From NCBI RefSeq assembly GCF_000337775.1, contig NZ_AOLQ01000065.1, positions 186,001 through 250,000 on the forward strand: DNA of 64,000 bases, read 5' to 3'. This DNA comes from Haloarcula vallismortis ATCC 29715. GTDB taxonomy: Archaea > Halobacteriota > Halobacteria > Halobacteriales > Haloarculaceae. Under the pieces are notes generated by a model that ran no database searches, was not told the DNA's origin, and saw nothing but the letters and a program-made list of their open reading frames with translations. Both the position numbers and the translations under genes were made by a program. Positions 1 through 64,000 of this stretch are shown here, in pieces; within the stretch, counting starts at the first letter, position 1, and the number at the start of each line of letters is the position of its first letter.

Positions 1-1
1 C

Positions 2-184
2 AAGGCCGACGGCTACGTCGTCCACCGCCAGTACAACGGCCCCTCGTTCGTCTACCGGGTCGAACTCCACAGCGGCGACGTCGTCCACTGCATGCACAAC
101 CACGTCGAGACGTTCGAACCGGGCCAGCCCGTCGAAGTTGATCTGGTCGCCGACCACGACCTGGCCTGGTATCCGACGGAATGA
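2..184 (+). CDS. ABC transporter ATP-binding protein, C-terminal fragment
   Basis: This open frame enters from the left edge and gives the last 60 residues of a protein ending in a TGA. The strand-like pattern, with phrases such as HNHVETFEPGQPVEVDL and HDLAWYP, is typical of the TOBE domain that closes Fe(III)/polyamine/sugar-type ABC transporter ATPases. The TOBE domain helps ATPase dimers sense substrate or regulators at the inner membrane face. The nucleotide-binding motifs lie outside the window, so the substrate cannot be told. The stop overlaps the start of the next gene in an ATGA junction, so the two are probably co-transcribed. Confidence 0.7.
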   Translation, partial: KADGYVVHRQYNGPSFVYRVELHSGDVVHCMHNHVETFEPGQPVEVDLVADHDLAWYPTE

Positions 185-2187
185 CGCGGCTGCGCCGGCC
201 GGGGGTACAGGCGGGGCTGGTGGCGCTGCTCGGCGGGCTCGTCATCTTCACGCTGGCCCACGTCGTCTTTCCACATCACACCACCAACCACGACGAGGGC
301 GTCTACCTCCAGCAGGCCGCCATGCTGCTTGAGGGGCAACTGTTCATCTACCCGCCGGTCGAGGAGGCGTTCCGCCCATGGTTCTTCGTGGCCGACGGCG
401 AACGGCTGTATCCGAAGTACGCGCCGGTTCCAGCGGCGATGTTCGCCGTCGGGAAACTGCTGGGCGGCTACCGCGTCGCGCTCGGCCTGATTTCGACCGG
501 CGTGCTGGCACTGACCTATCACACCGTCCGCGAAGCCTTCGACGCACGAACGGGCGTGGTGGCGACACTTCTCATGTTCGGGTCGCCGCTGTTCCTCGTC
601 GAGGCCTCGGTGTTCCTCTCGTACGTGCCGACGACGCTGTGGAATCTCGGGTTCGCCGCGGCGTACCTCCACGCCGACCGGACCGGGAGCCGAAAGACGG
701 CGGCCTGTGCCGGCCTCGCTATCGGCATCGCCTTTTTCGCGCGGCCGTACACGGCCGTGCTGTTTGCGTCGCCGTTTATCGCCCATGCCCTGTGGTCACT
801 TCGGACACGCGACCCGACACGGTTCACGCGCCTGTCGCTGACCGCCGTCGGCGGGCTCACCGGTGTCGCCGCGACGCTCGCATACAACCGCGTGGTCACC
901 GGTTCCGCCCTGCTGTTCCCGTACGAAGTGTTCGCCCCACTGGACGGGCCGGGCTTTGGCTATCGGGAGATTCAGGGCTACTCGCGTGAGTTCACGCCGG
1001 CGATGTCGCTTGACGCGAACGCCGAACTCCTCTGGAAGCTCCTCACCCAGTGGGTCGTCGCCGGTCCGCTGGGGACAGTCGCCGCGGCCGTCGGCCTCGG
1101 TTCCGTCGTGCGCCGCGGGATAGACAGCCGACAGGCAGCGCTGGCCGGCGTCCTCCTGACGGTCCCGCTCGGCAACGGTTACTTCTGGGGCACCGTGAAC
1201 ATGCTCGGGGACCTCTCGGACCCGACAGACGGCTTGGTCACCTTTCTGGGACCGTTCTACCACGTCGATATGCTCGTCCCGCTTTCGGCCTTCGGTGCCG
1301 TCGGTGTCGTCGCCGTCGCCCAGCGGGCTCATCGGCTGGTCACCGAGCGGATCAGCGCCGACCGGGCGCGTCCGGTCCTGCTCGCGGTAGCGCTGTGTGG
1401 CGCGGCGCTTGGCGGTGGCGTGACCGCCGCGACAGCGGCCGAGCCGGTTTCGGACAACTACGAGACGACCCAGCAGTTAGCACAGGCCTACGAGCCCTTC
1501 GAGGAGCGCGACCTCGACGACAGCCTCATCTTGCTTCCGACGCCGTACGGCGACTGGCTCAACCACCCGTTCCAGTCAGTCCGCAACGACCCCGGATTTG
1601 ACGGCGATACCGTTTACGCGATGCAACACCGACAGTTCGACGTGGTCGACGCCTATCCCGACCGGACCTACTACCGCTACGTGTTCCGCGGCGAGTGGGT
1701 CCCCTATCTGGGCCTGCCGGTCGAGCCGCGGCTCCAGCCGGTGTCAGTTGCCGAGGGCGGGACGGTCCGGACAGATGTGTCGGCGTCAGTTCCGGCGCAG
1801 GCCGAGCTGGTCTCGATGCGGCTCACAAGCGAGGACGAGAACGACTACGCGACCGTCACCGGCGCAGACAGGCTGAATCTGCAGCTCTCGATGGACCGGG
1901 AGCGGACGCGGCTCACCGGCGACGGAATCGACGAGCAGGTCAGCGTGCCGACGCCCGAAAACGGGACGGTGACGCTGGTCATGTTCGTCGACTACGGCAC
2001 CGGCGCGGGGTTCGAGTACCGGACGGAAACCCCGGTCACCCAGACGGACGACGGCGTGCGGGCGCTGACGCCACGGCTCGAAGTGTGTAAGGATCAGCGC
2101 CGCTGCGGCGGCGAAGCAGCCTACGTGCCGGGCACACACCGCGACGGAATCAGCATGAACGCGACAACGACAGCCGAAGGGACGTGA
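181..2187 (+). CDS. GT-C type membrane glycosyltransferase (family 39-like)
   Basis: The 668-residue protein starts with one transmembrane helix and then has an Asp-Glu pair (D38-E39) in the first outside loop. That acidic pair is the hallmark of GT-C/GT39 enzymes, which move a sugar from a lipid phosphate carrier onto a protein or lipid on the outer membrane face. About ten hydrophobic segments follow up to residue 420, and then comes a soluble outer domain of about 240 residues. The acceptor and sugar are unknown. It overlaps the preceding ABC gene by 4 bases and is followed after 9 bases by a twin-arginine protein. Other GT-C membrane proteins of unknown role would look similar. Confidence 0.7.
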   Translation: MTRLRRPGVQAGLVALLGGLVIFTLAHVVFPHHTTNHDEGVYLQQAAMLLEGQLFIYPPVEEAFRPWFFVADGERLYPKYAPVPAAMFAVGKLLGGYRVALGLISTGVLALTYHTVREAFDARTGVVATLLMFGSPLFLVEASVFLSYVPTTLWNLGFAAAYLHADRTGSRKTAACAGLAIGIAFFARPYTAVLFASPFIAHALWSLRTRDPTRFTRLSLTAVGGLTGVAATLAYNRVVTGSALLFPYEVFAPLDGPGFGYREIQGYSREFTPAMSLDANAELLWKLLTQWVVAGPLGTVAAAVGLGSVVRRGIDSRQAALAGVLLTVPLGNGYFWGTVNMLGDLSDPTDGLVTFLGPFYHVDMLVPLSAFGAVGVVAVAQRAHRLVTERISADRARPVLLAVALCGAALGGGVTAATAAEPVSDNYETTQQLAQAYEPFEERDLDDSLILLPTPYGDWLNHPFQSVRNDPGFDGDTVYAMQHRQFDVVDAYPDRTYYRYVFRGEWVPYLGLPVEPRLQPVSVAEGGTVRTDVSASVPAQAELVSMRLTSEDENDYATVTGADRLNLQLSMDRERTRLTGDGIDEQVSVPTPENGTVTLVMFVDYGTGAGFEYRTETPVTQTDDGVRALTPRLEVCKDQRRCGGEAAYVPGTHRDGISMNATTTAEGT

Positions 2188-2196
2188 TACGCAACG

Positions 2197-2781
2197 ATGA
2201 CTGACTACGAACTCACCAGACGTGACGCGCTGAAAGCGCTCGGTGCGGCGGGTGTTACCGTTACCGGCGGCGCGGCGGCGCTCGTCTGGAACGAATCGGG
2301 AGACGATGAGACGGCCGATTCAGCCGAAAACGACACTGCTACAGCCGAATCAGAGTTCGGCGACCACGAGCGCGAGACGTACCGCGCCGTCGCCGCTATT
2401 GTCTATCCGAGCGAGGTAACGGGCGTACAGGAATTCGTCGACAGCTACGTCACCGGGCGAGTCGAGGCAGACCCTGAGCGGGCAACAGAAATGTCGACCG
2501 CCGTTGCAGACCTCGACGCGTACGCCCAAGAATGGGAGGACACAGTCTTCGCCGCGTTGGACACAGAAACGCAAGAGGAAACGCTGCGAGGCATGGGCGT
2601 CAAGGCCTCCGACCCGGACCCACATGGCGACCCGCGGCACCGCGTCCGCTACTACCTCGTCAACGATCTTCTGTTTGCGCTGTACAGTTCGCCGACCGGC
2701 GGAACGCTCGTTGGTATCGAGAATCCGCAGGGCTACCCTGGCGGGGCGAGTAGCTATCAGCAGCCACCGGACGAGCGGTAA
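2197..2781 (+). CDS. gluconate 2-dehydrogenase subunit 3-like protein
   Basis: This 194-residue protein has a twin-arginine signal (LTRRDALKALG, residues 6-16) followed by a hydrophobic stretch, so it is probably exported folded. The rest resembles the small gluconate 2-dehydrogenase subunit 3 family, which normally accompanies a GMC-type flavin dehydrogenase and assists its export or assembly. The conserved-looking end with NPQGYPGG fits that family. No GMC dehydrogenase lies next to it here: the upstream neighbour is a glycosyltransferase and the downstream gene is on the other strand. Its partner must therefore be encoded elsewhere, or it works alone. Confidence 0.7.
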   Translation: MTDYELTRRDALKALGAAGVTVTGGAAALVWNESGDDETADSAENDTATAESEFGDHERETYRAVAAIVYPSEVTGVQEFVDSYVTGRVEADPERATEMSTAVADLDAYAQEWEDTVFAALDTETQEETLRGMGVKASDPDPHGDPRHRVRYYLVNDLLFALYSSPTGGTLVGIENPQGYPGGASSYQQPPDER

Positions 2782-2813
2782 GCCGGAGTCCGTCGCCGAC
2801 TGCGTCGGCGGTG

Positions 2814-3527
2814 TTATCGGAACCGCTCTTCAAGCGCGACTCGGACGATTGACTTTGCGATGGCGGCCCCGCCGGAAAACGGATCGAGTTTCGTCTCGCC
2901 TTTCCGCTCGTCGTACTCGATGGGGCGCTCACGAACGTCGTATCCGCGCATCAGCGGCCGCATGAGCAGCTCCGCCGAGAGTCCGGTGTTTTCCGTCCAG
3001 ACGATCTTCTGGAGGACGTCGCGGCGGTACGCGCGCATTCCGGTGGTCGTGTCGTGGACGCGCTTGCCCATGAGGACGCTTGCAAGCAAGGCGAACAGTT
3101 CGTTCCCCAGTTTGTTCATCGACGGCATCTGTTCGGCCCCGTAGTACAGCCGGTCGCCGCTGACGACATCGGCCCCGTCGTTTATTTCTGCGAGGAAGTC
3201 GGGGAGACGTTCCATCGGATACGTGTCGTCACAGTCCGTCGTGACGACGACCGGTCGATCCGGCGTCAGCACGGCTTCGCGGACCGCCACACCGTATCCC
3301 TGCGGTTCCTGTTCGATGACTGTCGCACCGTGTTCGCGGGCGATCTCCGGCGTCCGGTCGCTGGAGCCGTCGACGCAGACGACCTCGGCACGCCTGTCGG
3401 TCACCGCCGCGATATCGTCGAGGACAGTGCCGATTGCTTCTTCCTCGTTGTACGTCCCCATGACGACTGCGAGGTCGTCAAACGTGTACCCGGCTGAATC
3501 GTCAGCCCGTGTGCCCTGAATAGCCAT
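2814..3527 (-). CDS. GT2 family glycosyltransferase (dolichyl-phosphate sugar synthase type)
   Basis: The 237-residue protein is a compact GT-A fold enzyme. It shows TYNEEE at residues 25-30, the nucleotide-binding DGSSD at 53-57, and a DxD-type metal site in TDCDDTYP near 97-104. A later TTGMRAYRRDVL segment is typical of dolichyl-phosphate mannose/glucose synthases. Such enzymes load a sugar from a nucleotide donor onto a dolichyl phosphate lipid at the cytoplasmic face. There is no membrane domain. The gene stands alone, and it could supply the lipid-linked sugar used by GT-C enzymes such as the one at 181-2187. The exact sugar is unknown. Confidence 0.8.
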   Translation of the reverse strand: MAIQGTRADDSAGYTFDDLAVVMGTYNEEEAIGTVLDDIAAVTDRRAEVVCVDGSSDRTPEIAREHGATVIEQEPQGYGVAVREAVLTPDRPVVVTTDCDDTYPMERLPDFLAEINDGADVVSGDRLYYGAEQMPSMNKLGNELFALLASVLMGKRVHDTTTGMRAYRRDVLQKIVWTENTGLSAELLMRPLMRGYDVRERPIEYDERKGETKLDPFSGGAAIAKSIVRVALEERFR

Positions 3528-3576
3528 TGCTCATCCGTCAGCACCCACGGTTCTTGAATGTTTAGGTTTACCAAAA

Positions 3577-4353
3577 TCAGTGATCAGCGAGATACATTTC
3601 TATCGGGGTTGCATCCGCCCAGAGATGCGCGAACAGGTCCCGTGCCCACGAAATAGCGCCATCGGTTTCGGAGACAATCTTCGCCGACGGCCAGGCCCCG
3701 TCGAGTTCTGGAAGCGTCAGGATCATCCAGTCGTCGGCGACGGCGAGTGCGTACGGGACTGGCGTGACGCGAACAGTCGTCTCCTCGTAGCGATTCATAT
3801 CGAGGGAGACGGACTCCTTGTCGCGCATCTCGTCGATTACAGCACAGCTGACCACTAGCCTCGAATCGGCATTGTCTGGCATAGCCGCCTCGTATTCGGG
3901 GTGGTACACAGGCGAGACCACATCGCAGCTCCGGACGCTCTCGACGCGAGTGACGACCTCGCGGACGGGGCGGTTGATATCGGTCTGTGTGCCACGGATG
4001 ACCGTGTAGTCGTCAAGTTCAGGCAGGCGACACCGGAACGGCTGCGGTAACACTGACGTATCGTGAGACTCCCAGTACCGGGAGTCGACGGCAAAGAGTT
4101 CCTCAAGCCGCCGTTGGCGGTGAATCGTATCTGCCACGAGGCGGCCGGTACCGGTAAGTTGCCACCCGTCATCCATCGATGTGACCAGACCGCAGCCTTC
4201 GAGATTCGAGAGCGCATCGTAAATCGCTGATTCGCTTGCAGTCACCGCTGACAGCAGTTCGTTGGTGGCCTTGGCTCCGGGACATAGCGAGCCGATGATG
4301 TCCGTCCGGACGGACGACGTTCGGACGTACTGTATTAGCGATTCTACGCCCAT
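3577..4353 (-). CDS. winged-helix transcriptional regulator with FilR1-type C-terminal domain
   Basis: The protein has 258 residues. Residues 10-80 form a winged-helix DNA-binding domain (SESAIYDALSNLEGCGLV is the recognition region). The remainder matches the general plan of the DUF1724/FilR1 effector domain found in many haloarchaeal and methanogen regulators. In FilR1 this part is thought to sense a small ligand, which is not known here. A direct repeat spans the translation start (see 4349-4369) and could be an autoregulatory site. Upstream lies an unusually long gene-free stretch of 433 bases. Confidence 0.7.
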   Translation of the reverse strand: MGVESLIQYVRTSSVRTDIIGSLCPGAKATNELLSAVTASESAIYDALSNLEGCGLVTSMDDGWQLTGTGRLVADTIHRQRRLEELFAVDSRYWESHDTSVLPQPFRCRLPELDDYTVIRGTQTDINRPVREVVTRVESVRSCDVVSPVYHPEYEAAMPDNADSRLVVSCAVIDEMRDKESVSLDMNRYEETTVRVTPVPYALAVADDWMILTLPELDGAWPSAKIVSETDGAISWARDLFAHLWADATPIEMYLADH

Positions 4354-4369
4354 ACTGTCCCCATACTGT
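4349..4369. repeat. direct repeat over the FilR1-type regulator start
   Basis: The ten-base word CCCATACTGT occurs at 4349-4358 and again at 4360-4369, exactly 11 bases apart, about one helical turn. The first copy covers the ATG of the regulator gene on the minus strand. Same-face direct repeats at a start site are a common layout for autoregulation, but no protein-binding evidence is available. Confidence 0.35.
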
Positions 4370-4786
4370 GTAGCTCATATTTTTCCCACATATCAGTTTC
4401 CATTTGTAATGGAATTCTCTTTGGATAGGACACTATTCTCTCGGGCATTGGATATTATTGCAGCCAATGTGTCCATCTTTTTTATCGCTCACGACGCAGT
4501 GACTGTTGCTGTCCACCTAAGGCCACGTCCCCGCTGAACGCAATGGAGCACGTTGGTCTTGTGGAGTTGCCACGTTCGGGTCAGGCGATGTCGTGCCTCT
4601 GACATATGTCGCCAGCCCGAAGGGTCATGCAATCACCGTGGGTTGCCCATCCACGGTGCTCATTGTCTCCGCTGTCGACTCGTCCAGTTGCGTCCTCGTA
4701 ACAGAGACTACCGTCCCTCAGTTCCGTCTCGCCCGTCCGCGCACGGGCAGTCATCGTGAAAAACAGCCACAACCGACGGTATCGAA
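4370..4786. other. gene-free, partly AT-rich interval
   Basis: No reading frame here looks like a haloarchaeal protein. The right part, next to the FilR1-type gene (about 4370-4500), is clearly richer in A and T than its surroundings and carries T-runs (for example near 4479-4484). That could be promoter DNA or the scar of an old insertion. The part from 4510 to 4786 is GC-rich and without a recognisable gene, RNA or repeat. Confidence 0.4.
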
Positions 4787-5839
4787 TCAGTTCTCGGGGG
4801 GTTCGTCCGTCCCAATCCGGATCTCGTACGCTTCGATATCTTCGAACGCAGCGACTTGGCCACCGACTTCGACTGGCCCGTCGGCCGTTTCAACGACCAG
4901 CGTCGCGACCTCGCGGTTCGAACTGAACGACGCCTGGTCTACCTTGCCCTCGACGACTCGGTGGTCGCCCGTCTCGACATCCCGACCCTCGATGGTCGCA
5001 TAGAACTCACCGTCCAGCGTCACCAAATCGGAGATACAGCGTCTGATCGTCCCGTAGCGGCGCGGGAACGGCAGCCCTTCTCCGTCACTAGCAATCGTTT
5101 CAGCAGTCGTCCACAGCACCGTGTTGAGGAACCCGGACACCAGGAACCCGAGTTCCGACCGGTTGAAGATGACGCCGTATCGGTCCGTGTCACCGCGGAC
5201 GCTCTCACGGGTCGCGTACATCGAGTAGTTCCCGTCGGCGACGGCGACGACCGGCGTCGTGATACCGCGGCGTGCCTTCACCGTAGTCGCGATGGATTCG
5301 TAATCGAACCGTGCCGGGTCGGGGGCGTCCACCTCCGGCGAAATGAGGATTTCGATAGCGATGCCGGACTGCTTCCGAGCCGCGAGTCTGTCTTCGAACC
5401 GCTCCAACAGGGCTGGGGTCAGGGACAGCGTCAGTTCGTACTCGGCCGTCTCGATGATATCTTCGAGGTACCGGAGTATTGTCGGCCGGGATTTAACGAG
5501 CGAGACGGCCTCGGGCTCCCGTGCGGGGGCTGTGTAGCGCGAGGACAGGTCGTCAACGAGGTCATCGAGTGAGTCCTGTATCCCCTCGAAGGCTTCCCGC
5601 GGGTCGATAGCCAGGACTTTCATCGGCCGGGACTCCTTGAGTTCAACCAGCCCGACGTCGCTGAGGCTTCGAACCGTATCGTACACCCGCGGCTGTGGAA
5701 TGTCCGTATTCTCCGATATCTCCGACGCTGTCAGCTCGCCGTGTTGCAACACGGCCAGGTAGGCTGAAATCTCGTACTCGCCGAGATTGAACCGCGCAAT
5801 TACCTGTTCGAGCGATGCTTCCAAGTCGTCACTAGACAT
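4787..5839 (-). CDS. TrmB-family sugar-responsive transcriptional regulator (first copy)
   Basis: This 350-residue protein starts with a TrmB-type winged helix (residues 18-75, including TASEISENTDIPQPRVYDTVRSL). A linker helix and a C-terminal effector region follow; in TrmB proteins this region binds sugars. It lies 193 bases downstream of a substrate-binding lipoprotein gene on the same strand and so probably responds to the sugar imported by this locus. A second TrmB-type gene at 15132-16208 flanks the other side of the locus but is only distantly similar. TrmB proteins repress or activate depending on where they sit relative to the TATA box. Confidence 0.82.
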   Translation of the reverse strand: MSSDDLEASLEQVIARFNLGEYEISAYLAVLQHGELTASEISENTDIPQPRVYDTVRSLSDVGLVELKESRPMKVLAIDPREAFEGIQDSLDDLVDDLSSRYTAPAREPEAVSLVKSRPTILRYLEDIIETAEYELTLSLTPALLERFEDRLAARKQSGIAIEILISPEVDAPDPARFDYESIATTVKARRGITTPVVAVADGNYSMYATRESVRGDTDRYGVIFNRSELGFLVSGFLNTVLWTTAETIASDGEGLPFPRRYGTIRRCISDLVTLDGEFYATIEGRDVETGDHRVVEGKVDQASFSSNREVATLVVETADGPVEVGGQVAAFEDIEAYEIRIGTDEPPEN

Positions 5840-6032
5840 GGTTGGGCGTTTGCGAGTCGAGTACTAAGAACTTCGGCACTCTATTCAGCAGACAGTTTCA
5901 GGATCGGTCGCGTGTGTCTGCCACTGTTCACTGTCCTGTCACAGCGGCTGCTTACCCTGTGACTCCGATTGTTCGAGTCGATTCGCCAGTTCGAGTCACC
6001 ACGGCGAAAAAATGTGCGCTGTCGGTGCGGTG

Positions 6033-7409
6033 TTAGTAGGCGTTGGAAATCTGGGAGACGACGTCCGCGGGCGAAGCACCGGAGTTCAGCGATGAGATAG
6101 CGGACTCGAGCGAGGACTTGACTGCCGGCGGTGCGGCCAGGCCGTGTGCGACTGACGGCGGCTGGGCATCGCTGTTCTGGAAGTCCTCTATCTGGTCCTT
6201 GGAGAAGTCGTTGAACGGGTCGGTGTTCACGTCAGTCCGTGGCGGAATCGACCCCTTCTTGGGGTTGAAGATTTCCTGTGCCTCAGTCGTACCGACGAAC
6301 TGGCACCACAGCGTGGTCGCTTCAGGCGACGGGTTGTTGACCGGATACGGGAACGAGTCCATGTTGAGCGCGTAGTTCCCTTCGGTTCCCGGGAACGGGA
6401 CATGGTCCCACTCCTCACCATAGGTGAGGTCGTTCGTGATGTACGTTCCGGCCGCCCAGTCACCCTGGTGGAGGAACGCCGCTTCGCCGTTGATGACCTG
6501 ATTGTTGGCCTCGGTCCAGGAAATCGAACCGGCGTCGCTCGGGATGTAGTCGAGATAGGCCTGTGTGGTCTCGACTGCTGACTCCAGCGCGTCGCTGTTG
6601 GCGTCGACTTCACCGTCGACGAAGATAGCGCTGTAGGTCTCGGCGTCCGTTTCGCCGAGGAGAACAGTCGCGAACATCTGGAAGCTGGACCACGGCGCAC
6701 CCGTCTGGTGTGCCATTCCGGTGTAGCCGGCGTCGTCGACCGTCGCTAGCGCGTCGACGAGGTCAGACGGCGTTTCGATGGATGCCGGGTCAACTCCGGC
6801 GTCTTCGACGACCTCGACGTTGTAGAAGAGGTTGTTGATCCGGTGGATGTTGAGCGGCACCGTCACGTAGTTTCCGGCAGGCTGGGCCGCGTCTTTGACA
6901 CCCTGAAGGTACGCGTCCTCCATGCTGTTCTCTGACCACACTGAGTCACCGATATCCTTCAGCAGGTTCGCATCGGTGAAGGGGAGCAGATTGTTTCCGG
7001 GCCAGGCTTGCCACGTACTCGGGTGGTTGCCGTTTTGTACCCGTGTCCGGATGTTCGCCTGCAGGTTGTCACCCGCACCGCCGGCGATGAGGTTCTCGTC
7101 GAACGGAACGTCCGGGTGCTGCTCTTTGAAGGCCTCCATAACGGACTGAATCGCTTCCAGTCCGTCGCCTTCACCCCACCAGTGGGCGACTTCAAGTGTG
7201 CTATACTGCGAACCGCTGTCAGTACTGCCGCCGTCACTGCTGCCGTCACCACTGCTGCCATCGCTACCGTCACCACTGCTGCCGTCGCCGCTGCTGCCAT
7301 CACCACCGTCACTCCCACCGCAGCCAGCCAGCGAGGCCGCACCTGCTGCGCCAGCAATCCGAAGAGCGTTACGCCGCGTCAACCGTTTATTTGAATTGTC
7401 GTCAGTCAT
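6033..7409 (-). CDS. sugar ABC transporter substrate-binding lipoprotein (first)
   Basis: The 458-residue protein has a twin-arginine signal (TRRNALRIAG, residues 11-20) ending in the lipobox LAGC with the lipidated cysteine at position 30. A long Gly/Ser/Asp linker (residues 31-68) then holds the domain away from the membrane in high salt. The rest is a family 1 extracellular solute-binding protein, with blocks such as EVAHWWGEGDGLEAIQSVMEAF and GEAAFLHQGDWAAG. It captures a sugar or oligosaccharide for an ABC importer. No permease is adjacent in its own transcript; the closest is the operon at 10-13 kb. The 275-base AT-rich leader upstream suggests its own promoter. Confidence 0.85.
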   Translation of the reverse strand: MTDDNSNKRLTRRNALRIAGAAGAASLAGCGGSDGGDGSSGDGSSGDGSDGSSGDGSSDGGSTDSGSQYSTLEVAHWWGEGDGLEAIQSVMEAFKEQHPDVPFDENLIAGGAGDNLQANIRTRVQNGNHPSTWQAWPGNNLLPFTDANLLKDIGDSVWSENSMEDAYLQGVKDAAQPAGNYVTVPLNIHRINNLFYNVEVVEDAGVDPASIETPSDLVDALATVDDAGYTGMAHQTGAPWSSFQMFATVLLGETDAETYSAIFVDGEVDANSDALESAVETTQAYLDYIPSDAGSISWTEANNQVINGEAAFLHQGDWAAGTYITNDLTYGEEWDHVPFPGTEGNYALNMDSFPYPVNNPSPEATTLWCQFVGTTEAQEIFNPKKGSIPPRTDVNTDPFNDFSKDQIEDFQNSDAQPPSVAHGLAAPPAVKSSLESAISSLNSGASPADVVSQISNAY

Positions 7410-7684
7410 GGTTGCACCAATACCTCATAATTCCTTATTGAAGATTCGCACTTAATACTTCTGTATAGGGAAAGTCAGCATTTGACATTCGGGTCAATCC
7501 CGGTAAATCATCCATATTTCCCGATTTTCCGTGTTTGAGCGGTGGAACAAATTAATCATATGTGAGTAAATACCTAGCTAATTTACATCTATTATCTTAT
7601 ATGTCCCCGAAATCACCCCTGTAAGAAGGGGTATATCAAGCCCATATTGCGACAAAAAGCTCGGGCGCGGTTCGACCCGGGGAC
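7410..7684. promoter_or_regulatory. AT-rich intergenic region upstream of the first binding-protein gene
   Basis: This 275-base stretch separates the dehydrogenase gene from the binding-protein gene, both read leftward. It is much richer in A and T than the genes and holds several TATA-like words (for example around 7452-7458 and 7590-7605). I cannot single out the promoter. It probably contains the terminator of the upstream operon and the promoter and operator of the binding-protein gene. Confidence 0.5.
7615..7632 (-). terminator. hairpin downstream of the glucose-dehydrogenase-like gene
   Basis: ACCCCT at 7615-7620 and AGGGGT at 7627-7632 form a perfect six-base stem with a six-base loop, 53 bases beyond the dehydrogenase stop on the minus strand. 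It could end the upstream operon transcript. There is no strong T-run after it, and archaeal termination depends mainly on T-runs, so the call is weak. Confidence 0.3.
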
Positions 7685-8749
7685 TTACAGCGAATCGAAC
7701 TCGACGACCGCTTTTATCTGGTCATCTCCATCTTCAAAGGCGGCCTCGACATGCTCCGGGTCGGTAACCGTCGTGACCAGATCGTCGAGCAGCCACTCCG
7801 GAAGCTCCTGTAAGGTCTCGACGGCGTCCTCGAAGTGCGAGACGTGTGAATTTACCGTCCCGATGAGACACTTGTTGTGCAGGACGATTTCGTTGTGCAG
7901 CGAGCCGCCATCGACTTCAAACTCCCATGGCTCCGGGATACCGAGCAACACGCCGACCCCGTTCTGGTCGAGCGCCTTGACGGTCTGGAACGCGTGCGGG
8001 GCGAACCCGGTCGCCTCGTAGATGTAGTCCATCGCCTCGTGTGCGTCCGGGAGTTCGTCTACTGGCGTCTCACGGGAATCGACGTACGTGCTCCCGATGT
8101 CATCGATGATGTCGACCGTCGGGTCGGGCCGATCCCGCCGGCCGACACAGTAGGTCCGGTCGTACTCCTGTTCGAGCATCCACAGCGTCAGCAGGCCGAG
8201 TGAGCCGTTGCCCAGCACGCAGGCCGATTCTGGTCGCCAGTCGAACGGTTCCCGCGTCGCGTACGCGTGCTCGTTCGCCTTTTCCGTGATCGAAAGCGGT
8301 TCGACGAGGAAGCCGTACTCCGCGACTGACTCGGGGACCGGGACGAGGAAGTCCGCCGGCGACGTGAAATACTCGGCCATGAAGCCGTGGTCGCCGACGA
8401 TGCCACGTTCCGTGTACTCACCGTCCGGAGCCATGTCGGGTTCGCCCCGGCGGAAATACTCGTTCGTTTCGCCGTTCGGCTTCCGCCGGACGGTCGGCGC
8501 GACGACCTGCCCCGTCTCAAGCCCCGTGCCATTGGGCTCTTCGACGACGCCGACCGCCTCGTGTCCGAGAACCATGTGGTCTGTCCCGTCGGGAAACCCA
8601 CCGTGGGAGCCGTTCAGGACTTCGTGGTCTGTGCCGTCAACACCAACGCGGAGGGTCCGGACAAGCGCCTCGCCCGGGTCAGGCGACGGTCGCTCCCGCT
8701 CTAAGAGCTGTGGGCCGTCGTCGTCCCGCGTAACACCAATCACTTTCAT
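7685..8749 (-). CDS. glucose 1-dehydrogenase-type zinc alcohol dehydrogenase family enzyme
   Basis: The 354-residue protein matches haloarchaeal glucose dehydrogenases. D38, the H63-E64 pair in VLGHEAVG and E150 in FLVEPLSITEKANEH stand at the numbered zinc and substrate positions known from the Haloferax mediterranei enzyme. The Rossmann glycine motif is at residues 180-185 (GNGSLG). The family oxidises glucose, or related aldoses, to the lactone with NAD(P), the first step of the semi-phosphorylative Entner-Doudoroff route. It lies 40 bases after a Gfo/Idh/MocA gene and downstream of a sugar ABC operon. The real substrate could be another sugar carried by that transporter. Confidence 0.82.
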   Translation of the reverse strand: MKVIGVTRDDDGPQLLERERPSPDPGEALVRTLRVGVDGTDHEVLNGSHGGFPDGTDHMVLGHEAVGVVEEPNGTGLETGQVVAPTVRRKPNGETNEYFRRGEPDMAPDGEYTERGIVGDHGFMAEYFTSPADFLVPVPESVAEYGFLVEPLSITEKANEHAYATREPFDWRPESACVLGNGSLGLLTLWMLEQEYDRTYCVGRRDRPDPTVDIIDDIGSTYVDSRETPVDELPDAHEAMDYIYEATGFAPHAFQTVKALDQNGVGVLLGIPEPWEFEVDGGSLHNEIVLHNKCLIGTVNSHVSHFEDAVETLQELPEWLLDDLVTTVTDPEHVEAAFEDGDDQIKAVVEFDSL

Positions 8750-8789
8750 GCCAGGCAGAGAGTGAGAACACTGGGGATTAAGTCTTTCT

Positions 8790-9866
8790 TCAGGTCTCTG
8801 TCTCGCTGACGGTGACCGCCGCGCCAGATTCGCTGGAGCGGTAGATACCGTCCATCACGCGCTGGACCCGCAATGCCTGCTCGACGGTGTTCACCGACGG
8901 TGGCGTCCCGTCCCGGACCGCCGAGACGAACCGTGCCTGCTCTTTTCGCTGTGGGTCCGATTGCTGTGTCTCGATGTCGGTCGTCCGATGATGCATCCGG
9001 CCAGTGTCAGCCGTTTCGAACAGTGCCAGCGACTGGTCTGTGAGGTCGAGTTTCGCGCCCGCGTCTGTTCCGCGGACATAGTACGCCTGACTGTCCGGCC
9101 GGTTCGCTGCCCACGCAACCTCTAGAGAGATTGTCGTGCCGTCATCACAGCGGATGAACGCACTCGCGGAATCGTCGACGCTGAACTCGTCTGCACCCTT
9201 GTCCTCGCCCCACATCTGGACGTAGGCATACTCCTCGTCGACGCCGAACTGGGCGCGAGTGTCACCGGACACCTCGACGACTTCCGGGTGGCCGGCGACG
9301 TGTAGCGACAGGTCGATAGCGTGAGCTCCGATGTCGATGAGCGAGCCGCCACCGGCCACGTCGTTGCGCGTGAACCATGACCCTCGTCCGGGGACGCCGC
9401 GACGCCTGATGTAGTTCGCTTCGATGTGTGACACCTCACCGATGTCGCCCGCGTCGCGGTAGCCCACGAGCGTCTGGACCGGGTCAGCAAACCGATTGTG
9501 GAAGCCGACCATGCAGAACCCGTCAGCCGCGTCAGCGGCCGCGGCGATTCGCTCAGCGCTTTCGAACGTGTGCGCTAGCGGCTTCTCGACGAGCACGTCT
9601 AGCCCCGCTTCGAGCGCCGCCACGACGTACTGCTCGTGGTAGCTGTTCGGCGTCGTCACCAGCACGGCATCGACCGTCTCAAACATCGCCGCGGCCTCCT
9701 CGTACACTGCCGCGTCGTACGTCTCGGCGAACCGGCGGCGCGCATCGGCATCGATGTCGACGCCCGCCGTTATCGAAACCGGCTGATCGAGCTGGCGGAG
9801 ATTCGTACAGTGGATGTCCGCGATGTTGCCCAGTCCGACGATGCCTATCCGAACTGTCTCAGTCAT
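8790..9866 (-). CDS. Gfo/Idh/MocA family NAD(P)-dependent oxidoreductase
   Basis: The 358-residue protein begins with a Rossmann fold (VGLGNIAD at residues 10-17) and has the family's EKP motif at 94-96, where the lysine takes part in catalysis. The C-terminal half is the mixed sheet domain that binds sugar or cyclitol substrates. Members oxidise or reduce ring hydroxyls of sugars, inositol or sugar acids. The gene follows the small membrane protein gene by 29 bases and precedes the glucose-dehydrogenase-like gene by 40 bases, so it is likely part of the transporter operon. The imported compound may be a pyranose modified at a ring carbon; this is inferred. Confidence 0.83.
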   Translation of the reverse strand: MTETVRIGIVGLGNIADIHCTNLRQLDQPVSITAGVDIDADARRRFAETYDAAVYEEAAAMFETVDAVLVTTPNSYHEQYVVAALEAGLDVLVEKPLAHTFESAERIAAAADAADGFCMVGFHNRFADPVQTLVGYRDAGDIGEVSHIEANYIRRRGVPGRGSWFTRNDVAGGGSLIDIGAHAIDLSLHVAGHPEVVEVSGDTRAQFGVDEEYAYVQMWGEDKGADEFSVDDSASAFIRCDDGTTISLEVAWAANRPDSQAYYVRGTDAGAKLDLTDQSLALFETADTGRMHHRTTDIETQQSDPQRKEQARFVSAVRDGTPPSVNTVEQALRVQRVMDGIYRSSESGAAVTVSETET

Positions 9867-9895
9867 TGTTCTCGAAGACTGCGCCCGGTGTCGGG

Positions 9896-10099
9896 TTAAT
9901 ACAACTGCTTTTCACGCTCTTCGCGTTCCTCTTCGTGTTCTTGCTTTGCCTTCTCGCGGCGTCGGCCGCGCCGATACTGGATGATGCCCGGGACAATCTT
10001 GTTTTTCAGGTCCAGGATGAACGACACGATGCCGTACGCCCAGAAGAAAAACAGCACGAGCATCCCGCTCCAGTACAGCATCGCGAGATGACTGCTCAT
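9896..10099 (-). CDS. small membrane protein within the sugar ABC transporter operon
   Basis: This 67-residue protein starts at an ATG one base after the ATPase stop and ends 29 bases before the oxidoreductase gene, so it is firmly embedded in the operon. Residues 5-28 form one hydrophobic helix (LAMLYWSGMLVLFFFWAYGI is its core), followed by a basic stretch and a highly charged Lys/Arg/Glu tail. I do not recognise a family. It could be a small accessory subunit that stabilises or regulates the transporter. The start at 10099 is chosen over an in-frame upstream start because the longer form would overlap the ATPase gene and lack sense. Confidence 0.65.
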   Translation of the reverse strand: MSSHLAMLYWSGMLVLFFFWAYGIVSFILDLKNKIVPGIIQYRRGRRREKAKQEHEEEREEREKQLY

Positions 10100-10100
10100 A

Positions 10101-11297
10101 TCAGTCGTCGGTCTCCACTTCGCTGCCGGCAGCCGTGCTGCCCGCCTCGTACGGAATGAGGTCGTGAACAATCGCCTCGCCGCTGGCTGAGTCGAACAGG
10201 TGAACGTTTCGTCGGTCGATGACGACCCCGATCTCATCGTCCTCTTCGAGATCAGAGTCGGGGTCGATGCTCATCAGTAACTGGTCGTTCGTCGCCAGTT
10301 CCTGCGACATCGACGTCTCGCCCTCACCCAGCAGGAGGTAGGCGAATATCTCGTCGCCCATCGGTTCGAGAATGTCGGCTTTGGCAGTTATCATTCCCGA
10401 CGGGTCCGGGACCTCCGACTTGAGTTCGCCTGGATAGATGTCCTCCGGGCGAATGCCGAGTGTCACGCTGTCACCCACTCCGACGCCCTCGATAGACGAC
10501 GGATTGAACTCAAGATCGAAGTTCGGCGTCTCCAGCGCGTTCTCGGTGACTTGCCCCTCGACGAAGTTCATCGACGGCGAGCCGATGAACCCGGCGACAA
10601 AGAGGTTGTCCGGCTCGTTGTAACAGGTCAGTGGCGGGTCGATCTGCTGGAGCTGCCCCGAATCAAGGACGGCGATGCGGTCCGACAGCGTCATCGCCTC
10701 CTCCTGGTCGTGGGTCACGTAGATGATGGTCGTGTCCAGTTCCTTGTGCAGGCGCTGGAGCTCCGTCCGCATGTGGACCTTGAGCTTCGCGTCAAGGTTC
10801 GCCAGCGGCTCGTCCATCAGGAACACGTCGGGCTCGCGCACGATAGCGCGGGCGATGGCGACGCGCTGGCGCTGCCCGCCGGACATCTCTTCGGGCATCC
10901 GGTTGAGCATCCCCTCTAGCTGGACAATGTCAGCTGCCCGCTCGACCCGGCGGTCGATCTCGTCCTGTGGGTAGTCCCGTAGCCGCAGCCCAAAGGAGAT
11001 GTTGTCGTACACGTCCATGTGCGGGAACAGCGCGATGTTCTGGAACACCATCGCGATGCCGCGGTCCTTCGGCGGGAGGTTCGTCACCTCGCGGTCGCCG
11101 ATATAAATCTCACCCTCGGTTGGGATGGTGAGCCCGGCGATGGTCTCCATCGTCGTCGACTTCCCACAACCGGATGGGCCGACGAAACAGATGAACTCGC
11201 CGTGGGCGATGTCGAGGTTCATGTCGTCGACCGCGGTGACCACGTCACCCTGGTCGTCGTAGCGTTTCGTCACGTGTTCGAGTTGTACTCGTGCCAT
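10101..11297 (-). CDS. sugar ABC transporter ATP-binding protein (MalK/UgpC type)
   Basis: The 398-residue ATPase has the Walker A sequence GPSGCGKST at residues 40-48, the ABC signature MSGGQRQR near 138 and Walker B with the D-loop in LMDEPLANLD near 160. The C-terminal third carries the TOBE-type regulatory domain of MalK-like sugar ATPases. It sits on the cytoplasmic side and drives the permease pair encoded directly upstream, with a 4-base gap. Being the only ATPase in the locus, it probably serves both substrate-binding proteins. UgpC/MsmK-type ATPases can also serve several transporters. Confidence 0.93.
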   Translation of the reverse strand: MARVQLEHVTKRYDDQGDVVTAVDDMNLDIAHGEFICFVGPSGCGKSTTMETIAGLTIPTEGEIYIGDREVTNLPPKDRGIAMVFQNIALFPHMDVYDNISFGLRLRDYPQDEIDRRVERAADIVQLEGMLNRMPEEMSGGQRQRVAIARAIVREPDVFLMDEPLANLDAKLKVHMRTELQRLHKELDTTIIYVTHDQEEAMTLSDRIAVLDSGQLQQIDPPLTCYNEPDNLFVAGFIGSPSMNFVEGQVTENALETPNFDLEFNPSSIEGVGVGDSVTLGIRPEDIYPGELKSEVPDPSGMITAKADILEPMGDEIFAYLLLGEGETSMSQELATNDQLLMSIDPDSDLEEDDEIGVVIDRRNVHLFDSASGEAIVHDLIPYEAGSTAAGSEVETDD

Positions 11298-11301
11298 TGT
11301 G

Positions 11302-12303
11302 TTACTCCTTGAGTGCGCCTGAGGTCAGTCCGCTGACGATGCGTTCCTGTGCGACGATCACGAGGATGACGACGGGGAGGACCCCGACGATGCTCGCGGC
11401 CGCCATGAGGTTGAACTGCGTCGTGTACTGGGTCTGGTAGCTGAGAATTCCGCCGACGATAGGCGACCACTTGGCTGCCTCCGGGGAAGTCGCCATAATC
11501 GAGCTGAAGAAGTACTCGTTGTAGACGGCGATGAACGTCAGCACGGCCGCGGTCGCCACGCCCGGCGCGGACAGCGGCATGATGACGCGGAACAGCGCGC
11601 CCAGTCGTGTCGTTCCTTCGACCCGGGCGGCGTCCTCCAGCCCGTCCGGAATCTGGCCGTAGAACGTCGTCAGGATGAAGATGGACAGCGGCATGAACAG
11701 CGCGCTGAACGGCAGTACCATCGACCCCGGCGTGTTCAGCAGCCGCGGTGGGGTAAACAGCGGAATAGACGTAAACGGTACCGTAATCGGCGCGTTGCCG
11801 GCGAACGCCTGAAACAGCGGGATGACGAACGCGGCCGGCGGGAAGTAGCTGATCGCCAGAATCCCCAGCATCAGCAGTGCGCGGCCGGGGAAGCGGAGCC
11901 GCCCGAACACGTAGCCGGCGAGACTCGCCACGAACAGGACGATGACCGTCGTCGTGACCGCCAGCGCGAAGCTGTTCAGCATGTACAGGTGGAACGGCAC
12001 CTGTTCGAAGACCGTGACGAACGCGCCCGGGTTGAAGCCTTTCGGAACCGGGAGCGGGAACGTTCCGCTGACGCCAAAGAGATCCACAGTCGGGAGGAAA
12101 CTGCCCGATAGCAGTCTCCCTTCGGGGGTCACCGCCAGCACGACGAGCCAGTAGAAGGGGAACAGCGTCGTCACCAGGAAAAACACCATCGCCGCATAGA
12201 ACAGCGCCCGGTACACTTTCTCCGGGTCCTGGATGGCGCTCTGGGTCCAGCGCTGTAGCGGTCCGTCGCTTGGCTGCTCCTGGGTGTCAGTTGGCGTCGC
12301 CAT
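11302..12303 (-). CDS. sugar ABC transporter permease, MalG type
   Basis: The 333-residue protein has six main hydrophobic segments and the EAA-loop that docks on the ATPase, seen as EDAARVEGTTRLGALFRVIMP in the second half. This is the second permease of a carbohydrate uptake type 1 system; MalG-type subunits usually have about 280-300 residues. The N-terminal 40 residues are polar, with an acidic and glutamine-rich start. It is separated from the other permease by a single base and from the ATPase by four, so all three are surely one operon. Confidence 0.92.
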   Translation of the reverse strand: MATPTDTQEQPSDGPLQRWTQSAIQDPEKVYRALFYAAMVFFLVTTLFPFYWLVVLAVTPEGRLLSGSFLPTVDLFGVSGTFPLPVPKGFNPGAFVTVFEQVPFHLYMLNSFALAVTTTVIVLFVASLAGYVFGRLRFPGRALLMLGILAISYFPPAAFVIPLFQAFAGNAPITVPFTSIPLFTPPRLLNTPGSMVLPFSALFMPLSIFILTTFYGQIPDGLEDAARVEGTTRLGALFRVIMPLSAPGVATAAVLTFIAVYNEYFFSSIMATSPEAAKWSPIVGGILSYQTQYTTQFNLMAAASIVGVLPVVILVIVAQERIVSGLTSGALKE

Positions 12304-12304
12304 G

Positions 12305-13285
12305 TTAGATCGCGTCCTCCCCTTGCCAGACGATGAGTCCCATCACGACCGCCCCGATGATAGCGGCCGTCACAAACGCGATAGCCGCGGATGTCCCTTC
12401 ACGGGTGGTGAACGTTGCGACAACCATACACGACAGCGACGGCACAACAGTACAGCTCGACACCGTATCGATGATGCCGTACACCCGCATCGCCTGCACT
12501 GATCGGAACAGTACGGCAACGCCGATAGTCGGCAGGATGAGCGGGAACGTGATGAGCTTGAACTGCTGCCACTTCGTCGCGCCGGCGACCTTCGCCACGT
12601 CGTACAGGCCCCGGTCGATGCTCTGTAGCCCCGCCAGAATGAGCAGGGCCATGAACGCCGATGTCTTCCAGATGTCGGCGACGATGATGATGAACGTCGC
12701 ACTCGCCGTGTCGTTGAGCGTGTTCGTCGGCGCGAGCAGTCCGAGGTCAGCAAGCGGTGGCGTCAGGAACCCGACATTCGCGTTGAACATCAGGAAGAAG
12801 ATCATCCCCTGAATGACGATTGGGACGGCCCACGGGATGATGATAGCCGCGCGAATCCACCGCCGGCCGTAGAAGTCCTGGTCGAGAATGAGCGCCTGCC
12901 CAAGGCCGATAAGCGTCTCGAAAAGCACGCTCACGACGGCGAAAATTACCGTGACGACCAGTGCGCTGTTCAGCATCGCGCTCATGCTAAACCCATCGGG
13001 GAGGAACGTCGTTCCGCCCGGGAGGAACCGGTTTTTCTCGCCGGTGAACAGCTCGATGTAGTTTCCAGCGCCGACGAAGGTAGTGCTCGAAAAGTCCGCC
13101 GAGAGCTTGAACAGCGACAGCTCGAAGGTCCGCAACAGCGGGTACAACGCGACGATACCCAAAAGCACGAACACGGGTATCAACAGCAGATACGCGTACT
13201 GCGTGTCGCTGAGGTTCTCCATCCACCGCATCACGCTGACGAGTGCCCCCGAGCGTCTGGATTCACGGCCGGTTTCTGTGCTCAT
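12305..13285 (-). CDS. sugar ABC transporter permease, MalF type
   Basis: The 326-residue protein has about six to seven hydrophobic segments, with an outside loop of about 60 residues after the first helix. The EAA-loop (YDVAKVAGATKWQQFKLITFP) sits near residue 230. It pairs with the MalG-type subunit one base downstream to form the membrane channel. A 78-base gap separates it from the preceding binding-protein gene, which is on the same strand and probably heads the transcript. Confidence 0.92.
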   Translation of the reverse strand: MSTETGRESRRSGALVSVMRWMENLSDTQYAYLLLIPVFVLLGIVALYPLLRTFELSLFKLSADFSSTTFVGAGNYIELFTGEKNRFLPGGTTFLPDGFSMSAMLNSALVVTVIFAVVSVLFETLIGLGQALILDQDFYGRRWIRAAIIIPWAVPIVIQGMIFFLMFNANVGFLTPPLADLGLLAPTNTLNDTASATFIIIVADIWKTSAFMALLILAGLQSIDRGLYDVAKVAGATKWQQFKLITFPLILPTIGVAVLFRSVQAMRVYGIIDTVSSCTVVPSLSCMVVATFTTREGTSAAIAFVTAAIIGAVVMGLIVWQGEDAI

Positions 13286-13363
13286 TTGGTTACCTCCGTC
13301 CGTCGTTTGAATGTGTCATGGTAAATAATCACAGGGATGGTTTTGTAACGCTTGCCCGTGGCT

Positions 13364-14899
13364 TCAGGTTTGCTCGGTCTCTTCCAGCGCGGACTCGAGC
13401 GTCGCCATCGCGTCGGCCGAGGAGGCTTCCTGACCGACTGCGCGGTTCGCTTGCTGTGCGATCTTGCTGGACTGGTCGCTCCAGACAGCCGTCACCGGGC
13501 GCGGCATCGAGTTGTCACCCGCGACCTGCAGGGTGTCCATGTACCGGCCAACGACGGGCACGTTCTGCGCCTCGCTGGAGTTGAACAGTTCAGGCCGCGG
13601 CGGCAGCCAGCCCTGAACGGACAGCAACGTGAGCTGGAAGTCCGGCTGCATGGCGGCTCGAATGACCTCCGTCACGGCGTCTATGTTCTCGCTGTTGGGA
13701 TTAACCGTCATGTGCCAGCCACCGAGTGCAGCCGTGGAGCCACCCGTACCGGGCTGTGCCGCTTCGCTCTCGGACACAGCGTACGGAATCGGCATCGCAC
13801 CGAGGTTTTCGCCGAGCGCCGGATCATCGGTTTCGTCCGGGTTGCGGCCACCGAGTGCCAGCGAGTAGGGCCAGTTCCGGTGGAAAACGGCGTTACCGTT
13901 GACAAACGGCGCGCGAGCGTCTTCCTCCTTCCAGCCGAGGATTTCGGTCGGGGTGAAGCCGCCGCCATAGCCCTCGAACTGGCCGCCGAAGTCCTCGTCG
14001 TGGACGAACTTCCGCATCATGTTCAACGCGTTGTGGACCTCGGAGTTGTTGACCGTGATCGGCCGCTCGCCAATCGGGCCGAACAGGTTGTCGCGGCCGC
14101 CGAAGTACGCGCCGCCCCACGAGGACATGACTTCGTTGAATGTACAGCAGGAGGTTCCCTCGTAGATGTCCCACTGAGTGGTGAATCCGAAGTCGACATC
14201 GGCGTTGTCGTAGGTGTCCGCGGCGATGTTCGACCACTCCTCCCAGGTCATCGGCTCGGTCGCCCAGTTGTTGCTCTCTGGACTGTAGCCGGCTTCCTCG
14301 ACGAGATCCTTGCGGTACTGCATCGTCGGGAAGTCCGGGAACACCGGGACGCCGAACAGGTTCCCGTTGCTCGGGTTCCGCGCCGTGTCGGTAAAGGCCG
14401 AGAAGTAGTTGTCCGAGACGTCCGAGAGAAGGTCCTCCGGCAGCGTCTCGGAGAGGTTCTGGAGCTGTCCCCGCTGGATGAAGATGTTCGTCCAGCCGTT
14501 GTCCATCAGGAACATATCGGGATTCGTCTCGCCGGCCGAGAGCAGTCGGTTGTAGTTGGCCCGGGCCGCACCGGTGTCCTGGTCGCGCGGGACGAATTCT
14601 ATCTCGATGTTGTCCGACAGTCCGTTGTCGTGCAGTGCCTGCTTGATCGCGTCGCCGTTGTTCTGGACGGCCACCGGGTCGAAGCCCCACTGGACCGTCG
14701 TCGTCTCACCGCTGCTACCGTCACCGGTCGACCCGCCGTCGCCGCCGTCACCGCCACCGTCGCCGCCTTCGCCACCGCCGACGAAGTCAGCACAGCCTGC
14801 TAGTCCTCCGACGACACCTGCTGCTCCGGCAGCACGGACGAACCGTCGCCGGGAGACGCCTGTCGAGTTCCGCTCGCCGCTTGTGCCATTGTCCGACAT
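13364..14899 (-). CDS. sugar ABC transporter substrate-binding lipoprotein (second, operon-linked)
   Basis: The 511-residue protein carries the twin-arginine motif SRRRFVRAAG (residues 16-25) and the lipobox LAGC with the lipidated cysteine at 36, followed by a Gly/Asp linker to about residue 65. The folded part is a family 1 extracellular solute-binding domain. It directly precedes the two permease genes and should be the main receptor of this importer. It is only distantly similar to the binding protein at 6033-7409, which suggests that the two recognise different ligands. A TATA element and an inverted repeat lie upstream (14926-14964). Confidence 0.9.
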   Translation of the reverse strand: MSDNGTSGERNSTGVSRRRFVRAAGAAGVVGGLAGCADFVGGGEGGDGGGDGGDGGSTGDGSSGETTTVQWGFDPVAVQNNGDAIKQALHDNGLSDNIEIEFVPRDQDTGAARANYNRLLSAGETNPDMFLMDNGWTNIFIQRGQLQNLSETLPEDLLSDVSDNYFSAFTDTARNPSNGNLFGVPVFPDFPTMQYRKDLVEEAGYSPESNNWATEPMTWEEWSNIAADTYDNADVDFGFTTQWDIYEGTSCCTFNEVMSSWGGAYFGGRDNLFGPIGERPITVNNSEVHNALNMMRKFVHDEDFGGQFEGYGGGFTPTEILGWKEEDARAPFVNGNAVFHRNWPYSLALGGRNPDETDDPALGENLGAMPIPYAVSESEAAQPGTGGSTAALGGWHMTVNPNSENIDAVTEVIRAAMQPDFQLTLLSVQGWLPPRPELFNSSEAQNVPVVGRYMDTLQVAGDNSMPRPVTAVWSDQSSKIAQQANRAVGQEASSADAMATLESALEETEQT

Positions 14900-14925
14900 A
14901 TCTATTCTGAGCTATCCCGGACACA

Positions 14926-14934
14926 CCTTAAAGG
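14926..14934 (-). promoter_or_regulatory. TATA element of the second binding-protein operon
   Basis: On the minus strand CCTTTAAGG lies 27-35 bases before the ATG at 14899. This distance fits an archaeal promoter giving a leaderless or nearly leaderless transcript, which is common in haloarchaea. Confidence 0.55.
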
Positions 14935-14944
14935 TTGTCCATAA

Positions 14945-14964
14945 TTAACCACAGGTGTTGTTAA
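14945..14964. promoter_or_regulatory. candidate operator: 9-2-9 inverted repeat
   Basis: TTAACCACA at 14945-14953 and TGTTGTTAA at 14956-14964 form an inverted repeat with one mismatch around a GG centre. It lies immediately upstream of the TATA element, the place expected for an activator. A related half site (TGTTGTTGAC) occurs at 14994-15003. A near copy of the word is present before the aldo/keto reductase gene (17269-17287). TrmB-type regulators encoded on either side are candidate binders; this is inference. Confidence 0.5.
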
Positions 14965-15131
14965 CGGTCGCCCTCAGCCCCGTAGACGTGATATGTTGTT
15001 GACTGTTTGGAATTGCATAAATCATTCAGTATATATACGCAGGGATAGGTCAAACACCCGCTTGCCACACGGAGGTTCTCAAACGCGCAAACTGAGTGTG
15101 AGTTTACTGGTCGACAAAAGCGGCGTCTCTG

Positions 15132-16208
15132 TCATTCGTACGTGACGTCCGTGATGGTAATCTCGGTAGCTTCGATTTCTTCGATGACGGCCCCCCAGCC
15201 GCCGACTTCGTATGTCCCGTTGTCGGTGACCAGCGTCGCACTGATCCGGCCGGCCATCTGTGCAAGCGGGACCGGGTCCGTCCGTCCGATGCTACTCCCG
15301 GTGTAGTCGACGGCGGTGATACGCCCGGTCAGTTCGACTGACTCCTTCGTTTCCGTTTCGTACCCCTCGACGACAGCCTCGATAATCGCGTCCTCGTTCA
15401 GTAGCGGTTCGATATCGCGGACAGCGTGACGGAGGTCGACGTACGTCGTCGGGGTTTCCGGCGTCCGCTCGGTGTACAGTGTGTCCCAGATCTCCCACAG
15501 GCAGGTCAGGAAAAACCAGTGGAAAACGTAGGTGTGGGTCCGGTCCTTGACGAGCACACCGTACTCGTTGACTGAGTCGTGATGGGGCGCAAAGCAGGTC
15601 CAGGTCCGGTCGACGAGCACGAAAAACGGGGCCGGAATATTACGATTCCGGGCCTCGGTACAGGTCCCTTCGATGTCGGAAAGCGGCGGAACGTCCTCGC
15701 CAGGACTCGTACAGATGCTGAGTTTGATGTTCACACCGCGGTCGTGGGCAGCAATGAGTTCCTCACGAAGCGCGTAGAACTGCTCCGGGTCCACACCGAC
15801 CTGAATCTGGTTTTCGGCCGCTTCGATGAGCTCCCGGGCCCGACTGACGACCGTTTCGAACCGCTTGACGATACTGACCTCGTGCTCGGATATCTCGGGC
15901 TGGTTCCAGCGTTCCTCGATCGTTTCGGCCGCGTCGAGGTACTTGCTCGACCGTGACCGCAAATCCTCGAGCACTACGTCGGGATTTCGCGCCCGAGCAG
16001 TCAGGCTATCCTGCTGGAACGTCTCGATATACCCCTTCGTTTCCAGGTCCCTGAGCACGTCATAGATCCGCGGGTCTGGAACGTCACAGGAGTCAGCGAT
16101 GTCGGTCGCCGATGCGGTCCCCAGCCCCAGCAACGCCACGTACGCCTCCGCCTGATACGGGGAGAGACCGGCATCTTCGAGGACATCGGTTAGTTCGCTG
16201 TCGTCCAT
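15132..16208 (-). CDS. TrmB-family sugar-responsive transcriptional regulator (second copy)
   Basis: The 358-residue protein has an N-terminal TrmB winged helix (residues 10-75, with SATDIADSCDVPDPRIYDVLRDL). An effector region of about 270 residues follows and ends in a small sheet domain. It lies directly upstream of the binding-protein operon on the same strand, with a 232-base gap that contains the operator candidate. It is therefore the most likely direct regulator of that operon. Similarity to the first TrmB-type protein is limited mostly to the DNA-binding part, so the two may respond to different sugars. Confidence 0.83.
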   Translation of the reverse strand: MDDSELTDVLEDAGLSPYQAEAYVALLGLGTASATDIADSCDVPDPRIYDVLRDLETKGYIETFQQDSLTARARNPDVVLEDLRSRSSKYLDAAETIEERWNQPEISEHEVSIVKRFETVVSRARELIEAAENQIQVGVDPEQFYALREELIAAHDRGVNIKLSICTSPGEDVPPLSDIEGTCTEARNRNIPAPFFVLVDRTWTCFAPHHDSVNEYGVLVKDRTHTYVFHWFFLTCLWEIWDTLYTERTPETPTTYVDLRHAVRDIEPLLNEDAIIEAVVEGYETETKESVELTGRITAVDYTGSSIGRTDPVPLAQMAGRISATLVTDNGTYEVGGWGAVIEEIEATEITITDVTYE

Positions 16209-16268
16209 GTGTGTACAGGGAAACTGAGTACGCAGTTAACGTGCATGGTTATCCATCGAGATCATGAG

Positions 16269-17258
16269 TCAGTCTTTGCCCTCGACGGGCCACTGTGGGT
16301 GTTTCGGGGCCTCGATTCGGGCGCACTCCTCGTCGGTCAGGTCGACGTCGAGCGCGCCGACGTTCTCCTCAAGCTGGTCCATCGTCCGCGGACCGATGAT
16401 GGGTGAGTCAACGACCTCCTGGTGGCAGAGCCACGCGAGGCTGACCTGTGCCGGCGTTGCGCCCTTCGCGTCGGCGATCGCTCGTATCTCGTCGAGGACC
16501 GCCCAGTTTTCGTCGCTGAACCGGTTTGCGGTGTACTCGTCCGAACTCGCGCGGCCCTCAGATGGGTCGCCATCGCGCTCGTACTTCCCGGCCAGAAAGC
16601 CGCCGGCCAGCGGCGACCACGGAATGACGCCGACCCCTTCCATCTCACACACCGGCAGAAGGTTCGCCTCCTCGTGGCGGTCGACGGCGTTGTACTCCGG
16701 CTGCATCGAGACGAACCGCTCGTACCCTTCGATGTCCGCGGTGTACAGCGCCTTCTGGAACTGCCAGTTGGCCATCGTACTTGCGCCGATATAGCGTACC
16801 AGCCCCTCGTCGACAAGATACGTCAGCGCGTCCAGTGTCTCTTCGATGGGCGTGTCGTCATCCCACCGGTGAATCTGGTAGAGGTCGAGATAGTCGACGC
16901 CGAGGCGGTCCAGCGTGGCGTGGCACTGGTCGATGATGTGTTTCTTCGAAAGCCCGCTGCCGTTTGGTCCGTCGTGCATATCGAAGTACACCTTCGAGGC
17001 CAGAACCAGTTCGCTGCGGCGAGCGGAGTCGATGGCGTCACCCAGTATTCGCTCGCTTTCGCCGTTCGAGTACGCGTTGGCCGTGTCGAAGAAGTTGATG
17101 CCAAGATCGAGTGCTTGTTCGAGTATCCGGCGGCTTTCGGCCTCGTCGTTTAACATCCACGGCTCGGCGCTCCCGAAGTTCATCGTCCCGAGACAGAGTT
17201 CGGACACGTCGAGCCCTGTCGACCCGAGCGTGGTGTATGTCACCGGCGAATCGCTCAT
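16269..17258 (-). CDS. aldo/keto reductase
   Basis: The 329-residue protein is a TIM-barrel NAD(P)H-dependent reductase. The catalytic tetrad is visible: the Asp and Tyr in FFDTANAYSNGE, the Lys in LASKVYF and the His in LYQIHRWD. The closing IGPRTMDQLEEN segment matches the NADP-binding end of the family. Such enzymes reduce aldehydes and ketones or oxidise sugar alcohols. It shares a promoter motif with the sugar-uptake operon, so it may interconvert the imported sugar or polyol. The specific substrate cannot be read from the sequence. Confidence 0.87.
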   Translation of the reverse strand: MSDSPVTYTTLGSTGLDVSELCLGTMNFGSAEPWMLNDEAESRRILEQALDLGINFFDTANAYSNGESERILGDAIDSARRSELVLASKVYFDMHDGPNGSGLSKKHIIDQCHATLDRLGVDYLDLYQIHRWDDDTPIEETLDALTYLVDEGLVRYIGASTMANWQFQKALYTADIEGYERFVSMQPEYNAVDRHEEANLLPVCEMEGVGVIPWSPLAGGFLAGKYERDGDPSEGRASSDEYTANRFSDENWAVLDEIRAIADAKGATPAQVSLAWLCHQEVVDSPIIGPRTMDQLEENVGALDVDLTDEECARIEAPKHPQWPVEGKD

Positions 17259-17268
17259 GACACCTCAT

Positions 17269-17287
17269 ACCACAGCTGTTGTTAAAG
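17269..17287 (-). promoter_or_regulatory. promoter and shared operator-like word of the aldo/keto reductase gene
   Basis: Read on the minus strand, CTTTAACAACAGCTGTGGT lies 11-29 bases before the start codon. Its first part can serve as the TATA element. It agrees at 17 of 19 positions with the word at 14948-14966, in the same orientation relative to its gene. Here the site falls between the TATA element and the start, a position that would fit repression. Confidence 0.5.
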
Positions 17288-17353
17288 AATTTTGGGACTG
17301 CGTACCGTTGTCCGAACGTGAGCCGGGAATCACCACCGCAGGGTCCGAGTCCG

Positions 17354-18193
17354 ATGGAGCCAGTTGAAGCCCTCCGTGACGAGTCACACACCGGAGCGAA
17401 CAGATGCTGGCCATGCACGGTACTGAATCTCGGCCTCGTTGGAGCGCTTGCCGTGTTCCTGCGCGGGCGCAACCGTCCGCGGTCGAGCCTACTGGTCGCC
17501 ACTGTCGGTGTCACAGCGGTCTATCTCCGAGGGTATCTGGTCCCGTACACGCCCAGATTTGCCCCGCGGCTGGTGGCGGCGTCACCGGTCCCTGACGAGT
17601 GGTTCCACGGGGAGCCACCAGACAGAGACACGTCCCGGGAAGACACGACTCGCCGGGAAAACGAATCGCTGGCCGACGACGTAGAGATTGACGGCGAAAC
17701 CGTCTTCCGGGAGCTCTCGGCAGCCGGCGTCATCGAAGTCGAGGGGGAGCAACTGTTTCTCACGACGGCTGTAGACGCAGCGTGGCACGAGCGGATGGAC
17801 GAGTTGGCCAGCGACTCGCTTGACGCCCTCGCCGCGGCGCTGGAGGAATCGCTCCCGAGCGTTGACGATGCGGAACCGTACGTCGACGACACGGAGTGGG
17901 TCGCTCTCGGCTCGGACCACAAGCAGCTCCTCCCCCGTCCGGTGGTCGTCGCCGAACTCGCAGCCTACGAGACCCTCGGCGAGCGTCTCGACGACGACCG
18001 GGTCAGAGTCGCTGGCGCGGAAGCGTTCCGAATATTTCTCGACAGGTGTCCGGTCTGTGACGCCGAACTGGTCGAGTCGTCGTCGGTGTCGTGTTGTGGC
18101 GGCCACCTTGGACCGCGTCAAGACCCCGATGAGACGCTGGTCTGTCCGACCTGCGAGCAGCGACTCTACACGTTTGAAGTGAACGACACCTGA
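17354..18193 (+). CDS. conserved-looking membrane protein with C-terminal zinc ribbons, function unknown
   Basis: The 279-residue form beginning at the ATG at 17354 has one or two hydrophobic segments near the N-terminus (residues 22-62). An acidic middle part follows, and the C-terminal 60 residues hold three cysteine pairs (CPVC, CCGG, CPTC) likely to bind zinc. I do not recognise the family and give no function. The first 25 codons of the longer frame look like upstream DNA, so the shorter start is preferred. It is divergent from the aldo/keto reductase with a 95-base gap. The zinc part could bind nucleic acid or another protein at the membrane. Confidence 0.65.
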   Translation: MEPVEALRDESHTGANRCWPCTVLNLGLVGALAVFLRGRNRPRSSLLVATVGVTAVYLRGYLVPYTPRFAPRLVAASPVPDEWFHGEPPDRDTSREDTTRRENESLADDVEIDGETVFRELSAAGVIEVEGEQLFLTTAVDAAWHERMDELASDSLDALAAALEESLPSVDDAEPYVDDTEWVALGSDHKQLLPRPVVVAELAAYETLGERLDDDRVRVAGAEAFRIFLDRCPVCDAELVESSSVSCCGGHLGPRQDPDETLVCPTCEQRLYTFEVNDT

Positions 18194-18450
18194 AACCGGT
18201 CACTCAAAGCCGGCGACCCACCGGCTATCCGGCATTCGGGACGCTCTCGGGGTTCGAATTAAGCGACACCGGACGACGAACGGGGGGAGAAGCCCCGCCT
18301 GGACCGCTGGTGCGTGCGGTCTCGTGGACAACCATGCTGCGTGGCAGACAGTTGGCGTCGGCCGGGTCGGGTGGTGGGAACGATGGCGACCGAACAGCGG
18401 CCTCACATAGTCCCGGATTGCAGGGGAAACGTACCCAGCCACAAGAATAG

Positions 18451-18466
18451 TACAACTGCTGTTGTA
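18451..18466. promoter_or_regulatory. perfect inverted repeat upstream of gfcR
   Basis: TACAAC, a TGCT spacer and GTTGTA form a perfect six-base inverted repeat centred about 42 bases upstream of the TATA element. Its right arm resembles the TGTTGTTAA half site of the sugar-uptake operator. It could be an autoregulatory or TrmB-type site. Confidence 0.45.
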
Positions 18467-18496
18467 AATAGATTCCGGTGGCTGTAGAACACTGCC

Positions 18497-18504
18497 TATT
18501 AAAT
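18497..18504 (+). promoter_or_regulatory. TATA element of gfcR
   Basis: TATTAAAT ends 23 bases before the ATG at 18527, a normal distance for a haloarchaeal promoter with a very short leader. Confidence 0.55.
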
Positions 18505-18526
18505 CCTCGCACACGGAGATGGTGGT

Positions 18527-19165
18527 ATGAAGAACATCGACGACCTCGTCGACAGCGCGTCCGACCTGGCACAGCGTGGCCTCTCTAAGGGCGAAATCGC
18601 TGACGAGCTCAACGTCTCCCGGGAGACAGCGAGTTGGCTTGTCGAACGCAGCGGCACCGGGACGGAACCGGACACGAGCGACGACAGCGGCCCCCACGAC
18701 ATCCACGTCGACTGGTCCGCCGTTGGGCGTGACAGCAACCGGCTGTACCACGCGGGAGCGGCGATGGCGGACCTCCTGTCGAAAAAAGGCGACGACGTGG
18801 ACCTCACTATCGGCATCGAGAAGGCCGGTGCGCCGCTCGCGACGACTGTTGCTCGGGAACTGGAAACCGACCTCGGGACGTACGCACCGACCAAACACCA
18901 GTGGGACGACGACGAGAGTGAGACGAGCGACGGCTCGTTCTCCCGTAACTTCGCGCAGATTCGGAACCGCGACTGCTACGTCGTCGACGACACTATCACG
19001 AGTGGGAAGACGATGGGCGAGACCATCGACGCGATCCACGAGCAGGGCGGCAACCCCGTGGCCTGCGTCGTGCTGGCTGACAAGCGTGGCGTCGGCGACA
19101 TCCGCGGTGTCCCAGTGTACTCTCTGCTGCAGGTTATCCGAGTCGGGAGCGACGGCGACTCGTAA
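18527..19165 (+). CDS. gfcR: GfcR-type sugar catabolism regulator (PRTase-like)
   Basis: The 212-residue protein joins a short N-terminal helix-turn-helix (residues 10-40, LSKGEIADELNVSRETASWL) to a type I phosphoribosyltransferase fold. The PRPP-loop sequence VVDDTITSGKT is near residue 150. This arrangement is that of GfcR, formerly annotated as an orotate phosphoribosyltransferase-like protein. In Haloferax volcanii GfcR activates genes of the semi-phosphorylative Entner-Doudoroff pathway in response to a phosphorylated intermediate. Its position next to a sugar-uptake locus fits this role. The call rests on fold, fusion and context. Confidence 0.85.
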   Translation: MKNIDDLVDSASDLAQRGLSKGEIADELNVSRETASWLVERSGTGTEPDTSDDSGPHDIHVDWSAVGRDSNRLYHAGAAMADLLSKKGDDVDLTIGIEKAGAPLATTVARELETDLGTYAPTKHQWDDDESETSDGSFSRNFAQIRNRDCYVVDDTITSGKTMGETIDAIHEQGGNPVACVVLADKRGVGDIRGVPVYSLLQVIRVGSDGDS

Positions 19166-19242
19166 CTGTCCTGTCTAACCGCTCTGAACGCGTGTTTCCC
19201 CGAGCAGTCACCGGATTGGAGTGGCCGCCCGAGAGACTATCC

Positions 19243-19249
19243 TTTTATT
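19243..19249 (+). promoter_or_regulatory. TATA element of the DUF5800-like gene
   Basis: TTTTATT ends 22 bases before the ATG at 19272, consistent with a short-leader archaeal promoter. Confidence 0.5.
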
Positions 19250-19271
19250 CGTGCCGTGCGTACTTCGCGGT

Positions 19272-19469
19272 ATGACTGTACTATCGTTTGACGAACAGGG
19301 CGTGGATGTCGTCTACGAGGGGACAGAGTTCCGCCTCGAAAAAGCCCTCATCGAGGATGCTATCCAGAAGTCGTATCCGAACGTAACCGATCACGAGGTG
19401 TTGCAGATGGTCGAACCGGAACCGGCGCTGTCGGGCGAGCCACAGCGCATCGCCGAAATCGTGAACTGA
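19272..19469 (+). CDS. small acidic haloarchaeal protein (DUF5800-like)
   Basis: This 65-residue protein starts at the ATG at 19272, chosen because a TATA-like element lies just before it. It has a regular pattern of short strands and a helix with conserved-looking EGTEFRLEKALIEDA and DHEVLQMVE segments. It resembles the DUF5800 family of small haloarchaeal proteins as I recall it. No catalytic motif is visible, and the function is unknown. It has its own promoter and is not in an operon. Confidence 0.65.
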   Translation: MTVLSFDEQGVDVVYEGTEFRLEKALIEDAIQKSYPNVTDHEVLQMVEPEPALSGEPQRIAEIVN

Positions 19470-19542
19470 CGTGAAGTAGTTCCCTCGAAGGCTGCAATTC
19501 CGTTGTGAGAATTAATCCCTGCTGAAAACCAATATCCTGTTT

Positions 19543-19602
19543 GTAGGCGTTTAAACAGGCGAATATGCGCTAATTAAGCATCCGAGCAGTAGGCATTTAA
19601 GC
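19543..19602 (+). promoter_or_regulatory. promoter region of the thiolase operon with a direct repeat
   Basis: GTAGGCGTTTAAAC (19543-19556) and GTAGGCATTTAAGC (19589-19602) agree at 12 of 14 positions and are 46 bases apart. The second copy contains a TATA-like TTTAA 25-29 bases before the thiolase ATG and is the likely promoter. The first copy may be a second promoter or part of an operator. Confidence 0.5.
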
Positions 19603-19624
19603 CGTCAGCGCACACTGGGTGATA

Positions 19625-20791
19625 ATGTCAGACCCACGTATCGCCGGGGCCAGCGTGACAAAGTTCGGGAAACACCCCGAACGGACCGGCCGAGACCTGT
19701 TCGCCGAGGCGGGACTCGAAGCGCTATCGCAGGCTGGAATAGATCCGGAGGACGCTGAAGCACTCTATTACGGCAACTTCATGGGAGAGCTCGCGGAACA
19801 TCAGGGCCATCAGGGGCCGCTGATGGCCGAGGCCATCGGGCTGGACGTTCCAGCGACTCGCGTCGAAGCGGCCTGTGCATCCGCCGGTACAGCCGTTCGT
19901 GAGGCCGTCAAGACGATTCGGAACGGCGAGGCGGAGGTCGTCGTCGTCGGCGGCGCGGAGCGGATGACTAACATCGGGACCGCAGCCGCGACGGACGCGC
20001 TCGCTATCGCCGCCGACGACCTCTATGAGGTCCGCGCTGGGATGACGTTCCCCGGGGCGTACGCGCTGATGGCCCGGTCGTACTTCGACCAGTACGGCGG
20101 CTCCCACGAGGACCTCGCTCACATCGCCGTCAAGAACCACGAACACGCCTTGGTCAACGAACACGCACAGATTCAACAGGAGATCACGGTCGAGGACGCG
20201 CTGGAAGCGCCGACGATTGCGACCCCGCTCGGTCTGTACGATTCCTGCCCGATTACGGACGGCGCTGCGGCCGCTGTCCTGACGACGGAAGCCTACGCCG
20301 AGGAGCACGACCTCGATGCACCGGTCGCAATCACCGGGACTGGTCAGGGCGGCGACAATCTCGCGTTACAGGACCGCCCGCATCTGGCACAGACGCCAGC
20401 CGCCGACAAGGCCGCCGAAGAGGCATACGACGACGCTGGCGTCGGCCCCGACGATGTCGATTTCGCCGAAGTCCACGACTGTTTCACGATCGCCGAAGTG
20501 TTCGCAATCGAATCGCTTGGCTTCTATGAGCGTGGGGAGGGTATCGCCGCGGCCCGGGACGGCGAGACGACCCGCGACGGCGACCGCCCGATAAATCTCT
20601 CGGGCGGGCTGAAAGCCAAGGGCCACCCGGTCGGCGCGACCGGCGTCGCACAGCTGGCAACGGTCGCCTGGCTTCTGGACGGGTCGCATCCGCGGGCCGA
20701 TGCTGTCCCGGACAGCACCGTCGGCGTCGCACACAACGCGGGCGGCACGGTCGCGTCTACGACCGTCCACGTGATGGAGGTACAAGAATGA
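19625..20791 (+). CDS. thiolase-family acyl-CoA acetyltransferase (SCP-x/archaeal type)
   Basis: The 388-residue enzyme has the nucleophile cysteine in EAACASAG (C84 from the ATG at 19625), the HDCFTIAE block and the C-terminal GGLKAKGHPVGATG containing the catalytic histidine. Archaeal thiolases of this type condense two acetyl-CoA, or cleave 3-ketoacyl-CoA, and work with a small OB-fold protein encoded just downstream. The ATG at 19625 is preferred over a GTG six bases earlier because MSDP-type starts are usual. The pair could feed the mevalonate pathway for lipids or act in fatty-acid or propionate metabolism. Confidence 0.88.
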   Translation: MSDPRIAGASVTKFGKHPERTGRDLFAEAGLEALSQAGIDPEDAEALYYGNFMGELAEHQGHQGPLMAEAIGLDVPATRVEAACASAGTAVREAVKTIRNGEAEVVVVGGAERMTNIGTAAATDALAIAADDLYEVRAGMTFPGAYALMARSYFDQYGGSHEDLAHIAVKNHEHALVNEHAQIQQEITVEDALEAPTIATPLGLYDSCPITDGAAAAVLTTEAYAEEHDLDAPVAITGTGQGGDNLALQDRPHLAQTPAADKAAEEAYDDAGVGPDDVDFAEVHDCFTIAEVFAIESLGFYERGEGIAAARDGETTRDGDRPINLSGGLKAKGHPVGATGVAQLATVAWLLDGSHPRADAVPDSTVGVAHNAGGTVASTTVHVMEVQE

Positions 20792-21174
20792 CGGAATCCG
20801 CACAAGACGGCGAGTACGACGAGTGGCTCGACAGCATCGAATCGGGTGAGGGCTACTACCTCGAATGTTCCAACGGCCACGGCTGGCTCCCGCCCCGGCG
20901 GGTATGTCCGCGCTGTCACGACCAGGACCTCTCGGCGGTCGACCTACCGGAATCCGGCGAAATCGCGAGTCACACGACGATCACGGTCCCCACGCCGCAG
21001 TTCGAAGACGACGCGCCGTACGTCACCGCTATCGCCGATTTCGGCCCGGTTTCGGTTACGGGACTTGTCCGTGACGTGGACCCGGACGACGTCGCCATCG
21101 GCGACGTGGTCGGTCTCGACGTCGGCGAGCGCGTGACGACCGGCGACAGGGCCGTCGTGTTCCGGCCGCGTTAG
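20788..21174 (+). CDS. Zn-ribbon OB-fold protein (DUF35), thiolase partner
   Basis: The 128-residue protein starts in a four-base ATGA overlap with the thiolase gene. It has a rubredoxin-like cysteine site (C28 in LECSNGHG and CPRC near residue 42) followed by an OB fold. In Methanothermococcus the equivalent protein bridges thiolase and HMG-CoA synthase in one complex and channels acetoacetyl-CoA. Here an HMG-CoA synthase gene is not adjacent, so it may support the thiolase alone. Confidence 0.88.
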   Translation: MTESAQDGEYDEWLDSIESGEGYYLECSNGHGWLPPRRVCPRCHDQDLSAVDLPESGEIASHTTITVPTPQFEDDAPYVTAIADFGPVSVTGLVRDVDPDDVAIGDVVGLDVGERVTTGDRAVVFRPR

Positions 21175-21177
21175 CGC

Positions 21178-22119
21178 TTAGTTCTCGACCGTTACCGACG
21201 TTACTCTGTCGCGGACCACGTCGACGAACTCCCCGGGGTGTTCGACGTGGGGCAGGAGCAGCGAGTCACCGAACACGACGAGCATCGCGTCCGCCTTGTC
21301 GGCGATGTCGCGACCCTTCGACAGCGGTGTGATGTCGGCGTCCTCACCCCACACCAGCGTTACGGGCACGTCGAGGCTGGCCAGTGTTTCGCCGAGGTCG
21401 TCTTCGGGGTCGAGGAAGCCGGAGACGAACGATGCCGGCGCGAACCGCGCGCCGGGCTGATGACCGCTTTGCCACTCGTAGTCGACGACTGCCTCAGTGA
21501 GGTTGTCCATATCGTAGTAGCCGTGGTCGGCGTGGAAGTGGCGGATGGAGGGTTTCGAGACGGTGAGGTTGTAGATGGCCTCGCCGACGACGGGGGCGCG
21601 CAGCAGCGAACGGAGCCAGACAGTACGGTTGCCCATCGAGGTATCCGTCGGGCAGATGAGGACGAGTTCTTTGACCGCCACCTCCTGGGCCGCGCTGGCG
21701 GCGTAGGCTCCGGTCAGCGACGACGCGACGACGGTCGCGTCGGTGGTGGTGTCCTCGATGAAGTCACGGACGAACGCCGTGTACAGCGACGCTGAGTACA
21801 GCAGCGGCGGCCGGTCCGTGTGCCCGAAGCCCGGCAGGTCCGGCGCGATAACGTGGTAGTCCTCAGCCAGCGCGTCGAACACCGTGTGGAACTCGTGGCT
21901 GCTGGCAGCGGCGTTGATGCCGTGGAACAGCACGAGGTCCGGGTCTGCGGGGTCGCCAGCCTCAGTGTACGCGATATCGAACCCGCGCCAGCGGTACGTC
22001 CCCTGTTCACCGTCGAGCATCGGTTCGAACGCGCCGGCTCGTGACTGCAGCACGCGGTTGGCAGCGGCTGTCGCGCCGACCGCTCCGACGACCGCACCGA
22101 ACGCCTTGCGGAGTTTCAT
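21178..22119 (-). CDS. alpha/beta-hydrolase fold protein, membrane-anchored
   Basis: The 313-residue protein has a short hydrophobic N-terminus (residues 5-22) and then an alpha/beta-hydrolase core. The oxyanion segment is [14 protein letters not shown], the nucleophile elbow is [11 protein letters not shown], the acid is in WGEDADITP and the histidine is probably in [11 protein letters not shown]. The elbow reads S-x-L-T-G rather than the classic G-x-S-x-G, which is unusual but tolerated in the family. Ester, epoxide or dehalogenase-like substrates are all possible. It is convergent with the OB-fold gene, with a 3-base gap. Confidence 0.8.
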
Positions 22120-22226
22120 ACTGCTAACTTGGAACCCGGAGTATGTTATACATGCTGGAAGATTGTTAGATGGCTGTCGCTATCGGCCCGGGCAGACGGA
22201 GTTCCGGGGACGCGACAGTCCCGAAC

Positions 22227-23285
22227 TCAGCTCTCGTCACGCCGCTGGTCGACACACTCACGAAGCGGCGTGAGGACTTCATCGACGACGGTGTACGGGT
22301 CAGTGTGGCGCTCGATGACGGCGTCGACGTACTGTTCGATGCCGCCGCGGCGGTCGAGTTCCTCGACCAGTAGCTCGTTGGCGTCCTCCCGAAGCAGGGT
22401 TCGGATTTCGGCGGCGAATCGCTCCCGTGCCTGCCCCTCTCGGCGGCCGGTCCGGTCCAGATAGTCCCCGTGGTCGGCCAGCGCGTTCAGGAAGTCTTCG
22501 ACTCCCTCGCCCCGGTTGGCGACCGTCTCGACGATTGGCGGGTCCCACGTCTCCGGCTCGTCGTCCCCGTCATCGGAATCGCCGGCGTGTGCGTCACCGT
22601 GGTCCCCGGCGAGTTCTGTCGCGCCGTGATGGCCGGCGTCCGGGCGTCCACTCCGGCCCTGGAGCATCTCCCGGAGCTGCTGGACCGTCCGGTCGGCCCC
22701 GTCGAGGTCGGCCTTGTTGACCACGAACACGTCGCCGATTTCGAGGATACCGGCCTTGAGCATCTGCACGTCGTCGCCACTGCCCGGCGGGACGAGCACG
22801 GCGACGGTGTCGGCCGTGCGAACGATGTCGACCTCGTTTTGGCCCGCACCGACCGTCTCGACGATGATCTTGTCCTTGCCGAAGGCGTCCAGCGCGGTCA
22901 CGGCGTCGGTCGTTGCCGTCGACAGCCCGCCCAGCGAGCCACGGGCGGACATCGACCGGAAGAACATGTCCATGTCGCCCGCGTTCGAGGCCATCCGTAT
23001 CCGGTCGCCGAGCACTGCGCCGCCGGAGAACGGCGAGGACGGGTCGATAGCGATGACACCGACAGTCTGGTCCTGCTCGCGGTAGGTCGCTGCGACCTTA
23101 TCGACCAGCGTGGACTTGCCCGCGCCGGGACTCCCGGTGACGCCGATAACGTCAGCTGTCCCGGTGTGTTGGTGGAGGTCAGAGATCACCTCCCGGTACC
23201 CCGGCGAGCGGTTCTCGATCTGTGTGATGACTCTGGCGAGGGCACTGTGCTTGCCCGCGAGCAGGTCAGCGACGAGGTCGCTCAT
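22227..23285 (-). CDS. meaB: methylmalonyl-CoA mutase-associated GTPase MeaB
   Basis: The 352-residue protein has the Walker A GSPGAGKS at residues 51-58, the MeaB-specific DPSSPFSGGAVLGDR block, ETVGAGQNE and VNKADLD. MeaB/ArgK proteins protect methylmalonyl-CoA mutase from inactivation and check its B12 cofactor by GTP hydrolysis. It overlaps the mutase B12-subunit gene by four bases, which strengthens the call. After VNKADLDG there is a His/Gly/Asp-rich stretch of about 35 residues, probably an extra loop. Confidence 0.92.
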   Translation of the reverse strand: MSDLVADLLAGKHSALARVITQIENRSPGYREVISDLHQHTGTADVIGVTGSPGAGKSTLVDKVAATYREQDQTVGVIAIDPSSPFSGGAVLGDRIRMASNAGDMDMFFRSMSARGSLGGLSTATTDAVTALDAFGKDKIIVETVGAGQNEVDIVRTADTVAVLVPPGSGDDVQMLKAGILEIGDVFVVNKADLDGADRTVQQLREMLQGRSGRPDAGHHGATELAGDHGDAHAGDSDDGDDEPETWDPPIVETVANRGEGVEDFLNALADHGDYLDRTGRREGQARERFAAEIRTLLREDANELLVEELDRRGGIEQYVDAVIERHTDPYTVVDEVLTPLRECVDQRRDES

Positions 23286-23704
23286 CGCTCGGGCGCGTTC
23301 TCGTGGATGTAGTCGATCATCTCCTCCATCGACGCACCTGGGCCGAATATCTCGTCGACACCTTGCCCGCGGAGTTCGTCCTGATCGTCGTCCGGGACGA
23401 TGCCGCCGACGAGGATGAGCCGGTCGTCGAAGGCGTCGTACTCTTTCAGCCCGTCGAGAATCTTCGGGACGAGCGTGTTGTGTGCCCCCGAGAGAATGGA
23501 GATGCCGACGACGTCAACGTCCTCCTGGACGGCGGCTTGCACGACTTCGTCGGGCGCTCGATGGAGCCCTGAGTAAATCACTTCGAAGCCGGCGTCACGG
23601 AGCGCCCGCGCGATGACGTGTGCGCCCCGGTCGTGACCGTCGAGTCCAACTTTCGCCACCAGACACCTGATGGTCCGTTCCGTCTGCTCCTGCTCGACAC
23701 TCAT
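23282..23704 (-). CDS. methylmalonyl-CoA mutase small (B12-binding) subunit
   Basis: The 140-residue protein is a free-standing cobalamin-binding domain. GLDGHDRG (residues 20-27) gives the axial histidine H24, followed by the SGxL-type GISILSGAH and the LVGGIVP loop. In archaea the mutase is split into a large catalytic subunit and this B12 subunit; together they interconvert methylmalonyl-CoA and succinyl-CoA in propionate breakdown. The large subunit is not in this window. The ATG at 23704 is used because the longer frame reads through the promoter. It is the first gene of a two-gene operon with meaB. Confidence 0.9.
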   Translation of the reverse strand: MSVEQEQTERTIRCLVAKVGLDGHDRGAHVIARALRDAGFEVIYSGLHRAPDEVVQAAVQEDVDVVGISILSGAHNTLVPKILDGLKEYDAFDDRLILVGGIVPDDDQDELRGQGVDEIFGPGASMEEMIDYIHENAPER

Positions 23705-23743
23705 GGCAGTACGTACCGCGCGGCGTGTTTTCATTCTTACCAT

Positions 23744-23756
23744 GTTCATGATGAAC
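23744..23756. promoter_or_regulatory. inverted repeat upstream of the mutase B12-subunit gene
   Basis: GTTCAT, one G, and ATGAAC form a perfect inverted repeat 40-52 bases before the mutase-subunit ATG; the match can be extended to CATG on both sides with one bulge. Its place fits an operator over the core promoter of the mutase/meaB operon. No regulator gene is adjacent. Confidence 0.4.
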
Positions 23757-23890
23757 CATGTTATTTACCAGCAACCGCCACTGCGGTCGGTTTGCCCGAC
23801 CGTACTCGGTAGAGCGCGAGCGAGTGAACCACGTCAAGACGAGTTCACGGAACGACAATTCTAAGTTCGCCGCCGGCGGCGTTTCCACCA

Positions 23891-24565
23891 GTGCGAACAG
23901 TCGCCGTCATCCCTGCGTACAACGAGTCGAGCACCATCGGGTCGGTGGTCGATGGGACGAGCCGCTACGTTGACGAAGTCGTCGTCGTCGATGATGGGTC
24001 GTCAGACGGTACCGCGGCTATCGCCCGGGAGCACGGCGCACACGTCGTCACACACGTCTTTAACACCGGTGTCGGCGGGGCCGTCAGGACGGGCTACCAG
24101 TACGCCATCCGGCACGACTACGACTTCGTCGTCCAGGTCGACGCCGACGGGCAACACGACCCGGCAAAGATTCCGACCCTGCTCGAACACGCCGAGGACG
24201 CGGACATGGTCATCGGCAGCCGCTACCTGAACGAGAGCATCGACGACTACCCGCTCATCAGGCGGCTGGGCATCACGTTCTTCACGACCGTCGTTCGCAA
24301 ACTCGGCGGTATCGACATCACCGACGTGACCAGTGGCTTCCGCGTCTACCGCGTCTCCGCGCTACAGGATATCCTCCACCGCTCGGACAACCACTGGGCG
24401 GTCGAACAGACGCTTGAGGCGGCCCAGCGCGGCCAGCGCATCGAAGAAGTATCGATCGAGATGCCGATTCGGGACGAGGGCGAGTCGCAGTTCAGCCTCG
24501 ATACGCTCGTGCTCTACCCGCTCCGCATGACTGACACCGTGTTTCGCGTCCTCCTCTTTCGCTAA
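23891..24565 (+). CDS. GT2 family glycosyltransferase (polyprenyl-phosphate type)
   Basis: The 224-residue protein starts at a GTG and shows the GT-A motifs VIPAYNES, VVVDDGSSDGT and the metal-binding DADGQHDP, then TSGFRVYR. It is of the type that builds lipid-linked sugars from nucleotide sugars. The downstream gene encodes a DUF2304 protein, a common companion of this GT2 subgroup that probably anchors it. It heads a five-kilobase glycan cluster on the plus strand. The sugar and the final product are unknown. Confidence 0.85.
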   Translation: MRTVAVIPAYNESSTIGSVVDGTSRYVDEVVVVDDGSSDGTAAIAREHGAHVVTHVFNTGVGGAVRTGYQYAIRHDYDFVVQVDADGQHDPAKIPTLLEHAEDADMVIGSRYLNESIDDYPLIRRLGITFFTTVVRKLGGIDITDVTSGFRVYRVSALQDILHRSDNHWAVEQTLEAAQRGQRIEEVSIEMPIRDEGESQFSLDTLVLYPLRMTDTVFRVLLFR

Positions 24566-24567
24566 TC

Positions 24568-24954
24568 ATGGTTTTTGGATTCGATTACTCACTGGTCAAT
24601 CTCCTGTCGCTGGCCGTCGGCCTGGCGTTCCTCGCGAACGGGTACATCATCGTCAGAAGCGAACGCGAATCGCTGGAGCTGTTTGTGATGTCGCTACTGC
24701 TCGGGGCGGGGCTCATCGTCGTCGCCATCGTCCCCAACGTCTTCGAGGTGGTGGCGCGGCTGCTGGGCCTGGAGTGGAAAGCCCGGGCCATCCTCGTTAT
24801 CTCGAACCTGACGCTGTTCGTCGCGGTGACGTACCTGCTCAACCGAATCGGGCATATGTACGACCGGCTGTCGCGGCTGAACGAGGAGCTGAGCCTCTTG
24901 CGGAGCGAACTGGAGGAACACCAGCTACAGACCGAGGACGAGCAGGATGACTGA
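24568..24954 (+). CDS. DUF2304 membrane protein
   Basis: The 128-residue protein has three hydrophobic helices (about residues 8-28, 38-58 and 73-95). A charged helix of about 35 residues with coiled-coil character follows (IGHMYDRLSRLNEELSLLRS). DUF2304 proteins regularly accompany GT2 enzymes and may hold them at the membrane; the biochemical role is not established. It starts two bases after the GT2 stop and overlaps the deacetylase start by eight bases. Confidence 0.85.
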   Translation: MVFGFDYSLVNLLSLAVGLAFLANGYIIVRSERESLELFVMSLLLGAGLIVVAIVPNVFEVVARLLGLEWKARAILVISNLTLFVAVTYLLNRIGHMYDRLSRLNEELSLLRSELEEHQLQTEDEQDD

Positions 24955-25804
24955 CCGGGCGGTGCTGTCGATAGACTTCGAACTGTTCACCCAGACACCG
25001 GCCTACCGGAGCGCCTCGGGGACGACCGACCGCGACGGCGTCGGCCTCGACGGCGGCCGGTTTTTCAGGGAGACACTCGCGGAGTACGACGCCACGGCGA
25101 CCGCGTTCGTCGTGTCGGCAGTCGCCGAGTCTCATCCCGACGCCGTGCGGGCGCTCGCCGATTCGGGACTGGAAATCGCCTCCCACACGCACACTCACCA
25201 GTTGCTCTCTGCCCTCGATAGCGAGGGGCGACGAGAGGAGTTGTCTAGGTCGAAGAACATGCTGGAGCGAGTCACGGACGAACGCGTGTCCGGGTTCCGC
25301 GCACCCGCCTTCGACATCACCGACGACCACTTCGGTCTGCTTGCCGATATCGGGTACACGTACGACTCCAGCGTGGTCTCCAGCCGGTCGATTCCGGGGT
25401 GGTACGGCGGCGAGCACGACGTTCACGAGCCGGTTGCGGCGTCGACGGTACACCCGAACGCGCCGGACACTATTACCGAGTTCCCGGCGAGCGTCATGCC
25501 GGGGCTACAGCTGCCCCTCACCGGGACCTGGCTCCGGTTTTTCGGCCCGCGCTACACAATTTTGGGCATGAAGTTGCTGGCCCGCCGGGGTATCACGCCG
25601 ATGCTGTACGTCCACCCGTGGGAACTGGTGGACCTGCCGGCTGTCGAGGGGGTGCCGACGCGGGTGTACGTCAGGACCGGCGACTGGATGCGCCGGGCCG
25701 TCGAGCGGATTCTGCAGCAGGACTTCGAGTTCACGACCGCGCGGGCGGTGCTTGAGGACGGCGAAACAGCCGCGACACAGCGACACAGGGGCGAGACGGC
25801 GTGA
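24947..25804 (+). CDS. polysaccharide deacetylase family protein (NodB fold)
   Basis: The 285-residue protein has the NodB motif 1 aspartate in SIDFE (D10) and the metal-binding histidines of motif 2 in SHTHTH (H80 and H84). GFRAPAF (motif 3) follows, and VHPWEL comes near the end. These metal-dependent enzymes remove N- or O-acetyl groups from surface polysaccharides. It lacks a signal peptide and so works in the cytoplasm, perhaps on a lipid-linked precursor. It overlaps the next gene by four bases (GTGA). Confidence 0.88.
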   Translation: MTDRAVLSIDFELFTQTPAYRSASGTTDRDGVGLDGGRFFRETLAEYDATATAFVVSAVAESHPDAVRALADSGLEIASHTHTHQLLSALDSEGRREELSRSKNMLERVTDERVSGFRAPAFDITDDHFGLLADIGYTYDSSVVSSRSIPGWYGGEHDVHEPVAASTVHPNAPDTITEFPASVMPGLQLPLTGTWLRFFGPRYTILGMKLLARRGITPMLYVHPWELVDLPAVEGVPTRVYVRTGDWMRRAVERILQQDFEFTTARAVLEDGETAATQRHRGETA

Positions 25805-26823
25805 CGAACCGCGTCCGTGACCTTGCCATCACGGTCGCCCAGTACGCTCTCGCCGTCGCGGCGGTGGCGTGGCTGCTCACACAGTTCGATATCAGGAGAG
25901 CAGTCGGCCTGCTCGCGGACGTTAACATCGAGACAGCACTTGCGATTATTGCCGTCAGCACCCTCGGTATCTGTGGCCGCGTGTACTCGTGGTACGCGGT
26001 TATCACCCCGCTTGCACCCGTCCGGTTCCGGACCGCCGCCGGGACGACGCTCATCGTGAACTTCGTCAATCAGCTGCTCCCTTCTCGACTCTCCGGGCGG
26101 CTGGCCGCACCGTTCGTCCTCCGGAGCCAGACCGGGATGGCCTACAGCGACGCCGCGGCCGCGTCGGCACTGCACACCAGTATCTTTGCGCTCTACTACG
26201 GCGTCGCGGCCACAGCAGGTCTTCTGTTGGCGATTCCACTCCTGCGGGTCGAACTCCTCCTGCTGTTGGCGCTCGCGACGAGTCTCTACCTTGTGGCCGG
26301 CCTCGCCATACTGTTTGGCGGCCTCAACCTCGCCTATCTGGACCGGCTCATCGACTGGCTGTCCGGGGCGGCCGTCCGGATTCCACGCATCGGCGAGGGG
26401 CTCGCGTCGCGCCTCGACGGCCTGCTCGAATTTACCGACAGCTCGACCACGACGTTTCGAACGCTCGTGAGTGAGCCGGCAGTATGGCTCCGCTACGCGG
26501 TCGGCTGGACCGTCGACCTCGTCCTCGCTCCCGGCGTCCGCGTCGGCCTGTTGCTGGGGAGTTTCGGCGTGGCGTTCGAACCACTGGTTGCGTTGCCGCT
26601 GTATCTCCTCGTTGCGTACACGGTGACGCTCCTCCCGCTGACGCCCGGTGGCATCGGTGTCACCGAGGCGACGGCGACGGCGGTGTTCGTCGCGCTTGGC
26701 ATCCCGGCAGAGGTCATCATCCCCATCATCTTCGTCGACCGGTTCCTCGGCATCTATCTGCCGTCGCTTGCGGGCTGGTATCCCTCCGTTCAGCTTGACC
26801 TCTCGTCGTTGACGGCGGAGTAG
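25801..26823 (+). CDS. flippase-like membrane protein (LPG-synthase TM region family)
   Basis: The 340-residue protein starts at a GTG and has seven to eight hydrophobic helices, with the conserved-looking NQLLPSRLSGRLAAP and LPLTPGGIGVTEA segments. This is the membrane part shared with bacterial lysylphosphatidylglycerol synthases and flippases (UPF0104). Members of this family are believed to move or modify lipids across the membrane. Together with the GT2 and deacetylase genes upstream it may translocate a glycolipid or polysaccharide carrier; this is an inference from context. Confidence 0.82.
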   Translation: MTNRVRDLAITVAQYALAVAAVAWLLTQFDIRRAVGLLADVNIETALAIIAVSTLGICGRVYSWYAVITPLAPVRFRTAAGTTLIVNFVNQLLPSRLSGRLAAPFVLRSQTGMAYSDAAAASALHTSIFALYYGVAATAGLLLAIPLLRVELLLLLALATSLYLVAGLAILFGGLNLAYLDRLIDWLSGAAVRIPRIGEGLASRLDGLLEFTDSSTTTFRTLVSEPAVWLRYAVGWTVDLVLAPGVRVGLLLGSFGVAFEPLVALPLYLLVAYTVTLLPLTPGGIGVTEATATAVFVALGIPAEVIIPIIFVDRFLGIYLPSLAGWYPSVQLDLSSLTAE

Positions 26824-26855
26824 CCAGCCGGAAACTGGCAGACCCGAACAGGGAT

Positions 26856-28643
26856 TCAGAACGGCGGGTGACGGTCCGGGTCGCACTCGCCGTCGCGTTC
26901 CAGAATGAGCGTGTACTGGTTCGCTGCGAGTTCCTGCTCGTCGGCGAACTGGTCCGTATGCGGAACGATCCCGAGCCTGAGCAGGTCGGTGAACGAGCCG
27001 GGCGTCGGTCGCTGAGGGACGAAGTTCGTCGGTCGCTCCCCGAACTCGGCGACGATTTCGTAGTTAGACTCCTCGTTCAGGAGGCCACGGAGGTAGGCAG
27101 CCTGTGCGTCGCCGTTCCGGTAGTAGGTGTCCTCCTTGAGATACAGGAGGTCCCGGTAGCCGATCTGGATGTATCGCGGGCACGCCATCGCTTCTTCGGC
27201 CGCCGAGTCCTGACCGGCGACGTGTCGGGCGGTCAGCGAGTGCGGGATTGCGGTGTCCTGAATGTGGACGCGGTACGTCTCCACCACGTCGCCGTCGTCA
27301 CTGTTGTCCTCCAGCCACGCCGTCGCTTCGTCCCGGGGCATGGATGCGAACTGCGCCGTCCCGACACCGGCGTAGACCGCCGTTGTGACCAACAGAACAG
27401 CCATTACCGGCCGGGCCAGCGACGACGAGCGCTCGCGGAGTTGCACCAGTCGCCCGCCAACGAGTACGGCGATGAGCGGGAACGTCGGCAGGAGGTGATG
27501 CACACGGAAGTCGTGCCACTGGGAGAACATCGCGACGTAGGCCACCAGTCCAGTCAAGACGAGGACAGTGCCGTGGAATGCGGAACCGCGGTCGCGCAAC
27601 GTGGCGACGGATGCCACGACGCTGGCCACGGCCGCGGCGAACAGCGGCAGCCCCAGCGCACTGAAGTAGCCCCGGAGAAACCACCACCACATCGGGGCAT
27701 CGGGTCCCGTCGGATGGCTCATCCGCGAGGTCGAACCGCCGAACACCCGCTGGATGAACGGCTCGGGCCCCGCCACAAGCGCGGTTGGGAACCCGAGGAC
27801 GATCATCGCGAACCCGAGTAACGCGCCACCCAGCAGGAGTTTCGGCCGGTACAGCGTCTTTGTCAGCGGCGCATCAGCAGCATGGGCACGCAGCAGGAAG
27901 GCAACGCCGATAAGCAGTATAACCGGCGCGGCCGTCAGCTTGAACGCGATAGCGACGCCGCCGGCGGCGCTAGCCGCCAGAAACAGTGTGCTGTCGTCCG
28001 TCCGGAGATACCGGACTAACAGGTACAGCGTGAGGAGGACGAACACTAGTGCCGGCATATCCTCGCCGGCCTCCTTCGAAATAGTAAGGAAGCCAAACGT
28101 CAGCGAGAGCACGACAGCCGACAGTCGGCCGGCGTTCCGTCCCTCAATTATGACGCCGAGGCGATATGTGAGGTAGACGGCACAGAGTGCGGCGACGACG
28201 TTCGTCAGGCGGATAGCGATGAGGCTCCAGGTCCAGATCCACTCTGGCGTGGCGGCCCAGACCTCGTAGTGTCCGAACTCCCAGCCCGGAAATGGCAGTG
28301 ACGTGAACGCGCCTCCGTCGCCAGTGACCACGGCGACGAGCACGACAGGGAGGATAGCCAGCCCGTAGAGGTACAGCGTCGCGCCGAAGGGAGCCCGGCC
28401 CCACTCCACGCCGGCTTTGAGGCCTTCGAAGCTCGGGTCTTCGAGGACAGCGCCGTAGGTGACCATCGCGTCTAGCAAGCGGCTGTACTCGTCGCGGGTC
28501 GCGAAGTTCGGAATTCGGTGCCAGAACCAGAACCCGACCATGACCGTCGATACAAGCAGAATATACCGGAGATACGGGTCCTCTCGAACGTCAGCCCGTA
28601 CCTGTTCGACAGCACGTCGGGGCAGTGACCGCCAGCCACTCAT
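26856..28643 (-). CDS. GT39-type membrane glycosyltransferase
   Basis: The 595-residue protein has one N-terminal helix, the Asp-Glu pair in TRDEYSRLL (D51-E52) and about ten more hydrophobic segments to residue 430. An outer soluble domain follows. The acidic pair and architecture are those of GT39/ArnT-like transferases, which use polyprenyl-linked sugars outside the membrane. It is convergent with the flippase-like gene, with a gap of 32 bases. It could attach the sugar loaded by one of the neighbouring GT2 enzymes. Confidence 0.78.
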   Translation of the reverse strand: MSGWRSLPRRAVEQVRADVREDPYLRYILLVSTVMVGFWFWHRIPNFATRDEYSRLLDAMVTYGAVLEDPSFEGLKAGVEWGRAPFGATLYLYGLAILPVVLVAVVTGDGGAFTSLPFPGWEFGHYEVWAATPEWIWTWSLIAIRLTNVVAALCAVYLTYRLGVIIEGRNAGRLSAVVLSLTFGFLTISKEAGEDMPALVFVLLTLYLLVRYLRTDDSTLFLAASAAGGVAIAFKLTAAPVILLIGVAFLLRAHAADAPLTKTLYRPKLLLGGALLGFAMIVLGFPTALVAGPEPFIQRVFGGSTSRMSHPTGPDAPMWWWFLRGYFSALGLPLFAAAVASVVASVATLRDRGSAFHGTVLVLTGLVAYVAMFSQWHDFRVHHLLPTFPLIAVLVGGRLVQLRERSSSLARPVMAVLLVTTAVYAGVGTAQFASMPRDEATAWLEDNSDDGDVVETYRVHIQDTAIPHSLTARHVAGQDSAAEEAMACPRYIQIGYRDLLYLKEDTYYRNGDAQAAYLRGLLNEESNYEIVAEFGERPTNFVPQRPTPGSFTDLLRLGIVPHTDQFADEQELAANQYTLILERDGECDPDRHPPF

Positions 28644-28685
28644 CCTGTCATCGCTCCGGGGTGTGCGTTGAAAAGGTTGCCCTTC

Positions 28686-29372
28686 TCAGAAGTAGTCGGC
28701 ATCGAACTCCCGACGGAGGATGTAATGGTTCACGTAGCCACGGACGTACTTCGCGAACAGTGAGACATATCCCTCGTCGGCCTCTCTGCGAGCAGATGTA
28801 TCGACACAGGAGTCGGCGTCGTAGACGATTCGGCCGTAGTCTTTCATCCGCAGGGAGAGCTCCGTGTCCTCCATGAACGGGATGTCTTCGTCGAAGCCCC
28901 CCGCGGCCTCGAACGCCTCGGCCCGGAAGCTACAGTTGAAGCCCGGTTGCTGGACGAAGCCCAGCGGCCAGGACACCCGGTACCAGTAGTCCGACAGCAG
29001 TTTGAACAGCACGCGGTGTTTGCGGCTGTCTTCGAGTGGACGTGCGGGGCCACCGACCCCCACTACATTGTCGTCGGTGTAGTGCCTGAGATGCAGGCGA
29101 ACCCAGTCGTCTGGAACGACAGTGTCGGCGTCGGTAAACAGCAGAATCGGGGCTTCCGCGGCCGCTGCTCCGCGGTTCCTGGCGAGCCCCGCCCCGCCCT
29201 CGTCACACCGAACGACGGTGTCGACGAAGGGCGTCTCGCGGGCCACCTGTTCTGTCCCGTCGTCGCCGCCGACCACGACGACCAGTTCCACTGGCTGTGA
29301 CTCGAAGGGAGCGAGACAGCGGGCAAGCGACTCCGCCTCGTTGTAGGCCGGGACGATGACTGCGGCGTCCAT
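28686..29372 (-). CDS. GT2 family glycosyltransferase
   Basis: The 228-residue form begins at MDAAVIVPAYNEAES, which is where the catalytic fold starts; the frame's extra 19 upstream residues look like leader DNA. VVVGGDDGTEQVA, the metal site DADTVVPDDW and LSLRMKDYG support an inverting GT2. It lies 53 bases after the MFS gene and 42 bases before the GT39 gene on the same strand, so it may form a unit with the GT39 enzyme. Confidence 0.83.
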   Translation of the reverse strand: MDAAVIVPAYNEAESLARCLAPFESQPVELVVVVGGDDGTEQVARETPFVDTVVRCDEGGAGLARNRGAAAAEAPILLFTDADTVVPDDWVRLHLRHYTDDNVVGVGGPARPLEDSRKHRVLFKLLSDYWYRVSWPLGFVQQPGFNCSFRAEAFEAAGGFDEDIPFMEDTELSLRMKDYGRIVYDADSCVDTSARREADEGYVSLFAKYVRGYVNHYILRREFDADYF

Positions 29373-29425
29373 CTGAGAGTCAGGTACACCGCACAGACAG
29401 AAATAGCAAGCGATGCGCCGGCCTG

Positions 29426-30775
29426 TCACGAACGCCGCGCGAGGACAGTCCCCGCGAGGACGGCGACGAGGGCGATGCCGGCGAGCGTCCCGAACAGCGC
29501 CGTCGCGTTCGCAAAGGCCAGAATCGACCCCGCGAGACCACCGCCGAGCGCGCCAACCCCGAACACACCCAGATACGTGAAGCCGTACGACAGGCCGCGC
29601 GTTCCGGCGGGCGTGTACTCCGCGACTGCGGCCTGATACATCGGCTGGACGACAAAGAGGGCAACGCCCAGTAGCGCACCAAGCACCGCTAGCGGCCCGA
29701 AGCCCATCCCCGACACCGGGACGAACAGGACCGCAAGGAGCGCAAGCACGAGGAACGAGCCGGCGATGCCGTACTCGACGGGGATACGGTCGCTTAGTTT
29801 GCCCCCGGCGTACTGGCCGAGAACGCCGATGAGCAACAGGCCGGCGTAGAAGTAGTCCTGTGGCTTGAGCGTCTGCCCCGTCCCGGCCTCGATACCGAGC
29901 GCCGACAGGACGTTGGGGGGTAACAGGCTCTCAATCGGGATGGGTTCGAAGCCCGGCAGGCTCCGAAGCAGTTCCGGAAGGAAGGTGAGGACGCCGCGGT
30001 AGTACAGCCCCGAGCACATGACGACGACGAACACGAGCAGGAAGCTCCCAGCCAGTAGGTGTTTGCTCTCCGTGAAAAACTCCCCGAGCGAGTCGATGCC
30101 GCTGCTGGCTTTCGAGCCCCCGTCGGTCGCGGTCGTCACCGCCGCCGTCTCGTCGAAGCTCGCCCGCGAGGCATAAACGGCGGCGAGCAACGCAGGGACG
30201 CCAAGCACGAGTGCGACCGTCCGCCACTCGGCGACCAGTAGGAGAATCGCGGCGACGAGCGGGCCGAGGCCGATGCCGAGGTTGCCGGCGACACCGTGGT
30301 AGGCCAGTCCGGTCCCGCGCTGTTCGACGCCTTTGCTGATGAGCGAGAGCCCGGCCGGGTGGTAGACGCTGGCAGAGAGGCCCCAGAGGACAAGCGCCAG
30401 CGCGATGACGACCATGCTCGGAGCCAGTCCCAGCAGGATGTAGGAACTGCCCATGCCGAGCAGACAGCCCGTGATGAGCCGCCGGGAGCCGATTCGGTCG
30501 ACGACGATACCGCCCGGGAGCGCGCCGGCTCCGAACAGGCCATAGCCCAGCGTCACGATGACGCCGACGGTCGCCGTCGTCACGTCGAACTGTGCGACGC
30601 CGAGGTTGATGAGGTCGAACTCGGTGAGCCAGATGACGACAAATATCGGGACCGCCATCTCGTACGTGTGGACCAGGCCGTGTGCGAGCATGACCAGCGC
30701 GGTGATCGCTCGGTCGTTCGCGTTCACACTCTGGTTCGTGTCGGCCGCCGGCAAGTGTGTGACGGTTCTGCGCAT
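29426..30775 (-). CDS. major facilitator superfamily transporter
   Basis: The 449-residue protein has 12 predicted helices in two halves; the first half has the MFS loop motif in GGIVVDRIGSRR and the second GGKLSDRIPVEYG. Members of this family move sugars, drugs, ions or metabolites by proton or sodium coupling. The start at 30775 is chosen because the frame above it reads through promoter DNA. A divergently read ribbon-helix-helix gene shares the promoter region. The substrate cannot be deduced. Confidence 0.85.
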   Translation of the reverse strand: MRRTVTHLPAADTNQSVNANDRAITALVMLAHGLVHTYEMAVPIFVVIWLTEFDLINLGVAQFDVTTATVGVIVTLGYGLFGAGALPGGIVVDRIGSRRLITGCLLGMGSSYILLGLAPSMVVIALALVLWGLSASVYHPAGLSLISKGVEQRGTGLAYHGVAGNLGIGLGPLVAAILLLVAEWRTVALVLGVPALLAAVYASRASFDETAAVTTATDGGSKASSGIDSLGEFFTESKHLLAGSFLLVFVVVMCSGLYYRGVLTFLPELLRSLPGFEPIPIESLLPPNVLSALGIEAGTGQTLKPQDYFYAGLLLIGVLGQYAGGKLSDRIPVEYGIAGSFLVLALLAVLFVPVSGMGFGPLAVLGALLGVALFVVQPMYQAAVAEYTPAGTRGLSYGFTYLGVFGVGALGGGLAGSILAFANATALFGTLAGIALVAVLAGTVLARRS

Positions 30776-30817
30776 CCACGCGTGCGCCTCTCTGAACCCT
30801 CCCAAAATCAGGGGTGG

Positions 30818-30826
30818 GTTTTTATG
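30818..30826 (+). promoter_or_regulatory. TATA element between the MFS and RHH genes
   Basis: GTTTTTATG ends 24 bases before the GTG start of the ribbon-helix-helix gene. On the other strand it reads as an A-rich element 43-51 bases before the MFS start, so it may serve both directions. Confidence 0.45.
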
Positions 30827-30849
30827 TCCGAACAGTATAGGCGGCAAGT

Positions 30850-31077
30850 GTGAGCAAGATCAAGGTGTCACTCCCGGACCAGGTGGACTCGGATATCCAG
30901 CGACTCGTCGAACAGGGCGAGTTCCTCAACCGCGACCAGGCCGTCGAAGACCTCCTGAAGCGAGGGATTTCGGCATATAATACCACGACGGAAGAGACCG
31001 AGACACTCGATGAAGAGATTTTCGACCAGACGGCCTCCGAACAGCAGGACCCGGCAATGCAGGACGACTTCCTCTAG
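30850..31077 (+). CDS. small ribbon-helix-helix (CopG/Arc-like) DNA-binding protein
   Basis: The 75-residue protein starts at a GTG and begins with the strand KIKVSLPDQ, then two helices (VDSDIQRLVEQGEF and NRDQAVEDLLKRG), the ribbon-helix-helix plan. Dimers of this fold insert the strand into the major groove. The acidic tail of about 30 residues is typical of haloarchaeal forms. It is divergent from the MFS gene, which it may regulate. Its stop overlaps the convergent membrane-protein gene by four bases. Confidence 0.78.
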   Translation: MSKIKVSLPDQVDSDIQRLVEQGEFLNRDQAVEDLLKRGISAYNTTTEETETLDEEIFDQTASEQQDPAMQDDFL

Positions 31078-31394
31078 TCGCGGTTCTGTGAGAGTCGGCC
31101 GTCGTCCTCGGTTGCCCGCTGTCCGGAGCCGTCGTTTTCCTGTCGACGTTGCTTCATTTTTGCCCCGGGTTTCGGACCTCTGTCGACCGACTCGTATGGG
31201 GTCTCTGCGATGCTCTCTGGGATAAGGTACCACGCGAGGCCGCCGCCGACAGCAGTGCCGCCGGCAAAAACGCCGATGACAACCAACAGTTCGGCACCGC
31301 CGTACAACGTCACCAGTCCCATCGACCCACCGATGAGGAGCGCGAACCCGACCTGTGTGTATCTGAGAAACCGTTTTCGGTCGGCGTCTGTCAT
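31074..31394 (-). CDS. small two-helix membrane protein, function unknown
   Basis: The 106-residue protein begins at MTDADRKRFLRY, chosen because an ATG five codons earlier leads with an odd extension. Two hydrophobic helices lie at about residues 13-31 and 34-56, followed by a polar, charged tail with Gly/Gln/Asn. I do not recognise a named family. It overlaps the convergent RHH gene by four bases. No function is proposed. Confidence 0.65.
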   Translation of the reverse strand: MTDADRKRFLRYTQVGFALLIGGSMGLVTLYGGAELLVVIGVFAGGTAVGGGLAWYLIPESIAETPYESVDRGPKPGAKMKQRRQENDGSGQRATEDDGRLSQNRD

Positions 31395-31449
31395 CGAGGG
31401 ACCGACCATCAGCGGCCCCCAAGCCGGACAGCGTCTGTCGATTCGGCCA

Positions 31450-31995
31450 TCAGTAAAAGCCCCGTTCTACGTCTTCCTCGATGACATCCTCGAACTCCGC
31501 ATCAAGTAGCTCCTCCGCCTCCTCGAACGTCTCGGTGAGTTCGGTCATCTGGTCGGGGCGGTCGTGGTGGTCGAACTCCATCGGGCCGTAGGCCGGGGAG
31601 TCCATCGCATCCATCATATCCTCAAGCAGCGCTTGCGGCGACGTCGGTGCGTCCGCGTGGGTTTCGAGCACCGTTTCGAGGTTCTTCGCCTTCTCCTTGG
31701 CGTCGTCCTCGTCCTCCGGTCCCTGCTGGACGCCGAAGATGCCCGAGCCGTCGTTGGGAAACAGCGGGTCGATGTCGTCGTCGATGCGGCGGGCCACCTG
31801 CGACCCGACGCCCTGTACCTCGAAGGGGTTCTTCGCGTAGGTCTTGAGCTGGTAGACGCCGGCGTCGGGGTGACCGAAGTAGATGTCCTCGCCGATTCCG
31901 TTCGCGCGGTCGCCCCCGACGGCACGCCAGTCCCCCGGATTGGCATTGCTCTCCATCACGTCTTCGAGAATGTCCTGCCAGTCGCGAACGCGCAT
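31450..31995 (-). CDS. acidic conserved-looking protein, function unknown
   Basis: The 181-residue form starts at MRVRDWQDILEDVM; the longer frame includes 28 residues of promoter-like DNA. It has an N-terminal folded part (to about residue 90) with FGHPDAGVYQLKTY and GIFGVQQGP segments, and a highly acidic helical tail. Codon use and acidity match neighbouring genes, so it is a real gene. I cannot name the family. It is the first gene upstream of a small membrane protein on the same strand, 55 bases apart. Confidence 0.65.
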   Translation of the reverse strand: MRVRDWQDILEDVMESNANPGDWRAVGGDRANGIGEDIYFGHPDAGVYQLKTYAKNPFEVQGVGSQVARRIDDDIDPLFPNDGSGIFGVQQGPEDEDDAKEKAKNLETVLETHADAPTSPQALLEDMMDAMDSPAYGPMEFDHHDRPDQMTELTETFEEAEELLDAEFEDVIEEDVERGFY

Positions 31996-32136
31996 TGTCA
32001 GTCTCTTGTTCGGACTGGGCCAGAATGAACCCATCGGTCCTGAGTGGCACAGCGGCAGCTGATGATAGCCGCGTGACAATCAGGAAGCCAGCCTTACAGC
32101 CGAACGGCTTTACTCCACGGAACAGCCAGACGTGGT

Positions 32137-32532
32137 ATGGAAAACGAGCGCAACGTCCTCGGCGGGGAGCTGGCCCTCTGTTCGATGGACCCGGAAACAG
32201 GGTTCATGCGCGACGGCTACTGTTACCCGCTCCAGCGCGACCCGGGGCGGCACGAAATCTGTGCGGTGATGACCGCCGAATTTCTGGAGTACAGCAAGGC
32301 ACAGGGCAACGACCTCGTGACGCCGCGGCCGGAGCTGAACTTTCCGGGCCTCGACCCCGGTGACAGCTGGTGTGTCTGCGTCCCGCGCTGGATAGAGGCC
32401 CACGAGGCCGGGCACGCCCCGCCGGTGAATCTCGAAGCGACGAGCGAGGACGTCCTCGAAGACGTGTCGCTGGAGACGCTGAAGCAGTACGCTGCTGATA
32501 CTGAGACTAATGCCGACACAGCCAGTGAGTGA
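32137..32532 (+). CDS. DUF2237 family protein
   Basis: The 131-residue protein contains the pattern NVLGGELALCSMDPETGFMRDGYC and later VTAEFLEY/SWCVCVPRW-like segments that mark the DUF2237 family, found in many bacteria and archaea. Two or more conserved cysteines (C15, C28, C46, C88 and C90 or nearby) stand out. The function is unknown. It precedes the Dna2-like gene by about 70 bases. Confidence 0.8.
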   Translation: MENERNVLGGELALCSMDPETGFMRDGYCYPLQRDPGRHEICAVMTAEFLEYSKAQGNDLVTPRPELNFPGLDPGDSWCVCVPRWIEAHEAGHAPPVNLEATSEDVLEDVSLETLKQYAADTETNADTASE

Positions 32533-32601
32533 GTTGCGGCGCGAACGGCTTTTGCGGGGCTGCCCCGTCGCTTGGGCCGTGCAACAGGGGAGGGCCAAGC
32601 G

Positions 32602-35343
32602 ATGAGCGCGGACCGCGTTCGCGGCGTCGTCGTCGACGTCGAGGAGCCGAAGACGGTGAACACCCAGTACGGCGAGAGCGAGCTCTGTGAGGTGACGATA
32701 CGCCCCGACCGCGGGGCCGGCGAGCCGACGACGGTGACGCTCTGGGGGAAGTGGACCGAGAACGCTCAAGTCATCGAGACGGGGATGGAAATTGCTGTCT
32801 ACAATCCCGACGAGCGGGAGTACCAGGGCGAACAGCAGTACTCCGTCGGTGGCGACGCCACACTCGTCGTCCAGCCGGATTTCCTCGTCGACGTGACCGA
32901 CATCCGGGCGTGGGTACAGTGCCCGCGGATGTACTACCTCCGGAAACTCGATGGCGCGGAGCATGCCTACCCGCTGGTGAAAGGGACCGTCGTCCACGAG
33001 GTGTTCGGCGACCTGCTTCGGGGTCGGGACCTCGACACCGCCATCGAAGAACAGGTCGACGCCGCGGGGCTTGACATCGGGCTGCTCGGCCGGGAGGCCG
33101 GCGAAGTGGCCGGCGACGTGCGCGATCACGCATCGGCGATTCAAGGATGGCTACAGCAGGGGACGCTGACCGAGACAGATGGAGCGACGACAGCCGCTGA
33201 CAACTCGGAGCGGGACTTCAGTCCCGCGGAGAGCGAATGGCGCTCCGAGATGACGCTCATCTCCGAGCGGTTCGGCATGAAGGGGCGGGCCGACGCCGTC
33301 CGGCGCGGGATGCCCGTCGAACTCAAGACCGGCAAGAACACCAAGCGGGAGCCCCGGTTTCAGGACAAGATCCAGGCCACGGCGTACGCGCTGATGCTCG
33401 GCGAGCGCACGGCCGGCGCTGGCAGCGCCGTCGACGCGGCCCCGGACACCGGCACGCTCCTCTATACCAAGAACGCTGCCGTCGACCGTAACGAGGAGAG
33501 CGGCGATCTCTCGCCGGCCAAGGAGTTCTCCATCGGGAGCGGGCTGTTGAACTACGTCGTCCGGACCCGGAACGCGATTGCGGCGATGGAGTACGGCTCG
33601 GGCGTGCCGACGGGCTACGAGGCCAACGCGAAATGCGAGTACTGCTTCGAGCAGGACACCTGCATGGCCGTCTCCGGCCGCCTCGACCAGGAATCGAAGG
33701 CGGGAACGGTCGGTCGAGCAGTGCCCGACGAGGAACTGGACTACTTCGAGCAGTTCTACACGGCCATCGAGGCCGAGCGCCGGGCCGTCCACCGCGAGTA
33801 CGCGAAGCTCTGGGAACAGACGCCAGAGGAGCGGGCCGACAACGACCGCGCACTCATCGACCTCGAGCCGACCGGTCGACGGGAACTCGACGGCGGCCGC
33901 TGGGAACTCCGCGCGACCGGTACGGGGTCTGTTTCGAAGATTCGCGAGGGGAATCTTGTACTGGCCAGCGATGGCGACCCGGTGACCGGTAACGCAGAGC
34001 TGGCTCGCGTCGAACGTCTTGGCGAGGAAATCGTCGTCACGGCCGACGAGCCGCTGGACCTCCGTCGCCTGGACGTGTACCCCTCCGAGCTGACGACTGA
34101 CCGGCTGCAGAACGCGCTCCACGACGCCGTGCTCCTCCAGTCGCCCGAGCGAAAAGACGTGCTGTTCGGGCGGCGCGAACCGGAATTCAATCCGGTCGAG
34201 GAGACGTTCATCGACAACAACGATGCCCAGAACGAGGCGGTCCAGTTGGCCGTCGGTGCGGCGGACTTCGCCCTAGTCCACGGCCCGCCGGGGACCGGAA
34301 AAACGTACACGCTGGCGCGGATGGTCCGGGCCTTAGTCGCCCGTGGTGACCGGGTCCTGCTCTCGGCCTTTACCAACCGCGCCGTCGACAATTTGTTGGA
34401 GGCGCTGGAAGATCAGGGCTTCACAGACATCGTCCGCGTCGGGACCGAAAGCGGCGTCCGCGAGGACATGCAAAAGTACCGGCTGGAGACCAGCGGCGAC
34501 CCCGGCGAGTGCGCGAGCCGGCTCCAGAACGCCCAGGTCGTCGCGGCGACGACGGCCACCTGCGGCGGGAGCACGCTCCAGACACAAGAATTCGACGTGG
34601 CGGTCGTCGACGAGGCCGGCCAACTGACCGAGCCGGGGACGCTGGCCGCGACGACGCTGGCCGACCGGTTCGTGCTGGTCGGTGACCACCAGCAGCTCCC
34701 GCCCGTAGTCCAGTCCGAGGACGAGACGCTGTCGACCTCGCTGTTCGAGCGGCTCATCGACGCCCACCCCGATGCAGGCGTAATGCTTGACCGCCAGTAC
34801 CGGATGGCCCAGCACATCCAGGCCTTCGCCTCGCGGGAGTTCTACGACGGACAACTGCGGCCCGCGACGGGCGAGGTGGCCGCCCAGCGGCTAAACGACC
34901 TCGATGGCGTCTCGACGGCGTCCTTGCCCGAAGGACTCCGAGACCGCGTGGCGTTTGTCGACCCGAACGGGAGTCAGATCGGGAACACGAACCCGACGGA
35001 GGCCGACCGCATCGCCGAACTCGTCGCGTCGTACCGGTCCGCCGGAGTTCCGGCTGAGGACATCGGCGTCATCGCGCCGTACCGCGCGCAGGTTGCGGAG
35101 ATATCGAAACGGCTCCCGGACGTGACTGTCGACACGGTCGACCGCTTCCAGGGGTCGAGCAAGGAGGTCATCGTCATCTCCTTCGTCGCCACTGGGAACC
35201 TCGATAGCCCCATCTTCGAGGATTATCGGCGCATCAACGTCGCACTCACGCGGGCGAAGAAGGCGCTCGTCCTCGTCGGCGACGGCGACGCGCTGGCGAC
35301 CGACGAGGTGTACGGCCGGATGGTCGAGTGGGCGCGGGGCTGA
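32602..35343 (+). CDS. Dna2-like Fe-S nuclease and superfamily 1 helicase
   Basis: The 913-residue protein has an N-terminal OB-like part (residues 1-95) and then a Cas4/RecB-type nuclease with D231, E240 and K242 as active-site residues. C107, C345, C348 and C354 are placed as an iron-sulphur cluster. From about residue 559 it is a UPF1/Dna2-type helicase: Walker A GPPGTGKT, DEAGQL, GDHQQLPP, LDRQYRM and VDTVDRFQGSSKE. This is the layout of archaeal and eukaryotic Dna2, which trims DNA flaps and resects ends. The start at 32602 avoids a TTG/GTG-led leader. Confidence 0.9.
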   Translation: MSADRVRGVVVDVEEPKTVNTQYGESELCEVTIRPDRGAGEPTTVTLWGKWTENAQVIETGMEIAVYNPDEREYQGEQQYSVGGDATLVVQPDFLVDVTDIRAWVQCPRMYYLRKLDGAEHAYPLVKGTVVHEVFGDLLRGRDLDTAIEEQVDAAGLDIGLLGREAGEVAGDVRDHASAIQGWLQQGTLTETDGATTAADNSERDFSPAESEWRSEMTLISERFGMKGRADAVRRGMPVELKTGKNTKREPRFQDKIQATAYALMLGERTAGAGSAVDAAPDTGTLLYTKNAAVDRNEESGDLSPAKEFSIGSGLLNYVVRTRNAIAAMEYGSGVPTGYEANAKCEYCFEQDTCMAVSGRLDQESKAGTVGRAVPDEELDYFEQFYTAIEAERRAVHREYAKLWEQTPEERADNDRALIDLEPTGRRELDGGRWELRATGTGSVSKIREGNLVLASDGDPVTGNAELARVERLGEEIVVTADEPLDLRRLDVYPSELTTDRLQNALHDAVLLQSPERKDVLFGRREPEFNPVEETFIDNNDAQNEAVQLAVGAADFALVHGPPGTGKTYTLARMVRALVARGDRVLLSAFTNRAVDNLLEALEDQGFTDIVRVGTESGVREDMQKYRLETSGDPGECASRLQNAQVVAATTATCGGSTLQTQEFDVAVVDEAGQLTEPGTLAATTLADRFVLVGDHQQLPPVVQSEDETLSTSLFERLIDAHPDAGVMLDRQYRMAQHIQAFASREFYDGQLRPATGEVAAQRLNDLDGVSTASLPEGLRDRVAFVDPNGSQIGNTNPTEADRIAELVASYRSAGVPAEDIGVIAPYRAQVAEISKRLPDVTVDTVDRFQGSSKEVIVISFVATGNLDSPIFEDYRRINVALTRAKKALVLVGDGDALATDEVYGRMVEWARG

Positions 35344-37029
35344 CTACGCGTCCGCGTCGCCGGCCCTGTCGTTCGTCCGTAGCCCCGAAACGTGTGCAGT
35401 GAGGCGTTCTCGCAGCGCGTCTCTGAGTTCTGTTGCGGTGTCCTCGTCGATATCGTACACCCGAGCGACGCCGCCGAGCAGGCTCGACGAACTCGCCGTG
35501 TCAGCTCCGACGGTCGCCAGGTCGCGGCGGCGCTGGAACGGCGAGCGGGTGACGAACACTGTCTGGAGCCGGTAGTACGGAACGATTCGCGTCGTCCGCC
35601 GCCAGAACCCGCTCCGGGTCGCCAGCACGTCCTCGCTCAGGTCGTACCCGCGGTGTCGCCAGCGAAGATGGGCCGCGGGCACAACGGTGAGAAACAGAAG
35701 GGCCACAAGCCACCAGTAGCCAGTCTCAAGCACTAGCGAGTCGAGGGCGTAGGCGACCGTGGTGAGGCCGGCCGCCGCCAGCGAGAAGCGGGCGAGATAC
35801 CGCCGCCGGGCGCGTTTCGGTGACCGGTCGAAGTCGAGGTCGCCGAACGGCTCGATATCACGGGCCAGCTCGTACACCTCTTCGCGGGGTGCAAGAGGCA
35901 CGGCGACACCTTGCGTGGACTGCTGGCTTCCGCCGCTGTAGCCGGCCGTCTCGACGGCCAGCGTCGCGTAGCCGAACTGCCGCATCAGGACGTTTTCGCG
36001 GATAGTGACTGTCTGGACCTTCTCCAGCGGGATGTTACCGCTATAGCGGCGCAACAGCCCTCGCTCGTACCGGAGGTCGCCGTCAGCCTGCGTGAGCTGG
36101 AAGCCGTAGTACTCGATAACTGTCAGGGCCACGCTGACGACCAGTGCGAGCAGGAGGAACTGGACGACAGAGAGTGCAGCAAAGACAACGAGCCGTGTGG
36201 TTTCGGGCGACCCAAGTAGCCACCGTATCACCGGGCCACCCAGCGACGCCCCGACGAGACCAGCATTGAACCGCAGCACGGACCAGACGATGTCCATCCC
36301 CAGCGGGAGCGACGCGAGCGTCAGGACGGGTGCGGCCGGCCGAACGGAGACAAGTGCGTACGTCAGAAGTTCACGCTGGTCGAACGCGAACAACAGCGAC
36401 CCGTCCGGCTGGTCGCGCTCCACTGTGTCCGGGGTCGAAGCCGAGTCACCGAAATCACCCGGCGTCTGTGCGTCGCCGGTGTGTGTCGGCGTGGGACCTG
36501 TCACGCCGGGACGGTCGGCGTGGGCCGGATGGCCGGATGTCGCAGTCTCCGACACCGCATCGGCGGTGGCCGTTTGCGTCTCGGCGGCCTCGTCTCGGTC
36601 ATGGGTCCGCACGTAGTTCCGCAGGCGTTTGACCTCGGCCTCGTCGACCGCGTCCAGCGTGGCTTCTGTCGCGCTGCCACCGGCTGTTTCAAAGCGGACG
36701 ATTGCGAGACCGAGCAGGCGGTTGAGGATGTTCTGCTCTACATCGAGGTTCTGGACGCGGCCAAGCGGAATCTGACGCGACTGTCTGGCGAAGACACCGG
36801 ATTCGACGGTGAGCGTGTCCCCGTCAAGTTCGTAGCGAAAGCGGAGATAGCGCGCCAGTGCGTAGCCGCTGAAGGTCAGTGCACCGAGCAGGCCAAGCAG
36901 CGGAACCGCGAACGCCGGCAGTCCGAACATCCCGGTCCCGAGTGAGCCCCCGAAAAAGCCGAAGAAGCCGCCCTGAAGCGCCGCTCGGGCGACACGCAGG
37001 ACCGCACTTCGCGGGTGGAGCCGGTTCAT
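35344..37029 (-). CDS. PH-domain (bPH2/DUF304) membrane protein, large subunit (YdbT-like)
   Basis: The 561-residue protein consists of repeated units, each a pair of hydrophobic helices followed by a small sheet domain with the pattern LTVESGVFARQSRQIPLGRVQNLDVEQ, GLLRRYSGNIPLEKVQTVTI and SGFWRRTTRIVPYYRLQTV. These are bacterial-type PH domains; three copies are visible. In bacteria YdbT works with YdbS, a one-domain protein, and a gene for such a protein overlaps it by four bases upstream. Function is not established; envelope stress or membrane protein handling has been proposed for this family. Confidence 0.85.
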   Translation of the reverse strand: MNRLHPRSAVLRVARAALQGGFFGFFGGSLGTGMFGLPAFAVPLLGLLGALTFSGYALARYLRFRYELDGDTLTVESGVFARQSRQIPLGRVQNLDVEQNILNRLLGLAIVRFETAGGSATEATLDAVDEAEVKRLRNYVRTHDRDEAAETQTATADAVSETATSGHPAHADRPGVTGPTPTHTGDAQTPGDFGDSASTPDTVERDQPDGSLLFAFDQRELLTYALVSVRPAAPVLTLASLPLGMDIVWSVLRFNAGLVGASLGGPVIRWLLGSPETTRLVVFAALSVVQFLLLALVVSVALTVIEYYGFQLTQADGDLRYERGLLRRYSGNIPLEKVQTVTIRENVLMRQFGYATLAVETAGYSGGSQQSTQGVAVPLAPREEVYELARDIEPFGDLDFDRSPKRARRRYLARFSLAAAGLTTVAYALDSLVLETGYWWLVALLFLTVVPAAHLRWRHRGYDLSEDVLATRSGFWRRTTRIVPYYRLQTVFVTRSPFQRRRDLATVGADTASSSSLLGGVARVYDIDEDTATELRDALRERLTAHVSGLRTNDRAGDADA

Positions 37030-37487
37030 ACCGCGTCCGTGGCCTCGCTTTCCTTCGCGAGGTCGCGGAGCTGCTCGCGCAGTTCGGTTGCTCGTTCGGG
37101 TCGCAGTCCGGGAATCGTGATGTCCGCGCCGCGGGTCCCGGCGGTGTAGACGACGACGCTCGCCAGCCCGATGGCGCGCTCTACCGGGCCACGCGTGGTG
37201 TCGACGTGCTGGACGCGGACGTACGGGACGGACGTGTCAGTCCGGGTCACGACGCCACGGAGGAGAAAGAGCGCGTCGTCCTGCAGGTCAAAGCGCCAGA
37301 TTCGGTGGGCGGCGATAGCGTGAGCGACACCCAGAAACACGAGTACGACCCAGCCGACGACGATGGCCCACTGTGGCAGTGAGACCGCAAAGCGGTCGAC
37401 GAGATAGGCGATGACTCCGAGCACCGACGCCTGGATGATCGTCGACAGGACCCACAGCAGTCTCACTCGCGGGTGGAGCGACTCCAT
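37026..37487 (-). CDS. PH-domain (bPH2) membrane protein, small partner (YdbS-like)
   Basis: The 153-residue protein has two helices (residues 12-30 and 38-60) followed by a single bPH2 domain (LFLLRGVVTRTDTSVPYVRVQHVDTTRG). Its stop overlaps the larger PH-domain gene by four bases, which supports a two-protein complex at the membrane. YdbS/YdbT pairs are widespread in bacteria and archaea, and their role is unsettled. Confidence 0.85.
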   Translation of the reverse strand: MESLHPRVRLLWVLSTIIQASVLGVIAYLVDRFAVSLPQWAIVVGWVVLVFLGVAHAIAAHRIWRFDLQDDALFLLRGVVTRTDTSVPYVRVQHVDTTRGPVERAIGLASVVVYTAGTRGADITIPGLRPERATELREQLRDLAKESEATDAV

Positions 37488-37630
37488 ATATCACAACTGA
37501 GGGGGCGGCCGCGGATTAACGGTTTGGCTCCGGGGCGAAACTGGAACAGTTCTGACCCGAACGCGGGGGAGAGTTTATCCAGAGTTCGAAAAAGTCCCTT
37601 TAGGTAATCCATCGCGTGTCCAGACGGAAT

Positions 37631-38680
37631 ATGACAGACACTCGACGCAGGTTCCTGACGACGCTTGCAGGTACTGGGACAGTCTTGGCCCTCGCAGGAT
37701 GTAGTGGCACCGACGGTGATGGCGGCGGCGGGACAGACGGCGGAATGACAGAGGGCGAGATGACCGAGAGTGAGATGACGGACGGCGACGCGATGACTGA
37801 GGGGGAAGAGATGACCGAAGAATCGATGGACGGCGATATGAGCCCCACCGACCCCAGCGAGGCCCCGATGGCGTCGGTCGACCGATTCAGCGACGCCGCC
37901 GGAATGCTCCACCAGCGCAGTGCGAACGACGCCCTCCCGGACGCCGACGAGCCCATCGACTTCGACGAGATGTTCCTGACACAGGGGTACGGCCCCGACG
38001 GAACCGTCATCCAGTACTACGACTTTGATGTGCAACCGACCCAGGCGGCCCCGATTTACGCGCTGTTCTACGAGAACGGCGACCCGGTCGAGGACCAACT
38101 CAACATCGTCGATGTGGTTCCCGGCGATGAGGGGTACAACGATTTCTGGCAAGTCCACAAGGTGACGGTGCCCGATGGCTACGAGGCGAACACTGCGACA
38201 AGCGTGTCACAGATTCAGGCGGCCGGCTACGACATCGAGCCGACCGAGACTATCAAGAACTGCCCGGTCGTCCCCGAGGGGTCAACCGCGGAACTGCGAC
38301 ACAGCGCCGACGAAAGTGCAACCGGCCTCGTCAATGGCTGGTACGACGGTGAAGTGGTCCCGTACTTCCTGTTCGGCGAGGCGTCGCTGTCGTCGTCTGA
38401 TGGCTCCGTCCCACTGTCCCCGATTTACGTGAGCTTCAACACGAACCCCGGCGAGGACGGCGGCGGCCCGCCGTCCGGGTTCCGCTCTGAAGACGGGAGC
38501 GACCAGACGCACAACGTCACCGCGACACTACCGGGTGACGACGGCTACTCGCCGCTGTGGCAGGTCAACATCTTCGACAACGCGGAGTTCGACAGCGTCT
38601 CGGACCTCGAATCCGCCCAGAACGCCGACATCCTGGCCGCCGGCGCGGCGATGGTCAACTGCCCGGTCGTCTCCGAGTAA
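37631..38680 (+). CDS. twin-arginine lipoprotein with internal duplication, function unknown
   Basis: The 349-residue form starts at the ATG at 37631. It has a twin-arginine signal (DTRRRFLTTL) and the lipobox LAGC (lipidated cysteine near residue 24), then a Met/Glu/Thr-rich acidic stretch (residues 36-70). Two similar halves follow: each carries a PIY... start, then VPGDEGY.FWQV or LPGDDGY.LWQV, and ends in NCPVV. The duplication suggests a two-domain surface binding protein. I cannot name the fold. The shared NCPVV ends put one cysteine in each copy. Confidence 0.75.
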   Translation: MTDTRRRFLTTLAGTGTVLALAGCSGTDGDGGGGTDGGMTEGEMTESEMTDGDAMTEGEEMTEESMDGDMSPTDPSEAPMASVDRFSDAAGMLHQRSANDALPDADEPIDFDEMFLTQGYGPDGTVIQYYDFDVQPTQAAPIYALFYENGDPVEDQLNIVDVVPGDEGYNDFWQVHKVTVPDGYEANTATSVSQIQAAGYDIEPTETIKNCPVVPEGSTAELRHSADESATGLVNGWYDGEVVPYFLFGEASLSSSDGSVPLSPIYVSFNTNPGEDGGGPPSGFRSEDGSDQTHNVTATLPGDDGYSPLWQVNIFDNAEFDSVSDLESAQNADILAAGAAMVNCPVVSE

Positions 38681-38708
38681 GGAGACGAACACAGTACAGC
38701 AGAACTCA

Positions 38709-38736
38709 CCCCCACGACCTCAGAGGGGTCGGCGGG
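38709..38736 (+). terminator. possible hairpin after the lipoprotein gene
   Basis: CCCC, GACC and GGTC, GGGG arms form a broken stem from 38709 to 38736, 29 bases after the stop. A short CCTTTG follows. There is no T-run; the call is weak. Confidence 0.3.
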
Positions 38737-38815
38737 GCCTTTGTGTGGAGCGGGTCGACAGACGCCGATACTGCTCCGTTTCAGTCGCCGGTCCTTCGGT
38801 GGCGACCGTGCCCGA

Positions 38816-39451
38816 CTACACGCGCTCGTTGACCTGCTCGGCGACGCGTTCGCCGGGCCGTCGGAGGTGACCACTCTCGACCTCGTAGACGTAGCCGGTC
38901 ACGGAGACGTCATCGGGGATCAGTTCGTGGTTTTCCAGATACTCGACCTGAGCTGCACAGGCCGCGTCGATGTCGTCGGTCATCCGGACCCACTCTGCGA
39001 TGGACGCATCACCGATGTTTAGCTCCGGCAACGCCGGGTCGAGGTCGATGTCGTCGAGGTCGCCGTCGACCGCAGCCTCGAACCCCGCGACGATGTCCTC
39101 ATCTGACGCGCTCATCATCCCGCAGTCGGTGTGGTTGACGACGATGATTTCTGTCGTATCGAAATACTGTGTCGTCAGCGCGGCCGAGCGGATCACGTCG
39201 TCCGTGACCTTGCCGCCGGCGTTACGGTATATCTGTGCGTCGCCCAGCGAGAGGCCGAGCGCCTCCTCGACGGGGATGCGCTCGTCCATGCAGGCGACGA
39301 CGAGCAGCTGCTTGTCTGTGGGAATTCCCTTCCTGCGACGCCGCGCCCAGTCGTCCCGCGCGTCGACGCCCTCGTCGACCGCTTCGTGGACGTGGCCGGC
39401 TTCCGGTTCCTCGCCGCCGCTGTCGTCACTCTCGTGCGTGTGGTGTGGCAT
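38816..39451 (-). CDS. beta-class carbonic anhydrase
   Basis: The 211-residue protein has the three zinc ligands of beta-carbonic anhydrase: C54 in ACMDER (with the D56-R58 pair), H107 and C110 in NHTDC. It converts carbon dioxide and bicarbonate, probably to supply carboxylases or balance pH in the cytoplasm. The N-terminal 40 residues are His/Asp/Glu-rich and probably extended. The gene lies between the lipoprotein and the Lhr helicase; it is on the opposite strand to the former and 87 bases from the latter, with no clear operon. Confidence 0.9.
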   Translation of the reverse strand: MPHHTHESDDSGGEEPEAGHVHEAVDEGVDARDDWARRRRKGIPTDKQLLVVACMDERIPVEEALGLSLGDAQIYRNAGGKVTDDVIRSAALTTQYFDTTEIIVVNHTDCGMMSASDEDIVAGFEAAVDGDLDDIDLDPALPELNIGDASIAEWVRMTDDIDAACAAQVEYLENHELIPDDVSVTGYVYEVESGHLRRPGERVAEQVNERV

Positions 39452-39538
39452 TCCAGAACACGCCTATGGGCCGCGCAGGCTTTACTGTTCGCTCGGACAG
39501 CCCGGATGGGACGCGGGCAGTTCGGACAGCGACCAGGC

Positions 39539-42289
39539 TCAGTCGTCGGTGGCGACAGCGCTGTCATCCGCGTCGCCGCCTTCAATTTCGTCCAGTACCC
39601 GCTGGTGGAACTCCTGAAGGACGGCCGATTCGTCCTCGGCGAGGACCACATCGCTGGCCATCAGCATCGCCAGGCCGAATGCGCGCGGTGACGGCGAGTC
39701 GACGCGAGTCCGGACCACGTCCACGTCGCCGTCCCGCATCGCACGCAGGACGGACTCGATACCGTCGACGTTGAGTTTATCCTCCAGAATCTCGCGGTAT
39801 GTTTCCTCGACAACGGCGAAGTCACCAAGGTCCTCGGCGAAGCCAAGCAGCATCTCCGAGGACACCTGCTGTTCGCTGGCTGACTTCTCGTACCCCTTGT
39901 AGCGTTTGAGTATCATCAGCGACCGCGTGGCGTTGATGCGGAAATAGCGCTGGAGGAGGTCCGTCCCGTCGAGGCTGGCCCGCAGGTCCTCGCGGGCCGT
40001 CTCCGGGTCCAGATCGTCGACGACGCGCGCGATGTCGACCTTGCGGTTCAGCGGCATCGAGAGCGTGAAGCCGTTGTCGGCGACGGCGACCTGAACGTTC
40101 GCGCTGGCCGCCCGAGCGATGTGATACGCCAGCAGGCGCGAGAAGCCGTCGTTGAACCGACGGCCGTAGTTCGAGTGGACATGGTAGTGGCGCTCGTACT
40201 CGTCGTGGTCCAGCGTCTCCTCGACGACGAGGCGGTCGGGCGTTGCGACGCTTTCTGGACCGGCGTAGGCCACCTGCTCGCGGAACATCCGGGCGATTGC
40301 TCGGACGCTGTTCTCGTCGACGGGGAACTCCCGGAGCCAGTTGCGAACTTCCGACATGCCGCCGTCCTCCAGCCGGTCCAGCAGTTGGCCCTGAAAGTCC
40401 AGAATCTCGCGGCCAAGGTCATAGGAGAGCGGGAGGCGCTCCGAGAACCACGACGGGACGGTCGGGCGGGCGGCGGTCCGGTCGACGTACACCTTCGACC
40501 CGCGGCGGTAGCGGTACTCGAAGTTGTTCCCACCGAGCACGAACACGTCGCCTTTCTCCAGCGTGTCCAGATAGGATTCGTCGAGCTGGCCGACCCAACT
40601 GTCGTCGCTGCGGGTCACGACATCACACGTGAAGGAGTCCGGAATGGTCCCGATGTTGGTCATGTAGATGACTCGTGCGAGCCGGCCCCGTTTGCCGATG
40701 AGGTGCTCACCTACGTCGTACTCCTCGTAGTGGTGCTCGCCGTCGGGCGCGTCGTTGGTGTCGCGCCAGATCTTGGCGTAGACGTTCTTGTCCTCCATCC
40801 CCGGGTAGTCGGCAGTCATGTACCGCATCAGCTGCTCCCAGTCCTCGTCGTCGTAGTTCCGGTAGGGGTAGGCCCGGCGGAGGACGCTTTTAAACGTCTC
40901 CTCGGGGCGGACATCGTTGATTGCCATGCCGTATATCTGCTGGGTCGCCACGTCCTGTGCGTTCTCGGGGATGAACACGCGGTCAACGAATCCCCGCTCG
41001 GCCTTCTCCAGCATCACCGCACACTCCACGAGTTCGTCGCGGTCCAAGGCGATGACGCGGCCCTCGACTGTCTCGCCCAACTGGTGGCCGGCACGGCCAA
41101 TCCGCTGGAGCAGCGCGGCGACGGATTTCGGCGACCCCACCTGCACGACGAGGTCGATGTGGGGCATGTCGATACCCAGTTCCAGACTCGTCGAGGTGGT
41201 CACCACGTCCAGCGACCCGGCTTTCAGCGATTCTTCGATGTCTCGGCGTCGCTCCTTGGAGAGCGAGCCGTGGTGGCAGCCGGAGTTGGACTCGTCGTAG
41301 TCCTCGAATTTCTCGCGGAGGTTGTGCAGGACGCGTTCGGCCCCAGAGCGCGTGTTCGTGAACACGAGCGTGTTGGTGTGGGACTGGATATGCTCGTGGA
41401 GTTGCGTGTAGAACCGCTCGGTAATGATGTCCCGCGGCGTGTTGATGAGGTCGTCGGCCGGACAGGACAGTTCCATGTCGAAGTCGCGGGCGAAGCGCGT
41501 GTCCACGATTTCGTAGTCCCGTGGGTCGCCGCCGGGTTCCTCGCGGCCGACCAGGAACTCGGCGACGGTGTCCAGCGGCTCGACGGTGGCCGAACAGCCG
41601 ATACGTGTCGGCGGTTCCTCGACCATCTCCTCCAGTCGTTCCAGCGACACCGAGAGGTGGGTCCCGCGCTTGTTCTCGGCGAGGCTGTGGATCTCGTCGA
41701 CGATGACGTACTCGATGGTTTCGAGCTTCTGCTTGAACTTCGGGGAGTTCAGCAGAATCGCCAGGGTCTCCGGCGTCGTGTTGAGGATGTGGGGCGTGGT
41801 CTCGAGCATCGCCTGGCGCTCGCTGTCGCTGGTGTCGCCGTGGCGAATCGCGTGCCGGATTTCGACGTCCTCGCCGCGCTCGTCGAGCTTGGTCGTGATA
41901 CCGTCCAGCGGCTGTTCGAGATTTCGGTGGATGTCGTTGGCCAGCGACTTCAGCGGAGAGACGTACAGGCAGTAGACGGAGTTTTCGAGTTCGTCCTCGC
42001 GGGCCTTCCCGAACAGTTCGTTGATGATGCCGGTAAACGAGGCCAGCGTCTTACCGCTCCCCGTCGGCGCGCAGATGAGAGCGTTCTCGCCTTCGTGGAT
42101 GAGTGGGATAGCTTCCTTCTGTGGGGGCGTGAAGAAGCCGCCGTTGCCGGGGACAAACTCGCCGAACTGCTCGACCCACCACTCCTGAACGACGGGCGCG
42201 AGGCGTGAAAGCACCTCGGCGTCGTCGATTTCGACCGCCTCCGGGTCGAAGTCCGGGTCCGTCGCTGCGAGACGCTCGCGTCCTCCCAT
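39539..42289 (-). CDS. Lhr-type superfamily 2 ATP-dependent helicase
   Basis: The 916-residue protein has the Q-like segment TPPQKEAIPLI, Walker A CAPTGSGKT (residues 73-81), the DEIH box in VDEIHSLAENKRG, GCSATVEP (motif III) and IGRAGHQ (motif VI). The long C-terminal part with the winged helix and Lhr-core domains fits the Lhr family. Archaeal Lhr unwinds DNA with 3' to 5' polarity and is linked to repair at stalled forks. An uninterrupted frame opposite this gene is a shadow caused by codon bias. Confidence 0.92.
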   Translation of the reverse strand: MGGRERLAATDPDFDPEAVEIDDAEVLSRLAPVVQEWWVEQFGEFVPGNGGFFTPPQKEAIPLIHEGENALICAPTGSGKTLASFTGIINELFGKAREDELENSVYCLYVSPLKSLANDIHRNLEQPLDGITTKLDERGEDVEIRHAIRHGDTSDSERQAMLETTPHILNTTPETLAILLNSPKFKQKLETIEYVIVDEIHSLAENKRGTHLSVSLERLEEMVEEPPTRIGCSATVEPLDTVAEFLVGREEPGGDPRDYEIVDTRFARDFDMELSCPADDLINTPRDIITERFYTQLHEHIQSHTNTLVFTNTRSGAERVLHNLREKFEDYDESNSGCHHGSLSKERRRDIEESLKAGSLDVVTTSTSLELGIDMPHIDLVVQVGSPKSVAALLQRIGRAGHQLGETVEGRVIALDRDELVECAVMLEKAERGFVDRVFIPENAQDVATQQIYGMAINDVRPEETFKSVLRRAYPYRNYDDEDWEQLMRYMTADYPGMEDKNVYAKIWRDTNDAPDGEHHYEEYDVGEHLIGKRGRLARVIYMTNIGTIPDSFTCDVVTRSDDSWVGQLDESYLDTLEKGDVFVLGGNNFEYRYRRGSKVYVDRTAARPTVPSWFSERLPLSYDLGREILDFQGQLLDRLEDGGMSEVRNWLREFPVDENSVRAIARMFREQVAYAGPESVATPDRLVVEETLDHDEYERHYHVHSNYGRRFNDGFSRLLAYHIARAASANVQVAVADNGFTLSMPLNRKVDIARVVDDLDPETAREDLRASLDGTDLLQRYFRINATRSLMILKRYKGYEKSASEQQVSSEMLLGFAEDLGDFAVVEETYREILEDKLNVDGIESVLRAMRDGDVDVVRTRVDSPSPRAFGLAMLMASDVVLAEDESAVLQEFHQRVLDEIEGGDADDSAVATDD

Positions 42290-42386
42290 TGTCGGCTCTT
42301 ACCGACAAGTAGGCCTGCCGCGGCAAGTGGGTTCCGCCACATCGACGGGGAAAACGCCTAAGCGACCGCCGAATCAGATCTTGAGC

Positions 42387-43259
42387 ATGACCGAATCCGT
42401 CGACGTACTGACGCCGCTGGTGACACCCTTCGACGCCGACGGCGACCTCGATGTCGCCGGTCTGGAATCGCTGGTCCGGCACGTCTCAGAGGCCGGCGTC
42501 GACGGCGTCGTTCCCTGCGGGACGACCGGGGAGTTCGAAACGCTATCACCACAGGAGTACCGGACCGTCGTCCGAACCACGACGGAGACAGCGCCCGACG
42601 ACTGCCGCGTCATCGTCGGGACGGCCGCGACCGCTGTCTCGACGGTCCACGAACGGATGGCGTTCGCCGCCGAGCAGGGCGCTGACAGCACGCTGGTCGT
42701 GCCGTCGTACTACGGCGGCCAGGCCAGCGGGGCGGGCAACGAGGCGTTCTTCGAGGCGGTGCTGGCCGACGCGCCGCTGCCCGTCTACCTCTACAACATC
42801 CCCGGGGCCGTCGGACAGGAGCTCTCGGTCGAGACCGTCGCTACGCTCGCACAGTCCGACGCCGTCGCGGGCCTCAAGGACTCCTCGGGCGACCTCCCGT
42901 ACGTCACCGCAGTCATGAATCAGACGCCCGAAGACTTCACCGTCTATCAGGGCCACGACGGCCTGTTCGTCCCGTCGCTCGTGCTGGGCGGCGACGGCGG
43001 CGTCAGCGCGCTCTCCCACCTGCTGTACGGCGAGCTAGAACGAGCGGGCACCGCCGTCGCCAACGGCGACGTGGCAGAAGCCAGAGCGGTCCAGCGGGAG
43101 ATCCTCTCGCCGCTCTCGGAGGCCTGTGCCGAGTTCGGCTTCGCGCCTACGGTGAAGACCTTGCTCGCCGACCGTGGCGTTATCGACGACGCTACCGTGC
43201 GGCCGCCCCGAGCCACGCTCTCGCCGGACGCAGTGGAGTCCGTGACCGGGCTGTTGTAG
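42387..43259 (+). CDS. DapA/KDG-aldolase family protein
   Basis: The 290-residue protein is a TIM-barrel Schiff-base lyase. CGTTGEF lies at residues 44-50, the catalytic tyrosine is Y136 in LYNIPG and the Schiff-base lysine is K164 in GLKDSSGD. The family includes dihydrodipicolinate synthase, N-acetylneuraminate lyase and 2-keto-3-deoxygluconate aldolase. In haloarchaea one member is the KDG aldolase of sugar breakdown, and the sugar locus in this window makes this a reasonable candidate. The start at 42387 is chosen because the longer frame begins in the leader. The real substrate must be tested. Confidence 0.85.
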   Translation: MTESVDVLTPLVTPFDADGDLDVAGLESLVRHVSEAGVDGVVPCGTTGEFETLSPQEYRTVVRTTTETAPDDCRVIVGTAATAVSTVHERMAFAAEQGADSTLVVPSYYGGQASGAGNEAFFEAVLADAPLPVYLYNIPGAVGQELSVETVATLAQSDAVAGLKDSSGDLPYVTAVMNQTPEDFTVYQGHDGLFVPSLVLGGDGGVSALSHLLYGELERAGTAVANGDVAEARAVQREILSPLSEACAEFGFAPTVKTLLADRGVIDDATVRPPRATLSPDAVESVTGLL

Positions 43260-43406
43260 TGGCAATCAGAAGGCGCTGTTCTGTATCCCGAGTGCACTGC
43301 TTCACGGACGGGCGTGTCGTTGTCCCTTGATAGCGGGCTCTGAGACTTAAACGGCCCTGTGAGGTTCCACGAGATTCATTACGCTGGGCGGCAGTGAACG
43401 GAATAT

Positions 43407-44231
43407 ATGTCGTTGCTGCCCTCCCGCGGTCCCGACACGAGCACCTCACAGGACGGGGAGCTGCAGGTCGTCGGGGTCGACGAAGACGTCTCAGCCGTAC
43501 TCGATGCCCTCTCTTCGGAAACGGCCAGAGAGATACTCAACACAGTGTACGAGGAGCCGGGGACGCCCTCCGAACTGGCCGACCGGCTCGATATGTCGAT
43601 ACAGAAGGTCTCGTACCACCTGGAGAAACTGGAAGACGAGGAGCTCATCGCCGTCGCTGGGGTCCAGTACTCCGAGAAAGGTCAGGAGATGAAGGTGTAC
43701 GAACCCCCGGAGGACCCGCTGGTGTTGTTCGTCGGAACGCAAGAGCGCAAACAATCGCTCCGGTCGCTCGTCCGTCGGGTCCTGCCCGTCGTTGGCATTC
43801 TTACCGCGGCCAGCGTCATTCTGCAACTTCTGCTCGGGCAGTTCCCGATCCAGTTCGGGGGTGCGGGGGCCGGTGACGCGGGAACCGCTGGTGACGGTGG
43901 TCAGGGCGGCGGGGACGCGGAGAGTCTGGATTCGGCGACTGAGACGGCCACGGAGGCCGAACCCACACCGACCCCGACGCCGGAGGACGACGGCGGGTTC
44001 CAGATAGCCGAGGCGACGGAGACGCCGGAGGCCACGCCGGCCCCAGAACAGACTCCGGCCCCGGAAGCCGACACGCCGGTTGAGGCGATGACCGAACAGG
44101 CGCGACAGCTGACGACCGACGCCGCGGCCAGTGGCGGCTTCCATATCGAGCCCGGTGTGGCCTTCTTCCTCGGCGGACTGCTGGTCCTGACACTGTACGT
44201 CTCGTTCTGGGCGTACAGGAATTACCGCTGA
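43407..44231 (+). CDS. ArsR-type winged-helix protein with two membrane helices
   Basis: The 274-residue protein has a winged-helix DNA-binding domain at residues 25-85 (SETAREILNTVYEEPGTPSELADRL). It then has one helix at about 130-148 and another close to the C-terminus (residues 248-268), separated by a stretch rich in Pro, Thr, Glu and Ala. The DNA-binding domain lies on the cytoplasmic side and the Pro/Thr/Glu spacer probably outside, so it could pass an outside signal to DNA. Such membrane-bound ArsR-type proteins are common in haloarchaea. The target is unknown. Confidence 0.78.
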   Translation: MSLLPSRGPDTSTSQDGELQVVGVDEDVSAVLDALSSETAREILNTVYEEPGTPSELADRLDMSIQKVSYHLEKLEDEELIAVAGVQYSEKGQEMKVYEPPEDPLVLFVGTQERKQSLRSLVRRVLPVVGILTAASVILQLLLGQFPIQFGGAGAGDAGTAGDGGQGGGDAESLDSATETATEAEPTPTPTPEDDGGFQIAEATETPEATPAPEQTPAPEADTPVEAMTEQARQLTTDAAASGGFHIEPGVAFFLGGLLVLTLYVSFWAYRNYR

Positions 44232-44255
44232 GCCGGGTTCGCGGTCCGACCGCGG

Positions 44256-44870
44256 TCACGCAGCGTCGATTTGCTCCGCGACCAGCACACCGGCCTGCTC
44301 GGTGACCATCTCGACGGCCGTCAGCGCGTAGCCGGCGTCGGTGAAGGCGTCGGCGAGGACGCCGACCGTCGCTGGGTCGTCGACCTCGGGGCTGTAAAAC
44401 GGCGCGTCGGAGTCGTCCTTGCCGAACAGCATCACGTCCCCGAGGACGATGCGGCGCGGCCCCAGATCAGCGATAGTGTCGATAGCCTCGCGTTTCTCGT
44501 CGTCACCGAGGTGGTGCATCGCGAAGTTCGACGTGACGATGTCGATGGGCCGGTCGACGTTCGGAGCGCGGAAGCGGCCGTCGCCGAAGGAAACGTTCTC
44601 GACGCCGCGCTCGTCGGCCTTCTCCCGAGCTTTCTCTAGCATGCCGTCGCTGATGTCGCGACCGATAATCTCTCGTGCATCGGACGCGAGCGCGAACGCG
44701 ATGGCTCCGGTGCCAGTGCCGAGGTCGAGCACCACGTCGTCGCTTTCAGGGGCCGCGTGCTCGACAACGAAGTCGACACAGGCGCGATACGCCGCCGAAT
44801 CCTGCTCCTCGTCGTAGGCATCGGCGTGGTCAGAGAACCGCTCAGCGTGTTCGTCGAGTGATTTCTTCAT
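44256..44870 (-). CDS. class I SAM-dependent methyltransferase
   Basis: The 204-residue protein has motif I in VVLDLGTGTGAIAFAL, motif II in the acidic region around GRDISDGMLEKARE and a later VTSNFAMHHLGDDEKREAID segment. The substrate is unknown; small-molecule and protein methylation are both possible. The gene is convergent with the preceding membrane regulator gene and has a long upstream region (282 bases) before the next gene. Confidence 0.85.
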   Translation of the reverse strand: MKKSLDEHAERFSDHADAYDEEQDSAAYRACVDFVVEHAAPESDDVVLDLGTGTGAIAFALASDAREIIGRDISDGMLEKAREKADERGVENVSFGDGRFRAPNVDRPIDIVTSNFAMHHLGDDEKREAIDTIADLGPRRIVLGDVMLFGKDDSDAPFYSPEVDDPATVGVLADAFTDAGYALTAVEMVTEQAGVLVAEQIDAA

Positions 44871-45152
44871 ACTTGGTTCTCATCCCGCTCACAGAAGTCT
44901 CTCCCGCTCCGTTCCGCGGTTTTGCCGCAAACACGGTTCGGTTAAAATGGTTTTTGAGCCACGGGTGCGTTTTTGCTATCCCCGTCCAAAGCATGAACTG
45001 CGCCGTCGTCGGGTGACCTTCCCACGCGACCGCCCTGACCCCGTCCCCGCCGACGGCCACCGCCCTCACTCCGCTGACGCTCCCTGGTGGTTCCCTGCCG
45101 ACGTGTCCCCCCAGACACCAACCCTTTGTCCGTTCGCTCGCTGTCGTCCGGT
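44871..45152. other. intergenic region, no gene recognised
   Basis: This 282-base interval between divergent genes contains an AT-rich element (GGTTAAAATGG near 44940-44950) and a GC-rich half with many short C-runs. I see no recognisable tRNA, 7S RNA or RNase P core motifs. Promoters for the methyltransferase and MBL genes are expected here. A small RNA cannot be ruled out. Confidence 0.4.
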
Positions 45153-45905
45153 ATGCGTCTCACGTTTCTTGGCACCGGCAGCGCCATGCCGACCGGCTCT
45201 CGAATGCAGTCCGGCTATCTGCTAGAACGCGGCGGAAACCGGCTGCTCGTCGACTGTGGTAGCGGCGTGTTGCACTCACTGGCCCGAACAGACGCAGGGT
45301 ACGAAGGCGTCGACACCGTCTTGCTGACTCATCACCACTTGGACCATGTTTCGGACCTCGACGTGCTGCTGAAGGCTCGCTGGCTTGCCGGCGAAACGGA
45401 GCTCACAATCGCGGGTCCACCGGGCACGAGCGACCTGATTCGGAGCCTGCTGGAAACACACGACTATATGCAGGACCGTCTGGACCTGACGCTCAGGGAT
45501 CTCGACGGCGGACCGTTCGAGCTGGCAGGGTTCAGCGGCGACACCTGCGAGACGCGCCATTCGATGCAGTGTTTCGCCTACCGGCTCTCCGTCGGTGACG
45601 GTCCGGTGATAACGCTCGGTGCTGACTCTGAGGCGTTTACCGACCTCATCGAGTTCGCTGACGGCTCGGCCGTACTCGTCCACGACTGCTCGTTCCCGGA
45701 CGACGTGGACGTATCGAACCATCCGACGCCCGAAACGCTCGGACGGACCCTCCGCGATGCCGACGCCGAGGTCGGGCGCGTGTACCTCACCCATCTGTAC
45801 CCACACACCGAAGGCCACCACGAGGAGATGCTTGGGTCGATAGCCGATAGCTACGACGGCGACGTGCAGTTCGCCGAGGACGGGCTGACGATAACAGTCA
45901 ACTAA
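45153..45905 (+). CDS. metallo-beta-lactamase fold hydrolase (RNase Z-like)
   Basis: The 250-residue protein has the metal-binding HxHxDH at residues 60-65 (HHHLDH), further metal ligands in ETRHSM, VLVHDC and THLYPH, and the start LTFLGTGSAMPTG typical of the ElaC/RNase Z-like branch. It may process tRNA 3' ends or act as a phosphodiesterase; the extra RNase Z exosite arm is not obvious. The start at 45153 is used because the longer frame starts in the leader. It ends just four bases before the convergent histidine kinase stop, so the two overlap at their ends. Confidence 0.85.
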   Translation: MRLTFLGTGSAMPTGSRMQSGYLLERGGNRLLVDCGSGVLHSLARTDAGYEGVDTVLLTHHHLDHVSDLDVLLKARWLAGETELTIAGPPGTSDLIRSLLETHDYMQDRLDLTLRDLDGGPFELAGFSGDTCETRHSMQCFAYRLSVGDGPVITLGADSEAFTDLIEFADGSAVLVHDCSFPDDVDVSNHPTPETLGRTLRDADAEVGRVYLTHLYPHTEGHHEEMLGSIADSYDGDVQFAEDGLTITVN

Positions 45906-47059
45906 ACGCGTTCGAGTGTGACGCGGAACTCGGCCCCGCCAGCGTCGCTTTCGGCCACGCTGACACTGCCGCCGTAGGATTCAGTCAACGCTCGAACGAA
46001 CCCGAGGCCGAAGCCGGTCCCTGGACTCTCCTGTCCCTTCACACCCATCTCGAAGATATCCTCACGCAGGTCCGGCGAGACACCGCTCCCATCATCGCCG
46101 AAACAGACGGTAATCTCGTCAGGGGAGACCTCCGCTGGGGCCACTCGCATATGTACCTCGTCCTCGTTGTGGACCGCCGCGTTGGACATGATGTTCGTAA
46201 ACACCGAATCGAGCAGGTCGCCGCCGTACACCTGATAGTCGAACGCGGCCGCATCGAAATCGACGGTCAGCGACTCGTAGTTGGCCTCAATGTCACGGAC
46301 CGTCTCCTCGAGGACCGTGTCGAGGTCGCGTGGCTCCGGGTTGTCCTGTGCTTCCAGCGTCGAGACGAGATCGCCAACACGCTGGATGAGGTCGGCAGCG
46401 CTCTCGGCCGCGCGCTGGATCTTGCCGGCGTACTCCTCGGTCTGGCCATCGACCTGTCCAGCGACGACGTCTGCGAAGCCGGCGATGACCTGCAGGTCGT
46501 TACCCAGGTCGTGGCGGAGCAGTCGGTCGTACATCTCGATCATCTCCTTTCGCCGTTCCAGATCACGGTGTGCCCGTTCGAGCCGTTCGCGGGAGCGGAT
46601 ATTGGAGATAGCCGTCGCGGCGTGAGTTGCGAGAATCTCCATTGGTCTGATGTACTCGTCCCCGAATTCCTCGACGGTCTGTGACCGAGTGACCAACACC
46701 GCAGTCACCTCATCGCCCATCCGGGCCGGGACAGCAAGCGCCCCCGTCACATTCGAGTCAGCCGTGACAGCAGCATCAGCACCCTGTTCGACCAGCGTCT
46801 CGCCGGCCGACTGCGCCCGTCGAGCCAGGTCACTCGGTGGCTCACCCTGAACGAGATTCGGGTTCGTACTGTGGACGACACGGAGGTCGTCGTCACGAAC
46901 CTCGACGAACGTAGAGTAGGAGAATTCAAACAGCAGCGACATCGCTTCCAGTGTGAGCGAAACGACTTCGTCGACGGACTCGCACCGATTGAGCGCCTGG
47001 CCGTACTTGTTCAGGTCGGCGACCTGCCTGGCAAAGTCCTGTTGTTCTTCGAACGACAT
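45902..47059 (-). CDS. GAF-domain sensor histidine kinase
   Basis: The 385-residue protein has an N-terminal GAF-like sensor domain (about residues 20-160). A coiled-coil follows, then the phospho-acceptor region YDRLLRHDLGNDLQ and an ATPase domain with the N box FTNIMSNAAVHNE and the G boxes GDDGSGV and GTGFGLGFV. It has no membrane helix, so it senses a cytoplasmic signal. The start is put at the ATG at 47059 in preference to a GTG three codons earlier. No response regulator gene is adjacent. Confidence 0.88.
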   Translation of the reverse strand: MSFEEQQDFARQVADLNKYGQALNRCESVDEVVSLTLEAMSLLFEFSYSTFVEVRDDDLRVVHSTNPNLVQGEPPSDLARRAQSAGETLVEQGADAAVTADSNVTGALAVPARMGDEVTAVLVTRSQTVEEFGDEYIRPMEILATHAATAISNIRSRERLERAHRDLERRKEMIEMYDRLLRHDLGNDLQVIAGFADVVAGQVDGQTEEYAGKIQRAAESAADLIQRVGDLVSTLEAQDNPEPRDLDTVLEETVRDIEANYESLTVDFDAAAFDYQVYGGDLLDSVFTNIMSNAAVHNEDEVHMRVAPAEVSPDEITVCFGDDGSGVSPDLREDIFEMGVKGQESPGTGFGLGFVRALTESYGGSVSVAESDAGGAEFRVTLERV

Positions 47060-47169
47060 ACTACTCACACCTCGCAGACATTGGAACTACATAGCAATAG
47101 AGACCGGAGCAAAAAAACGGTTTCGGGGGAACCAACCCTGAAATGAAAGCTAGTAGACACGCGGGCCGC

Positions 47170-48237
47170 TCAGTCGAGCCGGTACCGCAACAGCGCGGCG
47201 ATACCGCCGAGATTCGAGAGTTGCTGTCCGGGCGCGAACTCCGCGGAGAAGACGGTCACGTCGCCGCCCTTCTGCTCTGTCGTTTCGATAATCTGGTCGA
47301 CGTCGATATCCCAGTCGCCCTCGCCGGCCCGCTCCAGTCGGAGCCGTTCGTCCAGCACGAGCAGCGTCTCGATAGCGCCGTAGTCGGCTGCCTTGGCGAC
47401 TTCCTCCGGGCCGTAGGCGACTTCGGAGCCAGAGCCGATGCGCTCCATCAGCTCGTCGATGTAGTCTGCCTCCTCTGCGATGCGGGTCTGCTGTTGCACG
47501 TCCTCGACAGCGCCGCGTTTCAGTACCTCGTGGACGCCGCGGTCGCCGACAGCCGACGTGTCCACGACGGTAACCTGCTCCGCGACATCGGGTATCTCGT
47601 CCTGAAAGTGGTCCAGCGCATCCTGCTTGGTGAAGCCGGGACCAGCGAGGATGTAGGCGTCCACGTCCTGCCGTTTGAGCACGGAGGCAAGCTCGTCAAA
47701 CAATTCCTTCCGCGGGCGGGCGTACTCGCCTTTGCCGGTCGTCGACGTGATGGTCGCCCGTTCCTCGGTGCCGTACTGGGCGACGGTGTGGACGTGGGCC
47801 TCGCCCTCTTCGACGGTGGCGATTGCCACGTCCGGGTTTTCCGTCGCCTCGACGGCCTCCTCTAGACGGTCAGCCTGGTCGGGCTTGAGGTGTTTCTCGA
47901 CGGTGAGTTCGGTGTGTTCCTCGACGTTGAGCGTGTGATGAAAGCCGAGTTGGTCCTCCCGGGAGCAGTCGACGATCTCGCCGCCGACGCGGAGACGGTT
48001 GGCGAACTTCGCGAACTCCACGTCGGTGACTTCGATCTGGATCCACATCGGCTCGCGCTCGCCGCCCTTGTCCCGGAGGTTGTCGTCGTTGCGCTGGATG
48101 CGCCGCGTCGTGTCGCCGGAGACGAGGTCCCCCGGCTCGATGACGTACGAGAGATGCCAGAGGTCGTCCAGCGTCTCGGGGACCACCTCGATGCGCTCTG
48201 CCCCTTCGGCGGTGGTCTCCTGACTCTGTATTTGCAT
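47170..48237 (-). CDS. pelA: mRNA surveillance protein pelota
   Basis: The 355-residue protein has the three Pelota domains: an N-terminal Sm-like part (residues 10-125 with [14 protein letters not shown]), the eRF1-like middle domain ([13 protein letters not shown]) and the C-terminal L7Ae-like domain ([23 protein letters not shown]). Pelota lacks the GGQ motif and rescues stalled ribosomes together with the ABCE1 or aEF1-alpha type factor. It is a core archaeal gene. Further upstream on the same strand comes the RqcH gene, another ribosome-quality factor, about 3 kb away. Confidence 0.93.
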
Positions 48238-48314
48238 ACCCGAGAGTCCGCTTCAGGGACACAAGTGTTCTGCCATTCGTTTCGCTACCGAGGTGAAAAA
48301 CAGATACTGGGCGG

Positions 48315-49034
48315 TCAAGCGACAGAGCGCGAAGCGCGTGTCTCAGATTCGAGACCGAGCGCCGGAACTTCCCGCATCGCCGTCCCGATGGCGTACGCGC
48401 CGGCGACGTTGCCGTAAAACGAGACGAACGGGACCAGGACCGCGCCGAGCACGGTAGCAGAGGCGAGGCCGCCGAGCACCTGGGCGCCGATACCAATAGC
48501 GACAGCGACCAGCCACGCGACAGCGTACGTCCCTGACCCGCCAATCGCGCGCAGCGTGCCGGGCGAAAACGCCGCGCCGACGCGCCCGGTCACTGCGTAC
48601 GCGGCCACGGCTGCAGGGAGGAGATATGCGGCACCGAGCGAGACCACGACGGTGACAAAGACAATGACGAGCGCGAGCAGGAGTCCGCCGATAGCGATAC
48701 CCGATGACGGTTCACCGCCCGTCGTCGTGACCACGGAGAAGGGCAGGATGAACGACGCTATTGCGAGGCCGATGACCACCAGCGGGACGAGTGAATACAC
48801 CAGCGAAATCAGGAACGCGACTAATCCCTCGATAAGCAGGTCACCCCACTCCTCAAACACCGGCGGCACCTCGTCGTCGCCGTCGGTAACTGCTCGAATG
48901 ACGCGAACGAGATAGCCGAACACGAACAACACCGGAATAAAAAACACGCCCAGCAAACTCAACACGCCGCCAATCAGTATCGTCTCGACCTTCTGCTCGC
49001 CGTTCCAGGGGTACCGAATTGCGTCTTCTAGCAT
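48315..49034 (-). CDS. DUF4013 membrane protein (first of a tandem pair)
   Basis: The 239-residue form starts at MLEDAIRYPWNGE, the point where similarity with its paralogue begins; a 16-residue upstream extension is less likely. It has about six hydrophobic helices and the DUF4013 layout with FVFGYLVRVIRAV and VPPVFEEWGDL. The function is unknown. The gene is next to a close paralogue (49194-49895) on the same strand; the two share the FGYLVRVI/LGYIVRTL, FDDWGDL and AGAYAIGTAMR/AGTYAVGTAVR segments. Confidence 0.82.
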   Translation of the reverse strand: MLEDAIRYPWNGEQKVETILIGGVLSLLGVFFIPVLFVFGYLVRVIRAVTDGDDEVPPVFEEWGDLLIEGLVAFLISLVYSLVPLVVIGLAIASFILPFSVVTTTGGEPSSGIAIGGLLLALVIVFVTVVVSLGAAYLLPAAVAAYAVTGRVGAAFSPGTLRAIGGSGTYAVAWLVAVAIGIGAQVLGGLASATVLGAVLVPFVSFYGNVAGAYAIGTAMREVPALGLESETRASRSVA

Positions 49035-49193
49035 GGGGACACCGTCACTGTGGGGAACAGGGAGCGGGTTCCGACTGTCCAAACAGGTTAGTGATACAGC
49101 AGAATTGTGTAAGCAGTAATATAAATCTACACTCCCGAAACACAGCGACGATAGCGAAACCGAAGTAAAACTGGGGGATCACCGCGTGTCCTA

Positions 49194-49895
49194 TCAGGCC
49201 GCGGGCTGAGCGCCGGGCGTCTCATCACCGGCGTCGACAGCTGGCATGTCCCGCACGGCGGTCCCGACGGCGTAGGTTCCTGCCACGTTCGCGTAGAACG
49301 TCACGAAGGGAGCCAGCACCGCGCCAATGACGACGGCGTTCAGCGCGCCGATGACGACGCCAGCGAGCAAGCTGATACCGAACGCGACCAGCCAGCCGGT
49401 GGCGTAGGTCCGACTGAACACGAGCCTGCGGATTTCATCCGGTGCGAACGCCGCCGCAATGGTGTCCGTCCGGACGTACGCAGCGATTGCGGCCGGGAGC
49501 ACGTACGCGATAGCCAGCGAAAGTACGGTTATCGCGAGCGTTGCGACGAGAGCGATGAGGCCGACGGCCAGTCCGCTTCCGGCCCCGCTGCCGCCCAGAC
49601 CCAGCGTCGCGCCGCTTGCGAACACCGCTGCGAGGGCGATAGCCGCCGGGACGAGCGAGTAGGCGAACCCGATGGCGAACACCTTCAGGCCGTCCATGCC
49701 GAGGTCACCCCAGTCGTCGAACGCCGGCGGTTCGGCTTCGCCGTTCAGCACTGCCCGGAGCGTCCGGACGATGTAGCCGAGGACGAAGAACAGGGGCACG
49801 ACGAGGACACTCAGGAACAGCAACGCACCCCCGATGGCGATGGTCTTCACTGCGCTGTCACTGTCCCGCGGATACGTTAGGGCTTCTTGGAACAT
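49194..49895 (-). CDS. DUF4013 membrane protein (second of a tandem pair)
   Basis: The 233-residue form begins at MFQEALTYPRDSD, matching the start of the neighbouring paralogue; the longer frame is unlikely. It is a polytopic membrane protein with Gly/Ala-rich helices. The shared pattern VPLFFVLGYIVRTLRAV, PPAFDDWGDL and the end FYANVAGTYAVGTAVRDMPA shows a tandem gene duplication. Why two copies are kept is unknown; they may form a heteromer. Confidence 0.82.
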   Translation of the reverse strand: MFQEALTYPRDSDSAVKTIAIGGALLFLSVLVVPLFFVLGYIVRTLRAVLNGEAEPPAFDDWGDLGMDGLKVFAIGFAYSLVPAAIALAAVFASGATLGLGGSGAGSGLAVGLIALVATLAITVLSLAIAYVLPAAIAAYVRTDTIAAAFAPDEIRRLVFSRTYATGWLVAFGISLLAGVVIGALNAVVIGAVLAPFVTFYANVAGTYAVGTAVRDMPAVDAGDETPGAQPAA

Positions 49896-50051
49896 GATGG
49901 TACTCCGTGACATCAGCCTGGCCGGCGTGGCCGCTGCCACGTCAGTCGCGACGAGGTGTCACATTGAACTATAATACAACTTACAAGTATATATAGCAGT
50001 ACGTGTGCCGTGCTATCACTCACAGACAACTCCAACGGTGGGGCCAGCGAG

Positions 50052-51083
50052 TCACTCGCTGTCGGAGTCCCCGTCCGCGGCCGCCTGCAGCCGCGCGAAC
50101 GCCTCCCACGAGGGGTCAGCCCCGGGATGAGATTGCCGCGTGCCGTCGACGTACAACCCCTCGCCGTCAGTCACCTCGCCGACGACGGCTGCCGGCGTCC
50201 CGCAGTCACGGAGTGCACCGACAACGTCGGCGGCGTCGGCGGGGTCGACCGCGGCCAGCAGCGTTCCGCAACTGCTGACGTGCCAGGGGTCGATGTCGAG
50301 GGCATCACAGAGTGCGTCGACACCGTCAGCGACCGGCATCGCGTTACTATCCACGTCGAACCGGGCGTTCGCGCCGTCGGCCATCTCGATGAACGCACCG
50401 ATAATGCCGCCCTCCGTCGCGTCGTGCATCGCCGTCACGTTGCCGGCGTCCGTCGCGGCCATGGCGTCCTCGACGAGGGCGGTGTCGGCCAGACGCTCCT
50501 GTGCGGTGGCGATACCCTCGGGCGACAGGCCGATCTGCGCCGGGAACAGGTTCGCAAACAGCCCCGTGACCTCGGCCCCAGGCCCAGTGCCGACGACCAG
50601 TTTATCACCCGGCCGCGCGCCGTCCGGTCGGACAATGTCGTCGTGGGATCCGACGCCAAGTACCGTTGCGCCGCCGACCCAGGAGTAGTCGACGCCCGAA
50701 TAGCGGGCGGTGTGGCCAGTGACGACCGTTACGCCGACTTCCTCGGCCCGGCCGGCGAAGCCGTGCCACATCGCCGCCAGTTCGTCGTCTGTCATCTCGG
50801 GCGGGAGCGTGAACGTCACAGAGAGATGGGTTGGTGGAACGCCGGAGACGGCAACGTCGGCAAGCACTACGTCGAGTGCGAACCGCCCGGCCCGCTCGAA
50901 CCCCAGATCGGGGAGGACCGACAGCGGGTCGGTCGCCGTAACGAGGGCTTCTCCTCCCACGTCGATGACGCCGAAGTCGATGCCGTGAGTCGGCCCGAGA
51001 ACCACGTCCTCACGGTCAGCGCCCAGTTCCGGGTAGATGACGCTATCGAACACCGCACGGTCGATTTTCCCAAGGTCACTCAT
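50052..51083 (-). CDS. AIR synthase (PurM-like) family protein
   Basis: The 343-residue protein begins at MSDLGKIDRAVF and has the PurM N-terminal part (TATDPLSVLPDLGFERAG), the Thr/Gly-rich TGHTARYSGVDYSW region and GDKLVVGTGPGAEVTGL. A C-terminal domain with HDATEGGIIG follows. This family includes thiamine-monophosphate kinase, HypE and AIR synthases. It is not the true purM, which is shorter, and lacks the HypE C-terminal cysteine. The function is therefore unknown; it could phosphorylate or amidate a small molecule. It lies 42 bases from the RqcH stop. Confidence 0.8.
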   Translation of the reverse strand: MSDLGKIDRAVFDSVIYPELGADREDVVLGPTHGIDFGVIDVGGEALVTATDPLSVLPDLGFERAGRFALDVVLADVAVSGVPPTHLSVTFTLPPEMTDDELAAMWHGFAGRAEEVGVTVVTGHTARYSGVDYSWVGGATVLGVGSHDDIVRPDGARPGDKLVVGTGPGAEVTGLFANLFPAQIGLSPEGIATAQERLADTALVEDAMAATDAGNVTAMHDATEGGIIGAFIEMADGANARFDVDSNAMPVADGVDALCDALDIDPWHVSSCGTLLAAVDPADAADVVGALRDCGTPAAVVGEVTDGEGLYVDGTRQSHPGADPSWEAFARLQAAADGDSDSE

Positions 51084-51125
51084 GCAGCCAGTCACCTCCT
51101 GCCCCGATGCGCTGCTCCGACATCA

Positions 51126-53279
51126 TCACTCCTCGGTCATCCGGCTGCCGCCGGGTGGCAGGAACTCCTGTATCTGGTCCGGGCTGGCGACTTTGCGGAC
51201 GAACGACTCGTCAGCGAACCGCGAGCGGAACTCCCGGTACAGGCGCTTGGCGATGTCGTTCTGCGCGTACTGGCCCGGTTCGACGGTGATGCTCGTCGCG
51301 GCCTGTCCCTCGATAGCTGCCGGTGGGCCGCCGATGACCCGCGTCTCGTCGTCGCAGGTGATACCGACTGCGACGCCGACCGGTGTGCCCTCGAAGTAGG
51401 TCCGGTCGCCGCGAACGGCGAAACCACCTTTCTCCAAGTACTCGCCGCTTTCGGGCGTTTTCGACACCTGATCGGGGTCGACCATGTACACGTCGCCGGC
51501 GAACTTCCCGTCCTTCCAGACAGAGGAGTAGGAAACCGCGAACTGCGCGGCCTGGTCCAGCGAGGACTGTGGGAAGTCTACCTCTTTGGACGGCTCACTG
51601 GGACCGGTGGCCTTGAGGACCGTGACCGGGCCGCCGTGGGCCTGCGCGTGGAAGAACTTGTCACCGCCTTCCAGGTACTTCTGGACGAGTTCCTCGTTGT
51701 CGTCGGCGTCACGGCCACCGATGACGAGGAAGCCGTCCGAGGTGTGGAACCAGCGGAACTGCTCGTACCACCGCTCCGTCGACCGGGTGGGAATGGACTG
51801 TATCGAGAGCCAGTCCGTCGGTTCGTCCTCGCTCCCGTCCTCGTCGACTTCGTCTTCGCCGTCGTCGGCTTCCCACTCGTCCCGGCGTTCTTTGACTGCT
51901 TCGAGGTCTTCGCGGGTGTTTTCGATGGCCGCCAGCGCGCCCTCTTTCTTCTCCTCGATGCGCTTGGCCTCCTTGTACAGTTCGTCGGCGTTCTTCTCGA
52001 CGCCGGTGAACGCGTCGACGGTGACCCGCGTCCCCTCGATATCCAGCGTCACCGTCCCCTCGCTCCCGTCGAGCGAGACGACCGCTTCGGCGGCTTCGAT
52101 GCCGCGGTCTGCTCCCTCGTCAAACTTCGCCTCGATGTCGTCCCACGACACGTCGTCCTCGCGGGCGGCCTGCACCGTCGAGAGTACGTCGTCGACGAGG
52201 TCGTAGTTGGCGTACAGTAGTTCGGCCTTCTCCCGCTCGGCTTCGGCGTCGGCCTCGAAGTCCTCAATGGCCTGCTCTTGCTGCTGGATGATGCGTTTTT
52301 GCTTCTCGATTTCGGCCTCGAAGTCCGGCCGCTGGGTCTCGCCGCCCTCGACTTCCTCCTCTCGCTGGAAATTGAAGAAGTAATCGTCCAGCGCGGTGTT
52401 GAACTCCGTGAAAGACTCGCTGTACAGTTCCTCGTACTCCGCCAGCGGAATCGGCGTCACGTCGACGCGTCGGCGATCCGGGTCATCGTCGCTCTCCGCA
52501 CCGCCATCGCCATTGTCCTCACCAAGTGTCTCGTAGTACACTCGCGGGTCGACGTTCCCTTCACGAAGTCGGGTTCCAAGCTCGTCGACGAGTTCGTACA
52601 GCCGCTCGAAGTCGGATTCGTCGAGGTCGTCGACGGCGATGTTGTAGTCGATACCGGCGCGGGTACACAGCTCCTCGCCGTACAGGCCACCGAAGTTCAG
52701 CTGTGTCGCCAGCGTCCGGACGAGGTCTGCGTCGGACTCCTCGATGCGGGCGACGAAGCCGTCGTAATCGACGGTCATCGGATTGAACCGCGCCGTCGGG
52801 AACTCGTAGGGCGTCCCCGGCGCTACAGTGCGTGATTTGAGCCGGACCGTCTCCAAACAGTCGATGACCTCGCCGTGTTCGTCGAGGACGGCGACGTTCC
52901 CGTCGCCGAACAGCTCCGCGACGATGGTGGTCGAGGCGTCCTCGCGGTCGAACTCCAGTTCGATGATGCGGTCGAACTCGAACTGCTCGACGCGGACGAG
53001 GTCAGCGCCCGACAGACGGTTCCGGAGCATCATCGCGAAGTCCGGCGGTCGACCCGGCGCGTCGGGGACGTGGCTCTGGTCGGCAACGTGGGCGCGCTTG
53101 ACATCGCCGACCTCAATGAGGAACTCGACGCGTCCGCGGTCGAAGTCCCGGAGCTTCAGTCTGACGAGGTCGTCCTCGGGGTAGAGGTACGCCTTGTCGA
53201 GCTTCGCGCCCTCGTAACCGGCGAGTTCGCCCTCAAGGGCGGCGAGGTCGACGCTCGTCAGTTCCCGCTTGTGGTCCAT
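51126..53279 (-). CDS. rqcH: RqcH / NEMF family ribosome quality control protein
   Basis: The 717-residue protein has the NFACT-N domain (residues 1-200 with LRLKLRDF and RPPDFAMMLRNRLSG) and the central coiled coil (about residues 310-490, Glu/Lys-rich). The NFACT-R domain (SDGFLVIGGRDADDNEELVQKYL) lies near residue 500. RqcH binds obstructed large ribosomal subunits and, in bacteria and archaea, adds alanine tails to stalled chains to mark them for breakdown. It lies on the same strand as the pelota gene about 3 kb away. Confidence 0.92.
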   Translation of the reverse strand: MDHKRELTSVDLAALEGELAGYEGAKLDKAYLYPEDDLVRLKLRDFDRGRVEFLIEVGDVKRAHVADQSHVPDAPGRPPDFAMMLRNRLSGADLVRVEQFEFDRIIELEFDREDASTTIVAELFGDGNVAVLDEHGEVIDCLETVRLKSRTVAPGTPYEFPTARFNPMTVDYDGFVARIEESDADLVRTLATQLNFGGLYGEELCTRAGIDYNIAVDDLDESDFERLYELVDELGTRLREGNVDPRVYYETLGEDNGDGGAESDDDPDRRRVDVTPIPLAEYEELYSESFTEFNTALDDYFFNFQREEEVEGGETQRPDFEAEIEKQKRIIQQQEQAIEDFEADAEAEREKAELLYANYDLVDDVLSTVQAAREDDVSWDDIEAKFDEGADRGIEAAEAVVSLDGSEGTVTLDIEGTRVTVDAFTGVEKNADELYKEAKRIEEKKEGALAAIENTREDLEAVKERRDEWEADDGEDEVDEDGSEDEPTDWLSIQSIPTRSTERWYEQFRWFHTSDGFLVIGGRDADDNEELVQKYLEGGDKFFHAQAHGGPVTVLKATGPSEPSKEVDFPQSSLDQAAQFAVSYSSVWKDGKFAGDVYMVDPDQVSKTPESGEYLEKGGFAVRGDRTYFEGTPVGVAVGITCDDETRVIGGPPAAIEGQAATSITVEPGQYAQNDIAKRLYREFRSRFADESFVRKVASPDQIQEFLPPGGSRMTEE

Positions 53280-53315
53280 GTCGGTGGCTGTCGGCGGGCA
53301 CCCAAAGGCGTTCCG

Positions 53316-54350
53316 TTACCCACTGTCGGCAATTGCCTCGCCCGTCTCCAGTCCGTTGCGAAGCGCCGCGTGCAGTCGCCCCTCTCCGGCCACCCAGTCG
53401 CCGGCGAAGTGCAGGTCGTGCTCGGCTGCACACGACAGCAGGTCGTGGTCGACTTCTCCTTCGGGCTGGGAGTAGCGCCAGTGCTGGTGATCCGTCCAGT
53501 CCGGGTCGGCCAGCCGGTCGTCATCGAGCAGGCGCGCTGTCCGCGCGGCGATATCTTCAATGAGCGCGTCGGGATGTTCGTCGTAGTTCGCAATCGACCA
53601 CGGTTCGTTCATCTGGACCAGCAACAGGGACTCTCCGTCGGGAACGTGGCCGTCTTTGCATTCCTCGCGACCGATCCAGCCGATATCGTGGTCCTTGTCA
53701 CTGTTGACCGCAGCGTACCACGGCACGTCGAGTTCGAAGGGGTAGTGCAGCACCCCCGATATGACCGTTCGATAGGGGACTGCGGCGATTTCCTGCCGAA
53801 GGTCACGGCAGTCGCCGTGGTCCCACCGCGACTGCCCCAGCAGGTCAGCCGTCTGCGGAGCCGGCGGTGTCAGCAGCGCGGCGTCGAAGTGCCCCAGATC
53901 CGTTCCGTCGTTGTCTTCGAGCCGCCAGCCGTCACGCTGTCGCTCCAGACGTTCGACTCGGACGCCGTTCTCTACCTCAGTGCCGGTCTCGGCGAACAGG
54001 CGCTTTGCAAGCTGTGTGATGCCCGCCTCGTACGTCCATTTGTGCTCGTCAGCATCCCGACCGGCGTCGATGTCACCGGTCCTGTCGAACGCGTACACCG
54101 GCTCCTCGATGTCGACGAGCCCCTCAGTTGGGAGCGCCTCCGTGACCAGTTCCGTTACGCGGTCGTCGTCGGCTTTGAGATAGTTCGCCCCGTACTCGTA
54201 CGTGCAGTCGCCGTGCCGTCGGGTCGCGGCGCGCCCGCAGACGCCGCGGCTTTTCTCAAACACTGTTACATCGACCGCCGCGTCCCGGAGCGCGTACGTT
54301 GCCGCCGCACCGGCACCACCGGCACCGACGACTGCGAGGTTACGAGCCAT
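53316..54350 (-). CDS. FAD-dependent oxidoreductase (renalase-like)
   Basis: The 344-residue form begins at MARNLAVVGAGGAG, the dinucleotide-binding start (G9-G11-G14 pattern), with FEKSRGVCGRAATRR as the second FAD contact. A C-terminal segment with HFAGDWVAGEGRLHAALRNGLETG fits the amine-oxidase and renalase fold. The reaction is unknown; oxidation of amines or reduced NAD isomers is usual for the family. It lies 36 bases upstream of the RqcH gene. The 13-residue longer frame is promoter DNA. Confidence 0.83.
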   Translation of the reverse strand: MARNLAVVGAGGAGAAATYALRDAAVDVTVFEKSRGVCGRAATRRHGDCTYEYGANYLKADDDRVTELVTEALPTEGLVDIEEPVYAFDRTGDIDAGRDADEHKWTYEAGITQLAKRLFAETGTEVENGVRVERLERQRDGWRLEDNDGTDLGHFDAALLTPPAPQTADLLGQSRWDHGDCRDLRQEIAAVPYRTVISGVLHYPFELDVPWYAAVNSDKDHDIGWIGREECKDGHVPDGESLLLVQMNEPWSIANYDEHPDALIEDIAARTARLLDDDRLADPDWTDHQHWRYSQPEGEVDHDLLSCAAEHDLHFAGDWVAGEGRLHAALRNGLETGEAIADSG

Positions 54351-54421
54351 ACATCCAAGTCGGACGGTACGAGTAAAAATCCACCACACAACCAGTTCGG
54401 ACCGCCCGCCAGTGGTCCGAT

Positions 54422-55651
54422 TCAGCGTCCCCGGCCGCGCCAGAGACCCTGACGCGTCCAGCAGATGACAGTGAGTATCGCGATACCGATGCCCACCTGT
54501 GAGAGTGTGAACCCCGGGCCCTGCGCCGTGGTTGTTGTCCGGTCGTCACGGTCAGTTCCGGAAACGGACTGGTTTTCCACTCTGAGCGGGCCAGCCGTCT
54601 CGCCGTTGACCCGAACGGTTCCGTTGACCGCCTCGAACTCGGTCTCGACAACCGTCTCTTCCTCAGGATCGAGTGCCACCCGGTCCGTTGCCACGGGTTC
54701 GCCGTCGACCGCCACAGTCAGTGTCTCGTTGGCCGGTCGGGGCCGGGTGTTCGTTACTGTCGTTCGCACAGTCGTATTGAACCCGGCCCGGACCCAGTCA
54801 GCCGACAGCGACGCGTCCGAGACCCGGACATCGGCGCTGCCCTGCCCGGCGAGAGTGGATGCCCCGTCGGTGCCCGTTTCAGTTGCCGTCCCAGACCCAA
54901 CAGTTCCGTTCTCGGTACCGGTCGTGTTGTCAGCAGGCGCACCGCCGCCCGCCGTTTCGTTCCACGTTGTCGTGTTCTCCCTGTCGTCTGCGTCATCGGC
55001 GTCGCCGTTACCGGCGTCAGAGTCGCCTCTATCAGCGCTGTCATCTGCGTCGGTTTGCTTCTGGCTTCCGTTCTCAGTTCGTGTAGGTTCTTCCGTTTCA
55101 GTTGACTCCTCGGTCTTGGTAGGTTCTTCTGTCTCAGTCGGTTCCTCCGTTCCCTCGGTTTCTGTGGGTTCCTCTGTCTCGGTCGGTTCTGCCGTTTCTT
55201 CAGTCTCTGTGGGTTCTTCGGTCTCAGTTTGTTCCTCCGTTTCTTCGGTCTCTGTGGGTTCATCTGTCTCAGTCGGTTGTTCCGTTTCCCCGGTCTCTGT
55301 GGGTTCTTCTGTCTCAGTCGGTTCCTCCGTTTCCTCAGTTTTTGTGGGTTTCTCTGTCTCCGTCGGTTCTGCCGTTTCCTCGGTTTCTGTGGGGCCTTCA
55401 GTCTCAGTCTCTTCTTCGGTCTGCTCACCGGCATCGGGTGTGTCGGTCTCGTTGACCTGCCCGAGTAGTGTCCCTGTGTGGCGCTCGAGAACAGATGAAA
55501 CGGTGGGTCCGGGTGTGCTTGCTGTGGCGTCTGATCCGCTCTGTGGACTGCCGTCAGAAGCGACTACGCTGCCGACGGCGAAGACGGACGCGAACACAGC
55601 GACAGTAAAAACGACAGCAACGACAGTATAGAGTGTTCGTGCCTCGCTCAT
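54422..55651 (-). CDS. PGF-CTERM surface protein with Thr/Glu-rich stalk and one CARDB-like domain
   Basis: The 409-residue protein has a signal helix (residues 8-30), then a Thr/Glu/Pro repeat stalk (residues 78-192, repeating about every 15 residues) and an acidic stretch to about 270. One beta-sandwich module follows at 272-362. The tail has the archaeosortase signature PGF (379-381), a hydrophobic helix and an Arg-rich end. Archaeosortase A cuts at PGF and attaches a lipid, so the protein is tethered to the membrane with its stalk outside. The last module is clearly similar to the final module of the giant protein upstream (55713-59216). Confidence 0.82.
   Translation of the reverse strand: MSEARTLYTVVAVVFTVAVFASVFAVGSVVASDGSPQSGSDATASTPGPTVSSVLERHTGTLLGQVNETDTPDAGEQTEEETETEGPTETEETAEPTETEKPTKTEETEEPTETEEPTETGETEQPTETDEPTETEETEEQTETEEPTETEETAEPTETEEPTETEGTEEPTETEEPTKTEESTETEEPTRTENGSQKQTDADDSADRGDSDAGNGDADDADDRENTTTWNETAGGGAPADNTTGTENGTVGSGTATETGTDGASTLAGQGSADVRVSDASLSADWVRAGFNTTVRTTVTNTRPRPANETLTVAVDGEPVATDRVALDPEEETVVETEFEAVNGTVRVNGETAGPLRVENQSVSGTDRDDRTTTTAQGPGFTLSQVGIGIAILTVICWTRQGLWRGRGR
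55076..55420. repeat. Thr/Glu-coding tandem repeat of about 45 bases
   Basis: About seven imperfect copies of a 45-base unit code for Pro-Thr-Glu-Thr-Glu-Glu-type repeats. Unit lengths vary slightly, as expected from slippage or unequal exchange. The repeat gives a stiff, charged, probably O-glycosylated stalk, and it also keeps frames open on the opposite strand. Confidence 0.8.
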
Positions 55652-55712
55652 ACAGGAATGTCGGCGAGTAAAGGATTAGTTACGCAGCAGCCAAACCGTC
55701 GGTAAGGTCGTC

Positions 55713-58700
55713 CTACACTTGTCGACGGAGTCGGGCGACACCGGTGATCAGCGCCAACGCGATTGCGACTAGCTGGACAGTGAATCCGGGACCAGACGCT
55801 GCGACCGTTTCCGCGGCTGGCTCCGCGCCGCCACCGCTTTCACCAGTATCGTCAGCCCCAGAGCCGCCTGTGCCCTGAACGGTCGTCGAGCCGACACGGA
55901 GGTCACCGGCACTGACGCCGTTGACTGTGACGGTGCCCTCGACGGCCTCGAACTCCACTGTCACAGTAGTTTGTTCGCCGGCATTGAGCCGGACAGTCTG
56001 AGAGGCGACTGAATCGCCGTCGATAGTGACTGTCAGTGGCTGCTCAACGGTTTCATCGGTCGGGTTCTCGACTGTCGCTCGCACTGAGGTGTTGAAGCCG
56101 GCCCGGACCCAGTCAGCCGTCAGGGACGCGTCAGTGACGGTTAGTTCGGCGGACGTCGGGGCAGATGCACTCGACGAGGGCCCCACTGTGGTCGCTTGAG
56201 TGGACGCATTAGCGACCGGGGAAGCGATAGCAATGGTTGCTAGGTTGGACGATGTCACCCGAATCGAGCCGTCTGTTTCGTTGACAGTGCTGGGTAGCTG
56301 ACTCCAGGACCCGTTGTGGTACTTGTACACCCGCACGGCATCCATCGACCCGTTGGCCGGAAGCACCGATTCGTCGAGCCGCAGGGTGTACGTCGCCCGG
56401 CTGATGGCAGACGCATTCGCACCGGAGGTGACAGTCACGTACCCGCGCACACCATCTCCCTGAACTGCAGCCATGTCGTTCGGCGTGGCGTGTGGGCCAA
56501 GCAGTGTCGTGTTGAACCCATCACTGTCGTTAGTCACATTGAGCGAGAGCGATGATAGAGTGAACGCTGGCGCGGTCTCGGACGGACCGGAGCGGTTCAG
56601 CGACTGGGAGACTGTTGAGTTCGCAGCGTCGGCAGATATTCGGACAGTGACCCCGCCGTCAATCTGGGACTTCGAGATAGCGGGAGCCTCTGCGCCGCCG
56701 CCATCGTCGGTCTCGTCCGGTTCATCATCGAAATCGAATCCACCACCACCGCCCCCGCCACCGCCCCCGCCTCCGCCACCGCCACCACTACTGTCTTCAG
56801 CTTCGACGGCGAGCGTCTCGGTGAGGGTGTTGCCAACAGAGAGCGACCGGTTGCCCTCGTTGTCGAAAGAGATACTGAAGAACGCAGTTGCGGTCTCACC
56901 GCCGGCAATCGGACCGATGGTTTTGGACTTGAGCGTCTGATTGTTCGCTGCGAGCGCCGCAGTGTAGTTCCCACTCTCCGTGCCAACATTTGCGACAGTC
57001 GCTGTCACATCCACTGACTCACCGGTTTCGACGGACTGAGTGCTCAGATTTACGTCGCGGACCTCGAACATCGCGGGCTGTGTCACTGAAACGTTTCCGC
57101 CGGAATCACCGTTGACCGCCACGTCGTACTCGCCGCCACTCTCGAAGGCGTAGACGAAGGTGACTTCGGTCTGTTGCCCGCCCGAGAGCGTGACGTTCGT
57201 CGTGTCCACGATGTCGTCGTTGGTCTGCAGCCGGACCGAGGAAGCCCCTGTCTCGTCACCGTTGTTGACGACCGTGGCAGTCACCTCTACGGGTTCGCCT
57301 GTCCGAGCGCTCGTCCGGTTCAGTCCGACTGCGGCCGTGTCGAACGCCGCCGCCTCAGAGACCCGGACCGTCCCGACCCGCTCGCCGTCAAGATCGATAG
57401 GGTATGGGCCAACGGCGGTGAACGACTCCGTGAACGAGACGGTCGCCGATTCTCCAGGCTCTAGTTGCAGTTCCGTGGTGTCCGTCCGCTCGTCAGCGAC
57501 GGTAAGCGGGACCTCGTAGGTACCGGCCTGGTCGCCGGTGTTCGTGACCGTCGCAGTCACCGCAACGCTCTCGCCCTCGCCCACACTCGTCGTGTTCAGC
57601 GCCCTGTCGGATACCTCGAACGTCGCTGGCTGCTCGACTGTGACCGTCTTGGTCTCGCTACCGACCGTGAACTGGTACGTCCCGGGCTCCTCGAACCTGT
57701 GCACGTACGTATCCGTCCCGGATTCATCCGGTGCAAGGTCGAACGAAACGGCGTCTGGGACTTCGTTCTCCGTTTCGACCCAGAACTCCTGCTTTGCGGT
57801 CACGGGCCCGTCGTTTCTGGCCGTCACCGTCAGCTCTGCCGCGTCACCTCGGGTAACCGTTGTTCTGTTCCACCTTGCGTCAGTGACCTGAATATCGGGT
57901 TGGCCAACGGTCAGGGTGCCAGCGGTGACCCCGCCGACTGTAACCTCGTGGTCACCCTCGTCAACAGCTCCGTCGAGTCGATAGCCGAGTGTCTCGTTGA
58001 CCGTCTCACCGGCTGGAACCGCCACCGACTGCGTTCCAACCTCTGTACCCCCGACCTCGATAGGCAGGGTAATCGTTCCGGCCTGTCCGCCAGTGTTCTC
58101 CACAATCACCCACGTTTCGAGCTTGTTGGACCCGTGACTACCCGTGTCCGTGTCAGTATTGACCTGGGTGTCCATGAGCCCGGCATCCTGAATCTGGATC
58201 GAGCCCTCGTCCGCGACTTCGACAGTCCCGACCGACTCTCCGTTTATCGTTAGATCGTACGTCCCCGCGCTGTCGAAGTTCGGTGAGAACTCCAGCGTCT
58301 TCGTCTCGCCGTTCTCGATTTCGACGGTTCGGTTGGCGATTTCAGCGCTGTCAGCCTGCAGAACGACGTCCTCCGTCGCTGACCCGTCCCCGTTCCGGGG
58401 GTTTTCCATCCGGACAGTTAGATCAACTGGGTCGCCCGTTACTGTCGATTCGTCGCTTAGCTGCGAGTAATCGACGGTGAACCGCGTCGGCTCCTCGATA
58501 GTGATTATCGGGTTCGAGCCGGAACCGTCCTGCAGTTCGTAGTCCCCGGCAGGCAGGCCGTCGAGATTTCCGGTGTCCAGCGTCCACGAAGTCGTTTCCG
58601 TGTCGCTGCTACCGACCTCGACATCGAGTTCGTTGGCCATCTGTGATTCCCCCGTATCCGTATTCTTCAGCGTCGGTGTGAGGGTCAGTTCGCCGGTTTT

Positions 58701-59216
58701 CCCGCCGGTGTTTTCCAGCATGTGAGTTACTTCGATGGATTCGCCACGCGTGACCGCCGTTCGGTTGACAGCCGTCTCAGTGACCGTGATGCTCGACGGT
58801 TCGACGACGGTCACTGTCCCGGCTTGGACATCGTTAACGACGAGGTCGTACTCACCGGTGTCATCGAGCGCGACAGGAACGGTTTTGGTCGTCTGCTGGC
58901 CGCCGGCGAGCGCAACGGTGACTTGCCCGACTTGCTCGCCGTCCGCTGTGACCGTTACTTGTTTTGTGCCGTCACTGTCTCCGGTGTTCTCAACCGTGAA
59001 CTCTACCTCGAATTCCCCGTCGGAGACAACCGAGAACGGCGCGTCGTGCGTCCCAGAACTGTTGGTCTTTGTCGTTGTAGCATCGGTCACTTCGATAGTC
59101 GCTGTCTCGTGATTGGATGCTGCCGCAACGCCCGGCCCGAACACCGGGGCCGTCGACACCGCAACCACAGCCAGTAGCGTCATCGCTGATAGCCACAGGC
59201 CCATAATCTTACCCAT
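55713..59216 (-). CDS. large PGF-CTERM surface glycoprotein with eight CARDB-like repeats
   Basis: The 1167-residue protein has a signal helix (residues 5-30) followed by eight beta-sandwich repeats of about 90-100 residues, each with a VTVTNTG- or VENTG-type core, up to about residue 808. A run of 16 glycines (811-826) follows, then a PGF-pre-PGF-like domain (about 845-1000). A ninth module, with SLTADWVRAGFN, precedes the archaeosortase tail GPGF (1142-1145) and the final hydrophobic helix. It is thus a lipid-tethered, S-layer-associated adhesin or scaffold. The smaller PGF-CTERM gene is 61 bases downstream. Confidence 0.85.
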   Translation of the reverse strand: MGKIMGLWLSAMTLLAVVAVSTAPVFGPGVAAASNHETATIEVTDATTTKTNSSGTHDAPFSVVSDGEFEVEFTVENTGDSDGTKQVTVTADGEQVGQVTVALAGGQQTTKTVPVALDDTGEYDLVVNDVQAGTVTVVEPSSITVTETAVNRTAVTRGESIEVTHMLENTGGKTGELTLTPTLKNTDTGESQMANELDVEVGSSDTETTSWTLDTGNLDGLPAGDYELQDGSGSNPIITIEEPTRFTVDYSQLSDESTVTGDPVDLTVRMENPRNGDGSATEDVVLQADSAEIANRTVEIENGETKTLEFSPNFDSAGTYDLTINGESVGTVEVADEGSIQIQDAGLMDTQVNTDTDTGSHGSNKLETWVIVENTGGQAGTITLPIEVGGTEVGTQSVAVPAGETVNETLGYRLDGAVDEGDHEVTVGGVTAGTLTVGQPDIQVTDARWNRTTVTRGDAAELTVTARNDGPVTAKQEFWVETENEVPDAVSFDLAPDESGTDTYVHRFEEPGTYQFTVGSETKTVTVEQPATFEVSDRALNTTSVGEGESVAVTATVTNTGDQAGTYEVPLTVADERTDTTELQLEPGESATVSFTESFTAVGPYPIDLDGERVGTVRVSEAAAFDTAAVGLNRTSARTGEPVEVTATVVNNGDETGASSVRLQTNDDIVDTTNVTLSGGQQTEVTFVYAFESGGEYDVAVNGDSGGNVSVTQPAMFEVRDVNLSTQSVETGESVDVTATVANVGTESGNYTAALAANNQTLKSKTIGPIAGGETATAFFSISFDNEGNRSLSVGNTLTETLAVEAEDSSGGGGGGGGGGGGGGGGFDFDDEPDETDDGGGAEAPAISKSQIDGGVTVRISADAANSTVSQSLNRSGPSETAPAFTLSSLSLNVTNDSDGFNTTLLGPHATPNDMAAVQGDGVRGYVTVTSGANASAISRATYTLRLDESVLPANGSMDAVRVYKYHNGSWSQLPSTVNETDGSIRVTSSNLATIAIASPVANASTQATTVGPSSSASAPTSAELTVTDASLTADWVRAGFNTSVRATVENPTDETVEQPLTVTIDGDSVASQTVRLNAGEQTTVTVEFEAVEGTVTVNGVSAGDLRVGSTTVQGTGGSGADDTGESGGGAEPAAETVAASGPGFTVQLVAIALALITGVARLRRQV

Positions 59217-59550
59217 GAGAGGGCCGATGGTAGTATGGTAATTAGTTAGCAGGAGTGAATCGCAGAGTAAGGTGCTATTATCGCGTTTCCCGACCGCTAC
59301 CGCCGGTTCTGGACTGATAAACGCTGTGTCCCACCATTACACGTAATGGGCTGTTCATCGTACCCAGTACACACGGCTGGTGAGTCGGTATACATATAGT
59401 ATCTCAAATGATGTCCGTGCTTTCGGTCATCGCCTGATTTCTGCTGCGCGATGCAGCAACTCCTGCTGGCCAGCCACACAACGACGTTCCGCAGCCAGAA
59501 TCAGTCGACAGACGCTCGGTCACACATCTAGACAGGGGGTCAGAGGGCTA
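59217..59550. other. intergenic region between Elp3 and the surface glycoprotein gene
   Basis: This 334-base stretch has no convincing gene. The promoter of the surface glycoprotein gene is expected near 59238-59250 (minus-strand CTAACTAATTACC). A six-base hairpin, TGCTGC-GCGAT-GCAGCA, lies at 59442-59458. Nothing else is recognised. Confidence 0.45.
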
Positions 59551-61206
59551 TCAGAGACGCTTGCTTACGTATGGCCCATCCTGCTTGTAGCCCAGTTTCT
59601 CTCGGTAGTACTGCCGGACGCCGATACCGGAGATGACAGCCAATTTCGGGTAACCGGCGTCTTGGGCCATCCGCTCGGCTTTCTCCAGCAGCTTCTTGCC
59701 GTAACCCTTGTGCTGGTGGTCATCGTCGTCACCCTCCTGCCCGACACCGACGGCGTTACCGTAGACGTGGAGTTCGCGTACGATTGCAGCGTCCTGTAGC
59801 TCCCGCCGTACCGGGTCGTTGGGGAACCGAAGCCGACAGAAGCCGACGAGCACGTCGTTGTCGAAGTCCTCGAAGGAGATGAAGTGCTCCGTGCCGCCAC
59901 AGGCCTCGTAGGTCATCACGCCGAGTTCGATGTTCTCGGCGACCTCGTCGCTGTGTCCGGCCTCCCGACAGCGGATGCAGTCACACGTCCAGCCGTGTTC
60001 TTCCATGCGCTGCCAGGCGAGCTGTCGGAGGTTCGACTTCCAGACGCCGCCCTCGATGAAGTCCGCCGGAATGTCCCGCTGGACGCGCTGGAGCCGGGTG
60101 TAGCGGGGAATCATGTCCTTGATTTCGGCGACTAACTCTGCGGCCTCGTCGTTGTCCAGCGGGTCGAACTCGTCTTTTCGCCACCAGTCGTAGGTGACGG
60201 TCCCCTCGACGATCAGCGTCGGGTATATCTTGAGATAGTCGGGCCGCCAGTCGGTCTCATCGAAGATGCGTCGGAAGTCCTCCAGACACATCTCCTTTGA
60301 CATCCCGGGCTGGCCCGGCATCATGTGGAAGCCGACCTTGAACCCCGAATCGCGCAGTCGGCGGTTGGCGTCGATGGAAGCCTGAACGCCGTGCCCGCGG
60401 TGCATCTCACGGTTGATGCGCTCGAAGGTCGTCTGGACGCCCACCTCGACCTTCGTCCCGCCGAGGTCGAGCATCCGGTCGATCTGCTCTGGGTCACACC
60501 AGTCCGGCTTCGTCTCGAACGTCGTCGCGACGTTACGGACAGCTGCGGTCTCGTTTTCGGCGATGACGTCCTCAAGATACCGGAATTCGTAGTCGTCCTC
60601 GGCGAAACTCACGTCTTCGGCGGGCGTCGGCTCGGCGTCCACGTCGAAGTCGTTCATCGCCTCTAGCGCCCGCTTGACGAACCACTCCTGATAGTCGTGG
60701 CTCCGGGCTGTCATCGTCCCGCCCATCACGATGAGTTCGGCCTTGTCGACGGGGTGGCCGATCTCCCGTAGCTGGTTGAGCCGAAGCGTGACCTGTCCGT
60801 ACGGGTCGTAGTCGTTCTGCTCGCCGCGTGCGGCCGCGGGCTCGTGGCCGGTGTAAGACTGCGCGGAGGAGAACTCGGAGTCGGGGCCGCCGGGACAGTA
60901 CAGACACTTCCCATGGGGACACCGCTCGGGCGACGTCATGATAGCGATGGGGGACACACCCGAGGCAGTCCGGACCGGCTTGCGCTGGAGGACCTCCTCC
61001 AGCACTTCGCGGTGCTCCTGTGGCGCGTAATCGAGCAGCTCGGAGTTTTTCGGCACTTTCGGCGCGGAGTACTCGCGGCAGACGTCAATCTTGGCCGATT
61101 CGACGTCGTCGCGTTCGACCTCGCCTGCGAGAATCCGGTCGACCAGCTCTGCACACACCTGCTGGAAGGTCTCTGTCTCGTCTGGGTCCGGCGTCTCCGT
61201 GCTCAT
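59551..61206 (-). CDS. elp3: Elp3 tRNA U34 carboxymethyltransferase (radical SAM and acetyltransferase)
   Basis: The 551-residue protein has the radical-SAM cysteines in CPHGKCLYCPGG (residues near 95-107) and a second conserved block GGTKVEVGVQTTFERINREMHRGH. The C-terminal acetyltransferase domain contains HKGYGKKLLEKAERMA. Elp3 uses SAM and acetyl-CoA to place the carboxymethyl group on uridine 34 of tRNA wobble positions. Archaeal Elp3 works without the rest of the Elongator complex. The length matches the family. It is a core translation-fidelity gene. Confidence 0.95.
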   Translation of the reverse strand: MSTETPDPDETETFQQVCAELVDRILAGEVERDDVESAKIDVCREYSAPKVPKNSELLDYAPQEHREVLEEVLQRKPVRTASGVSPIAIMTSPERCPHGKCLYCPGGPDSEFSSAQSYTGHEPAAARGEQNDYDPYGQVTLRLNQLREIGHPVDKAELIVMGGTMTARSHDYQEWFVKRALEAMNDFDVDAEPTPAEDVSFAEDDYEFRYLEDVIAENETAAVRNVATTFETKPDWCDPEQIDRMLDLGGTKVEVGVQTTFERINREMHRGHGVQASIDANRRLRDSGFKVGFHMMPGQPGMSKEMCLEDFRRIFDETDWRPDYLKIYPTLIVEGTVTYDWWRKDEFDPLDNDEAAELVAEIKDMIPRYTRLQRVQRDIPADFIEGGVWKSNLRQLAWQRMEEHGWTCDCIRCREAGHSDEVAENIELGVMTYEACGGTEHFISFEDFDNDVLVGFCRLRFPNDPVRRELQDAAIVRELHVYGNAVGVGQEGDDDDHQHKGYGKKLLEKAERMAQDAGYPKLAVISGIGVRQYYREKLGYKQDGPYVSKRL

Positions 61207-61313
61207 CGGCGTTGTGCGAAATCGGCGTCTCGGCCGAATAAGCGTGTCGCTCGGGCATCGTCAGCGACGGGGGCGGCCGTGGGGTTCATTGTGCTGTCAC
61301 ACCAAGCCGAAGT

Positions 61314-61448
61314 ATGGGTAGCGAAACGGACGACACCGAGAGTCCCGACCGGCCGACCTTCCGCGGCTGCGTGTTCTGTTACAGCGCTGAGTGGGCGTAC
61401 TACGGTGCGAAGAAGGCAGCCAAGTCCGTCTCAGGAAGCGGTACGTAG
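61314..61448 (+). CDS. possible 44-residue protein with one CxxC motif
   Basis: An ATG at 61314 opens a 44-codon frame with a polar start and a GCVFCYSAEWAYYGAKKAAK segment (cysteines at positions 19 and 22), ended by TAG. The composition is plausible for a tiny haloarchaeal zinc-finger-like or membrane-associated protein. I do not recognise it, and no strong TATA element lies ahead. It is divergent from Elp3 with a 107-base gap. It may also be a non-coding frame. Confidence 0.4.
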   Translation: MGSETDDTESPDRPTFRGCVFCYSAEWAYYGAKKAAKSVSGSGT

Positions 61449-61810
61449 CGGGTCCGGAGTAGCGGCCGGCGGCGAGTGAGCAGTTGAAACAGCTTCCAGC
61501 CCATCAGCTCTTGACCGCAGAGAGCTGTCCCTGTTATTTCAGTTGATACTGCTGGACCGAGCACTCTACGGGTAGCGTGGCGTACGAGTGCGCGGACACG
61601 GTGATCGTGGGCTGAAACCACTATCGGAGATCCATGGGTCGCGAGTAACCTGAACCCTCCACCGGTCTGTGAGCGTAAACGGCAGATAGCCCCGGTTTCA
61701 GGCGCAGCAACAAGCTGCTTTAGTATATATGTTCCATGCCGATTCGGCAATTCAGGGAATGATAATCTGCGCGAAAGGGTTAATTTGCGGTATCCGTACC
61801 ATGCGTACAT
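61449..61810. other. intergenic region upstream of the chemotaxis transducer
   Basis: This 362-base interval has no convincing gene; a minus-strand frame covering most of it shows no haloarchaeal composition. A TATA-like word (AGTATATATG near 61723-61732) and the likely transducer promoter element at 61778-61786 lie in its right third. The left part is GC-rich and featureless. Confidence 0.45.
61778..61786 (+). promoter_or_regulatory. TATA element of the chemotaxis transducer gene
   Basis: GGTTAATTT ends 24 bases before the ATG at 61811. The distance suits a short-leader haloarchaeal promoter. Confidence 0.5.
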
Positions 61811-63703
61811 ATGGCACAGCCAACGGGAGATATTGGGCAGTCAACGGACCGCAATCCAGGCCCAGTCGAGCGGCTAGAAAGCTTCGTATCCTATATCCCG
61901 GACGGGTCGACAATCCCGGATAAACAGTGGCGTAACCGACACCGGAGTGTGGTGCTTGTGACGTTGCTGCATATCCCGTTTCTGTTCGGGCTCGGGGTCT
62001 ACACCGGGTCGACTCCGATAGCTGAAGCCCAGATCCCCGCGACCGCGTTGCCTCGGGTCCTCCTGCTCTGTGGAGTTGTGTTCGCCCTGTCGGCAGGGAG
62101 CCTCATCGCTCGGTTCAGACGACGCGTCAGGACGATTCTCTCGGTCACGGGCGTGTTCGTGTCGTCACTCGCTCTCGTTCAGTTCTCGGGCGGCTATATC
62201 GAGGCCCACTTCCATTTCTTCGTCGGGATGGCAATGGTCGCCGTGTACGAGGACTGGGTCCCGTTCTTGTGGGGACTGGCATACGTGGTTCTCACCCACG
62301 GCTACTTCGGAACAATTGACCCAAGTCGTGTCTACAATCACACGGCTGCGATTAACAACCCGTGGGTGTGGGGGCTCATCCACGGTGGGTTCGTCCTGAT
62401 GCTGTGTGTCGCCCTTGTGAACAACTGGGTGTCGACTGAGCGATCACGCGAGAAATCACGAGAGCGTTTTGAGCAAGCTGAACAACGAGCCTCGGAAATT
62501 GACGACCTTCAGGCCAAACAGGAGGAGATAGAGCGGAAACGCGCCGAGGCAAAGGAGGCCCGCGAAGAGGCGGAGGCAAAAATGCAGGCCGCCGAGCAGC
62601 AAAACACGGAACTCCAGGAGACAGCTAGCAGATTCAGCGAAGCGATGGCGGCCGCCGCCGACGGTGACCTGACGGTTCGCGTCGACCCTGACGTGGCCGA
62701 CAACGAAGCGATGGAACAGATTGCCGAGTCGTTCAACAGGATGATAGACGAGACAGCGTCGGCGATGGAGGAGATACAGACGTTCTCCGAAGAGGTTGCG
62801 ACGACGAGCGACCAGGTCACGGCCGGTGCGAACGAGGCGACCGGGGCCAGCGAGGACATGAGCGAGTCAATTCAGGGTATCGCCAGCGGGGCGGTCGACC
62901 AGCGTGAGATGCTCGAAACCGTCTCCAGCGAGATGACCGACCTGTCGGCGACCGTCGAGGAGGTCGCCGCCTCTGCCGAAACCGTCGCCGAACGGTCCCG
63001 CGAGACGGCCGAGATCGCGGACGCCGGCGAGGAGACCGCACAGGAAGCCATCGAGGGTTCCAGAGAGGTCCAGACGGCCATCGATTCGACCGTCGAAAAC
63101 GTGGAGCGGCTGGACGAGAAGATGGCTGAAATCGGCGAGATTGTCGAGCTCATCGGCGACATCGCCGAGCAGACGAATATGCTGGCCCTGAACGCCAACA
63201 TCGAGGCCGCGCGGGCCGGAAATGGGTCAGACGGCGACGGGTTCGCCGTCGTCGCAGACGAGGTCAAACAGCTGGCCGAGGAGACGCAGGCCTCGGCAAC
63301 CAAAATCGAACAGCTCATTGCGGAAACACAGGCACAGACCGAGACCACAGTGACGGAGGCACGAGGAGCCAAGGAGGATATGCAAGAGAGTACCGAAGCC
63401 GTCGAGCAGGTCGTCGACACGTTCACCCGCGTCGCCGAGAACGCTGAGGCGACAGACAACGGAATTCAGGAAATCAGCGATACGACCGACGATCAGGCCG
63501 CGTCGACCGAGGAGGCAGTGTCGATGGTCGAGGAGGCCGTGGACATCAGCGAGTCGACCGCTGCGGAGACCGAAACCGCCTCCGCGACGGCACAGGAACA
63601 GGCCGCATCCATGTCGCAGGTCAGCGCCAGCATCGAATCGCTCGCCGAGCAGTCCGAGCGACTCCAGACGATGCTCTCGGAGTTCGACGTCGGCAGCCGC
63701 TAA
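61811..63703 (+). CDS. methyl-accepting chemotaxis protein with polytopic membrane sensor
   Basis: The 630-residue protein has about six hydrophobic helices in residues 45-220, with a histidine-rich segment ([12 protein letters not shown] and later THGYFG) that also occurs in several bacterial sensor proteins. A HAMP-like region follows, then a long coiled-coil signalling domain whose hairpin, near residues 450-490, contains [15 protein letters not shown]. The membrane part has no large outside loop, so it may sense a membrane-related signal or a redox or haem-type cofactor, as in some haloarchaeal transducers. The call to the transducer class is certain; the stimulus is not known. Confidence 0.9.
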
Positions 63704-63706
63704 GGT

Positions 63707-64000
63707 TCACTCGTCCCAGTACTCTTTTTCAGCGTTTCTATCGAGATACGTCGACAGCGTCCGGTCCGCTTTCTCGCCGCCCGGTGGCGACCCGGCGTAC
63801 AGCCCGACCATCTCCCGGTCGGGGTAGACGGTGATGTCCGGCTCCGCCATCGTCGAGACCATCAGCAGCCGGAGCTCAGACTCGCCGGCTTCGATCTCGT
63901 GGGCGCTCTCCTCGCCGGCCGGGAGTGCGACGTAGTCGCCCTGTTCGAGCGCGTGCTCGTCAGCATCAGGTCCGAGCCAGAGCGTGCCGGTCCCGGCCTG
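63707..64000 (-). CDS. cupin-domain protein, C-terminal part
   Basis: The frame enters from the right edge and gives 97 residues ending at the TGA. A cupin core is visible: WLGPDADEHALEQGDYVALPAG, then ESAHEIEAGESELRLLMV. The protein could bind a metal and a small acid or sugar. The N-terminal part, with the other metal ligands, lies outside the window, so the reaction cannot be named. It is convergent with the chemotaxis transducer gene, with a 3-base gap. Confidence 0.7.
   Translation of the reverse strand, partial: QAGTGTLWLGPDADEHALEQGDYVALPAGEESAHEIEAGESELRLLMVSTMAEPDITVYPDREMVGLYAGSPPGGEKADRTLSTYLDRNAEKEYWDE

Follow-up and report, generated by a model that had tools for sequence, protein, structure and literature searches.

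A putative dolichol phosphate-linked amino-sugar pathway encoded by a conserved gene block in haloarchaea

A compact gene block of Haloarcula vallismortis, which recurs across the haloarchaea, probably encodes (at a probability of about 0.6) a pathway for a dolichol phosphate (DolP)-linked amino sugar that resembles ArnCDT or GacIJL but includes a built-in deacetylase. The block lies in what we call the window, that is, the whole stretch of 64,000 nucleotides that was analyzed. Its interpretation is based on gene families, motifs, predicted folds, gene fusion, conserved linkage and co-occurrence, from which we infer the activities, the substrate and its sugar, the order of the steps and the acceptor.

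Under this proposal, a GT2 family glycosyltransferase (GT2a), held at the membrane and activated by a small DUF2304 protein, would take an N-acetylated sugar from its nucleotide donor and load it on dolichol phosphate; a cytosolic CE4 deacetylase would strip the lipid-linked sugar of its acetyl group to leave a free amine; an LPG_synthase_TM protein would flip the DolP-amino sugar; and a GT39 protein would hand over the amino sugar to an outer-face glycan. An SqdB-type synthase would make a sulfonated nucleotide sugar, in which case the end donor would be DolP-QuiNS, used in S-layer protein glycosylation. The order of loading, deacetylation, flipping and attachment outside was proposed in the sequence-only reading of the locus and is still the best reading of the parts, strengthened by the conservation of the block, the DUF2304-GT2 fusions and the folds predicted for the flippase candidate (MprF-like) and the GT39 protein (GT-C); that reading, however, missed the phosphodiesterase and the link to SqdB described below.

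Organization and conservation of the gene block

The four plus-strand genes overlap or nearly touch (Table 1), as originally noted from the sequence, and the Pfam assignments match the names of all six ORFs of the block, each above its cut-off. The coordinates likewise bear out the convergent placement of the GT39 gene and a second GT2 gene (GT2b). The junctions are, in order, a 2-nt gap, an 8-nt overlap, a 4-nt overlap, a 32-nt convergent gap and a 42-nt gap; GT2b has an alternative upstream start at 29429. The layout goes beyond chance: genomes from seven different families contain the block. Scans of the window for tRNAs and Rfam families gave no match.

Table 1. Genes of the block and the adjacent transporter gene, with window coordinates
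Feature	Position	Strand	Domain scores
GT2a, GT2 family, 224 aa	23891..24565	+	PF00535 94.6 bits
DUF2304 small membrane protein, 128 aa	24568..24954	+	PF10066 65.1 bits, cut-off 25.5
CE4-type polysaccharide deacetylase with C-terminal DUF3473, 285 aa	24947..25804	+	PF01522 73.9, PF11959 65.1 bits
Flippase-like LPG_synthase_TM / TIGR00374 protein, 340 aa	25801..26823	+	PF03706 107.5, TIGR00374 60.5 bits
GT39/PMT-like GT-C transferase, 595 aa	26856..28643	-	PF13231 41.4, PF02366 29.4 bits
GT2b, soluble GT2, 228 aa	28686..29372	-	PF00535 71.9 bits (scored on the longer 29429 frame)
MFS transporter, 473 aa	29426..30847	-	PF07690 106.5 bits

Orthologs of the deacetylase were identified in 51 of the 292 genomes of the class at 388-540 bits, with the next match at 152 bits (the best 8 first-look candidates were scored per genome), so that a clear gap separates them from paralogs. 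In-frame stops in four of the deacetylase matches and at one locus (L038) sit at gene ends, and gene decay was rejected as their explanation.

Predicted loading, deacetylation and flipping

The deacetylase contains all the catalytic motifs of the CE4 family (PF01522), namely, the Asp, His-His, Arg-Pro and C-terminal His motifs, the roles of which in CE4 catalysis are established; D10, E12, H80, H84, R118, P120 and H223 are invariant among 11 aligned orthologs. A Kyte-Doolittle scan detected no hydrophobic segment, no signal or transmembrane segment was seen, and the first motif begins at residue 9; the enzyme is therefore most likely cytosolic, in agreement with the earlier prediction.

GT2a contains the motif DADGQ and has 0 hydrophobic or transmembrane segments. 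Its closest relatives with solved structures are Dol-P-Man synthase and ArnC, and judging from its sequence, it is a probable polyprenyl-phosphate sugar transferase. The best NCBIfam model is PpgS (109 bits, under the cut-off of 370), and the ArnC model gives 57.9 bits (cut-off 529); because the score falls far under the cut-off of every equivalog model matched, the sugar cannot be read from the sequence. In four of the 51 genomes, GT2a is 55-57% identical. The DUF2304 protein, with 3 hydrophobic segments, is a candidate GacJ/Rv3632-like partner of GT2a. Studies on the counterparts describe DUF2304 as typical of GacJ-like proteins and GacI as a GlcNAc-P-Und synthase enhanced by GacJ (PMC8327497), and indicate that Rv3632 helps PpgS, the GalNAc loader (PMC9671496). 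The control search with DUF2304 also matches Corynebacterium glutamicum and Lactococcus lactis.

The GT2 and DUF2304 genes adjoin the deacetylase in 49 of the 51 genomes, as separate genes in 36 and fused in 13 (in G223, the DUF2304 protein was under the tblastn limit and was detected with the family model); the other two encode a fused GT2-DUF2304 protein elsewhere in the genome. Fusions of DUF2304 with GT2 thus occur in other haloarchaea. Gene order by itself leaves the deacetylase substrate unfixed, and the cytosolic target of the enzyme might be a nucleotide sugar or else a lipid-linked oligosaccharide, with GT2a and DUF2304 supplying an unrelated DolP-sugar. Indeed, five genomes that are each at least 90% complete (G007, G035, G061, G077 and G093) contain DUF2304-GT2 fusions that pass the cut-off but lack an ortholog of the deacetylase, so this type of loading can serve another end. 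We nevertheless regard such a division of labor as quite unlikely: the separate and fused GT2 types, which are about 40% identical to each other, occur with one and the same deacetylase, which would be expected if it is the loading itself that is needed. The separate GT2 type was also seen beside the deacetylase only, which is a weak argument given that the 60 tree rows came mainly from such loci.

The flippase-like gene follows the deacetylase on the same strand in all 51 genomes, directly in 47. The protein exceeds the curated cut-offs of both family models (33.4 bits for PF03706 and 43.2 bits for TIGR00374). Its structural model (pLDDT 85) yields MprF as all six best PDB matches in Foldseek, at probability 1.00 with E-values of 0.006-0.17, which exceed 0.001; the model suggests an MprF-like fold. 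The candidate flippase thus belongs to the PF03706/TIGR00374, MprF-like type and not to the Wzx or GtrA types.

A candidate outer-face transferase and other associated genes

When the GT39 alignment was used as a profile against the PDB, nothing was found at E 0.1, and a fold model was therefore used. This model, of modest quality (pLDDT 71), gave 29 Foldseek matches at E <=0.001, with ALG12 first and ALG9, OST and ArnT among the others, and thus points to a GT-C fold. The protein is over the cut-off for PMT_2, and D51-E52 is invariant in 10 aligned rows; it is a candidate outer-face transferase. Identity with Agl23 (TIGR03663) was rejected: the score is 28.3 bits against a cut-off of 126.25, and a true member, at 306 bits, is encoded elsewhere in the same genome.

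The variable position of the GT39 gene raises the question of whether the plus-strand operon of four genes and the convergent GT39 gene are separate systems that are neighbors by chance. Both orientation and distance from the module differ among genomes, and the gene is absent from the fetched stretch in seven. Such independence appears very unlikely, however, considering that a GT39 relative scoring >200 bits is present within the stretch in 44 of the 51 genomes, from six families, and that five of the seven exceptions have a match of at least 578 bits elsewhere in the genome, so that 49 of the 51 have a strong match in total; only G026 and G038 have weak matches alone (98-104 bits).

The original notion that the GT39 and second GT2 genes form one functional pair is unsupported. 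GT2b (TIGR04283, 91 bits, under the cut-off of 182) adjoins the module in Haloarcula only, at all 14 Haloarcula loci, and hence is not a core component but a Haloarcula extra; three other loci contain weak matches (31-34%) 7.5-9 kb away. The MFS gene, lying upstream of GT2b and oriented like it, is found in the stretch solely at the 14 Haloarcula loci, at varying distances; it appears to be another Haloarcula extra, and its membership in the module is doubtful.

A PF01663 phosphodiesterase is a near-constant partner of the module that was overlooked in the initial reading. Its orthologs were found in 49 of the 292 genomes, every one of these among the 51 with the deacetylase (the best 5 first-look candidates were scored per genome); of the deacetylase genomes, no ortholog was found in G202 and G206. 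The gene is at the module locus in 36 of the 51 genomes; in H. vallismortis, it lies about 110 kb from the module, outside the window. This enzyme suggests a further step, one that, to our knowledge, is absent from the known pathways compared here.

The SqdB link, the sugar and comparison with known systems

The SqdB protein is a UDP-sulfoquinovose-synthase-like enzyme, with SQD1 as the best PDB match (E 1.7e-71); SqdB itself uses UDP-glucose, which counts against the reading given below. It is encoded in 50 of the 51 deacetylase genomes vs 60 of the 241 others (the best 6 first-look candidates were scored per genome, and these counts, like all others given here, are phylogenetically non-independent); within the family of H. 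vallismortis alone, the corresponding fractions are 37/37 and 11/21. The sole deacetylase genome without SqdB (G085) is 94% complete, in about 170 contigs. The left ends of the SqdB and deacetylase genes are 4.2-7.0 kb apart in four genomes (G026, G038, G160 and G186); in the remaining 46 of the 50, the two genes are not within about 7 kb, the next closest distance computed being about 16 kb in G046. G160 (family f7) and G186 (family f1) have collinear blocks, the SqdB trio included, as if the entire block had been transferred.

These observations suggest sulfoquinovosamine as the sugar of the module, a proposal to which we give somewhat less than an even chance. The link is one-way and not specific to amino sugars because SqdB is present in the 60 other genomes, where the epimerase-like gene beside it follows it as well; epimerase-like genes near SqdB were accordingly no longer taken to indicate an amino sugar, the one searched tracking SqdB without the deacetylase, too. 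The same pathway might therefore carry a plain amino sugar, such as glucosamine or galactosamine, on an exopolysaccharide, glycolipid or O-glycan, with SqdB co-occurring through glycan-rich genomes. The nearest characterized analogs use GlcNAc or GalNAc (PMC8327497, PMC9671496), and the best NCBIfam model for GT2a is that of a GalNAc loader. Even so, we consider a plain amino sugar rather unlikely, in view of the presence of SqdB in all but one of the module genomes, near the module in four, and of a previous report of DolP-linked QuiNS in the genus: Haloarcula hispanica reportedly carries DolP-QuiNS (PMC9943897). For the same reason, the earlier statement that no such glycan is assigned to a cluster of this kind may be too strong, and DolP-QuiNS may be a fitting candidate product of the module. 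A literature search for sulfoquinovosamine together with Haloarcula or archaea found nothing; the phrase "no gene assigned" is limited to the searchable literature.

In the ArnC-ArnD-ArnE/F-ArnT pathway, lipid-phosphate loading is followed by cytosolic N-deacylation by a CE4 family enzyme, flipping, and GT39/GT-C transfer. The same order is proposed for the module, and GT2a resembles ArnC, as the GT39 model resembles ArnT; in contrast to Arn, GT2a falls short of the ArnC model and archaea lack lipid A. Furthermore, the Arn flippase is of a different family, and neither DUF2304 nor the phosphodiesterase is known from Arn. The Francisella FlmF2-NaxD-FlmK galactosamine pathway follows the same logic as the module, with the deacetylase acting on a lipid-linked amino sugar, although NaxD belongs to another deacetylase family, YdjC.

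Like streptococcal GacI/GacJ/GacK/GacL and related multi-component transmembrane glycosylation systems, the module pairs a GT-A loader with its own DUF2304-type membrane protein and has candidates for the flippase and for the outer-face GT-C transferase (PMC8327497); unlike those systems, it is archaeal, with a dolichol carrier expected, includes the deacetylase and the phosphodiesterase as regular members, and has an LPG_synthase_TM protein where they use a Wzx or GtrA flippase. The mycobacterial and corynebacterial PpgS-Rv3632-Rv3779 system shares the GT2 loader, the Rv3632-type partner and, as proposed here, a final sugar with a free amine; according to the 2022 paper, the mycobacterial galactosamine is flipped and deacetylated by factors then unidentified (PMC9671496), whereas the operon described here holds candidates for both steps, and GT2a is far under the PpgS cut-off.

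Within the same genus, the Haloarcula hispanica proteins AglB, AepG, Agl22 and Agl23 are reported to be involved with DolP-linked sugars, DolP-QuiNS among them (PMC9943897). By approximate ORF counting, the block differs from the nearest two of the four published glycosyltransferase clusters of Har. hispanica, and the other two are far by number. In particular, identity with HAH_1567-HAH_1573 was rejected: the count in G125, which we take to be Har. hispanica for the HAH_ numbering, puts those genes about 20 kb off, matching positions 181-3527 of the window, a placement that is unproven.

We tentatively suggest that the module could be the first set of genes by which a DolP-linked sulfonated amino sugar is made and used. 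It would comprise a sulfoquinovose-type synthase, two interchangeable GT2-DUF2304 loader designs (separate and fused), a cytosolic de-N-acetylase, a flippase with an MprF fold, a GT-C transferase and the nearly obligate phosphodiesterase, and the whole unit, together with its sugar-nucleotide genes, would have moved between haloarchaeal families. In our judgement from the literature, the genetic basis of archaeal surface glycans that bear free amines is poorly explained. The joint presence of the deacetylase and the phosphodiesterase in 49 of the 51 genomes allows one such pathway to be tested directly in a genetically tractable and harmless laboratory archaeon, and the module supplies candidate protein families for how mycobacterial galactosamine is flipped and deacetylated.

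Gene layout and protein families of the module

The six open reading frames of the sequence-only reading, which had proposed a surface-glycan cluster that loads a sugar on a lipid, deacetylates it, flips it and attaches it outside, were all confirmed in place, with family names above the curated cut-offs; that reading missed a partner, the PF01663 phosphodiesterase. In window coordinates, 2 nt separate the first two plus-strand genes, the next two junctions overlap by 8 nt and 4 nt, and a convergent gap of 32 nt leads to GT39, with 42 nt between GT39 and GT2b.

The solved structures nearest to GT2a by profile are Dol-P-Man synthase and ArnC, and the nearest NCBIfam model is PpgS, with a score far under its cut-off. 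DUF2304 is described in a passage of PMC8327497 as typical of GacJ-like proteins, the gene directly following the GacI homologue, and GacJ is assigned three transmembrane helices in a passage of PMC8035078. The deacetylase belongs to family CE4 and also carries DUF3473; 11 aligned orthologs show no variation at its motif residues. The flippase candidate scores above the cut-offs for both PF03706 and TIGR00374, and the top six PDB matches of its model (pLDDT 85) are six MprF chains (E 0.006-0.17). The GT39 model (pLDDT 71) matches GT-C enzymes, with ALG12 on top (E 9.5e-10) and ArnT at E 2.8e-5; D51-E52 is invariant in the alignment.

About 20 kb upstream, the window encodes another GT39-like protein together with a GT2. 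By ORF counting in G125, a genome that we take to be Har. hispanica, this stretch may correspond to the published HAH_1567-HAH_1573 glycosyltransferase cluster. A large CARDB protein is encoded elsewhere in the window.

Features of the window and of related loci (window positions unless a genome contig, G:C, or a neighbourhood, L, is named)
Feature	Position	Strand	Remarks
GT39-like protein with DUF7846; GT2	181-3527		668 aa (PMT_2 under cut-off); 237 aa
MeaB GTPase; methylmalonyl-CoA mutase B12-binding subunit	22227-23749		divergent, upstream of operon
GT2a	23891-24565	+	0 hydrophobic segments
DUF2304 protein	24568-24954	+	3 hydrophobic segments
Deacetylase	24947-25804	+	0 hydrophobic segments
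Flippase-like protein	25801-26823	+	polytopic (hydrophobic-segment scan)
GT39	26856-28643	-	polytopic (same scan)
GT2b	28686-29372	-	
MFS gene	29426-30847	-	
CARDB protein	55713-59216		1167 aa; four CARDB stretches; weaker phospholipase C C-terminal and A2M matches
PF01663 phosphodiesterase, window's genome	G000:C65:99256-100797		~110 kb from deacetylase
Sulfatase-like protein (example)	L107:6330-7439		
TrmB-like protein	L093:5066-5929; L121:16547-17407; L122:1009-1815		with SqdB trio beside module
SqdB trio of G125 and adjoining 777-aa protein	L155:3319-8796		

Conservation among haloarchaea

We searched 292 genomes from the class of the window, each 90% complete or better, with the deacetylase profile and scored the top 8 first-look candidates in each; 51 have an ortholog at 388-540 bits, and the next match scores 152 bits. 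All 51 neighbourhoods, from 17 genera and 7 families, were read; all co-occurrence counts given here rest on related genomes. The flippase-like gene is present in 51/51, always on the strand of the deacetylase, its match starting 823-925 bases past the deacetylase match start in 47 and 2.1-5.0 kb past it in four. A GT2 with DUF2304 occurs in 49 (separate in 36, fused in 13), and in G091 and G226 a fused gene lies elsewhere in the genome, away from the deacetylase. In an order-level sample, DUF2304 was found in 21/21 deacetylase genomes and in 7 of the 101 remaining genomes at least 90% complete, two of these seven under the family cut-off. A GT39 relative above 200 bits lies inside the fetched stretch in 44/51 (six families); five of the other seven have a strong match elsewhere (in G085 it lies a little outside the stretch, on the same contig), and genome-wide matches in G026 and G038 are weak only. 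GT2b adjoins the module in the 14 Haloarcula loci and in no other locus read. Genomes G160 and G186, from different families, share a collinear block with 68-90% identity, in which an SqdB-epimerase-epimerase trio lies together with the genes for GT39, the flippase candidate, the deacetylase, DUF2304 and the phosphodiesterase; this pattern suggests that the entire unit was transferred. In six genera belonging to three families, a putative sulfatase-like protein, so named from the start of its sequence, is encoded close to the module.

Translations reveal single-frame DUF2304 and GT2 in several haloarchaea. In a tree of 60 GT2 rows, which is no census of GT2 proteins because the rows came from deacetylase loci and DUF2304 hits, a fully supported branch splits the separate from the fused type. 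Either type accompanies the same deacetylase; the constant element is therefore the predicted loading function and not one gene lineage. Nine fused rows lie away from a deacetylase (L017, L021, L025-L029, L153 and L154), and all except L017 and L153 form a group of their own; these seven may attach some other sugar to dolichol phosphate. The fused rows of G091 and G226, genomes with a deacetylase elsewhere, cluster with deacetylase-linked ones with moderate support (88/77).

The phosphodiesterase and SqdB

The phosphodiesterase (~515 aa) adjoins the module in 36/51 genomes and lies away from it in 13/14 Haloarcula genomes; MeaB, present in 13/14 Haloarcula loci, occupies the place that the phosphodiesterase holds in many other genomes. 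Orthologs of the phosphodiesterase (at least 816 bits; next 607) occur in 49 of the 292 genomes, all among the 51 with the deacetylase (Fisher p 9e-54, uncorrected for phylogeny); the genome-wide search found none in G202 and G206, though both have the deacetylase.

The N-glycan of Har. hispanica reportedly carries QuiNS, which we read as sulfoquinovosamine, a candidate for the sugar of the module. DolP-linked QuiNS is reported for this species in a passage of PMC9943897. An SqdB-type enzyme (best PDB match SQD1, E 1.7e-71) scores at least 500 bits in 110/292 genomes: 50/51 with the deacetylase versus 60/241 without (p 3e-24, across related genomes), or 37/37 versus 11/21 within the window's family and 13/14 versus 49/220 outside it. 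In G026, G038, G160 and G186, the distance from SqdB to the deacetylase, measured between their left ends, is 4.2-7.0 kb; there, as in G125, two epimerase-like genes follow SqdB. Against specificity count the location of SqdB far from the module in most genomes and the presence of the searched epimerase-like gene behind SqdB in genomes without the deacetylase. The protein encoded beside three module-linked SqdB-epimerase-epimerase trios, presumably TrmB-like judging from its sequence, is possibly their regulator. The G125 trio adjoins a gene for a 777-aa protein weakly similar to the oligosaccharyltransferase AglB (110 bits; cut-off 450).

Predicted pathway and relation to known systems

From the observed families, motifs, predicted folds, linkage and co-occurrence, we infer the activities, sugar, acceptor and step order of a pathway in which GT2a and DUF2304 would put an N-acetylated sugar onto DolP, the deacetylase would expose the amine on the cytosolic side, the MprF-fold protein would flip the amino-sugar lipid, and GT39 would attach the sugar outside; any part played in it by the phosphodiesterase, GT2b or the MFS protein is likewise putative. 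GacIJKL, PpgS-Rv3632-Rv3779 and ArnCDEFT work similarly, but the module differs from the first in its flippase family, and GT2a misses the equivalog scores of PpgS and ArnC. We thus class the module as a separate variant of lipid-phosphate-sugar trans-membrane glycosylation, with the deacetylase and the phosphodiesterase among the regular members. Flipping and deacetylating factors are said to be missing in the mycobacterial field, in a passage of PMC9671496; the families described here are leads, and no more than leads, for these factors.
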